A stretch of 64,000 nt of DNA. It comes from Nymphaea colorata (Eukaryota > Streptophyta > Magnoliopsida > Nymphaeales > Nymphaeaceae). Of this stretch, positions 1-64,000 are shown in pieces. The stretch is taken from assembly GCF_008831285.2 (NCBI RefSeq), contig NC_045146.1, positions 23,331,703 to 23,395,702 on the forward strand, given 5' to 3'. The position numbers and the translations under genes were made by a program. Each line of letters begins with the position of its first letter. Position 1 is the first letter of the stretch. The notes under the pieces are model-generated. The model had not been told where the DNA came from. It was given only the letters and a program-made list of their open reading frames with translations, and ran no database searches.

Positions 1-1182
1 AAGGGCAAAATTTTAGCTATTAAAGCTGTGAATTTCAACTTATTGACCACAATTATTGCAATATTCAGACTGAAACATTGATTTCAGCTACCGAGGCTGA
101 GAACCACATGTTTCTCATAAAGCCCTCAACATTAGGCTGGATGGTTATTTGATTTGGTTGATATTGTTGGGCTTCCACTTTTGTGATGTACCCCTATGCA
201 AGCTGAAGATAGATACCTTAACTGAATTGAATCTTCTGAGAGAAGGAATCATCTATTCACATTAAGCCAAGTGAGGAGAACAGGCTTCTGAATTTCCTGC
301 ATATAAGAAGCATGTGTCTTTTAGCAGCTTTAAGCATGTCCATTGTCACATTATTTTGTTGGATCTTAGTATATTAAGATGTCTGTTTCTGTATCCCTAA
401 TATGTTGAACAATTGATTTGAATAAATGGTGCTAAGAACATGTGAGAAACCCAATTTTAGCATTAAACTACTTCAAGATAGCTGGGTTTGATACTAAACC
501 TGATTTTGGACATGGACTAGTGTCAATGCAAATGGGCTATAAATCTTTGCCTCCAGAAAAATTGCTGGTTGCTTTTTGGTTGTCCTTGTGGGGTTTATTT
601 GTGAGATTTACAGTTTAATAATCTCAATGTTTACTTGACTGCATCAAGTAATATTAGCCAACTTGCATTCAACTGGCTAATGGAAAATTGAATTTCAATT
701 TTGTGCCTATAAATGTTGAGCCACTAAAGCGATGCCTTCATACTGCAAATATTGTATTTCTCCATTACAATTTGTTCCCCAAGATTGGCCACAAAGTTGA
801 AGCTGCACGAAGAATAGATTTTGAGCGCCAAATTACTTTGACCAAATACATGGTGTTTTAACTAGGCTTTCTTGCCACTCAGGTATTCAACAGTAGGCTA
901 CATAATCATACTGTTCTGGCCTTAAGTGACTTCTGTCTCTTGTTTATGCTGCTTGCTTGTTGTTGAAGGGGAAAATGAAGTGCAGTATGTACCAAGTAGA
1001 CAAGCATGGTTGCAAGCCAGCAAACATGTCCTTACAACTTTAGCAGTATTTTTCTTCTTTGTCATTTTTTTAATCAAATATTATCATGTATCGTTTGCAG
1101 AAATAAAATATTCATGTTCATTTGATGAAGGTCAACCATTTTCTTACTTATCCTGATTATATGACACATCATGCATGTTTAG

Positions 1183-4100
1183 GTGGAACTAAGCACTACA
1201 AAGTCCTCATGGATCAATTTCACCATGTTTCAACGGCCTTCTTGGAGCTTGGGAAAAGGTTAAGTTTGCTATCCTTAAAGATGTTGACTGTTTGTCCATG
1301 CTCTAACTTCTCATCCAAGTTTCTACCGGTTATAGGTGTGGGAGAGAATAGCTTGGTTGAAGTGCAATGATTGTATATCTCTAATTGAATGTTATCGAAA
1401 TCCATATGCCGTATAAATCTATAATAAATCATAGTGATAGAAGACATGAAAAGCAATGGTAAGCAATAAGCAAATTTAAGAGGACACTCATAAGCTTATT
1501 GATCCTAGCTCATGATGTTTGCAACAATGTCTTGAAAAAATCCATTATGTCAGGTTCCAAGAGGTTTTGGTAGATAGTAGCAAGATGACATGAGAATCAT
1601 GAATTTTTGAAGTAGTAAGTTGTTGGTTTACCACATTTGTTTTTCTTTCTGTATACTCATGCTTTGCTTAAGTATACATGTCTTCCAGTAATGTTTGAGA
1701 AGGATCCTAGTACATGTAAAAGCATCACCTTTGTTAATGAAGAATCCATTGGAGTCAAGAAATGCTATTTTCTTGCAGTTCAATATATCTTTCTAATTGC
1801 ATTTGCCTCTTGCTTGCTTGTTTAGTTATCAAGAGGCAATTGAAGATATTACCAAAAGAATGGGTGCAGGCATGGCAAAATTCATTTGCGTGGAGGTACA
1901 AATCACAAAACCTATTGCTGGTTGTTCCTAGGAAATGAAATAAATCCTAGATTGTAGCTTCATTTATGGGATATTATTGTGTTGGACATTTTGGGTCATA
2001 TTTTATCAAGTCTCTATGGCCTTTTTTTCTTTTATGGTGAAAACATGCGTATCATTTTCTTCCACTTACAAGAATAAATTTTCCATCAATTTAACAAAGG
2101 CTATTATTAGCACAAGTTGGGTGTTAGTTGAACTGACCAAAATACCTTAAATGTGTTCTTGTGGCAACAAATATTAGGTGGTTTATTTGTATCTCTTTTA
2201 GAAACTAAATTGTAAATTTGCCAGGCATTTGCAGTAGAATTGATAGACGAACACCCACGTACCTTTCTTTGAAAAGGGTTAGCTGTTTGTTGATTATATG
2301 AAAATATTATTGTGTTTTTGGTTATTTTCAACACTTTAACCGTTCCTTTGGAAGTCTCTTTTAATAAAAGACAAATAAACATGCTTAAAAGAAAGAAAAA
2401 ATTTCTTCCTGCTCTTGTTATGCAATAAGGTTGCCATTCAAGTTAAGAACCAATAAATTTTATCATATTGAAACTTAATAACCACTATTTTCTGTGGTGT
2501 TTAGCTGACTCCTCCCTTGACCTCTTTCGTTTTTTTAATGTTGATAGGTTGAGACAATCAGTGATTATGATGAATATTGCTATTACGTTGCTGGACTAGT
2601 TGGGTTGGGGCTATCCAAGCTTTTCCATGCTTCTCGTTTGGAAGACTTGGCTCCTGATGATCTGTCAAACTCTATGGGGTTGTTCCTTCAGGTTTGCCTT
2701 TGAAACATTGGTCAACAAGTTGGTCACAACTGCCATTTGCTAACATTCTTCAGAAATATGGCAATGGATTTGCAGTTCTATGCTGGGCCTTACAGTTTTT
2801 CTTACTTGCAGAAAACAAACATTATAAGAGACTACTTGGAGGACATTAATGAAATACCAAAGTCGCGCATGTTCTGGCCTCGTGAAATCTGGAATAAATA
2901 TGTAGATAAACTTGAGGTAAATGACTAAAATTTAGATATCAACATGGTGGTCATCATATCAGTGATCAGTCGTATCGGTAACTTATTACTGAAATGTTTC
3001 TGAAGCCATTTACTTTCTGACTGATATGTCACACTTTGATGCTTCTGCTGCTTTCTAGACCATGTCCTATTGATGGGGAATGATTAGTTAACAATCAGTT
3101 GAGTGTGTCATTTTGTCATTTCCGTCAGGATTTGAAGTATGAGGAGAACTCAGTGGTAGCAGTGAAATGCTTGAATGAGATGGTGACAAATGCGCTTACT
3201 CATATGGAAGACTGCTTAAGATACATGTCTGCTTTGAATGATCCTAACATCTTCCGCTTTTGTGCTATTCCTCAGGTATCTATGCCACACACACTGGTCT
3301 GTTATTGTTTGGTCTTTGGTTTCTTGCTTAAATGATTTTACAAGCAATATATTTGAAGAGAGATCTTTAAAACGAAGTAATGAACTCATATTGTGTGTTC
3401 CTTGCCTATACTTGCACATGCCTAATTGCTTTCCAAATTATAATGCATCGTTCAGTGCATAATTGCTCATCTTTTACATGTGATTTTTGGTATTCTTGAG
3501 TTTTCCATCTTTCTTTCAGCGAAAAAGCTACTTCAGATTGTTATTGTATTTCTAGTACAGGTGCATTATATTTCTAATATATAGGTACAGAGATCAATAC
3601 ATGGTCCCGACTCCCTTATATTGGTTATGCTCAATGCCACATCAACTCTCTGAAGAGGTTGTCACATCCACACAAGTAGGAGTGGGCAATGAGTCTGGTA
3701 ACATGAGTTGAGTCTGGCTTGTTCTGGGCTTGACTTATATGATAAACAGGTCTAATGCAAACTTGATCTTTGAGCTCGAGTTGTCTCAAAGTTGCTCAAT
3801 TAGGCTTGTAACAATCTACGTATCTATTTTTTTTGTTTATACACTTCACATGAAGTGATGTTTGGTGTAGCGGTCACTTCTGTTGCTTTCTGAAAAGGTG
3901 GTACAACTGTACAAGTACAACCTGTTCTTCTACCCAACTAACCATATTCAATTTTGAACTATGGATAGTGCTGTCAACTACATATATTCACATTAGTCAT
4001 GAATTTTGCTTGAGTTTAGTGGTATTAAATGATATAGCAAATTCATTGATTCATTCATTCATTAGTTTAGTGACTTTGGTCACATAACCTCTTCTTTTTT

Positions 4101-7087
4101 TTTTTTTTTTTTTGGTGGCCTTGCTATTCATGGTTTCTAACTTCATGGTCAGGTTCCCACTCCCAAGCTGTTTGAAATTGCTTCAAACCACTATCTACTT
4201 CTGCCCTTTCAACCGAGCCCAGCTTCATGTACAACAGTTGATACTTTTATTAGTTTATTTACCACATAGATACCTCATAGTGTACACCAGTTTATTACTA
4301 TCCTCTATCCGTGCATCATTTTCTTTCAAAATTTTGTCATTTTGCATGTAACCTTGACTTCAAAATTAATTAGAATTTAGAACTGAGATGTTAAACAGAG
4401 GGCTTGTGTGTAGTTTACCTCTCTTGTCGGAGGCTACTGTTAGGACTTAGGAGTAACTCCAGGTTCTGTGGAATTCTGGATTCTGTTGGTCTGGCAGATT
4501 TATCAACAGGATCAGAAGGTTGAGTCTTGGTTGAAGCTAAAGCTTCAGGGATGTAAAGTTGTAAGAGAAAAGTGGTGTTAGAAGATGAACTAGCTTACCC
4601 TTATAGTGGGGTTTTTGAGTTGAAATGAAATTGGTCACAAGAAGGTGGGGCACAAACTGTTGCCATCTCACACAATGCATAGCCATGCACACACATAAAC
4701 ACACATTGAATCAGAAGGTGAAACAAGAGTCTCAAGCTGTTGGCATCTCTCTCTCTCTCTACCTCTCTTTCACACACACACATGCACATACACACACAGA
4801 CATACATACACACAAACAAGAGATTCTGCTTTCTTGGGATGTAATTGGGGAGTCTATTGCTGACACCAACCATGCACTCATAGTTGTGTTTGTATATGTT
4901 AATAAAATGTGAGTTATATGTTGTTATGTACCAGGTCATTCCTTCCACCTAGACTGACTTAGTTCATGTTTCAGATCATGGCTATTGGGACATTAGCTTT
5001 ATGTTACAACAATATTCAAGTTTTCCGAGGAGTCGTGAAAATGAGACGTGGTAATGAGTTGTATTTGAACACATTTTAGATAATTTGATTTCTTTATATT
5101 ATTGTCATTTGGCTGTTTGGAGTATCACACATGAGAATTGGCGTGGTTTGTCCACTTCAGATTTCTGCTACAAGCCTAAGTAGCAGTGGACTCTTAAAAT
5201 GTCATGATTTTCAATGGGAGCGGCCTTATTCAAAGTCAAAACTGCTACTGAATGACATGATTGGGGAACTGGTTTGAAGCATTTTTCTACTTCACCAACT
5301 TCGACTAGCTTTGGTTCTTCATGATGATGAAGCATGAATCACATTTTTCTGCAAATGAAAGGGATGTGGGCGCTCATACTCACAGCCTTACATGATTGAA
5401 ACAAGTGATGTCAGATGACGAAGTAGCCTGCATTTCTTTTACTGAAAGAATGAAAACTGAAAAATGTATAATGCAGATGTGGATTTAGGCTTGAAGTTTT
5501 CATCACTTTAGCAAATAACATTCAAAACCACCTAGATTTCAAGTAGTCTATATGTCTTACTGAATTTCGAATGGTTCTGTCTATACTAATTGGAAGTCCA
5601 TTTAGGTTGCACATATGTTATTGTCCTATGCTTTTCTTGATGGGAAAAACCAACGTGTGTTTACATAAATTTTCTTCTTGATGCTATGACCATGTGATCT
5701 TAGGCTGCATCTGGTGTCCATGCTATGGTTGACCTGGCTTATCTCCAAAACTTCCATTCTAAAGTTAGAAATTCTTGAATAACTCCATTGGACGGGCTTC
5801 CAATGAATGAAGAGCACTCAGCAAGATGATCTTTCGATACATTTCTTTGATGCTTGATTATATCACACTTCGAAAGTTTAATGAAAACGAATTTATAAGC
5901 AGCTATTCAAAACATTATTAGGCTATATTCTTCTTTTAAAATGGTAATATTTTGATGCTTAAATGCTGATTTGCACAGGTAATTTATGGAACATGTGCAA
6001 AATTGATTCAAGAGTTTTACGATGTTATCATTTTAAATTGTTTTAATGGTTTTATAGGTTTAGTAGCTAAGGTGGTTGACCAGACTAAGACAATGAGTGA
6101 CGTATATGGTGCTTTTTTTGACTTTTCTTCCCTCTTACAGTCAAAGGTATGTATTCATTCTCATAACGCTTCGTTCTGCACGATAACCTCTGAAACACAT
6201 GCATTTTCTTTAATGAATATTTCTTGTTAGTAAATCGAACTGATTTTTGGTTTCATTGTTTACTGATATTAGTCCAGCCTGTGATACATATTATGTTGGT
6301 CTTTCTGTTTGTGCATTTAGTTGTAGTCTCATTTGTTGTTTTACTTTTTGTATCTTTCATCAATTTCCATTAACGTTGTTGACATCAGTTGCAATTATGT
6401 CGTAGTTTTGAGCTTATGTTTGTAATTCGTCAGTCCTTTCATACTGTGGTTGAGTTGGAGATCTATATGTGCTCTTTCATACATTGGCCAGTTTAGCTTT
6501 TTCTTCCCTGTTATTTTTGTTCCAGGAATTTGGTCATACTATTTGTGCTTAGTGCTTACCCCAATCAGGATCTCTAGCAATTTCTTCCTTATGTTCTGTC
6601 TTAGTCGTCAAAAGCTTGCATGCAAATGAATGAATTAACCCATTCATGCAAATGTGCTATTGTTTGTGGCTGGACTCTAACGAAGTGTGCAATTTGCAGG
6701 TCGACAAGAGTGATCCCAATGCTTCACAGACTATAGAATTAACAGAAAAGGTGCAGAATGTCTGCAGGGCATCTGGTTTACTGAGAGAAAGGTTGGCACT
6801 TTACACCCTTCTCTTCTGCTGTGCAAATTTCAGTACTTTTTGTTCCTAGTCCAGCATGGTGGTTTTATCTTACTGCTGCTCCCTTTTTATCTTCTGTTTC
6901 AGACGTGTCTATGCAGAAGAGCAGCAATCAAGGCAAACAGCACTTTTTGTAAGTTTAGATCCTCATGGAAAACTAGTTACTGTTAAAAGTTTATTGCTTA
7001 ATGTTTATCACTTCTTGTGATTTGTGACAGATGATGGTGATGATAATGCTGTTTTCCATATTGGTTGCATATCTGTACTCCAAATGA
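1183..7087 (+). CDS. SQS: Squalene synthase, copy 1 (exons 4-13; 5' end outside window)
   Basis: Squalene synthase joins two farnesyl diphosphates through presqualene diphosphate and reduces the product with NADPH to squalene at the ER membrane. Exons: 1183-1258, 1826-1895, 2548-2691, 2812-2916, 3129-3275, 4975-5050, 6058-6146, 6700-6791, 6903-6948, 7031-7087, all with GT-AG borders and consistent phase. Visible family marks are the [10 protein letters not shown] block in exon 5, NSMGLFLQ in exon 6, the second aspartate-rich motif DYLED in exon 7, and a C-terminal hydrophobic anchor ending LVAYLYSK. Bases 1-1182 are the end of intron 3. Exons 1-3, with the first DTVED motif, would lie left of the window, so I cannot say whether the gene is complete. 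Within what is visible there is no stop or frameshift. Compared with copy 2 it differs at five residues, all in exons 4-6. Confidence 0.93.
4747..4800. repeat. CT/CA microsatellite in SQS copy 1 intron 8
   Basis: A (CT)n run passes into a (CA)n run. The homologous tract in arm 2 (about 26999-27070) differs in length and interruptions, so it is a good length marker between the two arms. Confidence 0.85.
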
Positions 7088-7656
7088 TGATCCCCTCTGG
7101 TGGGTTGGTTGTGCATTATGGACTGGTCCTATTTTATATGCAGTTGTATCATGACATGAAGATAATGAATTTCTTCACGATGGATTTGTACCAAAGTTCG
7201 TGTAACAAGGCCTAAGATAAGTTTTTGTTCCCAAACATGTAACAAGGTCATGTTCCCAAAGTAGCTGTTGTGCTGCATGTATGGTTTATTAACATCATAA
7301 ACGATATCAAGGAATCACAAAATCTACTACAGAAACTATGTACCCAGATTATGCAATTTCGCTGTCAACGGTTTCCACTTTAGTAACGCACAACTGTCTG
7401 TTCATATGACGAATAAATTAATGCATCAAAATGTTAAATATTTTAACTTTTTGACAACTGATGATAATAACGAGTCAAATTACTGGTGGCCCGCTTTTTG
7501 AGAATAATGGCATCACAGAACTTATCACTGTTAAGACCGGACTCGCGTGTCTCCATGAGGCTTGTCGCTCTGAGGCGAATCGATCTCGTGAATTCTTGCG
7601 CGAAGAGCCCCCTCACTAGACCAGACTCCCTGCGCGAGGGTAAGGCGAGCGGAACC
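7088..7656. other. SQS copy 1 3' flank and CRM-gene upstream region
   Basis: No gene seen. It holds the presumed SQS 3' UTR and the short upstream region of the CRM-gene remnant. Its counterpart in arm 2 (30221-31812) is about 1 kb longer because of a block at 30371-31380 that is missing here. Confidence 0.6.
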
Positions 7657-8103
7657 ATGGCTACCTTTCGGTGGTTACTGTCGCTACCTGCTCTCCCCTT
7701 CCGCCTCTCGCCAACTTTTCAGACTGCTTTCCTCTTCCCCGCCGCCTCCATACTCTCTTCTCACTTCACCCGGCCTCCCCAACTCTTTTCCTACCTTCCA
7801 AACTCCTCGTCATTTGCTCCCTTTCCGTGCCATTCATCCACAAGCAGAGTGGCACGCTTCTATCTGGCAGCATCTTCGAAGAAGACGACGAGGATGAAGA
7901 ATTTGAAGAGGAGGATGATAGTGATAGAGAATTCCAGGAAGATGGCGATGACGGTAACCAAAACGAAGAGGAGAAGACAACCACAATCCCTTCTACTGCA
8001 CCGCAGTCAGTTAACAATTTCAGAAGCAGAGGGACGCCACCGATGCTGACTATTAAGGAGATAAAGGAGCTCGCTTCCTACGCCCATTCACTTGGGAAAA
8101 AAT
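7657..8103 (+). pseudogene. CRM/YhbY-domain gene, broken copy (exon 1 only)
   Basis: This is the arm-1 counterpart of the intact gene at 31813-33327. The same ATG is present at 7657. An extra T in the run at 7716-7719 shifts the frame, and two bases missing near 7840 do not restore it, so the reading frame from the ATG ends at 8049 in unrelated peptide. The original frame is still readable further on: acidic stretch, then SRGTPPMLTIKE and SYAHSLGKK. Similarity to arm 2 stops at about 8103, inside what would be the last codons of exon 1. Exons 2-4, which carry the GKSG loop and most of the CRM domain, are absent. It cannot make a CRM protein. Confidence 0.88.
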
Positions 8104-8434
8104 GTTGGGAGGAAAGTAATTGGATAAGAATCTATTAAAATTCACAAGTTATAGCCTAGAATCAATGACCAAGCAATCCAACCAAACTAATCACAATCAC
8201 AAACTGCACGAGAAAATTTTACGAGGAAAAACACCTCAAAACAATGAGAGTAAAAAACCACCGGAATACTACCACCCAAAAACAATATACTATAATCAAT
8301 GATAGAAGTTAGGGCTACACAAAGTCAATCCTCAAACAATAATATATCATCAAAACTATATAAGATACACAAAGAAAATATCACTGATAGAATGCATAAA
8401 TCATGGATTAGGAGGAGATGCATCTAGCTTCCTC

Positions 8435-8548
8435 CTCGACATCTCCAACATGAACCTCTCGGGCACTCTTTCGCCCGTGATCGGCCGTCTCCGCTGCCTC
8501 ACAACCGGTGCAAATAAGTTCTCCCAGCATATTCCCCAGGAGATACCG
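8435..8548 (+). pseudogene. Fragment of an LRR receptor-like kinase ectodomain
   Basis: One frame reads LDISNMNLSGTLSPVIGRLR, a leucine-rich repeat of the kind at the N terminus of CLV1/BAM-type receptor kinases, followed after a short loss by GANKFSQHIPQEI, the start of the next repeat. Only about one and a half repeats remain. No signal peptide, transmembrane segment or kinase follows. It looks like a captured or left-over gene fragment. Assignment to the CLV1/BAM group is by resemblance only. Confidence 0.6.
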
Positions 8549-9129
8549 GAAGAGGAAGTTGCAGCCACACGGTAAAATACCAACTCATTATTATTATTAT
8601 TATTAATCTTTCCCACTCTCCGTTAGTTTTTTCTTCTCTGTTCTTCCCTTTCTTTTTCACATACAAAATTCAAAAACCATCGAATTCACAGGAAAGGAAC
8701 AACATGGCATGGTGACAAGTAATACCATAGTTAAAGAAACAAAAAAAAAAAAGGTAAACAACCATTTCATCAGAAAATGGATGCCATCAGAAAAATCGAT
8801 GCCAGAATTCTTTTAAAAATACTTGGGTGATATATTTCTAGGTGCAAGCACAAATATGCAGACATGAGACAGCCGAATATGCAACCATATTAAATCTCAC
8901 CTATCATGTTATCTAATTTATGTAAACATGCTATGAACAGGTGAATGATCATAAACAACATGCATATGTTTGGTATCATGCTTGCTAGCATACAATAAAA
9001 TAACATCATACATGGTGTGCATATCAAGCACACACAAACAGAGACAAAAGCAGGTTTCACAAGCAGTATATTAAGTAAGTCACTGTTTCGACATATTGTT
9101 TTTTTTTTTCAGGTTGTATAACGAGGCTC

Positions 9130-9150
9130 TGGTACCAGTGTAGGAACTTT
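9130..9150 (-). mobile_element. Possible LTR-element scar (degenerate primer-binding site)
   Basis: The plus strand reads gaggctctggtaccagtgta. The reverse complement, CTGGTACCAGAGCC, is close to the TGGTATCAGAGCC primer site complementary to initiator tRNA-Met used by many plant LTR retrotransposons. An LTR would lie to the right and end in CCTACA on the minus strand. I could not find a second LTR, so limits are unknown. Confidence 0.35.
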
Positions 9151-9569
9151 GATGTTCCGCCCAAGATTGCTTAGCTGAAAAGGAAGAGTGAAAGATGTTA
9201 GATTGAAAAACAATAGTGCGTGCAGCGTTTTAGGGTTTGCTTCAAGGAGCCCTCTGTTGTGATAAAAAAAATCACACTACAACAGAGCATCTAACATAGT
9301 AGCAGCCTTCCTCAGCCAAAGAAGCTCCTCTCTGGTTTAATTGTTTCTCACACAAATGCAGACCTGCTAATTCCTCATACCATGGACCACTCTAGCTTCA
9401 GTGCAGCTGAAGCCAGGGCTTCCTCAACTGCTGAAGATCCAAGAGACCAGGATATGAGTGTACCTTTACTTAAAGAAGATAAAATTTGAATGGATGGAAA
9501 GGAAAATAGCCTTAACAGCGAAGACCTGGTAGGGTGTAGTAGTGTGTGCCACCACCCTATGGGGACGCA

Positions 9570-12500
9570 ATGAGGTTCCTCTCTTGGAATGCTCGTGGGC
9601 TGGCCGGCGCCACTGGCCAGCGTAATCTACAACTTATTTTCAGCATGCTAACCCTGACATTGCTGTCCTCATAAATACAAAATTGAATGATGCCGCCTTG
9701 GAAAAGCTCAGTTTTAAGTTTCCCAGATATCATTCTATTTCTAACATTCATCTCAATGGCCAATGGGCTAGGATTTGGCTATTGTGGGATGCAGACAAGA
9801 TGCATGTGCAGACCTCAAAAGTGCAAGTTCATTGGATTTCTATCGTGGTTAAGCACCAAAGCTCCGGCAGAATTTTTTCAGTTTTAGGGGTGTATCTCCA
9901 TCCGGATTTTCGTATTCGGAGACTCCAGTATGATGAGCTTAGTGCAGAGCTTTCTAGCATAAGTAAGCTGAATGTTTGCTTGGGTGATTTCAATTCGGTT
10001 ATGGACATGTCGTAGAAATCAGGACGACCCCCAACCTTGTGGCCGTGCATTCTTTTCAATAATTTCATTACGACCAATCAGTTCGTTGAAATTCTTGATC
10101 CCCACGTTAAGTTTTCTGGTCTAACAATAGAGCGAGACCCGATAATGTGCAGAGTTTGATTGACCATTGCTTTGTCTCTGTTGACTGGTGGGATTGCCGT
10201 GACTGGCTTTTCAGTCTCTCCATTATACGTCGCACCTCTTCTTACCATAGCCCTATTATTATGGAGGCTGTGAGGAATCACATCTTTACATGTGGCAAAT
10301 CAGTCATTCGTTACTTCACCTTTTGGAAACAATTCCCCCAGTGTAGAAGCTTATTTCTGACTGTTGGGCTTAGCAGGTTGTTGGTTGCCGCATGGTTAGA
10401 TTGGTTTCCAAACTTTAGTTTGTTAGAAATAAGCTTCAGGCTTGGTCTAAGCAAAGTCCAAATGGCCTAAACAAAATTATTGGTAGACTTAGACTGCAGG
10501 TGGGTGAGGCTCAGAAGCAGGTGGAAGAGGGTGATCCGGTAGCAAGCTCCCGTGAGTTGAAGCTCCGCCTCACTCTCCTAAAGCTTATCAAGATGGATGA
10601 GGAGCGATTAAGACAAAAGGCTTGTGTGAGGTGGATGAGAGAAGGCGATATAATTCCAAATTTTTCCAGGCTATTGCTAAAGCCAGGCAAAGGAGAAACC
10701 ATATATGCATGAACATGGATGGTGATAGAGTGGTTTCTGAGATGGATGATATATTTGCTTCTTGCACTAGATATTTCAAAGACATGTTGACTGATAATAT
10801 TGGCCCTGACCTTCTTCTTTCTAATGTTTCTCCAGGTCCGTTGGTGACTGCAGAAGAAAATGAGTATTCGGTTAGTCCTATTCGCGATGAGGAAATTTAG
10901 TGGGCAGTCTTCAGTGCGAATAAGGATTCAGCCATTGGGCCAGACGGATTCAACAATCAATTTTATCATTCGTTTTGGTCCATTATTGGACCTGATGTGA
11001 GTCTCGCTATTAAGGAATTTTTTTAATCTGGTCGCATAGTTAAGGGGATCAATTAAACTCACATTGTTCTTCTTCCCAAAGAAGAGGGAGCCAGCACCAT
11101 AGACAAGTTCTGACCTATCTCTCTATGCAATAGCATCCTCAAATTCGTCACTCGTATCAAGGTCTTGCGGATGAGACCTATTATGAGCCGTATTCTTGAT
11201 CGAAATTAGTCGGCATTTTTGATGGGCCATAGCATTCAAGATAGTTTCTTTTGAGCCAAGAGGTGGTCCACTCCCTCGCCCGTAGTAAGTCTAGGGTGGC
11301 ATTTGTTAAAATAGATCTTAACAAGGTTTATGATAGGGTGAATTGGCAATTTTTGGAGAATGGGCTTAAGTTTCTAGGCTTTTGTTCCAACTGGATCAGA
11401 CGGATTATGAATGTGGTTTCTACTGTGTCCTTTGTGCTTCTCATTAACGGCAAGGAAGGTTCCTGGTTTTACACCAGAAGGGGGTTTAGGCAGGAAGATC
11501 CTTTGTCCCCCTACCTGTTCATCGTTACGATGGAAGTACTCAGCCGCAACTTTCTGACCTATTTGCAAGTGGAAAGGATCCGGGCTCACAAGGTTAATTG
11601 TTTAAACTCTATCACTCATCCTTTTTCGCTGATGATGTTCTCATTTTCATTGAAGGAAAAGAAAAGTGTTTTCTAGGCCTTAGAGATTGCCTCGCTGAGT
11701 TTGAGGCAACCTCGGGTCTCAAAGTTAATCCCAACAAGACATCTGTTTTCTTTTTCAACTTTTTGGAGTTGGAATGCAGCAGACTTTGTATAATTACGGG
11801 TTGGAGAATTGGAAATTTTCCAATCATTCATTTGGGCTTGCCTCTCCATATTCAGGCCATCGTTGCGAGCCAATGTGAACATCTTGTGATAAGTTAATCA
11901 GAATCTTGCTGGCTGGAAGCCGAAGCTACTCTCTTATGTCGGTAGACTTTGCTTGGTTAAACATGTATTGTCGTCTATCCCTAACTATTGGATGATGGTC
12001 GTGTGGATTCCCTTGTCTATTTGTCATAAACTTGACAGGTTGTGTTCAGGTTTCATTATGGGGGACGACAGAGAGGCAAAAGGGTTGCACCTTATCAGTT
12101 GGGCGACTCTTTGTAAGCCAAAGGTGGAGGGTGGAGTTAGACTTCGTTATATGGCGGATGTTAATAGGGCCAACTTCTGTTTTCTTGGGGTCAAAGCAAT
12201 CACACAGGATTCTCTTTGGACTGATCTTGTCAAGGTTAAATATTTTGCCATGCCAAGAAAAGTTTGTGGCATTATAAACTCAGTGGGAGTGAATCCTTTT
12301 TATGGAATAGGGTGATCAAATGTTGGCAGCTTATTGAATTTCAAGTTCATTGGAGAGTCTATAATGGTTCTAGAGTCAAATTTTGGCGTGACTGGTGGAA
12401 TGGTATTATCATTGCTAACAAGATTGCACCTGCTCATTGGCCCCTTGTTCTAGTCACCATAAACTGCTCTATTAAAGAGATACTTGTTGATCAAGAAACA

Positions 12501-13560
12501 TATGTCCAATTATTTTTTGATTCTATGAGCATTCTGATGCAAGTTCTAGTCCTTGAGGACAGCTGGCAGGACATACTAGAATGAGTGGACTGTGGCAACC
12601 ATCCACTGTCACGACACCATATTTGGGATGTGCTGCATGCTAGCAGTACTGTTCAGCCTTGGAGGAATTCCATTTGAAAAGTTGGAGCCCCTTCCCATGT
12701 ACATGGACAACCTACTTGGCAGTTGAAGGTGACCTTTATGTTGATGCAAGAGCCCAATAGAGAGGTCTTCAACTTCCTTCCAGATGTTATATCTGCAATA
12801 AAGCTCAAGAAGATATTAACTATGTTTTCCTTCATTGCAAGGAAATCAAAAGCCTGTGGGAGTTAGATATAAGAAAGTTTGGGTAGAGTAATTTCCAGCC
12901 TACAACTGTTAAGGAAGCTCTTGTTTGGTGGACTTCTCGCAAATTTAAAAACAAGATCCTTTTCAAGTGCTTGAAGAATTTGCTGTACATAATCCTCTGG
13001 CATATATGGAAATTGCGCAACAGCTGCAAACATGAGGGAAAACATGCTATGAATATTAGTAGTAAGACACTATGGAGGTATTGCACTGATTTCATCATCT
13101 CTAGAGACTGGAAGCCTAGTGATAGGCAAGCTATCCAAACTTGGTTAGAGGTAGGGCTATCGTGGGGCTGCTGGAGGTGGGAGAATGAAACTGTCTACAA
13201 TATCTACATTGCAATACATCTTAACAAGGATAATAGGGATGTGTCTGCTCTAGTGAGAGAGAGTAGTGGGCGTAGAGCTACTGATGAAGGAAGCCTCCTC
13301 CTGCACTGCCTATGAGCATTTCAAGATAACGATAGCCTTGGAGGCATCATTAAGGTAATTTGTAACAACGGAAGTTTCATTAGCCGCTACTGCAAGTGCT
13401 TGGCCTGAGGTGTTTCATTTACTTAAGAGGGTAGACAGAACCATTACCAGCAAAGTTTGACATCTGCCTCCTCCTCACTGGAGGCCGTACGAGGATATTT
13501 TGTAAAGTTTATGATCGCTCTGATCCCTTTTTTTGTTGTATATACTCTCCCCATTGTTTG
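9570..13560 (+). mobile_element. Decayed L1-type LINE (endonuclease, reverse transcriptase, zf-RVT)
   Basis: Pieces of a plant L1 ORF2 lie in order on the plus strand, broken by stops and frameshifts. The start MRFLSWNARGLAG at 9570 is the usual opening of the endonuclease/phosphatase domain, and CLGDFNSVMD near 9980-10010 is its GDFN motif. Reverse-transcriptase blocks follow: PISLCN near 11118, IDLNKVYDRVNW near 11312, a GFRQEDPLSPYLF block near 11488, and the catalytic FADDVLIF at about 11628. A zinc-binding zf-RVT segment (CYICNK then FLHCKEI) lies at 12788-12850. The last third resembles an RNase-H-like tail. At least four frame changes mean it is not functional. The 5' and 3' limits are approximate; I saw no clear poly-A tail or target duplication. 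Confidence 0.88.
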
Positions 13561-13581
13561 TTAATAAATTCCGGGGCTAAC

Positions 13582-13618
13582 CCCAGCATCAGTCCTCCGA
13601 AACAAAGTAGATGCTGGG
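13582..13618. repeat. Hairpin near the LINE 3' end
   Basis: cccagcatc (13582-13590) pairs with gatgctggg (13610-13618) around a 19-base loop. It lies just beyond the last recognisable LINE coding sequence and may be the element's 3' UTR stem, but this is a guess. Confidence 0.4.
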
Positions 13619-13795
13619 CATATAAAATAGGCTTTCCTTGGATTCCCCGTACGCCCAGTTGTGCAGTTACGAAGCAAGTGGGTTACAAACTTTTCAGTAG
13701 ATAAAACTGAAAATGTTGTAATTAATTACCATAACGTTGAGCGGGCCCTCTCATACGTTATAATGGTTTAAGTCAGGCACATGGCCACAACCAAC

Positions 13796-15134
13796 CCAAC
13801 AGTAGACCCTTTATATAAAGTAATACTTGCAAAAGTCACCAAGTTGACGAAACATCACGAAACGTCACAAGTTCTAATCTCGCGAGTTCGTATAGCATCT
13901 AGAATGGCCAGACAGGATAGACCAAAAGTTTTAACATATTGGGCACAAGTCAACCTAAGTCAATGAGAATGAATATCTTGCTTTTTTGCTTAAGCATTTC
14001 ATAGCCTGTTTAGTTAAAAGAAATTGTGCACTAAATTGGTTAGTAGATTAAGTTTATTAAATGCTCATTGTTATCTTTAATGCATAGTCTGACCACACAC
14101 ACACATTATATATATATATATAAGAGAGAGAGAGAGAGAGAGATGATGAATAACTCTAGTCGTGAACGTGCAAAGATAATGGTGCTACAACCTTTTGTGG
14201 TGAACCACTATTTACAAGTTGGCGAATTTAGGTTTTCGTCAGAGGACAAACAGGGTTTTGAGAAGTTATATGTTTGTGGCTTTATGCCCTCTAAGTGCCG
14301 GCTGTATAAGAAATACATTTTACATAATGGAAGAGGATGCACATTAGCTAAATCACAAATAATGAGTGATATTTACAAGATAAGTTGCTTCAATTGGGAC
14401 AGAAGGACCAAAATGTAGCGAGAGAGAGAGAGGCAAAATTGGAAAAGATGAAAGTAACTATGATATCTTGACAAGTGGTAGGTCTTCTATACCCGCTGCT
14501 TTTTGAACATGTATAAATGCTTCTTTGTTACCACACTTCCGTGGGTTTGTTAAATAAAAGTTTTTTTTTTTAATTTAAAAGCTGCACTTTCAGCCACGAA
14601 TTCGAGAGTCTGCCTTACAACTTTTGAATTTCTAGTCGGAACATATTTCTAATTTTCTACCACGTACATTTGTGTGTTATGAATCTTTATGGTTGTGTTT
14701 GATAGTGTCATATTTAAGATTCAAAGCTGTTGAGTAAAAAAATGCAATTTGAGAGATCCTCTTTTTTAAATAATATGAGGAATCCATTTTGCATGGTAAA
14801 TGGATTTAAAATAAAAAGTTCGACCCTAAATTTATAGATCTGAGATCAGCCTTAAATAAATACAAATTAAAATCTAATGACAGACAACCCAACAAAAAAA
14901 CTGCGTTGGTGTCATTACAGCATTGAAGGAGGGATTTGTTTCACGTTCACTTGTGAAATCACGTAACAATGATTATTATCAAACAAGACATTATTTTAAT
15001 TTTTTTTAGTCTTAGAAAATACGTGAAAAATTAACTTTTTTAAAAACAGTTATTTGGTTTTTGGAGGAAAAGGAAAACAGGGTCCTTCCTTTTTTTCTTT
15101 TTTTTTTCCAAATCGTCTTTGATAGATGATGGTA
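13796..15134. other. Non-coding distal part of duplication arm 1
   Basis: Aligns with 36129-37967 in arm 2 with many small indels. No gene seen. It holds a TA/GA microsatellite (14106-14143) and several poly-T runs. At about 14230 it has the unoccupied version of the site where arm 2 carries a 396-bp hAT MITE. Confidence 0.75.
14106..14143. repeat. (TA)n(GA)n microsatellite
   Basis: A (TA)n run at 14106-14122 is followed by a (GA)n run to 14143. The equivalent stretch in arm 2 (36430-36560) has been expanded and rearranged, including a duplicated stretch around the CA/TA tract. Confidence 0.85.
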
Positions 15135-17600
15135 AGCTGCCCAATCAGTTTATATTCTCTAGGACTTGAAACTTCAATGACATATTACAAGGATTCATAG
15201 ACAGAGAACTTGGCGAATTCGAAACCGTTTCGTGGGCCTTTGTCACAACATTTTAACTGTTGATGTTATTCTGCATAAGCAGATCTCAAACAGTGACTGA
15301 TTATTGAATCGGAATTAATTTTATTACCAAAAAAATGTATTCACAGTATACGAAAATAGAGGCTACAATTAAGGACAAACAAGGCACATAAACTGCGAAT
15401 CAAATGACACCGCCTGGTTGTGTCTCAAGGGCATAGCATAACCAAGTAACAAGATGGTTCACACTTCAGGGATCTAAGGTTTGAATCTTATAATTGTTGT
15501 TACATTTCGGCTCACCCAAACTGCAAACAATGATAAGTGTGACACTCGAGTAGAAAGATGTATTTTATGTTCATCTAAACCTTAAAGCAAGCATGAATCT
15601 TAGAAGTATAACTATATGGCCTTTAAGAGTTTTACGTTGAAAGTGTTTCTCCTAAATAAACATTAAAAAGAAAATTGACATCATCCAACACTCACAAAGA
15701 ATCATTAACGAATTTTGAAATTTGCCATGAAAATTGAGGTATTTGGGTTAAAAATAATAATAAGAAAAATGAAGAAAAAACAATTGGCTTTATTAGCATG
15801 TGGATTTTAGCTACTTTACCGTAACGAGGAGTAATCCACTTTACCATATGATCGCAAGCAAGATATGTCTCCGCTTTCACATGTCCACGTCAAATTGACA
15901 CGCAAGGAATATCCGCACTTATCTCGTGAAAAAGAAAAAACCTTTTCTTTTTTCTTTTTGTTCTTTCACAATGCATGATGGAATGAGGCCGACCTTGTAA
16001 ATTGTTGCATAACAATCTTTTGGGTGCAAGGGGTCTACGTTATATATCTTGTAGTTGTAGTCGATGTCATGACCTGAAGTGTTATTTCATTGGACCATAA
16101 AAAGTCTCAAAACATGTTCTATGAATCCAATGAGCAAGTGACACCAGATGGATGGCGAAACCACTCACCTTGAAAAATAAATGAAAAAAGTATGTTAAGT
16201 CCAAACCCATTGGCTTGTGCATCAATTGTTAAACCCTTAAATTGAACTTGATGGTAGTTAGTTTAACAAAACTTTCATTGGCATAAAATAAAGTTTTTTG
16301 TGTTGAAAAATGTTCATAAATTTGAAGTTTTTTAACCCCCACAGGTAGCGGGCTTCATAAGTTTTTCAGCTTTATTTCACAAAGTTTTGTCTACTTGCAG
16401 CTTGCTTTTCTTTGTTTTTGAAAGAAAACAAAATACCAACTACTACATAAAAATTTCTTATTATATTGTTGCATGTAGCCAAAATGAAACTCGTTTTCAC
16501 ATAATTCTTTACCCCTTGTTTTGAGTAAGGTTGGGCATCAGTCGTAGTGACTTGGGTAAAGGCTCGACAAAGTCTAACTCCAGCAGCCCTATAGCCCTTG
16601 CCAGCAGCTGGCCAGAGCGGCTGAAGTAGTTTGTCTAATACTTGCAGCTTGCTTTTTTGTTTATGATAAAAAAAAACAAGCAAACAAATAAAATACCAAC
16701 TACTACTTAAAATTTTTTTTATTATATTGCTGCATGCTGCCAAAATGAAACTCGTTTTCGCATAATTCTTTAGCGCTTGGTTTGAGTAAAGTTGGGCACT
16801 GGCTTGGCTCGAGGCTCGACAAAGCCGGGCTCCAGCAGCTCGTGCTTGGCCTGGTTCACTTCGCAGTCTTCACACTTTTCCCTGTCATCCTTTCCGTATA
16901 ACCCGCTCGGAAGTGAAAAAGTGGAACCTCTATAAGCCAAAGCAGGTCTTGTCCTTAAATTTGGGAAAATAGATTTTAGTTTTACATAATAGGGGAATGG
17001 GCATACTTCTTAGCTTAGACTAGAAAAGAAAAATCCATATAAATGAATGCATAACTAAGTAAACTCATATAATTGAGAACATGAAAATAAATATGTATAA
17101 ACAGAGTTTCACAAAGCTTTTAATATTGATGTTCTTATCTTTTTCAGCTCATAAAATTTAGTACAAGCACTAAGTTTTCATGATTTTTCATTTTTATGAG
17201 TTCCTGCACTTTGCACTCGTCCATTGCTGCTACATATATTTAAAAAGTTAAAATAAGGAGAGGCTCACATAAAAGATGCACTTGAGAGACAAAACTATGT
17301 TCCACGCACATCACTTTGACAGTTTTAGAAAACAAAAGAATGTTGGACAATAGGTAAACCTTAAAAATTCGAACAGTTATGCCATTAGTTCGATCTTCTT
17401 CGTGGTATGCATATGTGTTTTACGTGGAAGAATGTAGTACCTAGTTAAAGGGTGCACTGCTGCCCTTATTCCACCTGCTTCGATAGAAAGACCATTGCCA
17501 ACCCAATTAACTTGGAGCAATTTCTGAATATGAACCTCTAGGAGTTGAACCTATTGCGGAAGTTGATGATGTTGTTTCTGAACGTGGAGACTCTCCAACT
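15135..17600. other. Spacer between duplication arm 1 and the SQS copy 2 promoter
   Basis: No gene recognised. AT-rich, with a pair of diverged direct repeats (16392-16549 and 16639-16799). The right end, from about 17400, should contain the distal promoter of SQS copy 2. Confidence 0.6.
16392..16799. repeat. Imperfect direct repeat, spacing about 247 bp
   Basis: Both copies begin tacttgcagcttgctttt and continue through ataccaactactac and ccaaaatgaaactcgttttc to a shared gagtaa-gttgggca end. Copies are 16392-16549 and 16639-16799 and differ by small indels. No coding potential seen. Could be two fragments of one transposable element. Confidence 0.7.
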
Positions 17601-17617
17601 TGGACGCGCTCGGCGGC

Positions 17618-17625
17618 TATATATA
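17618..17625 (+). promoter_or_regulatory. TATA box of SQS copy 2
   Basis: TATATATA inside ctatatatag, 80 bp upstream of the SQS start codon at 17705. Transcription would begin near 17650, giving a leader of roughly 50 bases. It is the only good TATA element immediately before the ATG. Confidence 0.65.
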
Positions 17626-17704
17626 GAAGAGCGATTTCAGTTTCTTGTTCAACATCTAATCGTGCAAAGGAGAAGATCGAGGTGGAGGGAGAAGGAAGGC
17701 GAAG

Positions 17705-20700
17705 ATGGGGACGTTGGGAGCACTTCTGAAGCACCCAGAGGATTTCCTGGTGCTCGTGAAGATGATGATGGCGTCGAGCCGCGCCAAGAGACAGATCCCT
17801 CCCCAGCCGCATTGGGCATGCTGCTACACAATGCTCACAAACGTGTCTCGAAGCTTCGACCTTGTCATCCAGCAACTGGGCAAGGAACTACGAGACGCGG
17901 TAAGCCTTTGCTCGTCTTTTCTGTTAGTGATGGCTACTTCATCTGATCTTCCTTTTTGCTAAAATTTTTGTGGCTACCAGCCGGTTGTGTTGTGGATATT
18001 GCTGTGTTCTTGAAGAGTGTTGAATCTGTAGCATTTGCTTTGCATGTCGGGCTAGTTCCTGAAAGATGCGAAGATTGGGTGTTGGTGGTAAGTTGGTCTT
18101 GGTATGATGTTGTGGAGGAGTTTTAGTGTCCGCGGTTCTTCTTCCTTTTCTGCGATTTATAGAATGGATGAACGTTGGGTTGAAAAAACTGCGGTTAGAG
18201 AGTTGGATTGGTTTTTACCCGGTTGCTTTTTAGACGCTTTCTTGATGTTCTTAAAGTATGTAGACCATCAGTGCCTTCTGTTCTTGTGGAGTGCAGAACA
18301 TTATTGCTCTGTGCTTTTGGTTCTTCAAGGATCGTGACGGTCCAAATGTTTTCTGCATGTTGTATCGGTGCCGCCAAGATGGAACGATGTGCCCGGTTTG
18401 TTAATTTTTGTGGTTGTTTTTAACGTTCGAGAAAAGTCTATTATTCATAGTTCTTGTCCTCATCCCGTTATTTGTATAATCTCCATCCGGGTATTGCCGA
18501 GTCTGGAGCGAATCTTTGCAATTCCGTATCATATGTATAAGGAAGGAAGCAACAATCATCTGTCCAAATGTTTTCATTTCATGGCGTTAGATTTTGGGAT
18601 TTCTTGTATGTTGAGTGCAGCTTTCTTGTTACGTAATTAAGAATTTATTGTGCTCTGGAGGCAGAGGGAGCAAATCCTTTTGTTGTTTGAAGAAATTGGA
18701 TTGATCATTGGTTGACTGTCATGGTGAATCAGTGAAGCAATAGGGAAAGGATGTTATATAAACTCCCAAGCAAGACAGTTCGGTTTAATTATTGACTTGG
18801 GGTTCGTCATGGTTCAGGCTCTTTGCAATGGTCATCTTCCTTAGTTTATCTTGCTGGTGCTTACAAGGAAGAGTTAGTTGCAGGAGCATGCTACTTCATG
18901 AAGCTACTCCAGGCTCCAGCAGTATAAAAAAAAGCGGATCTTGCATCCCTGGACTGGTCTTTTGGCTTACTGGTTATCACCAAATATCCAGAGGCCAAAG
19001 GTATCTCAAGTGTAATCCTTCGAAGTTGTTTAAATATTAATCCATCTACTGTTTTATTCTTCAATACTGTAGATTTTATTTTTAACGGACAGAAATCTAC
19101 TAGTTGTTATGATACTTTATCCCTTAGCTATTAAGGCGCATCCTTGTATCCAATTAAGAGAGCCACCCTATTGGCAAACAGTTTTTGATGACAGTGTGAG
19201 GGTTCCAATCATATGAAATATCTCTATATGTGAACAGTACAGTAAGAACCTTAAGCTATCAATGTTAACCAACTATGGATGACAAGTTTGGAATAAAACT
19301 TCGGTTTTCATTTAGGATCTCCAAGACAAACTAAGTTTGGCATGTTGCTCAAACTTGTGCCCTCAGTAGCACAAGATTTTGGTTTTGGTTGCTTCTTTAA
19401 GCATCTTGTTTTCCTCTTTCACTGGTATTTTGTTGATATCATTTCTGACTAGTGCCCTTCTAAGTGTCTTTATTTGGACCAGCAAAATATTGGTTAACAG
19501 TGGCTTGTTTTTCATATTTTTTGCAGGTTTGCATTTTTTACTTGGTTCTTCGTGCACTTGACACAGTTGGTTGGTTAACAATCTCCTTCAGTTCTTTTGT
19601 ATTCTACTATGTAGTTTTGTAGGTTACTTTCTTACTTCTACTTGCCAGTGTATATTGTCCTTTCTTTGTGTTTACAGGGCATCCTTCTTTTCTCCTATAG
19701 TTACTTTACTAGGTTGAGTTGAATACTGGTTGTATTAGCTTTCTTTATTTTACACCTCAAAAGTTTTATTCTTCATAATCTTTTCCGTTACTGTGACTGT
19801 GCAATCAATTGTTAAGAGAAGACAAAAACCAATGCAAGGCAGAATTGGAAGAGATCTAAAAAGAAGAAAATTTTGACAAGTAATATAATGATTGATTGGT
19901 TGTGATTTTGGCCTTTCTGCCTTATTGAATTTATCAACTACTGACGAATTTTGCTGCCTAATATGCATTTTTGTGACATTTTAATTTGAAAAAGGATAAT
20001 TAGAATTTTATCCCCCATTTGATTGTTCATTGTTGGTATCTTTTCTCTTTTTCTCTGTTGCAGATTTTAGTTTTTTCAACTCTTTATCACAAAGAATGGC
20101 TTCGAGGGTCATGCAAGAAGAATCAAGATTAAAGAATCTTGATCCAACTGCATTTACAACTAAACTAAAATTAAACTAGAACTTTAGCAAACGATCAAAG
20201 GAACAAGAAGAACCGAAGAAAACTAGCAAACACTTCATTTTTTTCAACTTGACTGACTTACAAAATGACCCAATGTTTCCTTTTATTGAGAAAGGGGTGG
20301 ATTGTGGATCTGGATCCTTTTACAAATACTAAAAATCTAACTAGATCCAATTACAAGATTTGGTTATGCTTTCATCTTGCATCCGACTCCCCTAGTTGGA
20401 GAAGAGTCGCCCTCGACGAGTTTAAATCTTTCATTCTGACAAAATGATTCTTCATCTTAGAGGGTTTGAATAAGGTTTGGATCTGCTGAACAAAAGGACC
20501 CAGGACCCACCGCTCCCCTAATTGGCGGTCAGCTTACTTCTTCATCTTAGAGGGTTTGAATAAGGTTTGGATCTGCTGAACAAAAGGACCCAGGACCCAC
20601 CGCTCCCCTAATTGGCGGTCCGCTTACTTCTTCTAAAGATGATCAAGGTGGCGGCTTAGGTGGTGACTTTGGGGAAGGAACGCAAGCATGGATATGATCT

Positions 20701-23700
20701 AACGGCATTCCTGAATCAGATCCAGTTTCAAATAATGGGAAGAACTGGTTTGGATCTAGATCCGAACTCTTATACCCGTGAATCGGGCGATACGTATCTG
20801 GATCGGGTTTAACATCCGGTTCAGATTGAACCGGTCCCAAAAGGGACCGGCCCAAACCCGCGAGCGCTCGAGTTCCCTCCCTTTCGCCTCAAACAGAGGC
20901 GGAAGGGGCCAACCAGACGGCGGAGAGTGGGCGCTCACCACCGCCCAACCATCCCGTCTAAGGGCGGAAGGCTGCTACCTGTCGCCTCCGGTCCGCCGGC
21001 GGGCGGCGATTCCAGGGGCGGGCCTGGTTTCGGTGGCGACACCTTCGGACTTTGCCCACAAGGTATTCCGCGAGAGCAGGCGGCGTTCTCTTCACTACCA
21101 CCGGCCGGCGACGGGAACGGCGACGTCCGCCGCACCTCTCCTTGCACCACGGGAGTACCCGAGGCTGACGACGCTCCCTTCGGCGGAAACGGCTCCTTCG
21201 TCTGCACATCGGTGAGTGGTTTCGGCAGAAACAAATGACAGTAACAGAGGGGACTTCCTCCAGACGAATGCAGGGGGACTCCGATGGGGACCCTCGAGGG
21301 CTGTTCGCTTCTTCTCATTCTATCATCAGAAGCGCCGACGGCCGAGCGAATGTATGCAACAGCAGGTCCATGAACGATTTGCATGTTCTGCAGAGCCGGA
21401 TGGAACATTTCTCTGAATTCGTCCATTAATCTGTCGAGAGAGACTCTCAATCCATCCACTTTTGTCGCTAAAGCAGCAACTCCTTGTCTAATATACGATA
21501 AATCAGATTCCTGCCTTCCTACGGTCAGCAGCAAGGATTGCTGAACTTGATCTTCCATGTTCGTAAAAGCCTCTGATACCAATTAATGCAAGAAAATCAA
21601 GATTAAAGAATCTTGATCCAACTGCATTCACAACTAAACTAAAACTAAACTAGAACTCAAGCAAACGACCAAAGGAGCAAGAAGAATAGAAGAAAGATAG
21701 CAAATGACCCAATGTCCCCTTTTATAGAGAAAGGGGTGAATTGTGGATCTGGATCCATTTATAAGTACTGAAAATCTAATTAGAGCCAATTACAAGATTT
21801 GGTTATGCTTTCATCTTGCATCACAGAGTCTAATGTTATTTGCACTTTCCTTGTACAGAGGATGACACAAGCATACCTTCTGATGTGAAAGTACCAATTC
21901 TGAAATCTTTTCACAGTCACGTATATGATACCTCTTGGCATTTTTCCTGTAAGATTCTTAAAATCACCTATTTCTGTTTTGCCTCCCTTTTTCTACTACA
22001 ATATTGTTACTGTCTTCTTCTTTTTGACTGGTACAAGAATTGAAATATATTGATTGATGCTGTATATGTTGAGAATCTGTACAGTGCATTGTATATAATT
22101 CAAATTTCGGCGAGGTTACTCTTAACTATTGCCCTTGAATCTTGAGAAGGGTAGCTGGCATATTCTAAAGACGTAGTCCCTGCAGAGGTGATGTTTGATG
22201 TCCTTCATCTCTTATTACCCATAGGGGTTAGAACTTCAAAGTACAAGTGGACGTATAAAACAAATATTCAGCTAATATACATACCATATCCAAAAGGTCA
22301 AAATTTTAGCTATTAAAGCTGTGAATTTCAACGACCACAATTATTACAATATTCAGACTGAAACATTTATTTCAGCTAACGAGGCTGAGAACCACATGTT
22401 TCTCATAAAGCCCTCAACATAAGGCTGGATGGTTAGTTGATTTGGTTGATATTGTTGGCCTTCCACTTTTGTGATGTACCCCCAAGCAAGCTGAAGATAG
22501 ATACCTTAACTGAAATTGAATCTTCTGAGAGAAGGAATCCATCTATTCACATTAAGCCAAGTGAGGAGAACAGGCTTCTGAATTTCCTGCATATAAGAAG
22601 CATGTGCCTCTTTACAGCTTTAAGCATGTCCATTGTCACATTATTTTGTTGGATCTTAGTAGATTAAAATGTCTATTTCTGTGTCCCTAATATGTTGAAC
22701 AATTGATTTGAATAAATGGTGCTAATAACATGTGGGAAACCCAATTTTAGCATTAAACTACTTCAAGATAGCTGGGTTTGATACTAAACCTGATTTTGGA
22801 CATGGACTAATGTCAATGCAAATGGGCTATAAATCTTTGCCTCCAGAAAAATTGCTGGTTGCTTTTTGGTTGTCCTTGTGGGGTTTATTTGTGAGATTTA
22901 CAGTTTAATAATCTCATGGTTTACTTGACTGCATCAAGTAATATTAGCCAACTTGCAGTCAACTGGCTAATGGAAAATTGAATTTCAATTTTGTGCCTAT
23001 AAATGTTGAGCCGCTAAAGCGATGCCTTCATACTGCAAATATTGTATTTTTCCATTACAATTTGTTCCCCAAGATTGAACACAAAGTTGAAGCTGCACGA
23101 AGAATAGATTTTGAGCACCAAATTACTTTGACCAAATACGTAGTGTTTTAACTAGGCTTCCTTGCCACTCAGGTATTCAACAGTAGGCTACATAATCATA
23201 CTGTTCTGGCCTTAAGTGACTTCTGTCTCTTGTTTATGCTGCTTGCTTGTTGTTGAAGGGGAAAGTGAAGTGCAGTATGTACCAAGTAGACAAGCATGGT
23301 TGCAAGCCAGCAAACATGTCCTTACAACTTTAGCAGTTTTTTTCTTCTTTGTCATTTTTTTAATCAAATATTATCATGTATCGTTTGCAGAAATAAAATA
23401 TTCATGTTCATTTGATGAAGGTCAACCATTTTCTTACTTATCCTGACTATATGACACATCATGCATGTTTAGGTGGAACTAAGCACTACAGAGTCCTCAT
23501 GGATCAATTTCACCATGTTTCAACGGCCTTCTTGGAGCTTGGGAAAAGGTTAAGTTTGCTATCCTTAAAGATGTTGACTGTTTGTCCATGCTCTAACTTC
23601 TCCTCATCCAAGTTTCTACCGGTTATAGGTGTGGGAGAGAATAGGTTGGTTGAAGTGTAATGATTGTATATCTCTAATTGAATGTTATCGAAATCCATAT

Positions 23701-26700
23701 GCCGTATAAATCTATAATAAATCATAGTGATAGAAGACATGAAAAGCAATGGTAAGCAATAAGCAAATTTAAGAGGACACTCATAAGCTTATTGATCCTA
23801 GCTCATGATGTTTGCAACAATGTCTTGAAAAAATCCATTGTCAGGTTCCAAGAGGTTTTGGTAGATAGTAGCAAGATGACATGAGAATCATGAATTTTTG
23901 AAGTAGTAAGTTGTTGGTTTACCACATTTGTTTTTCTTTCTGTATACTCATGCTTTGCTTAAGTATACATGTCTTCCAGTAATGTTTGAGAAGGATCCTA
24001 GTACATGTAAGCGCATCACCGTTGTTAATGAAGAATAAATTGGAGTCAAGAAATGCTATTTTCTTGCATTCAATACATCTTTCTAATTGCATTTTGCCTC
24101 TTGCTTGCTTGTTTAGTTATCAAGAGACAATTGAAGATATTACCAAAAGAATGGGTGCAGGCATGGCAAAATTCATTTGCGTGGAGGTACAAATCACAAA
24201 ACCTATTGCCGGTTGTTCCTAGGAAATGAAATAAATCCTAGATTGTAGCTTCATTTATCGGATATTATTGTATTGGACATTTTGGGTCATATTTTATCAA
24301 GTCTCTATGGCTTTCTTTTCTTTTATGGTGAAAACATGTGTATCGTTTTCTTCCAATTACGAGAATAAATTTTCCATCAATTTAACAAAGGCTATTATTA
24401 GCACAAGTTGGGTGTTAGTTGAACTGACCAAAATACCTTAAATGTGTTCTTGTAGCAACAAATATTAGGTGGTTTATTTGTATCTCTTTTAGAAACTAAA
24501 TTGTAAATTTGCCAGGCATTTGCAGTAGAATTGATAGACGAACACCCACGTACATTTCTTTGAAAAGGGTTAGCTGTTTGTTGATTATATGAAAATATTA
24601 TTGTGCTTTTGGTTATTTTCAACACTTTAATCGTTCCTTTGGAAGTCTCTTTTAATAAAGGACATAAACATGCTTAAAAGAAAGAAAAAATTTCTTCCTG
24701 CTCTTGTTATGCAATAAGGTTGCCATTCAAGTTAAGAACCAATCATCATTTAATCATGTTGAAACTTAATAACCACTATTTTCTGTGGTGCTTAGCTGAC
24801 TCCTCCCTTGACCTCTTTCGTTTTTTTCATGTTGATAGGTTGAGACAATCAATGATTATGATGAATATTGCTATTACGTTGCTGGACTAGTTGGGTTGGG
24901 GCTATCCAAGCTTTTCCATGCTTCTCGTTTGGAAGACTTGGCTCCTGATGATCTGTCAAACTGTACAGGGTTGTTCCTTCAGGTTGTCTTTGAAACATTG
25001 GTCAACAAGTTGGTCACAACTGCCATTTGCTAACATTCTTCAGAAATATGGCAATGGATTTGCGGTTCTATGCTGAACCTTACAGTTTTGCTTACTTGCA
25101 GAAAACAAACATTATAAGAGACTACTTGGAGGACATTAATGAAATACCAAAGTCACGCATGTTCTGGCCTCGTGAAATCTGGAATAAATATGTAGATAAA
25201 CTTGAGGTAAATGACTAAAATTTAGATATCAACATGGTGGTCATCATATCAGTGATCAGTCGTATCAGTAACTTATTACTGAAATGTTTCTGAAGCCATT
25301 TAGTTTCTGACTGATATGTCGCACTTTGATACTTCTGCTGCTTTCTAGACCATGTCTTATTGATAGGGAATGATTAGTTAACAATCAGTTGAGTGTGTCA
25401 TTTTGTCATTTCCATCAGGATTTGAAGTATGAGGAGAACTCAGTGGTAGCAGTGAAATGCTTGAATGAGATGGTGACAAATGCGCTTACTCATATGGAAG
25501 ACTGCTTAAGATACATGTCTGCTTTGAATGATCCTAACATCTTCCGCTTTTGTGCTATTCCTCAGGTATCTATGCCACACACACTGGTCTGTTATTGTTT
25601 GATCTTTGGTTTCTCGCTTAAATGATTTTACAAGCAATATATTTGAAGAGAGATCTTTAAAACGAAGTAATGAACTCATATTGTGTGTTCCTTGCCTATA
25701 GTTGCACATGCCTAATTGCTTTCCATCTGGTTCAGTGCATAATTGCTCATCTTTTACATATGTGATTTTTGGTATTCTTGAGTTTTCCATCTTTCTTTCT
25801 GCGAAAAAGCTACTTCATATTGTTATTGTATTTCTAGTACAGGTACATTATATTTCTAATATATAGGTACAGAGATCAGTACATGGTCCCTTATATTGGT
25901 TATGCTCAATGCCACATGAACTCTCTAAAGAGGTTGTCACATCCACACAAGTAGGAGTGGGCAATGAGTCTGGTAACATGAGTTGAGTCGGGCTGGTTCC
26001 AGGCTTGACTTATATGATAAACAGGTCAAATGCAAGCTTGATCTTTGAGCTCGAGTTATCTCAAGGTTGCTCAATTTGGCTTGTAACAATCTACGTATCT
26101 ATTTCTTTTGTTTATACACTTCACATGAAGTGATGTTTGGTGTAGCGGTCACTTCTGTTGCTTTCTGAAAAGGTGGTACAACTGTACAAGTCCAACCTGT
26201 TCTTCTACCCAACTAACCATATTCAATTTTGAACTATGGATAGTGTTGTCAACTACATATGTTCACATTAGTCATGAATTTTACTTGAGTTTGGTGATGT
26301 TAAATGATATAGCAAATTCGTTCATTCATTCATTAGTTTAGTGACTTCGGTCACACAACCTCTTCTTCTTTTTTTTTTTTTTTGTTCATGGTTTCTAACT
26401 TCATGGTCAGGTTCCCACTCCCAAGCTGTTTGAAATTGCTTCAAACCACTATCTGCTTCTGCACTTTCAACCGAGCCCAGCTTCATGTACAACAGTTGAT
26501 ACTTTATTTACCACATAGATACCTCATAGTGTACACCAGTTTATTACTATCCTCTATCCGTGCATCATTTTGTTTCAAAATTTTGTCATTTTGCATGTAA
26601 CCTTGACTTCAAAATTAATTAGAATTTAGAACTAAGATGTTAAACAGAGCACTTGTGTGTAGTTTACCTCTCTTTTCGGAGGCTACTGTTAGGAGTAACT

Positions 26701-29700
26701 CCAGGTTCTGTGGAATTCCGGATTCTGTTGGTCTGGCAGATTTATCAACAGGTGCAGAAGGTTGAGTCTCGGTTGAAGCTAAAGCTTCGGAGATGTGGCT
26801 AAAAGTTGTAAGAGAAAAGTGGTGTTAGAAGATGAGCTAGCTTACCCTTATAGTGGGGTTTTTTATTTGAATTGAAATTGGTCACAAGAGGGTGGGGCAC
26901 AATTCCAAACTGTTGCCATCTCACACATGCATAACCACGCACACACACAGAGACACTCATCGAATCAGAAGGTGAAACAAGAGTCTCAAGCTGTTGGCAT
27001 CTCTCTCTCTCTCTACCTCTCTCTCTTTCACACGCACACATGCACATATAGGCACAGACGCACATACACACAAGCAAGAGATTCTGCTTTCTTGGGATGT
27101 AATTGGGGAGTCTATTGCTGACACCAACCAGGTGGAACACTGGGGAAATTATTGTTGTTACCAACCAGGTAGAAAATAGGTGGATATCAAAATTCTTTTG
27201 AACCCAGAACAATTTTTTTTTCTGTTTCATAGTAATTATGTGTAACTCAGTTGTGTTTGCATATGTTAATAAAATGTGAGTTATTTGTTGTTATGTACCA
27301 GGTCATTCCTTCTACCTAGACTGACTTAGTTCATATTTCAGATCATGGCTATTGGGACATTAGCTTTATGTTACAACAATATTCAAGTTTTCCGAGGAGT
27401 CGTGAAAATGAGACGTGGTAATGAGTTGTATTTGAACACATTTTAGATAATTTGATTTCTTTATATTATTGTCATTTGGCTGTCTGGAGCATCACGCATG
27501 AGAATTGGAGTGGTTTGTCCACTTCAGATTTCTGCTACAAGCCTAAGTAGCAGTGGACTCTTAAAATGTCATGATTTTCTATGGGAGCGGCCTTATTCAA
27601 AGTCAAAACTGCTACTGAATGACATGATTGGGGAACTGGTTTGAATCATTTTTCTACTTCACCAACTTCGACAAGTTTTGGTTCTTCATGATGATGAACT
27701 ATGAATCACATTTTTCTGCAAGTGAAAGGGATGTGGGCGCTCATACTCACAGCCTGACATGATTGAAACAAGTGATGTCAGATGACGAAGTAGCCCGCAT
27801 TTCTTTTACTGAAAGAATGAAAACTGAAAAATGCAAAATGCAGATGTGGATTTAGGCTTCAAGTTTTCATCACTTTAGCAAATAACATTCAAAACCACCT
27901 AGATTTCAAGTAGTCTATATGTCTTACTGAATTTCGAATGGTTCTGTCTATACTAATTGGAAGTCCATTTAGGTTGCACATATGTTATTGTCCTATGCTT
28001 TTCTTGATGGGAAAAACCAACGTGTGTTTACATAAATTTTCTTCTTGATGCTATGACCATGTGATCTTAGGCTGCATCTGGTGTCCATGCTATGGTTGAC
28101 CTGGCTTATCTCCAAAACTTCCATTCTAAAGTTAGAAATTCTTGAATAACTCCATTGGACGGGCTTCCAATGAATGAAGAGCACTCAGCAAGATGATCTT
28201 TCAATACATTTCTTTGATGCTTGATTATATCACACTTTGAAAGTTTAATGAAAACGAATTTATAAGCAGCTATTCAAAACATTATTAGGCTATATTCTTA
28301 TTTTAAAATGGTAATATTTTGATCAATGTTATCCGTATCATACGATACGCACGCGTATCGTACGATACGTATCGTATAGCTCGAAGAAACCTATACGATA
28401 CATGTTCAATACACAATACGCCTGCGTATCGTAGCCGTATCGGCTGTATCGTACGATACGGGCGATACACCCCCATATCGTACGATACGGGAGAAAACAT
28501 AAAATTCTTTATTTTTTAAAAGTTTAAACACTCCTTCCTCTCTCTCTTCTTGTATTTAAAGACTCCAATAGACATAGGAGGGAGAAATTTTGCGTATTTT
28601 CATAAAAATTAACCGATGATTCATCGATTTGTGAGATATCATCGTTGAATCATGAAATATGATAACTGTATGTTTGAACTTATAAATTCTGATGTAATCT
28701 AAGTCCTAGAACTCCAAGACTTAAGACTCTAAGTCCTCAAATTTTATAAAATTTTCAAGTTTAAAATTGTGATAGATGCTTATTATGTTAATTTTAATAT
28801 TTGATTTCTTATTTTTGAATGTGTTGTTGATAGTATACACTATACACATGAATGTTCCTTATGTATGATGATCTTTTTTATATTTGAATACATTTTTTAT
28901 TTTTCTTGATTTCTGATTTTTTGTTCATTGTTTTCAGATTTTTGTCTATTTTTTCTGATTTTTAAATATTTTTTAAAATTAAAAAATTAATTTTACGATA
29001 CGTTACGCTACGTTTACGATACGTTACGATACGGCGTATAGGTCGGCCCGACCGATACACGATACGCTACACCTTTTATAACATTGATTTTGATGCTTAA
29101 ATGCTGATTTGCACAGGTAATTTATGGAACATGTGCAAAATTGATTCAAGAGTTTTACGATGTTATCATTTTAAATTGTTTTAATGGTTTTATAGGTTTA
29201 GTAGCTAAGGTGGTTGACCAGACTAAGACAATGAGTGACGTATATGGTGCTTTTTTTGACTTTTCTTCCCTCTTACAGTCAAAGGTATGTATTCATTCTC
29301 ATAACGCTTCGTTCTGCACGATAACCTCTGAAACACATGCATTTTCTTTAATGAATATTTCTTGTTAGTAAATCAAACTGATTTTTGGTTTCATTGTTTA
29401 CTGATATTAGTCCAGCCTGTGATACATATTATGTTGGTCTTTCTGTTTGTGCATTTAGTTGTAGTCTCATTTGTTGTTTTACTTTTTGTATCTTTCATCA
29501 ATTTCCATTAACGTTGTTGACATCAGTTGCAATTATGTCGTAGTTTTGAGCTTATGTTTGTAATTCGTCAGTCCTTTCATACTGTGGTTGAGTTGGAGAT
29601 CTATATGTGCTCTTTCATACCTTGGCCAGTTTAGCTTTTTTCTTCCCTGTTATTTTTGTTCCAGGAATTTGGTCATACTATTTGTGCTTAGTGCTTACCC

Positions 29701-30220
29701 CAATCAGGATCTCTAGCAATTTCTTCCTTATGTTCTGTCTTAGTCGTCAAAAGCTTGCATGCAAATGAATGAATTAACCCATTCATGCAAATGTGCTATT
29801 GTTTGTGGCTGGACTCTAACGAAGTGTGCAATTTGCAGGTCGACAAGAGTGATCCCAATGCTTCACAGACTATAGAATTAACAGAAAAGGTGCAGAATGT
29901 CTGCAGGGCATCTGGTTTACTGAGAGAAAGGTTGGCACTTTACACCCTTCTCTTCTGCTGTGCAAATTTCAGTACTTTTTGTTCCTAGTCCAGCATGGTG
30001 GTTTTATCTTACTGCTGCTCCCTTTTTATCTTCTGTTTCAGACGTGTCTATGCAGAAGAGCAGCAATCAAGGCAAACAGCACTTTTTGTAAGTTTAGATC
30101 CTCATGGAAAACTAGTTACTGTTAAAAGTTTATTGCTTTATCACTTCTTGTGATTTGTGACAGATGATGGTGATGATAATGCTGTTTTCCATATTGGTTG
30201 CATATCTGTACTCCAAATGA
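17705..30220 (+). CDS. SQS: Squalene synthase, copy 2 (complete, 13 exons)
   Basis: Exons: 17705-17899, 19527-19569, 21859-21948, 23473-23548, 24117-24186, 24839-24982, 25102-25206, 25419-25565, 27342-27417, 29196-29284, 29839-29930, 30042-30087, 30164-30220. All borders are GT-AG, phases join, and the product is 409 aa, the usual length for plant squalene synthase. It starts [14 protein letters not shown], as the family does. The first aspartate-rich motif DTVED is at residues 77-81 and the second, DYLED, at 213-217; both bind magnesium and the diphosphates. The last 18 residues are a hydrophobic ER anchor. Oddity: residues 199-202 read NCTG where copy 1 and most eukaryotes have NSMG, in the conserved helix leading to DYLED. 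Intron 2 holds an antisense LTR element and intron 9 a hAT MITE. A TATA box lies at 17618. The reading frame is intact; whether the NCTG change affects activity is open. Confidence 0.96.
20448..20627. repeat. Two-copy 90-bp tandem repeat inside the LTR element
   Basis: Units 20448-20537 and 20538-20627 start ttcttcatcttagagggttt and differ by a single base (cagctt versus ccgctt). They sit between the gag-like frame and the 3' LTR. Confidence 0.95.
20935..21558 (-). CDS. Gag-like N-terminal frame of the LTR element
   Basis: Frame of about 207 aa starting [16 protein letters not shown], just downstream of the primer site. The first 60 residues form a likely coiled coil ([20 protein letters not shown], then EFREMF), the usual start of plant retrotransposon gag proteins. 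The second half is rich in Pro, Gly and Ser, with no zinc knuckle or protease. Plus-strand frames across the same GC-rich stretch look like shadows. Probably a remnant. Confidence 0.55.
   Translation of the reverse strand: MEDQVQQSLLLTVGRQESDLSYIRQGVAALATKVDGLRVSLDRLMDEFREMFHPALQNMQIVHGPAVAYIRSAVGASDDRMRRSEQPSRVPIGVPLHSSGGSPLCYCHLFLPKPLTDVQTKEPFPPKGASSASGTPVVQGEVRRTSPFPSPAGGSEENAACSRGIPCGQSPKVSPPKPGPPLESPPAGGPEATGSSLPPLDGMVGRW
21571..21581 (-). other. Primer-binding site of the LTR element
   Basis: On the minus strand TGGTATCAGAG follows the 5' LTR end (TTGCA) after a short gap. It is complementary to the 3' end of initiator tRNA-Met, the standard primer for plant LTR retrotransposons. It fixes the element's orientation. 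Confidence 0.85.
28324..29086. mobile_element. 763-bp hAT-type MITE in SQS copy 2 intron 9
   Basis: Absent from arm 1, which has one copy of the target octamer ATTTTGAT at 5949-5956. In arm 2 the octamer flanks the insertion perfectly (28316-28323 and 29087-29094). The ends are inverted, CAATGTTAT and ATAACATTG. Both subterminal zones are packed with the palindromic words CGTATCGTACGATACG and GATACG; the middle is AT-rich with no coding capacity. An 8-bp duplication and CA...TG ends indicate the hAT superfamily. Confidence 0.93.
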
Positions 30221-30370
30221 TGATCCCCTCTGGTGGGTTGGTTGTGCATTATGGACTGGTCCTATTTTATATGCAGTTGTATCATGACATGAAGATAATG
30301 AATTTCTTCACGATGGATTTGTACCAAAGTTCGTGTAACAAGGCCTAAGATAAGTTTTTGTTCCCAAATT

Positions 30371-31380
30371 AGTGAAATGCGAGGCACTTCGCCATTCCCT
30401 TCCATGCACCAGCATAAGACAAAGACTCTCTCTCTTCTCTCTCTCTCTCTCTCTCTCTCCTCCTTAACATGATGGTCTTTCGGTCATGCAGGCTATTAGG
30501 CAATCCGTTCTTTGAAGGGCCGCTTATGATTGAAGGATAAAAAATGAAAGGCTTTCATATTAATGTTAGCAATGGCCCATTACTTGGAAATAATAAAGCA
30601 CTCGTAAGCATGCATAATTGATGCCCAAGAAATTGACGTTGTTTGCCGTTGCTGAGTATTGCTTGTATGTTTGCTCAATTGCTTTGCTCCAAGGCTTCAG
30701 AATTTTTTCGGTTCCGTTGTTTCTTGCCCACAGGCCACAAGTGCAAACAAAATGACAAGCTACACAAGCCAGAGATTAGTGTAGGCAGTTGTTTTAAAAT
30801 GTTAACTAAGAAATATACATTTTAACTCGAAAAAAGAAAGTTGGACTCCAGTGTTTATGTCCCTAACAATTGAAGGTGAGAAACTAGAAGGTGCTACCCG
30901 CGAAGTTGTTCTAAATATATTTTAAGAACTAAAGGTGCCATTCTACGCAATTATTGTAAAAGAAAGAGCCTTCAGTAGTTAAGAATCATGTTTATTCACC
31001 AGATTCGAACCTCATTGAAACTTGAATACAGCACTCAGATTTTCGAATAATTTGTCAAACCAGGTTTTGACCATCTATCAATTTGGACTAGCTTTCATGC
31101 CAAAACTGGACACCCATCGGATTCAGCATGTTGGGTCATACCTGATCCATCGGCACCCATATGATTACATGACACTTTCTAAATTGGGAAGTTGCATGCG
31201 ATACAATGTGGGCATGAAGTGTGGCAATTCACGGCTTCTGAGTGTGAAAAAAAATATTTGATACTAAATTAATAAAGTTAGGGATACATTAGCTCTCAAG
31301 ATTTTGGGGATCAAACACTAAGACCTGAATCTACGGTATTAACTTAAAAATAATAGTTGCAAACCAAGTCACATGCATGT
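30371..31380. other. Arm-2-specific block of about 1 kb
   Basis: Present after SQS copy 2 and missing at the same place in arm 1 (about 7237-7258). Contains a TC microsatellite (30426-30459) and no recognisable gene. I found no terminal repeats or target duplication, so it may be an insertion here or a deletion in arm 1. Immediately after it (31384-31440) a unit containing gctgttgtgctgcatatatg is duplicated in tandem. Confidence 0.65.
30426..30459. repeat. (TC)n microsatellite
   Basis: Nearly pure TC run in the arm-2-specific block downstream of SQS copy 2. Confidence 0.85.
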
Positions 31381-31812
31381 AAGTAGCTGTTGTGCTGCAT
31401 ATATGATTTCTTGCTGTTGTGCTGCATATATGTTTTCTTAACATCATAAGCGATACCAAGGAATCACAAAATCTACAACCCGAACTATGTACCCAGATTA
31501 TGCAATTTCGCTGTTAGCGGTTTCCACTTTAGTAACGCACAACTGTCTGTTCATATGACGAATAAATTAATGCATCAAAATGTTAAATATTTTTACTTTT
31601 TGACAATTGATTACAATAACGAATCAAATTACTGGTGGCCCGCTCTTTGACAAAAATGGCATCACAGAACTTGTCACTGTTCACACCAGACTCGCGTGTC
31701 TCCATGAGGCTTATCCCTCTGAAGCGAATCGAACTCGTGAATTCTTGCGCGAAGAGCCGCCTCACTAGACCAGACTCCCTGCGGCCTGCGCGAGGGTAAG
31801 GCGAGCGGAACC

Positions 31813-33327
31813 ATGGCTACCTTTCGGTGGTTACTGCCGCTACCTGCTCTCCCCTTCCGCCCCTCGCCAACTTTCAGACTGCTTTTCTCTTCCCCGCCGC
31901 CTCCATGCTCTTTTCTCACTTCACCCGGCCTCCCCAACTCTTTTCTTACCTTCCAAACTCCTCGTCATTTGCTCCCTTTCCGTGCCATTCATCCACAACA
32001 GCAGAGTGGCACGCTTCTATCTGGAAGCATCTTCGAAGAAGACGACGAGGATGAAGAATTTGAAGAGGAGGATGATAGTGGTAGAGAATTCGAGGAAGAT
32101 GGCGATGATGGTAACCAAAAGGAAGAGGAGAAGACAAGCACAATCCCTTCTACTGCACCGCAGTCAGTTAACAATTTCAGAAGCAGAGGGACGCCACCGA
32201 TGCTGACTATTAAGGAGAAAAAGGAGCTCGCTTCCTACGCCCATTCACTTGGGAAAAAACTCAAATGCCAACAAGTTGGTTACTTCGTTTTTCTTGGAAT
32301 ACGATTTTTTATTTTTTTTTTGGGTGTGTTGATTGTCGTTTCTTTTCTTCTAATTGGCTTTTGATGTTGTCGTTGGTTCTGGCTCTTCTTCTCTGCATCA
32401 GGTCGGGAAGTCGGGGGTGACCGCGTCTGTAGCCGCGTCTTTCGTCGAAAGCTTGGAAGCTAATGAGCTTCTAAAGGTACGTTTATCTTGAGCATAGTGG
32501 TATTCATGTGTACAATTCAATTCGACGCGCTTGAACTGTTTGTTTTTTGGACTGACTGATGGATTAAAATTCCATTTTCCTTTTGATGTTATTGGCCTCT
32601 CTGTGAAACATACATAGTTCCAAAAGCTGTTTTCAGCTGGTAATGACCCAGAAGCTGTTTTCAGCTAAAAGAAGCCAACCTAATCTTGGAATATGGAGAT
32701 TGATAGGCAACGCAAGTATCAAGTGAGGGAAGAAAAGAAAGGAAGTAATGTAGCAAGTTTATAAGCTGTTAGTTAGTAGGGAGGGAACGAATGAAATGAG
32801 AGAATGGGAAATCTTAGCCAATCTAACAGATAGAATGATATTGTGATTATTTGATGGAAAGCTTAGGAGTTACTTCAAAGGGAGGGTGGTGGCAGTATTC
32901 CTTTTTTTTTTTTTTTCCCGAGGAAGAAATGTAACGTTGATTGCAATGATATCACCATGTTTTTCTCATTCTTGTTCTTAACAGCTGAAAGTGCATGGCA
33001 GTTGCCCCGGAGAGCTAGTTGATGTAGTAAAGCAATTAGAGGTAGCAACAGGTTCTGTGGCTGTTGGTCAGATTGGTCGCACCGTGATCCTTTATAGGCC
33101 TAGCATCAGCAAACTGAAGGCAGCGCAGAAGAAAAGGCAGGACAACGTGGTCCGGAAAAGATACAGCTCAAGATCTGGGTTGCCGGTATGACCAATCTTG
33201 AAATTCTGTACCTATAGCTGTACTTCATCATTCTCCTTACGTGGAAACTTTTCCTTCTCTCTTTTGCTAGCTGAGAACCCAAGAACCACGGGTATCTAGT
33301 CAAGGGCGCCGTAGAAGCAAAGTCTAG
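31813..33327 (+). CDS. CRM/YhbY-domain RNA-binding protein, probably plastid
   Basis: Exons 31813-32274, 32402-32476, 32985-33185 and 33271-33327, giving 264 aa. Residues 1 to about 60 are rich in Ser, Pro, Phe and Arg with almost no acidic residues, like a plastid transit peptide. Residues 75-107 are strongly acidic. One CRM domain spans about 131-222, starting LTIKEKKELASYAHSLGKKL. The RNA-contacting GxxG loop is GKSG at 156-159. The tail is basic (KAAQKKRQ, RRRSK). CRM proteins bind structured RNA, chiefly plastid group II introns and ribosomal RNA; a single-domain protein like this resembles bacterial YhbY and Arabidopsis At2g21350. The last exon is short; without it, translation would run through the exon 3 splice site to a stop two codons later, so the C terminus has two possible forms. 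A broken copy lies at 7657. Confidence 0.9.
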
Positions 33328-34739
33328 TTTTACGCTATTTCTCTCTGCCATTTAAGAATCTGCATGTTTGGTTGCTTTGCCTTATCGGCATAGGCGAACG
33401 ACGAAACATCTTGCTTTCCATTCCGCGTATGAAAGGTCTGCCAAATAGTCACTTTATTGCTTACATTGGTTACAGATATTTGCTGTCGGTATTTGGAAGC
33501 TGCAAGTCATCGAGTGTAAAGAATTTCTCAAGTTTCTGCTTAAGAGTCAAAGGGAATTTTGTTGTGTGAGCTCAATGTGAATGAAATTATTTGTTCTGAA
33601 GCAACTTGAATCATGATTCATGTGTAGTGCTCACTTTTATCTTTTTCGTTTCTTACTGATCATGGGAATTAGTCGTGCAATCAAGTGAACATCATGATTA
33701 TCTATGCTGTATTTTTTATTGCTAGACACTTGGTCGCTTACTGGTCATTGGTAACCAACTAACCAAATTTTTTATCATTTTTTGTTGTGTGTCACAACTA
33801 AAAGGCCCCTCGAATAACTGCTGAGATTCTGGGAAGTTCCAAAAATGAATGTTCACAGAGTACTTTATGGATACGCGCACTTTGGAGTTAATTTTGTATG
33901 AACTATAAAAGTACTTTGGTTGTGCACTTCCACAGTCAACGGAATATTTGAACGATCTATGTTTCTTTCAAATTGTTGTTCAAAGGCATATTAAAAAGGA
34001 CTGCCATGGGTTCACCGTCTTGGTTCATGCCATGATGGAGATCCACTATTCAAGAGGCCCAAACAATCATATTGTGCGTCAAGCACCTGAACACTTTGTG
34101 ATGTGTAGGGCGTTCTTGTTCTTGCTCCTCTTTTTCCTTTTTCCTTTTTGCACTTGTCCAGACAGGCGAAATGGGAGAGCAAGCAACTTATAGAGAGTTT
34201 AAGAATAGATTATTTTACTTTATGTATATGTTTTTTTAACTCGTTATTTTAGTTCAAGTTGATTGGACGAAGGATCACTTGTTATGGAAGGATTCTTTCT
34301 TCTTATCATGAAGCAGATAAGTCGCCAAAAGTTGCATAGCCATTCAAAGTGGTTGCAGTTGCCTTGAACATATTTCTTGACTTTATGTTAGTCTGGTTTA
34401 AAATATATGCAACACAACAATCAAGACCAAATCCACAAGCAGATGGCCAAAACTCCGTGGCGTCGAATACCAAATTATCAATGCATTGCCGTCTGCATTT
34501 CATACAGACAGCTACCGGTGCTTGCAGCAAGTTCATTCTGAGTGGAGTGCCAATCTGCCAGTTTCTTCTTTGTCAACACTGTAGAACTTGTACTTTTCAC
34601 ACCTAGATTGATATTTGAATCTCTTTCTCCCTCTGCAAGTTAATTCTGAAGTTGAGTGCTACGCTTTTCTCTTCTGTTTGATCTCAAAACTGTGGCACTC
34701 AAATCTTTTGTACCCTTAGAGGGAGTGATCATCAAGTCC

Positions 34740-34780
<41 letters not shown>

Positions 34781-36128
34781 TCGTGGGGGCATGCTTGCAC
34801 GAGTACAAGTTGATTTTGACAGAATTGGACGAGGCAAGCCATTGGTTGAGATAGATGGCTTGATCCATGGATGGAACCAGGCGATCTCCAAACTTGATGG
34901 TTTGATCAGGGTCTCACAATCTTGACCGAAGAGTTTTCTCCCTAAATAGTGCCACGAATACTTAACCTCAACTTGGTTTACAAATGTAAACAGAACTGCA
35001 CTCGTGTTCAAGTTTTGGTGCATCTTGGCATCATGCAAGATTCCATTACCTTCAAAATTCTCAAATAAGCACCAGATCGGAACTGAGCTCTCATTTCACT
35101 GGTGATGCCTTTGCAGGTCTGAACTCTGGTGTATAAGTAAATCAAACTGTAGCAATGACCATTTTTAGTTAACACGCATTTGGAACATCAAGTAAGTAAT
35201 CTAGACTCAAATGACTGATTCCACCAGAGAGCGTCAAGCTGGTGAGGAATCCAGTGACTGGTAGTGGCAACTGGTGAATGGCGCCAATGTGATGGGACGG
35301 TGTAAATTCAGACGCCGGGAAGAAAATAAAAGGGAAGACACACACACAGACTTCTCGAGCTGAGGTAATAAATAGTTTTGGCGACTGGCAGGTCAAGTGG
35401 ACCTGGCTGTAGTCTGGCTAGCCCAGGCCTGAACTAAGCTTTTCCCGATGGCCCAATGCCCACATAATGAGCTTGCCCAATTGGTGCATACATGGGACCA
35501 ACCCCTTTCTTTGTGTGGTACACAATGCATTCTCTTGTCCTCCAGTTAGGCACCTACTCCATTTTGGGTGAGCAAAAGGTTCATCCTGAGGCCTATCAAG
35601 CATTTTTGAGAACTTTCCATTTTCTTGCTTTTTTTAATATTTTATTTATTTATTTCATGAAATAGCTCGTCAAAATTATTCAAATACAGAGAAAATGTTT
35701 TCCATATGCAAAGAATCTGTTTATGGCTGCAATTATGATAATTTCCGTATACAAGGAAAAGGTTTTCAAATTATTCAAATAATTCGACTTCGTCCTTCGT
35801 TGAGGGAAGATGTCAGAGCCCTTCGGAGTTGAAATTGTCAAAAAAAAGTTGGTGGATGAAATCAAAGCTATTTACTTGAAAAACAAAAACTATCGGTTAA
35901 GAAAATTAACAGTCCACAATGCATCCAAACTTGACGGGTCAATAACTCATGATGTCATTTTCTGGAACAAATCTGTCAATATCATTGGATCAAATGAAAG
36001 CATTACCTTTTATCTAGGGCACACTGAAACTTGAGAAACACCATTTTATATAAACTTAGAATCAGAAATCGACATCCCTTAGAAAATTGGTGAACATAAA
36101 ATGGCATCTTACCTGAGGCAGTTGGGAT
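33328..36128. other. Intergenic region after the CRM gene
   Basis: No gene I can support. Contains the CRM 3' UTR, a TC microsatellite (34741-34782) and AT-rich sequence. Small open frames here (for example 34795-34923 and 35810-36034) have no recognisable domain. Arm 1 has lost this stretch. Confidence 0.6.
34741..34782. repeat. (TC)n microsatellite
   Basis: A 42-bp TC run with a single interruption (tat). Confidence 0.9.
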
Positions 36129-36675
36129 GTGGACCCTTTCTATATTTTTTTTTTAATCATCGTTTGGCAAGTAATACTTGCAAAAGTCACCAAGTTGACG
36201 AAACATCACAAGTTCGAATCTCGCGAGTTCGTATAGCATCTAGAATGGCCAGGCACGATAGACCAAAAGTTTTAACATATTGGGCACAAGTCAACGTAAG
36301 CCAATGAGAATAAAGATCTTCCTTTATTGCTTAAGCATTTCATAGCCTGTTTAGTTAAAAGAAATTGTGCACTAAATTGTTTAGTGGATTAAGTTTATTA
36401 AATGCTCATTGTTATCTTTAATGCATAGTCTCACCACACACACACACACACTATATATATATATAAAGTTTATTAAATGCTCATTCCTATCTTTAATGCA
36501 TAGTCTCACCCCCCCCCCCACACACACACTTTATATATATAATATATATATATATGAGAGAGGTTGGGGGGATGGATATTGGATAACTCTAGTCGTGGAC
36601 GTGCAAAGATAATGGTGCAACAACCTTTTGTGGTGGTGAACCACTATTTACAAATTGGCGAATTTGAGTTTGATC

Positions 36676-37071
36676 CTATGTCACACGGATACTTGGGTTT
36701 GGCCCACTTATCCGTTTCTATACTCCGATACTCCTTGGATACGTCTGGATCGGGTCTAGGTCAAACCCGATCCGAACCCGTTAAAAAAAACCCGATTTCT
36801 TTTTGATCGACCTTTCTTTCTCCCTTTCACCCAACAAGGTCTGTGCCTTTAGGATTTATGCTGTTGCAGCAGATCATGGGCAAAGATGGCGAATAGTTTA
36901 ATGTTTTTTGTGATGAACTATTAGTTTTAGTTTAATGTTTTTTTTTTCATTTTATCATTTGATAATATAAAATTAATCGTATCCGCGTATCTTAAAAAAT
37001 TAAAAATTACTGTATTCGTACCTGTATACTCATACTCGTACCCGTATCGCACCCGTATTCGTGTGAATTAG
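36676..37071. mobile_element. 396-bp hAT MITE related to the autonomous hAT at 54074-60988
   Basis: Perfect 8-bp target duplication GTTTGATC at 36668-36675 and 37072-37079. The left end CTATGTCACACGGATAC is identical to the left end of the large hAT elements; the right end, read in reverse, is CTAATTCACACGAATACG. Inside are the same subterminal words: ggatcgggtctaggtcaaac on the left and gtatccgcgtatc on the right. No coding capacity. Arm 1 lacks it (site near 14230). Confidence 0.93.
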
Positions 37072-37967
37072 GTTTGATCAGAAGACAAACATGGTTTTGA
37101 GAAGTTAGATTTTTGTCGCTTTACGCCCTCTTAAGTGTCGGCTGTATTAGAAAAATACATTTGACATAATTGGAGAAGAGGATGCACATTAGCTAAATCA
37201 CAAATAATGAGTGATATTTACAAAATAAGTTGCTTCAATTAGGACTGAAGGACCGAAATGTAGAGGGAGAGAGAGACAGAGAGAGGCAAAATTGGAAAAG
37301 AAGAAAGTAGCTATGACACCTTGACAAGTGGTAAGTCTTCTATTGTCCGCTGCTTTTTGAAAATGTCTAAAATGCGTCTTTGTTGCCACATTTCCGTGGT
37401 TTTGTTGAATAAAGGATATTTTTTATTTAAAAGCCGCACCTTCAGCCACAAATTCAAGAGTCTGCCTTATAACTTTTGAATTTCTAGTCGGGACATATTT
37501 CCACCACATACAATTGGGTGTTATGGATGTAGCTTCAGATTTAAGATTAGAAGCTGCTGCATAAAAAAAAAAAAAGTATATTTTGAGAGATCCTTTTTTT
37601 AAATAATATGAAGAATCCATGTTGCATGTTAAAATCTATGAATTTAAAATCGAATGAGGAAGAAGTTCGACCTTAAAAATCTACAGATCTGAGATCTGCA
37701 ATAAACAAATACAAATTAAGATCCAATTACTAACAACCCAACAAAAAAAAAAAACTGTGTTGTGTCATTACAACACTGAAGGAGGGATTCCTTTCACGTT
37801 CACTTGTGAAATCACGTAACTGAAATACTTGTATCAAATAAGATTTTTTTTTTTTTGTTTCAGAAAATACTTGAAAAAATAACTTTTTGAAAAACCATTA
37901 TTTGGTTTTTGGAGGGAAAAAGGTTCCTCCCTTTTTTTTTCCAAATCGTCTTTAATAGATGATGGTA

Positions 37968-38298
37968 GCAACGTCATGCGGGAATTTGTGGAACCTGATG
38001 CTCATTTCGGAAATGAAGGTTAATAAAGGGACCGCACGGGCAAGGTTTTCCAAAATTAAATAATGATTTAATACTCAAGTTTGAACTGCTACTAAAAGTT
38101 CTGATTCTTTGAGAGAGAGAGAGAGAGAGAGAGGGAGGAAGAGGTGCGGATCCCAAATCACCGACTGCTGCTTTCGTCCTTTCCAGCTTCTTCCTTCGAT
38201 TCTTCCCTCCTCCGCTCAGAGATTCGTTGAACGTGGAGGAGGTGGTGGTGGCGACGGCCGAGGCGGCGATCGTCGTCCTCGTCTGAAACGGAAGGGGA
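37968..38298 (+). promoter_or_regulatory. SH3P2-like 5' UTR and proximal promoter
   Basis: The region between the duplication breakpoint and the SH3P2-like start codon. It contains a (GA)n tract at 38111-38133, common in plant 5' UTRs, followed by GC-rich sequence up to the ATG at 38299. No clear TATA box. Confidence 0.5.
38111..38133. repeat. (GA)n tract in the SH3P2-like 5' UTR
   Basis: Run of gagaga about 165 bp upstream of the start codon. GA-rich leaders bind BPC-type factors in plants, but no function is shown here. Confidence 0.8.
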
Positions 38299-41200
38299 AT
38301 GGACACACTTAGGAAACAAGCAACAAGACTACGGGAACAGGTCGCCAAGCAACAACAGGTGCTGTCTCTCTCCCCCTCCCCCCTCTCTCTCCTCCCTGAT
38401 GTTAAACCCGTGAACCACGAGAGATGACGAAGGGGTTTGGTCTCCATAATCATGGTACTTATCAGTTCCTGGAAGGGTCTCTGCTTACCATTTATGAGAC
38501 ACCATAACCCCCGAAATAGATTTTATTTGGTATGATTTAATCTGATTATTATTTTTCCTTTTCTGATCTGATATTTTTTTTTCGGAATTAATTCTCTAGT
38601 GCTGTTGCATCTCGTTGAACAAGATTGTGATCCCTTTTTTATCGGGCTTCTCCTTATGCACAAACAGGGAACTGGTAGATCAAATAAGTACATTTGTGAA
38701 CGTAGGGAAGTATTTTAAGTATCTTGTGTGTAGATTGTATTTTCGACCATTGTCATTCATCATGGTTAGCAAGCGCTGCCCATGTTTGGCATAACTTGAT
38801 AACCATCTTTTCGTTTAGTACTGTTAAGCTCAAAACGTATAATTCTGATTTAGTGTGAGGGAATATAATTGGATTTGTGGGTCTGACGAGGTTCCCTTTA
38901 TTTTGGTGGATACTCTTCTAAGGTTTGTATCTATGCGATAGCAAGTCGATCTCCTTATAAAGGGGAAAATACCTTTCTATCATCTGAAAACTGGATTATA
39001 ATGGTGAATTAAGCATCTAGTGCATCGGAAGTAGAGGATATGTATCAGCCTTCTTCTGTTGAAACACTTCCCTTAAATTGCTGTTTACGATTCCCTTTAA
39101 TGGAGGCTTACATGCTTTGACATATACACTTCTTCATTTTCCTAATTTCTTGGCATGGCTTTTCAACATGCTATTCATGTTTCAGTGCTAAAATCTAGTC
39201 ATGTGCTTGCTACATGTCAAATGCTGGCATTTTTGAGGAATGTTCTACCGGAGAATCTTTTTTTTTTCTAATTTCAGGCAGTTCTCAAACAATTTGTTGG
39301 AGGTGGTTATGGAGGTTCAGATAATGTCATCACCGACGAGGCAGAACTTCTACAACATCAAAAACTTGAGAAACTATACATATCCACTCGAGCAGGAAAG
39401 GTAAATCCCCTTCCTCCAATTCATTTTGGACTTGCTTGTTATCCTTTGTCTTGGTTTAATTTGTCATTGCTTTTAGCATTTTCAAAGGGACATCGTTCGT
39501 GGTGTGGAAGGTTTTATCGTTCATGGATCCAAGCAAGTAGAAATTGGTAAACTATCTGCAGCAGCAGTCATTTGATTTGTCGTTGATTTCTAACCATGTT
39601 TTCTTCACCTTGATCTTTGACCAACAATTTGTAAATGTTTGGCAGGAAACAAGTTGTCTGAGGATAGTAGGAAATATGGAATTGATAATACCTGTACCAG
39701 CGGTGGTACCTTGGAAAAAGCTGCATTAAGTTTTGGTAAAGCTCGTTCTCAAATAGAAAAGGAGCGTGGCAATCTGCTCAAGTCCTTGGGGACACAGGTT
39801 TGATGAAGCACATCCTCTAGCAATCGTCTCCATTTCCTGTGCCATTTGTTTGACCGAATACTTTGTTATGGTCGTCTAAGAATATAATTTCAATGAAAAC
39901 TCCACTCTTTGGACAAGACAGAAGGTGGAGATTATCTTCTTGCAGATTTCTTCTTAATTTCTGAAGAACCATAGTAGTTAATCCATGCTCGTCTCATAAT
40001 TAGTTTTTGTACATCTGGTCAGTTTGGTTTCTTTGCTTGTCTGCAAATGTTGTTCTGCTTCTTCTTGTTCTTCAATGTATGTAATCTTGTTTTCTAAGTA
40101 TTTGAATCCCTAGATAATTGCGGTTTGATAATTATTGGCTTATAATATCCTGCCAATGTTGAAAAAATATAGTGATTTTTTACTCCTATGTTCCATGTAT
40201 GCATATCTTCTTTTTTTTAAGAATTTGAATTCCTTAAAAAATCGTGGTTTGGCAATTGTTAGCTTATAAAATCCTGCTTATGTTGAAAAAACATGTTTTT
40301 TTAAAACTCCTATCCGCAGTTGGTTTTTGCAAAAAGGCAATTACAAGATGTCTTGTACAGGTTAAAGGTTTTATGCACTTTACGGGATGTAAAGTAGTGT
40401 GGTTATTCTTGTTTATTTTGTATCACTTTTATTGCTTTGTTGTAAAGATTTGCATGTTCCTCTTTTTCAGGTTGCAGAGCCATTAAGAGCCATGGTAATG
40501 GGTGCACCATTAGAGGATGCTCGGCATCTTGCTCAACGTTATGATAGAATGCGGCAAGAAGCTGAAGCACAGGTATTCCATGCCTGGATTTTGTTAGTTG
40601 GTTCATTATCGAAGTTGATAGAATTTTCTTTTTGGACATTTTGGTTGTGAAAATGGACTATTCTCTAGTAGATTGTGCCATACGCTGTACCATACTACCA
40701 TTTTTATGGGTCTTGGCAGTAGAATGACCCAACATGATTGAACTGATGGAATTTGGTAATTATGCTATCATGCAGTGACTTAATTTCGATCAGCATCCTA
40801 TCTATTCTAACCAAACCAACTAATTGAAAACTGTGGTTTTCCACTTCCAATTACAGATGCCAAAAAAAAAAAAAACAGCTAGTTCTGCTTGCTAAAGTTT
40901 TTAGATTATTCATGTTTTTACATGCATTTGTGGTTATGCTGTTTCAATGAGGTCCCACATAGGCTATTGAAGTATCAAAGCGCCAAATGAGAGCCAGAGA
41001 AGGAACTGGAAATCCAGATAATATTTTGAAGTTAGAAGCAGCTGAAGCAAAACTTCAGGAACTTAAGTCAAACATGGCTGTATTAGGGAAAGAAGCAGCA
41101 GCTGCAATGGCTGCCGTTGAAGCCCAGCAACAAAGGTTAACTCTTCAGAGGCTTATTGCCATGGTAATTACTTTCATATGATCATCTATGCTTAGCTTGC

Positions 41201-43906
41201 TGATCAGAATTCTAAGTTGTTCTTTTTCATGGGAAATATTTTTAAAATACCTCCCCATATATCAGGTTGAATCAGAGCGTATTTATCACCAGAGAGTACT
41301 TCAAATTCTTGATCAGCTAGAAGGAGAGGTGATTTTTTATATTTTACCTTTTTCTATGTATTTTTTACTGGTACTCTTCTATTCTTAATCATAAGTGTTG
41401 GATGTTTAGTATTTGCGAGATAAAACACTTGTTTAATTGTGTTTTCCAGGGTTTCCAATTCAAAATTTGTACTACAATAAAACTTGTTCATTTAAGCATT
41501 TGGACCCCCTTGTTCTACAGTATATTTTAATAGACCAGGCATTGGCTCCTTCCAATAGCACATGCTGTTCTTTCTTTTTAGTGTCTTCTTTTCTAAAGCT
41601 TCAGGAATCATTGTGAGTGTATGTGCTGAGAGCCTGAAACTATTCTCATCTAGTTTATGTATTTATGACTATGCACACACAGCCTCAAGCCTGCTTGTTT
41701 ATATGGGAATCAAAATTTACTCTCTTTAAAACAGGTAGAAAAAATATCAAGGTTAATCTTTCTCTGCATTAGAGATGGTGGAGAGTAGCCTTTTCTGCCC
41801 TTTCTGGGAATAGTATATGTTTGGTTCTGTCATGGAAGGTAGACGGACAGTAGGGATGGAGCAGGATATTAGAATGGTCCGTTGCTGTTCTTCTGTTCTC
41901 AAGTTTGGGTACAAAGGGGCAGAAGTCATTATTTTAGTTCAGTCTTGGATTGAGAATATGCGTTACCAACCCTGGAACTTCTTCGCTATTTTTTTTTTGC
42001 ACCGTATATCATTGCACCACTTGTGGAGAGGAGGTGTTGGTAAGGCATCATAGGCGAGCCACCAAAGAAGAAGGGCAAGATGTTTGTGTTTCTTCCTGCC
42101 TGGTAGGAAAGTAACTTTTTGGTTTCAGATGACCTGAAAACATGGAAAATCTCTCTGGTCGAATTCAGTACAACAAAAAAAAATCAAAAACATGTCTGGA
42201 TTGTGTATGTCTCTATTGCCTGGTCCCTGAACTTAGTTTCACTCCTGAGAGGTGCTACATGTATCTGTGTATTTAAAAAACACCCGTGTTGTTGACAATG
42301 GCACCTGCATTGATAGCTTTTGAGTCAAGGTTAAATTTGTAACTAATTTGTGGTCTACGGTTTTCCCTATTTATCTCATCCATTTTATCTTTCTTTCTAT
42401 TCTTTTTTCCCTAGATCAATGGTACAATTTAATTAGTTTCACGGCACACATGGAAGTGACCCATTCACTGTCTAATTACTTATGTTGAACATTTCTCCAA
42501 AATACTGTGTGGTCATGTTATATGTATTTACTAGTTAATGAGATGCATAACAGCAAGCATATAATCAATTCCATGTTGCCAGCATTGGAAACCTTTTTGT
42601 CTCCCCAAATTACTGCTAGACTCTAAATATCTGTGCTTATGGATGATCGGCAGATGGTATCTGAACGCCAGCGTATTGAAGCATCTCCTATTCCAAATGT
42701 TGATAATACACCTCCACCTCCTTCATATGAAGAGGCTAATGGCCTATTCACGTCTCCAGCTCATGATAAATTTGCTGAAAATGTTTCCTACTTCTTGGGG
42801 GAGGTAAATTCTTGTGTTTCTTGGACTATTCTTTATCAGGATGAGCTCTCTTCTGGTTTTCTGCTTACTCATTTTAAGTAATTTTCATTCTGTTGGACAG
42901 GTTATGCATCCTCATCAGGCTGAGTCCGACATTGAACTTAGCTTGTCTGTTGGTGACTACGTTGTTGTCCGAAAGGTTTTTCTCAACTCTTTTCCTCTTA
43001 AAGAAAGAAAATGGTGGCCAATACAAGCTTAGCATGAGCACTGGTGATGCTTAGAAAATAGTTGTTTATTATTCCCTTATATCCGGTAAACTGACGGAAC
43101 AAAACTAACTTTGACATCTCAATAAGCTAGTCTGTAACTCCAAAACATAAAGTGAATTATGGGAAAACTTGAGCCTGGTTCATTTTCATGTCAGACCCGC
43201 TATTTCAATAATAAAGGTAGTATAATTTTAATGTTAACCTTTGTAAGCTGAAACTTGAGACCTTTTTTTTTAACATAAAATTTTAATTCCAAATTTGCTC
43301 TTTTGCTGAAACCAGCGCTTCAGCTAGTTATTTTACATCAAGTATATATTGTTTGTTGATCCTTTCAACTAGTTGTTTTACACGGAATATATGACTGGAA
43401 AATATTGTCAGCAAACAAAGCTATTCCTTTTTTTTCTTTTTGATAGAATAATTCTCTAGGTGTTAACGTCTATAAATATGTGACGAATAAAGGTTAGTCG
43501 CAGATGGACGTTTAGTACATCGCGAAAGAAATTTCTCCAAGTCACTGGCTTTTATTTTTTTGGGATATGTATCTTAAAACGAAAAATAAAATTATTGCAT
43601 ACCTTTGTGTTGTTCATGGGTATTATTCCGTGTTGATACTTGTAAACATGCGCCTACTGCTCTTTTGTGCGCGAGAGTGGTATTCCTGTTTGTCTTAGGG
43701 ACATTTTATTTTGAAAATTGCCTGAAAGGCTCAACTGGTGATATTTGTTTCACAGCTGTATCGTTTGACCTTTTTTGGCGGCATGCCAGGTATCTAACAA
43801 TGGCTGGGCCGAAGGTGAGTGCAAGGGGAGAGCCGGGTGGTTTCCTTTCGAATATGTTGAAAGACGGGACCGTGTTCTTGCAAGCAAGGTGGCTGAAGTC
43901 TTCTAG
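38299..43906 (+). CDS. SH3P2: SH3 domain-containing protein, SH3P2-like (complete)
   Basis: Ten exons: 38299-38358, 39278-39400, 39477-39546, 39646-39797, 40471-40572, 40963-41163, 41266-41328, 42654-42803, 42901-42975, 43790-43906, joining in phase to 370 aa, close to the Arabidopsis length. It begins MDTLRKQATRLREQVAKQQQ, typical of the family. Residues up to about 270 form the long helical BAR-like region that binds membranes, with an Ala/Glu/Gln-rich coiled coil around 185-235. A linker carries PPPPSYEE at 277-284. The SH3 domain covers about 295-360, with ESDIELSL, NGWAEGE and WFPFEYVE as its landmarks. Arabidopsis SH3P2 binds phosphoinositides and ATG8 and acts in autophagosome formation and in cell-plate and clathrin-linked trafficking. 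The splice before the last exon follows an intron of about 800 bp; the SH3 homology on both sides supports it. Confidence 0.96.
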
Positions 43907-45201
43907 AGTTTCTTGGATTGAATGGTCATCTTTTGCATCTTCAGTTGCATCTGTTGATAAAGAGAAACAGTACGTCATACGAATAGGGGATTTTGTTGGT
44001 TGTAAATTTGCTCTCTCAACATAATATTATTTTACTTCAGGGCTTAGTTGGTCAAACGCTGTAGTCTAGAAGGCTTATTCAATTTTTTCTTTCTTTTCCT
44101 TTTTCAAGAAAACGAGTATCATTTGGATGAGTCTTTTTTGAATCTTTTCCAATGACAAGAAATTCAGTCGATTGGAGCTCTCATTGGCCTCTTGAAAGAA
44201 TGAATTGGATCCAGTGTTGCTTTATGCTTATAAGGTTTGTTCTCACGAAGGATGGAGCCGTCTAGCATCCTGGCTCACTAACCTCTTGAGGGGAAAAAGT
44301 AGAGTCTCCAAGTAATTCCATTTCATGTTTTTAGTTTTTAAACTTTTACTGTATGTTCATGAACTACTTTTTTATTCTCTACTTGTTAGGGTCATTCAAT
44401 CTGCTTTCTTTTGGAAACTAGCAATCCATTCCCTTGTCAAGAAGTTTAACAAATTGGAAGCCAATAACCATCAAGGGAAAAACAAAGATCACAACAGCGG
44501 ACAACTGGTGTAAAAGAATATCTGGTGACCTTGAGGCAATTTTTCTTTTTGAGTCAGGACAGGCTATAGATGAAACAAAGATGTTAAGCAAGTTGACAGA
44601 CTAAGATCACGACTAAGAATCTATCCAAGTGGGTTGGTTTAAAGCTTACAAGCAGAAGGGCTACAGTTTATTTCCTGCAGAATGTTTCCTTTCCGCTGCA
44701 AGACCAAAGAACAGGGGGAGAGAGAGCGGGAGGTATTGAACAAACGGTAAATAAATGATGCCTTAAGAAAATTACAATATCCCAGCAATTTTGTTTAGCT
44801 ACTTTCGTAACTCTTTACGTATAGCAGTTGCACCTTATACATGGTGCAAAAAGAATAAGGATGAAAATCTACTTGAATGTTCCATGAACCATTTATAAAT
44901 TGATATTTTGGTGGCATTCTGCTGAGCGAGAGACCAGCTTCCGGTGGCTGCTTATTAAATGGAGCAGCAAACTGAGAAACAATAATCAGACTGATGTCAT
45001 CTTGGGCTAGTGTCATGTTTGTAGTAAACCTGGAACCCAGATACGAGCCTTATCGTATGCGATAAGCAGTCAAGGCAAACCAGCCACCAAGAGGAAGGCC
45101 ATTGTAGCTTTCAGCTCGCCAAGATTCTCTGCACCGAATTCATCCATGAACGATATGCTTTGTTAAGACCAACCAATGAAGGAAAGGACATAATGGGAAG
45201 T
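43907..45201. other. Convergent intergenic region between SH3P2-like and MATE genes
   Basis: Both genes end towards this stretch, so it holds their 3' UTRs. No further gene seen. A diverged copy of the MATE last exon lies at 45104-45161. Confidence 0.7.
45104..45161 (-). pseudogene. Partial tandem copy of the MATE last exon
   Basis: 58 bp here resemble 45206-45263, the end of MATE exon 14, at an offset of 102 bp. Shared words are agctcgccaagatt and atgcttt. The copy lacks the stop codon found in the true exon and carries another stop in frame, and it lies beyond the real stop. It is probably a small local duplication now inside the 3' UTR. Confidence 0.6.
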
Positions 45202-48200
45202 CTACGTAGCTTTTAGCTCGCCAAGATTTTTGTTGATGAGTTCAGCAGAGAATAACATGCTTTGAGGGGAAGTCAATCGCCGGAATGCAGCTAAAAACCG
45301 GACCTGAGACATGCTTTAATTCATTAGCTACCAAGCGAACAAGTCTTCTCTGTGTGTGGGGGTGTTTGGGTGGGTGGTGGGGTTGTGTTTTTGCTCAGGA
45401 TAAACTAAGATGTTTGAGGGTTATATTACCCATTGGAATACGGACAGTGCCCACCAACAGCCTGGTAGACCAAATCCTTTGTTGACAGTAAGCTGTTCAA
45501 GGAAGCATGCAGATTACATCAACTCACTATCCAACATATTTTTCTTGCTTTGAAGCCCGTGCCATCATGACACTATGAAAATACTAATTTCAAGTCCTTG
45601 AGTTATAAGAAGGCAGAAGGCATACCAATAGTAGGACACCTAGACAAAAGCAACTGATCATCGACAAGCTCAGGAACGCAAGATCCCTCCCAGCCTATAC
45701 AAGAAAAAAAAAGAGGAAAATGTTCGGATTAAGAGCTGTACAAAAATTATGTCTACATTAAAACAGATCGTTCACTACAAGACCATAGACAATGAAAATA
45801 AGAATCAAGACAAAGAATGATAAAATGGGAGTTGAAAGTCTCAAATTTTTGCTTCCTACTTGTACCACCATGCAGCCTCACCTTAGAGAACAAGGAAAGG
45901 ATAGTCAAAATAGAAATAGCTATTTCTTAATCATCAATTCATCAATCGTATTTCATATGAAAATTTGGGAGCATGAACTCTAGATGCTTTTTGATGGTTC
46001 AATCCATCCATTGCTACAAATAGTTTTCTTCTGCAATCTAAAACACGTGTGATATATTGGATAAGATGATATGGTCTCATCTATACACAACTGTAGCTAG
46101 CTTTCATCTCATATGTGCACCCGGACATGCATAAACAGGCATCCCTGGCTTGATGTGATGCCACCAGTATCAGCCCAAAGTTGCTGGCATGACTATCTAT
46201 ATGGACAGTCACACAGTGTATCAACCCATTACTACCACGATACGACATGTCATCCCAAATTAATGCAACTGCCCAATACCAGGTGATTTCTCATGAACTA
46301 ACAAACTTTTAAAAAATGACAATAAAAAGTCAAACTTTGGACTCAACCTACTTTGGTGCAAACAAGTCTTCCAGTTTAGAAATAATTCAGCACCGGGCCG
46401 TATGGAACTAATGGTATTGGCTAGAATGGGATGAGGTAACGATGGAATGTTTTCCTCACAAAATTGCTCAAATTTCCATCATTGGTGAAATCAGTAGAGC
46501 AAAGTTCAACCTAACGTATTGAAGCTGTTGAATTATCAGTTTATAGTGAGTATCTTAGTGATCACAAAGGTTGTCAAAGTTAAAAACTCACTGCTTACAT
46601 GAATAAGCATATGCAAGGTGTGAAGTATTTAGCTGCAATTCTTCCCCATTCATTTAGGCATTTTTCCGTTACAGCATGGAATACCAGATCTTTGGACTAC
46701 GATTGCCTAGATACCTCTGCTTTACACTTTATCACCACACAGAATCATCCTAAAAGCTTCCACATATTCAAAGGAAATATTGCACTTCAATATATCCTTG
46801 CATTGTAGACATAATGCAAGAATGATTGCCTTAGAAGCACAATACCATATTTATGAGTTATGACTTATTTGAAACAGAAGATACAACGACTAATAAATGA
46901 AATGATGCCCATCTACAAATAAAGCATTTTAGTCCAAAAAGTAAATGGTTTCGTGTTGGCTCTAGTTGACATTCTTACCAGTAAGGTTCCTTCAAGGCTA
47001 AGTGTTGGTGGTGTAATCAGTATAGCGACAGAGTAAGGCAAAAGAACAGTTCTCATCTGCAAGCAAAAGTGCAGGAAAATATATAAGAATATCAGCTACC
47101 AAAACAATGAGCAAACTACAAGAAGTGAAAAGGAGAAAAGAAAGAATCAGCTGTAACTATTGTAAGCACCCCTAGATTTTCACCCACGTGAGTGCTACAG
47201 AAAATTAAAATGGATGCCATAGAATAGTGGAACATAGATGGACGGTCAGCCATATTTGAACTGCAGCAGCAGGTCAATAATCTCAATATATTGCAGATTA
47301 TTCCCCACAACTATGATGATCTTTTTCATTTCAAGGTCTAGCAGAACAATAAACATTTGCTGTTCATGATTTTGCATTGGCTCCTTATAAAAACTGAATA
47401 AATTCAGGGAATACTCCTACTAGTCCTACTTCAGCCAATTTTGCATGAAAGCATTTAATGAACCAGATGATTCAAAAAATATTGAGGCTATGTTTCAATT
47501 GTGGGCTGAGAATCCTAATTCTTTTACTTGTTTGGGCATCACTTGCAATTTAATGGATTTCCGCAACCTAAAGAGATGCACCAAATGGCCAACAATGTGA
47601 CAAGAAGATAAGATAGAAGTAAGATTTCTTTTTTCAAAATATTCTCTCTTCAGCCAACAATTTACATAAGACAGAAGTAGTGACAATTGACAAGGACTTT
47701 TTACCAAGGTATTTTATCTTTAGGCCGAGAATTTACATCTAGTCGATCATTATCCAATAAGCTTTTTATGCAAGCAACCAGATCACTAAATTGATGGAAA
47801 GCAAATAAGAAAACATTTGAAGGAAGAGTGCAAATGATGTAACAATTTTAATATCATGAGAATGTACCTCACTGCTGACACCAAGATCACTTGTGAAAAT
47901 ATAAGGAAAGAGCCATGGAACCACTGTGCCGATAGTTGCCAATATACATCCAGCAATAATCCCAATGGTCACAAGGGACTGCAGCAGCATTCTTGCCTGG
48001 GTTGAACAAGGAACATTTTAGTATATCTATCAACACAACACGGAGGATGAATATGAAGTTTCAAAACAGCAGAAAAATTCATACAGATGCAATAGAAGAT
48101 TTTTTGTAGGATCATGAAGAATGCTTATCTATTTTAGTAATAAATCAAATCCAAGAAATGAAAAAGAGACCAAGAAATGCATGATCTACTTCCATTACAA

Positions 48201-51200
48201 AGAGATTTTACCACCATTGCCTATCTATTGCATTATCAACTTTTTCCTTTTCTTGAGAAAGAACATTGTACTATATTTTAGTAATAAATCAAATCCATGG
48301 GACAGATTCAAGATATCATTCTCAGTCATGTCCACAATTCATAATATCCTGACGTCAACAGAATCAGATTTCAAGAAAGAACATAACAGCACATAGGCAG
48401 AAACAGAGACCTTCTCTAAATTCCTTTTCGCACCATATATCAACTCTGGCATAAATGACTGTGCTGTCTGAGAGAGAGGCTCGCCCCATACACCACACAT
48501 GCTGTACACTCCAATCATAACCTTGAAATGAAGAGGAAAGAAAGCCTTAGACTCATAAAAATTTTATCCAGGGAAAACGGCTCACTATAGAAAAAATGCT
48601 CAAGTAAAAGAGAAGAAAAGGAAACATATTTGAGATACTAAACTGAGTCTCAATAAAAACCTGATGTGCAGCAAGAGTAATTGTCCCCATTGACGTAGCA
48701 AAATAAGTAAGAAATGAATAAAATGCCACCTGAAAATGGTATGATACATTAGAAAGTACAGAAATGAAAAAAAATACTCAAAATGCAATTAAGATGAAAA
48801 AATTAATAACCAGAATACCTTGGAAAACATAGTTATGAATACAGGAGCTGCAAGCTCAACTATTTGCAAAAGTTCACTTGGTGATGGAATTGACAGCCGG
48901 AAAGCACTGAAACCAGACTTGTTTAAAGAGTCAATCATCAAAACTGCTCCAATAAACTGCAAACATCATTTCCAAGTTAGGTTATGGTGTAACGCATGAA
49001 TCCTATGATGACTTCATAATGTTCAAAAGAAATATGCATAGATGGAACATTAACATCTGCAATGTAACTAAGTAGAGGATCTAGACACTAATGTAATGTT
49101 CACATACTTGCGAAACCATTGTGGCCCATGCAGCACCAGCAATTCCATAATGCCAGAAACTGCACAATATAATATCTCCAAACCCATTCACTAAACTAGC
49201 AATAATCAAGACCTTCAATGGACCAAAAGAATCTTTCATTGCCAAACTGCAAACAGATACAACAAGTCTCAGACATTGTAAGGGATGATCCCAGATTTGC
49301 GTGTACCACATTGGTAAAGGAAATAGAAAGCATCAAAATGATAGGTTCCAGACAATTCCATTACAGAAATTTATTGTATTTCAAGCAAGACACACAACAT
49401 GGAACCTTTCTTATCAGGCAATAACGCCTTACCTATGAGTTTGCACATGCACATTCATGTCTGCTGTATGCCATGCTATGTGGTTCAATTGGGTCAAGTA
49501 CTAGAATCCAAACAAAAGAAACAAGACAATCTTATTACAGAATTTACGAGCTACAAATGCATACAACATGCGGGTGAATTGTGATGATGAACCCTCTAAG
49601 CTAGAAAAACCACGTTAAGCCCTGCCGACCAACCCTTGTGGAAGCAACACTATGGAAAACGTCAAGCTACGGAATGACAATGTTGATACTTGACCCAATT
49701 CCAGGGTGTTCAGCTTGACAACAATCACAGTTCCCTCTTACCACTTATTCATCACTAACTCTACCACTTGTTAAGGTATTCTGTTTGACATATTGAACAA
49801 TGGTTCTGGACAATGGTTGTCCAGAAATGAATGAACACCATATTCAAACAAGTAGTAAGCCGGATGTGCTCAAAATGGCTCTGGTATGAAATTGTCCTCC
49901 AATTGACTCTAAAAAAAGAGAACAAAAAATAGAAATCCCCAATTCATTAGTTCTGACTTGACTCTACCCTTCCCCCTTCCTTTTCCTCTCTCTCTCTCTC
50001 TCTCTCTCTGCGGACACCAGCCTTCTTGAGTCCAAACAGACAGTATATTGATAGAATGATTTTTATGCTTTAGTATCTTACGAATCTAGTAATATATTGT
50101 TTACCATGGTATGTGACAAATTGCTTTCATTTTTGTTGAATCGTTGATAGAAAGGTAGCTTGTTGTTTATGAATAGTTAATTTTGTCGTTTGTTGGCAAT
50201 TTGGGTGTGTGTATGTACCCTACCTACACCTGGACCCTGCATTTGTGTCGAACAAATATCACAGAGCTGCAATGTTTAGTTTTATTTTCCACGAAAACAC
50301 TTTTCTGTTCTTAAAATTCTTTGTCAATCTCTCAATACATGAGATCAGATGGGTCATCTGTTTCTCTTGCTGAGGCGCTCCCAGTCTCATGTTCCCTAAG
50401 GTTTAACAATTGTACAAGCCAAAGAAGCTTTTGGATTTGTTAGATCAATTTAACGTAAGGTTTTATTTGTTCTCCCTTGTAATATCTTATGTTATCTTCC
50501 CATTCATACCTATCCGCTTCTTCCCCATATTCTTTCTTTAACCCCCATGGCATGTCTTTCTGAATAGCTCCTTTTCTACTTATGTTTATTCCATATAGCA
50601 ATTTTTCTTGTTTCGTTTCATTTTTCCAATAAGTTCAGTATATTTAAAGATAAATAATCCACTTTCCCAAAGTTTTGCCAGGGTGGTTTCCATTATAACC
50701 TAAGGGAAGTAAACTTATTTATCTAAACAATAAACAGAAGCACATCCAAACAAGGCCTAAGAAATGCAACATAAACATTCCTTCTATGATTCTATCTATT
50801 TTATGGAATTTCCTTTATCTTTCTGCCCATCCGTTCAATTGGATATAATCCAGCTATTTGTGTTTGTTACATATTTAAATTAAAATATTAGCTTCACATT
50901 AGCGACTTTCTATTGCCATCTTACTCTATCCTTTCATTCTGCTTTCATTTTCTTGTCTGAATGCAGATCTGGAGCTTCAATTCATGTGTTACTTGGATGA
51001 TTAAGAAGAATGAAAGGCAATTCAATAAAAGGAATTTCCATTTGGTGTATTAGGCACAAGATAAAGTGGAATTAAAACCATCGTCATAGACTACCAAAAG
51101 TCTAACATATGAATATGAATGAGCAGTTTCAAAATGTCTGCAAATGCATTAAATCAACCACAAACTAAAGAATAAATCTAACTATTTGTTTAATCTAGAA

Positions 51201-54200
51201 ACAGAAAAGGAATGGCCAAAGCTGAAATCAATCAATGTCATAAAGGAGACTGAACTAAGAAATGTACACTGTAAGAACCGTGAAGAAAGTGTTTACCTTG
51301 CACTTTGAGCAACCATACCCACAAGAACTGCAGGCCATGCCAAGCCCCGAATCTAGGTGGAAAGCAGCAGACAAGTTTTACTTTAACCAACATTAAATGA
51401 CAAGGTTGAAAAAAGAATAACAAAATCATGAATCTTTGAAGTAGATCACAGAGTAACAAATTATATGGAAGGAAAACCAAAGAGCCAAAATTCCTGTGTA
51501 ATTTCCTTACATGCTTAGATAGTCAAAAGCACTAACCATGATATGGTTAAGAAGGTCACTAGAATCTGGCCCCTTGGAAGGACTAGCCAGCCTAGCAAGG
51601 ACCCAAAATAAGTCTAAAGCATTAATATGAAATAACCGAAAGCAATTGAAAGAAAACCCATATGATTATACTAATTACAACCACACATTTTCTTATTCTT
51701 TTAAATGTCAAAAACGCAAAAAGTGAAGAAAAACTTGCCCCCCACTTATGGTCACCTACGCTTCTAGGCGACTCTAAAGTGCTTAGAAAGCGGAAGTCAG
51801 GGTCTTCTCTACAATTACAGATGAAAGTTGTATCTCAAAGGCCCAAAGAGTAGGGGCAGAAGTTAGAAACAAAGAACTTTAAAATTTCAAGGAAAAGCTT
51901 AAAAATTCCTTAGAGCAATCCTGACTTGATGAGAAAAATAATTATGACCTATTAAGGAAAGAAGACTTGAACAAGGTGCTTCAGTGCATGTCTTAAAGCC
52001 AAAGAGATATTCTTTCGTTATGACTTTATGTTCATAATGAGAAATAAATCATAATTCAGACACTTAAATGGATATAATTTTCAGAACTCCAATGTGTATG
52101 AACCTGAATGTATGAGCTCGCAGCAGGCACTATATGTACATTCTTGGGTCCAATAAAAGCTGCAGCATGACACAAAAGGAACACCCTGTTACAATGACAA
52201 CTCTGATGCAATATGAGAAAAATGTGAAGCACAAGTTACTGTAGCTTATGCTGGTATTTCCAAATAAATTAACCATTACGTTTAGGACATTTAGCTGCAC
52301 TCAAGAAGTTGGTAACATATGTGAAATATCAAAAGTCAACAGTAGGTTAAATCATTGATATCTGGTAACATGCATGACCATAGCAAACAGAAGTTGCTGT
52401 GCAAGTAAGTGAATCAACACCATGAGTAAAAGTAGAATTTACATAGTCAAACACACAGATTCACACTTCTGCCTAATTTTCACTATGCATATTAAAATGT
52501 TTGCCACCCATTTTTTCATATATATCCCAGTATAACCAATTCTAAACACCTAATTATAGGACCTTAGATAATTGCATGTAGAATGTAATTAATTTTACCA
52601 TATCTAGAATGAAATGTTTCCAGCATATGCACCTCTATGTACAATGGTGCATGTGGAAGCACTTAAAGGGATGTGCATGTACTTGTGCAAGCTACCAAGC
52701 CTAAACTGACAATGAATTTAGAGTTTTCAATCCATCAGTACGTTTTAGTAGAACAAAATTATAGTCTATGTAGTATGACCACTTTAAAACGCTTTACATA
52801 ACCATGGTGAAATAACCATAACCATTAATTTTCATATTTGTGCAATGATGAATTCACCGTATCCAACCATCAAGACTTTTATACTCAATTTAGAGGCAGA
52901 TATAAGAATGTGAGAACCATTACCTCATGCTACTAATAGAGAAGATATAGGAAAATAGACACGTCATTGGATGACAAAGAAGGTATATAGGTTCCGAGAT
53001 AAGCATGAGGATACATGTATACAGCCATATCAATCTACTAAATCAGGTATAATATTTCTATGAGAACCAGATGGTTGCCAGGGAAAAGGAACAAAAAATA
53101 GAAGAGAACCAAAATCTACTTCTAAAGAAAAGAAACTAGTTAATTTCCAGTAATCCATGAAAAGATATAACTAAAGAAGAAAATGATACCACCATAAGCT
53201 AATTATTAGAACTAGAATTCTACAAATCACCATACCACTTAATATCTGGTTGCCGAACAATTTCATAACAAAAAGCATCCCAAAACCGCACACTAAGGCA
53301 ATAAAAAGTAGCATTGATATGTGTTCTTGAGCTTCCTCTCTATCCTGTAATTATCAATTAGAAATTATTAAAGCAGAAGATCCAGAAAAAGTAAAGTAGA
53401 GAAAGAAACTCATCACGATACATACAGCTTCAGTTGTGAGGACAACAAAGAAGAAAAGTAAGATCTAATTGCCACTAGACAAGTTTGAGTCAACAATGGG
53501 ATAAATAAATTAGAAATCTATAAAAGCACATAGGAAGAAAATATCAAATTGTTTCAAGCTGAAACTAAATTGGAAACTACCCAGGCCTGAAGGTGTTTCA
53601 TATTCATTCATGTCATAATGTTCATGTCTTGGGAGATTAAAAACTTAAAGGAGTTCCCAGTTACTTGATCAGTCTGTATTTTTCTGTCTTGGTACCCCCT
53701 GTCGAAGCATTCTTTACTCTACCATCTTCTTGCCTAGCCCCGCTTTCAATTCATATTTCTTGAATGCTGCTAATGAATATACCAAAGTTCCATGAAATCC
53801 CTGCAGTATGAGGCTATATTTTCCAACAACAAACCATCCACATCCTTTTCATTTTGACCACCTTGGCCATCTTTGTATGGTAGGAGGTAGAATAATAATT
53901 ATGGAGATGGGTTTAAAGTACTTAAAGGTTAAAAGCATCAACTAAGTCACCTAGGTACGGGTACGGGTTCAGGTACGGGTATGGGGAAGTTGGCATCAGT
54001 ATGGCAATTTGAGAAAACCTGGGTATTTTATGATAAAAAAAGAATGTATGAACAAGATATCTATACACAAGTGCTATGTCACACGGATACGGCAGACTGG
54101 GTCGAGTACCGGTGTCGACACGCGGACACGGGGATCCCGACACGGCGATACGGCTGGATACGTTTTGGATCGGGTCTAGGTCAGACCCGATCCAAACCAC

Positions 54201-57200
54201 TTGTATAACTGATTTTTTAACCCGCGTTTTGTTTTACGCACTAACATCTACCCTCGACGCTCGACCTTCGTTTACCCTCCACGGCTAACGCAGCAGGCTG
54301 GCAGCACAGTAAGCCAATGGCGGGCGACGGCGAGCTCCGGCGATCGACGGCGACTTCCGGTGGCGTCCGGCGGCAGCCAGCGACAGGCAGGTAGGTGTTT
54401 TGTCGATTATTTTCGATAATAGAAGTTAGGGTTTCAACTTTTATTTGGGGATTTTTTACATTGGGTATTAAAATCTGATTTGGGGATGTTTTGGTTTGAA
54501 GATTGGACGGTTTAGAATCATATTCTTCAATGCTATGTGCGATGTTTTCTTGTTTTTGTTTGATTTTGGGATTTGGGGATTTTGCCGTTTTGGGTGTATA
54601 ACCGATTTGGGGATTTTGCCTTAGCTGTTGTTCATGATGCTAGACAATGATGAATACGTGATATCTAGATGACATTAACATATAATTTACCATTCGTGAA
54701 TGTTCCTGTTCACTGTTCACTAATCTATTCACTTCAGCCTTCGCTATTGTTCATGTTTCTTTTAGTTTTAGGCTTTAACGAACTGCTTCTGTTCCTGTTC
54801 ACCTATGTCACACGGATACGGCAGACTGGGTCGAGTACCGGTGTCGACACGCGGACACGGGGATCCCGACACGGCGATACGGCTGGATACGTTTTGGATC
54901 GGGTCTAGGTCAGACCCGATCCAAACCACTTGTATAACTGATTTTTTAACCCGCGTTTTGTTTTACGCACTAACATCTACCCTCGACGCTCGACCTTCGT
55001 TTACCCTCCACGGCTAACGCAGCAGGCTGGCAGCACAGTAAGCCAATGGCGGGCGACGGCGAGCTCCGGCGATCGACGGCGACTTCCGGTGGCGTCCGGC
55101 GGCAGCCAGCGACAGGCAGGTAGGTGTTTTGTCGATTATTTTCGATAATAGAAGTTAGGGTTTCAACTTTTATTTGGGGATTTTTTACATTGGGTATTAA
55201 AATCTGATTTGGGGATGTTTTGGTTTGAAGATTGGACGGTTTAGAATCATATTCTTCAATGCTATGTGCGATGTTTTCTTGTTTTTGTTTGATTTTGGGA
55301 TTTGGGGATTTTGCCGTTTTGGGTGTATAACCGATTTGGGGATTTTGCCTTAGCTGTTGTTCATGATGCTAGACAATGATGAATACGTGATATCTAGATG
55401 ACATTAACATATAATTTACCATTCGTGAATGTTCCTGTTCACTGTTCACTAATCTATTCACTTCAGCCTTCGCTATTGTTCATGTTTCTTTTAGTTTTAG
55501 GCTTTAACGAACTGCTTCTGTTCCTGTTCACTATTCAGTCTGGCAGTACTATCATTTACAATTCTTGGATGTTCCTGTTCACTATTCAGCCTTCGTTCTG
55601 CTTCTGAATATCTGAAGTTTTGTGACTGCAGTGCATGTTTATACTTTGTCATTTGTTGTATTGTTTTATTTCATAAATTTTATGTTCATTATACGTTTTT
55701 TCCGTTTTTTTATTATGTTTAATCTAGTATGGCGAGCAAAGGAAAAACAGTGTCTCAGTCTCAAGACTCTCAACCTACAAGTTGTGGTTCTGGATCAGCT
55801 ACACCTCAGCCACCATTATGGTCATACGTGAATCTAATGGGGAAACCTCCTGGAGGCGGTGGAAATGCTTTTTTTAGGTGTAATTTTTGTGAAGGACAGT
55901 TCAATGGATCATATACAAGAGTGAAAGCACATCTATTAAAAATCAGTCAAAAAGGAATTCAACCATGTAAGAAAATCACTAACGAGACTTTGGCTCAGTT
56001 GAAGAAAGAACAAAAAGCCTTTGAGAATAAGAAAAGCACATCATCTGGATCTGGTTTCATTGACATTGCTTCAATTTTACATGATGATATTCAGAATCCT
56101 ACCAAAAAAAGAAAAGTTGTTGATGTTCATCAGAAATCAATTAAGGATTCATTTAGTTTACAAGGACGGCGAGAATTAGATCTAAAAGTGGCGACATTTT
56201 TCTATGCTAATTGCATACCATTTAATGTAGCTAGAAGTCCATATTGGAGAGACTTAGTTACATCTATTGCAAATTCTAACTTGACTGGGTATGTTCCCCC
56301 TAGTTCTGAAAGGCTTCGCACTGTACTACTAGAACAACAGATGACTCGAGTGAACAAATTGTTAGAGTCTCAAAAGTTCACTTGGGATCAACACGGAGTT
56401 TCTATTGTTTCTGATGGCTGGACAGATTTGCAACGACGCCCTCTTATTAATTTCATTGCAACTTCAGCAAATGGACCAATTTTCTTGAAAGCAATAGATG
56501 CATCTGGTGAATACAAAAGTGCTGAGTATCTGAAAGGATTGTTTATGGAAATAATTGAAGAAGTGGGGAAAGAAAACGTTGTTCAGCTAATTACAGACAA
56601 TGCACCTGTATGTAGAGCAGCTGGTATTGCGATAGAAAAGGAGTACCCTCATATCTTTTGGACTTCTTGTGCAGTTCATAGTTTAAATTTGGCTCTAAAG
56701 AGTATATGCAATCCACCAAGTAAAGAGCAAGATCCTCATGCTTATGAATTATGTTCGTGGATTGAAGACTTGGAAAAGGATGTGAGGAACATCAGAAATT
56801 TCATAGTAAATCATCAACATGCACTTTCCATTTATAACAAGCATTCTGATCTAAAATTATTAAGAGTTGCAGAGACACGTTTTGCATCTCTAATTGTTAT
56901 GGTCAAAAGGATAAAAAGGGTGAAAAGTGCATTGATCAGTATGGTGACTGATGATGATTGGAGTTTCTACCGTGCTGATGATGATGACAAAGCTCAAGCA
57001 ATCAAAGGAATGATTCTTGAAGACAAGTGGTGGGATCAAATCTTTTATTTTCTTGCATTCACAGAGCCGATCTGGGAGATGTTGAGAGTTCTTGATTGTG
57101 ATAATTCAACGTTGCACTGTGTGTATGAGATGTGGGACACTATGATTGAAAAAATCCAAGAGGTTATTTTTAAGCATGAAAAAAAAAGTATTGCACTTGA

Positions 57201-60200
57201 AGATTCAGCATTTTTTGATCATGTGCATAGAATATTGATTGCAAGATGGGATAAAAGTAGCAATCCTCTTCAATGCATGGCACATACATTAAATCCTAAA
57301 TATTATGGAAAAAAGTGGCTTACAGGGGGTGTTGGAAGAACCCCACCACATCTGGATCTAGAATTATCAACAAACAGAGTAGCATGTATTAATAGGATTT
57401 TCATTGATGTACATCAAAATCGCCGAGCTAATGATGAGTTTGAAAGGTTTTCTACTGGAATTGGAGAAGATGTAGGTGCAACTGTAGACAAAGATAATTA
57501 TCCATCTTTATCTTGGTGGATTAAACATGGAACTGCTTATCCTACTCTTCAATACCTTGCTTTCAGATTGCTAGTTCAACCTGCTACATCTTCATGCAGT
57601 GAGAGAAATTGGAGTACATATTCACAAATCCACACTATAAAACGAAATAATCTCACAAGCAAACGTGCAGAAAATCTGGTTTATGTGCATTCTAACCTTC
57701 GGCTTCTATCACGGAACAAAGAAGAATATAGGTAAATTAAGTATATGATTTATTGATTTAGATGTTTCTCTTCTTATTCGCTAACATCATAATAATTACA
57801 ATTTTTTTGTCTTGTAGGGAAGGAGAAACTAAATATTGGGACGTGAATGTTGACGACTTTAACTTAGAACAAGAGAATGAACTTGAAGTTGTTAATTCAA
57901 GATTCGAAGAACCTTGTATTCCCTCAACATCTTCTATTGTGGAAGAAGAGGAGATTGGGGAGAACGATGATTTGGGCATTGATGATGACTAGAATGATGA
58001 TGAACAATGTTTTGTGATGATTGATGAATAATGTTTTGTAACTTTCTTTGAGACTTTCTTCCTTATGTCTTAGTAGTTATCACTTTTGAGATTGGTGATG
58101 AACAATGTTTTGTTTGAGACTTTCTTTATTATCATTTTTAATTTTTTTGAATATAATATTCGCCGTATCCGCGTATCCTAAAATTTTGAAAATGTCGTGT
58201 CCCCGTACCCGTACCCGTATCCATAGGATACCCGTACCCGTATCCGTGTGACATAGCTGTTCACTATTCAGTCTGGCAGTACTATCATTTACAATTCTTG
58301 GATGTTCCTGTTCACTATTCAGCCTTCGTTCTGCTTCTGAATATCTGAAGTTTTGTGACTGCAGTGCATGTTTATACTTTGTCATTTGTTGTATTGTTTT
58401 ATTTCATAAATTTTATGTTCATTATACGTTTTTTCCGTTTTTTATTATGTTTAATCTAGTATGGCGAGCAAAGGAAAAACAGTGTCTCAGTCTCAAGACT
58501 CTCAACCTACAAGTTGTGGTTCTGGATCAGCTACACCTCAGCCACCATTATGGTCATACGTGAATCTAATGGGGAAACCTCCTGGAGGCGGTGGAAATGC
58601 TTTTTTTAGGTGTAATTTTTGTGAAGGACAGTTCAATGGATCATATACAAGAGTGAAAGCACATCTATTAAAAATCAGTCAAAAAGGAATTCAACCATGT
58701 AAGAAAATCACTAACGAGACTTTGGCTCAGTTGAAGAAAGAACAAAAAGCCTTTGAGAATAAGAAAAGCACATCATCTGGATCTGGTTTCATTGACATTG
58801 CTTCAATTTTACATGATGATATTCAGAATCCTACCAAAAAAAGAAAAGTTGTTGATGTTCATCAGAAATCAATTAAGGATTCATTTAGTTTACAAGGACG
58901 GCGAGAATTAGATCTAAAAGTGGCGACATTTTTCTATGCTAATTGCATACCATTTAATGTAGCTAGAAGTCCATATTGGAGAGACTTAGTTACATCTATT
59001 GCAAATTCTAACTTGACTGGGTATGTTCCCCCTAGTTCTGAAAGGCTTCGCACTGTACTACTAGAACAACAGATGACTCGAGTGAACAAATTGTTAGAGT
59101 CTCAAAAGTTCACTTGGGATCAACACGGAGTTTCTATTGTTTCTGATGGCTGGACAGATTTGCAACGACGCCCTCTTATTAATTTCATTGCAACTTCAGC
59201 AAATGGACCAATTTTCTTGAAAGCAATAGATGCATCTGGTGAATACAAAAGTGCTGAGTATCTGAAAGGATTGTTTATGGAAATAATTGAAGAAGTGGGG
59301 AAAGAAAACGTTGTTCAGCTAATTACAGACAATGCACCTGTATGTAGAGCAGCTGGTATTGCGATAGAAAAGGAGTACCCTCATATCTTTTGGACTTCTT
59401 GTGCAGTTCATAGTTTAAATTTGGCTCTAAAGAGTATATGCAATCCACCAAGTAAAGAGCAAGATCCTCATGCTTATGAATTATGTTCGTGGATTGAAGA
59501 CTTGGAAAAGGATGTGAGGAACATCAGAAATTTCATAGTAAATCATCAACATGCACTTTCCATTTATAACAAGCATTCTGATCTAAAATTATTAAGAGTT
59601 GCAGAGACACGTTTTGCATCTCTAATTGTTATGGTCAAAAGGATAAAAAGGGTGAAAAGTGCATTGATCAGTATGGTGACTGATGATGATTGGAGTTTCT
59701 ACCGTGCTGATGATGATGACAAAGCTCAAGCAATCAAAGGAATGATTCTTGAAGACAAGTGGTGGGATCAAATCTTTTATTTTCTTGCATTCACAGAGCC
59801 GATCTGGGAGATGTTGAGAGTTCTTGATTGTGATAATTCAACGTTGCACTGTGTGTATGAGATGTGGGACACTATGATTGAAAAAATCCAAGAGGTTATT
59901 TTTAAGCATGAAAAAAAAAGTATTGCACTTGAAGATTCAGCATTTTTTGATCATGTGCATAGAATATTGATTGCAAGATGGGATAAAAGTAGCAATCCTC
60001 TTCAATGCATGGCACATACATTAAATCCTAAATATTATGGAAAAAAGTGGCTTACAGGGGGTGTTGGAAGAACCCCACCACATCTGGATCTAGAATTATC
60101 AACAAACAGAGTAGCATGTATTAATAGGATTTTCATTGATGTACATCAAAATCGCCGAGCTAATGATGAGTTTGAAAGGTTTTCTACTGGAATTGGAGAA

Positions 60201-62864
60201 GATGTAGGTGCAACTGTAGACAAAGATAATTATCCATCTTTATCTTGGTGGATTAAACATGGAACTGCTTATCCTACTCTTCAATACCTTGCTTTCAGAT
60301 TGCTAGTTCAACCTGCTACATCTTCATGCAGTGAGAGAAATTGGAGTACATATTCACAAATCCACACTATAAAACGAAATAATCTCACAAGCAAACGTGC
60401 AGAAAATCTGGTTTATGTGCATTCTAACCTTCGGCTTCTATCACGGAACAAAGAAGAATATAGGTAAATTAAGTATATGATTTATTGATTTAGATGTTTC
60501 TCTTCTTATTCGCTAACATCATAATAATTACAATTTTTTTGTCTTGTAGGGAAGGAGAAACTAAATATTGGGACGTGAATGTTGACGACTTTAACTTAGA
60601 ACAAGAGAATGAACTTGAAGTTGTTAATTCAAGATTCGAAGAACCTTGTATTCCCTCAACATCTTCTATTGTGGAAGAAGAGGAGATTGGGGAGAACGAT
60701 GATTTGGGCATTGATGATGACTAGAATGATGATGAACAATGTTTTGTGATGATTGATGAATAATGTTTTGTAACTTTCTTTGAGACTTTCTTCCTTATGT
60801 CTTAGTAGTTATCACTTTTGAGATTGGTGATGAACAATGTTTTGTTTGAGACTTTCTTTATTATCATTTTTAATTTTTTTGAATATAATATTCGCCGTAT
60901 CCGCGTATCCTAAAATTTTGAAAATGTCGTGTCCCCGTACCCGTACCCGTATCCATAGGATACCCGTACCCGTATCCGTGTGACATAGCACAAGTGTATA
61001 TGTATATATATACAAAATTCCACAAAAACACAAATTCAAAACAAAATTCATACTCAATACACAATGCTTAAAACTGAAAACAAAAGGAAATTGTGGTTTG
61101 GACCGGTTTCGACCTGAAAACGATCACTGCCATACCCATGTACCAGTACCGTACTAGCGCAAAATCGCTGTACCAATGTGACTTGGACTCTTGGAGTATC
61201 AAGAAGGTTTTACTGCTGGAAAACAACAATACATTACATACTTTTCATACAGAAGTATACACATAATGGTTTCAAGCATGGATCTCAATATCATGGAGAA
61301 TTGGTAACCAAGAACTCATTGCCTACAGTCCTCAAGGAGTAGTAATAGACTAATTGTCACAGATGTGAAGAAACAAATAACTATTGCCTTCATGCTTCCA
61401 GCACCAGGATCTAAATATGTGACAGTAAGTAATGGTGATGTGTCTCAGATGAAAAGTAGTGGACACTTCAGAGAAAATCACTTACTGTAGAATTAGGAAC
61501 TAATTAGTTATAAAGAGGCAACTTCATGACAAAGGAACTGACATTTAAATGAGCGATAGCTTTTGCAAAAAATCATGAAGTTGGAGATTTGATTGAGCTG
61601 TCCGCTATCATTCTCACACTAAGTATAGAAGCAATAACATCATTGAGAATACTGTCGAAGCTGGAGTGCGTTTCAGACCCCTAACATTTGGCCTGTTGGC
61701 TATCTACAGAAGGGTTCATGAACATATAAAAGTGCATGGAAGTCTTCCAGCAATTTACACAAGTGAACCAACCTAAGCACAAAGAGAAAGGGTTTGACCA
61801 ACGTATGACAGGCTGTCAAACTCTATCAGAGAATGTCCTTCAGGTCATGGCCACAGGAGGATATAGGTATTGGAGTTGCTAAGAATTCAGGCTGACACTC
61901 TTCTGCAAAGACAAGCCTGGTTCAAGAACCTGTTTAATCTTCTGAGAATATTGTTGTGGCGTTTGAAAACACATGCAGCTTGATGTTTCTGGCTAAAGAG
62001 TCTTGAATCTTCCGTTATATATCAAGAACAAAGGCATTTGAACATGTATCCAGCTTGACATTTGAATCTCGGATATAACTAAATGGCATGATCTTTACAT
62101 AGTTTTAGCTTCTTGCGTTAGGTTAGGTCAGTCCTTCTATAAGAATGAGATTAAATGAAAGTAGACAGAAATCGTAGTAAAATGCATGTGAATGGACCTT
62201 TCTTGCAAGAGAAGTAGCAACCAGGTTGGAGGTAGCGATTGACAGGAACATGAATACGAAGCTCATGTAATCACAAACAACCGTTCCCGGCCCTGTTCAT
62301 TCAACACCAGTGCGAAGTCCATGAAAGGGACGAGAATGAATCGATGAGTTCTATTGTTAGCAATCCGCTCATCCGTTTTCTGTGTTTCAACAAATTCAAC
62401 AAAACTAACGGAGAGAAAGGACACCAACCTAAAGCCGCGAGCTCCACCGCACTGCTCTGCCCGACGACTGCCGTGTCGATGAGACTCATCATCGGGCTGC
62501 ATAGCCAGAGGCCGGTCGCCGGAGCAGCAAACATTGCGATATCCTTCACCTGCTGCCAGATACCACCCTGCAGATTCCCCCCCAAACTGATATGTCCCCC
62601 TTCAGCGCTCCCCACAATCTGCTCCTCCCTGGCCAAGACCGGCCCGTCCTCCCCAGAACCAATACTTTTAGGTCCATCGTCAAAAGGTCCGATCGTCGGT
62701 GAGGCGCAACAACGAATCCTGCGTCTCGAACGGGTCAGCGGCGAGTCAAGAGGAAAGGGCTTCAAAGAGCGGAAAGCAGCAGGGTGCCACCGAGAGCTGG
62801 TCAGGAAGAGGCAAGGCGGGTGGGAACCCCAGGTGGCTCTTGCCGCCATGCCGAAGAAGAGCAA
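45202..62864 (-). CDS. DTX46: Plastid MATE transporter, DTX46/EDS5H-like (complete, 14 exons)
   Basis: Exons in coding order (minus strand): 62864-62429, 62292-62198, 53344-53236, 52159-52104, 51352-51297, 49246-49108, 48956-48819, 48729-48661, 48521-48411, 47996-47868, 47056-46979, 45694-45626, 45492-45430, 45303-45202. All have GT-AG borders and matching phase. The product is 549 aa from 62864, or 544 aa from the next ATG at 62849, which I find as likely. The N terminus is rich in Arg and Ser, like a transit peptide. MATE signatures include [38 protein letters not shown] and [16 protein letters not shown]; about twelve membrane helices are expected. The closest Arabidopsis proteins I recall are DTX46/EDS5H and EDS5, envelope carriers linked to export of isochorismate for salicylic acid synthesis; the substrate here is inferred. 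Intron 2 (62197-53345) is about 8.9 kb because of the nested hAT elements. Confidence 0.95.
49986..50009. repeat. (CT)n microsatellite in MATE intron 5
   Basis: A 24-bp CT run inside the 2-kb intron between exons at 51297 and 49246. The rest of that intron shows no recognisable gene. Confidence 0.85.
55046..55119 (+). other. Candidate upstream coding exon of the hAT transposase
   Basis: An ATG at 55046 opens 24 codons ([16 protein letters not shown]...) and reaches a good donor, GGCAG|gtaggt. The acceptor at 55726-55727 (ctag) lies one base before the main ATG, and joining gives AGT-ATG in frame, adding 25 residues. The same sequence in element A (54317-54390) is now separated from its coding exon by element B. 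It could equally be a spliced 5' leader with no coding role. Confidence 0.45.
55729..57992 (+). CDS. hAT transposase (BED zinc finger, DUF659, hAT dimerisation), element B
   Basis: Coding exons 55729-57731 and 57818-57992 give 725 aa. Unspliced, the frame ends after 668 aa; the 86-bp GT-AG intron restores an acidic tail ending [15 protein letters not shown]-type zinc finger lies at about 30-82 (C51, C54, H68, C80). KKRKV at 126-130 looks like a nuclear localisation signal. The DUF659/RNase-H-like core starts near 170, with likely catalytic D229 (SDGWTD) and D290 (ITDNA), CAVH at 314-317, and the third acidic residue E625 in SCSERNWS. The hAT dimerisation region is about 600-668. Every expected key residue is present, so it should be active. 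An upstream in-frame exon (55046-55119) may lengthen the N terminus. Confidence 0.95.
58461..60724 (+). CDS. hAT transposase, element A
   Basis: Exons 58461-60463 and 60550-60724. The first 668 residues and the spliced tail are identical in translation to the transposase of element B, with the same zinc finger, KKRKV signal, D229/D290/E625 and intron. Its start codon is now 205 bp past the right end of B, so B separates it from the promoter and 5' leader of A (54074-54802). It may be silent, or driven from sequence within B, although its protein is intact. Confidence 0.95.
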
Positions 62865-63548
62865 GGTCTCAGACTCTCAGGAGTGGGGATCCTGCAAGAA
62901 GGGATTGCACAATGAGAGACCAAGAGCGAGCGAGAGAGAGAGACCAGATGGTTCGGTCGAAATTCCACCAATGGTCCTCGTTAAACCACGTAAGAATACA
63001 TGCTCGAAACGTTCCATCGAGAAAAGGATAGATTAAGATTCCTACCTATTAACCCGTCCCTAGAGATTGGAACACCCATGATGACGGGAGAGTGTGAGAG
63101 AGAAAGAGGGAGGGGAAACCGAGAAGGGCTGTTCAATCTTCTTCATCTTTCCCGCCTAGCAGGCCACCGGCTTTTGGTGGGACCGTCACTACGGGAGTCT
63201 CGACAAGCGGGTGCTACGTCACCATGTTCCAACGGTCGGCTGCAGGACGTTCACTCTGGCCAAATTAACACGTGATCTCGTCCGCTTCGGTCACATCACT
63301 TTCATGCTACGCTGGGCGTGAAGTGTAAACGGGTTTCATTTTTTTTTTTTGGCATTCATTGAATTTACATCGACAACCTGAAGAAAAAGTAAATAAAAGA
63401 TAATGACAATAAATAATAAAAAATAAACAAAAGAACGCTCAAATTTTGGTAATATAACGAAAACATGCTTTAGCTTTGAATTAATTCACTTATCCCTTTA
63501 TTATGTGTTAAATGAAGAAACTCAACTAGAGCGTGTTTTTCTTGCCAC
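62865..63548 (-). promoter_or_regulatory. MATE gene upstream region
   Basis: No gene in either direction that I can support. It is richer in GC near the start codon, with a short GA run at about 62933-62942 that would fall in the 5' UTR. No clear TATA box. Confidence 0.45.
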
Positions 63549-63832
63549 TTGTTTGGATGGAGTAAGAAGGAGAGAAAAGAATGGAAAGAAAAGTCTTTTT
63601 TGTGTCTGGATGACTAATTAATAAAGAAAAAAAATAATAAACTAATAATTATATTTGGGTGCTAAGAAAAAAAATTAATGTAATTTTAATTTTTTTTAAT
63701 ACAAAAATTAGGAGGAAAAGAATAGACGTTCTTTCCCTTTCTTTTCTTCTTATTTTCCTATTCAGTCACTTTCTTTTTTTTCTTTTCTTTTCATCTATTT
63801 ATTTTTCTCTTTTCCCCTCCATCCAAACACAG
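63549..63832. repeat. Inverted-repeat element (probable MITE), about 284 bp
   Basis: Left end ttgtttggatggag (63549-63562) pairs with ctccatccaaacac at 63817-63830. The arms continue into purine-rich (left) and pyrimidine-rich (right) sequence that can pair further; the middle is A/T-rich and non-coding. I could not fix a target duplication. Confidence 0.6.
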
Positions 63833-64000
63833 AGTTAAACTGAAGCTCGGCATTAAAAAACTTCTAAAGAAAACACAATTCTTTTGTTAATTTCAAGGAG
63901 TTAAGGTGAAAAGCTGTCGGATTAACCTAACATAAACGTGTTTCGACCCTGAAACTAGAAATCCAATTCCTAAATAAAGTCGCCGGGCTATTGTTGGTGA
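63833..64000. other. Window end, nothing recognised
   Basis: Non-coding AT-rich sequence beyond the inverted repeat. Confidence 0.5.

Follow-up and report, generated by a model that had tools for sequence, protein, structure and literature searches.

A full-length hAT transposon nested in a near-identical copy of itself in Nymphaea colorata

Introduction

The classical double Ds consists of two truncated Ds elements in inverted orientation, and a 1991 paper, cited in PMC1978519, reportedly dealt with a double Ds in tomato. Such inverted nesting is not what we find in Nymphaea colorata, where both elements of the nested pair described here lie on the + strand. Nested Ds elements are described as rarer in maize than nested retrotransposons, probably because they break chromosomes and are selected against, and for B73 the study gives no detected chromosome-breaking double Ds and one Ds-l4 nested in Ds-l3 (PMC3260210). 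The maize double or nested Ds structures likewise place one hAT element within another (PMC3260210), whereas both water-lily elements are full-length, coding and in direct orientation. Sleeping Beauty and piggyBac are reported to show no self-avoidance (PMC3952818), a feature that their autointegration has in common with the nested hAT pair; autointegration is, however, intramolecular and destructive, whereas the nested pair needs two molecules and keeps both copies whole. An initial annotation of this DNA had concluded that there was no immunity to self-insertion, which holds for the present event but is expected of eukaryotic transposons, going by the account of these two systems (PMC3952818).

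Self-nesting of hAT elements is a known but rarely preserved event, of which the water-lily locus is a clean and recent case. Among the titles and abstract openings listed for open-licence PMC papers, none described an autonomous hAT element of Nymphaea nested in its own kind. The pair found here is full-length and coding and has survived in an orientation that by its geometry should be harmless. The locus lends itself to tests of whether survival depends on orientation, of excision by mixed ends and of hopping between sister chromatids, in an early-branching flowering plant rather than in maize.

Genome sequence and searches

The published N. colorata genome of 409 Mb was obtained from PacBio RSII reads of ~20-kb libraries with Canu, Arrow polishing and Illumina short reads (PMC7015852). 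We searched the 407.8-Mb assembly of 783 contigs, in which the window, the whole 64-kb stretch of DNA analysed, corresponds to C9:23331703-23395702; positions given without a contig are those of the window. With the left end of the element as query, 40 of 377 candidates were scored, and in two other searches 40 of 464 and 40 of 367, the resulting counts being lower bounds. Thirty loci were examined, made up of the 26 matches outside the window at 93-100% and four of the 12 matches at 87-89%.

Structure of the nested pair

The outer hAT element occupies 54074..60988 (+, 6915 bp) and measures 3453 bp once the insert and the second octamer are removed. Its 19-bp terminal inverted repeats lie at 54074..54092 (+) and 60970..60988 (-), and its target duplication CACAAGTG is at 54066..54073 and 60989..60996. 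Within it, in the same orientation, lies the inner element of 3454 bp (54803..58256, +), with 19-bp terminal inverted repeats at 54803..54821 (+) and 58238..58256 (-) and the target duplication CTGTTCAC at 54795..54802, inside the first intron of the outer element's transposase gene, and at 58257..58264. The terminal inverted repeat is free of mismatches at all four ends, and a base-by-base alignment, which the initial annotation had called for, leaves the copies a single T apart, in a T6/T7 homopolymer at element position 903.

CACAAGTG occurs four times on the + strand of the window, two of these occurrences being exactly at the ends of the outer element. The presence of CTGTTCAC is less telling, because this word is repeated four times per copy of the element (positions 633, 640, 722 and 773, all in intron 1); it adjoins both inner ends in exact register relative to the outer element. 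Re-reading of the sequence thus confirmed the coordinates, lengths and octamers that had been assigned to both elements, and the ends reported there as intact are so on both copies. The central claim, that a hAT element had inserted into a near-identical copy of itself, is upheld by the sequence. Overlooked at that stage were exon 1, the location of the insert within an intron of the outer gene, and the host gene.

The sequence thus shows two full-length members of a single young hAT clade, both with intact ends, frames and splice sites. One of them sits in direct orientation in the first intron of the transposase gene of the other, flanked by an exact 8-bp duplication, and the outer one lies within an intron of a gene of the DETOXIFICATION 46-like kind. 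We infer that the insertion was standard cut-and-paste by the family's own transposase, and hold this account as a whole with high confidence. The nested pair is genuine and young, and what is known of hAT elements explains it well; the kind of event is known, and its preservation is unusually good.

Transposase gene

Both copies carry the same gene model of three exons with GT-AG introns, encoding 750 aa. Exons 1 to 3 of the outer gene lie at 54317..54390, 58460..60463 and 60550..60724 (to the stop), and those of the inner gene at 55046..55119, 55728..57731 and 57818..57992 (to the stop), all on the + strand. The model of exon 1 agrees with the annotated N. colorata protein LOC126410604 (750 aa), the first 25 residues of which are encoded upstream in the element, and the product of either copy differs from this protein at two positions. 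The transposases had initially been described as identical over 668 residues plus the spliced tail; the identity stands, for the 668-aa frames (55729-57735 and 58461-60467) and for the spliced products alike, but the extent has to be enlarged by the upstream exon 1 to 750 aa. The insertion thus falls within the first intron of the outer gene and leaves both frames uninterrupted.

Exon 2 encodes a zinc-finger-like region, DUF659 and the hAT dimerisation region, the last of which matches Pfam PF05699 at 49.4 bits against a cut-off of 21.4. Hermes chains were matched at an E value of 3.3e-9 (profile A1), and the protein has the Hermes-like RNase H fold with helical insertion by which hAT transposases are recognised. 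D254, D315 and E650 are conserved in 96% of 120, 99% of 119 and 96% of 112 aligned rows, respectively. The two aspartates, assigned by motif, are presumably the catalytic D residues; E650 pairs with a Hermes E in two comparisons, in a region where the model has a pLDDT below 50 (residues 624-639 of exon 2). The residues C76, C79, H93 and C105 are conserved in 95-100% of 101-103 rows, and no Pfam zinc-finger family was matched at an E value of 0.01. With plant DUF659-type hAT transposases, relatives of Ac and Hermes, the elements have in common the 8-bp duplications, terminal inverted repeats, DUF659 and hAT dimerisation domains, Hermes-like fold, conserved D254/D315/E650 and internal-deletion derivatives; the comparison with this group brought out no distinguishing feature.

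The family in the genome

A perfect 8-bp target duplication flanks the element in 24 of the 30 loci; in one further locus seven of the eight positions agree, and five have no locatable pair. Further near-identical copies, for which a genome search had been proposed at the outset, do exist: at least four full-length copies stand 2 (L009), 4 (L012), 2 (L013) and 5 (L014) substitutions away from the inner element, carry perfect 8-bp duplications and lie on contigs C10, C12, C7 and C6. In the tree, these four and the nested pair fall into a single clade (support 100/100, stem 0.0052), which may be read as the recent spread of six young copies from one progenitor. L012 (C12:22423464-22426917) has, like the annotated protein, a tyrosine at C339, a position conserved in 97% of 117 aligned rows, and is probably the annotated LOC126410604.

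The open frame is kept in 12 of 18 full-length copies (tested over 3300 bp, leaving aside the further full-length copy L040). The family also includes internal-deletion derivatives that are ~99% alike (L010 and L011); such derivatives are known from Ac/Ds too. Continued mobility of the family, suspected in the initial annotation, is plausible, and the family would be a young, possibly active and possibly autonomous one, with frame, splice sites and ends intact. No other self-nested copy was found in the 30 loci (BLAST, E 1e-20) or in 6 further loci. An older copy at C3:15812093 (L021/L039) is interrupted at L039 3084-8406. The intervening element has terminal repeats of 182 bp and an open frame of 1421 codons, which reads as a copia polyprotein; the interrupter is probably a copia retrotransposon and not of the family's own kind.

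Age and origin of the inner copy

With no substitution in 2 x 3453 bp, the transposition is very recent, as had been supposed from the outset. At 7e-9 substitutions per site per year the 95% upper bound of the age is ~62,000 years, and it ranges from 29,000 to 334,000 years for rates of 1.5e-8 to 1.3e-9, all of them background values rather than water-lily measurements.

As to the source, we lean towards a sister copy of the outer element, from which the inner copy would have come during or just after replication, and it is the position that argues for this. Of 367 transposase candidates 40 were scored, and within these 40 the nested pair is the only one less than 100 kb apart, the next pair being separated by 138 kb; the left-end matches listed include two short relatives on C6 that are 44 kb apart, and the spacing test used the transposase matches instead. 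Under random placement on 400 Mb, the chance of a pair within 3454 bp is 0.0002 for six copies and 0.014 for 40 copies, figures that flatter and are not clean probabilities because the nested case was selected for being nested. A review counts Ac among the transposons that hop locally (PMC2874221), and in reversed-ends transposition the ends of Ac are documented to insert into the sister chromatid at about the time of replication (PMC3744419). The remaining young copies, however, are spread over four other contigs, which speaks against a habit that is strictly local.

Less probable is an unlinked source, a near-identical family member elsewhere that is now lost, changed or unassembled. The four full-length copies with 2-5 substitutions on C10, C12, C7 and C6 are in its favour, and so is the lack of a private marker linking inner and outer copies. 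The A at position 105 is common to inner, outer and L009, the T at 125 to L012-L014; two changes are private to L009 and none to L013, and among the full-length copies compared no private substitution unites the nested pair, which as a group has a tree support of 61/0. Sequence alone therefore cannot place the origin of the inner copy at the outer locus. None of the examined copies, however, matches the nested pair without a difference along the full length of the element, and the nested pair together with the 29 copies measured makes up 0.018% of the genome, so that ~0.001 self-hits would be expected per six random insertions, a lower bound since the family is larger.

An assembly artefact, whether a false join of copies from separate loci or a duplication of a single element by the assembler, is very unlikely. 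The T6/T7 difference sits in a homopolymer, where differences are a typical long-read error, and repeats as similar as these are hard to polish. The published assembly was indeed built on PacBio RSII reads, but at 6.9 kb the composite would fit within a library insert (~20 kb) and within a read of mean length (~9 kb, which we obtained by dividing 49.8 Gb by 5.5 million reads; PMC7015852). Nor would an artefact create 8-bp duplications in exact register at the inner and the outer ends.

Intramolecular autointegration, in which an excised element attacks itself as in Sleeping Beauty and piggyBac, could draw on the lack of self-avoidance in those systems, but its product from one element is described as two deletion circles or one inversion circle (PMC3952818), and since two complete copies with four ends require two DNA molecules, we reject it as having next to no likelihood. 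A tandem duplication arising within a single element, through recombination or slipped replication, could draw on the direct repeats of 729 bp and ~2733 bp, but the repeat boundaries coincide with exact element ends and the 8-bp duplication, on which ground this explanation is rejected as well, its probability being negligible.

Insights into the composite element

The ends of the composite follow the order left, left, right, right, so that every left-right pair is normally arranged. The nested alternative ends noted in the initial annotation are thus present as four such pairs, and because all of these are normally oriented, four units of 3454, 4183, 6186 and 6915 bp would in principle be excisable. 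The composite contains neither a directly oriented pair, which serves sister-chromatid transposition, nor a reversed pair, which serves reversed-ends transposition (PMC3744419). This absence of the end pairs that are tied to chromosome rearrangement in maize would help explain the persistence of the structure, and direct nesting would be harmless. Because the insert is intronic and its splice sites are those of the outer gene, transcription from the outer promoter could yield the same 750-residue protein as before, outer exon 1 being spliced to the nearest acceptor, that of inner exon 2. Outer exons 2 and 3, situated behind the end of the inner gene and needing read-through transcription, are probably little used.

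Across 24 duplications (nested pair excluded) the family prefers targets of approximately [GC]TTnnnAC, loosely: in a leave-one-out comparison, 3 of the 24 training duplications fell below the median of the window. CTGTTCAC suits this loose preference, ranking in the top 1.3% of the element's octamers by preference score. The outer site CACAAGTG misfits the preference, as 57% of octamers score as high.

A bolder reading, which we consider doubtful, is that of a viable compound transposon: direct-orientation self-insertion into the intron would neither break the transposase gene nor make chromosome-breaking pairs, two promoters would feed one protein, the 6.9-kb or mixed-end units might move as new elements, and the element's own intron 1, with its four copies of a well-fitting target word, would act as a safe landing site. 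If true, surviving self-nested hAT elements of plants are predicted to be strongly biased to direct orientation and to introns.

Host gene and surroundings

Matches to an N. colorata DETOXIFICATION 46-like protein (a MATE gene) span 45205..62849 on the - strand, and the composite, in the opposite orientation to this gene, makes up most of its intron 2 (53345..62197, -, 8853 bp, boundaries set by eye), which would measure ~1930 bp without it. Residues 1-141 and 292-339 of the protein are matched at 100%, the other stretches at 51-97% with alignments overrunning the exon edges. Words resembling hAT subterminal repeats flank the outer element near 53948 and 61194, with a score reached by 4 of 500 shuffles; they hint faintly at an older hAT relic as its landing site.

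A 396-bp non-autonomous relative (MITE) of the same family lies at 36676..37071 (+) with the duplication GTTTGATC, and the paralogous stretch near 14228-14235 has a single diverged octamer and no MITE. A separate 763-bp element at 28324-29086, with ends CAATGTTAT, duplication ATTTTGAT and a longest stop-free stretch of 64 codons, probably represents another non-autonomous hAT family; the paralogous stretch at 5949-5956 has one octamer and lacks the element. The window also contains a large direct duplication (1-8102 versus 22294-32259 and 13818-15134 versus 36169-37967), with 79-99% identity by piece and broken by insertions.
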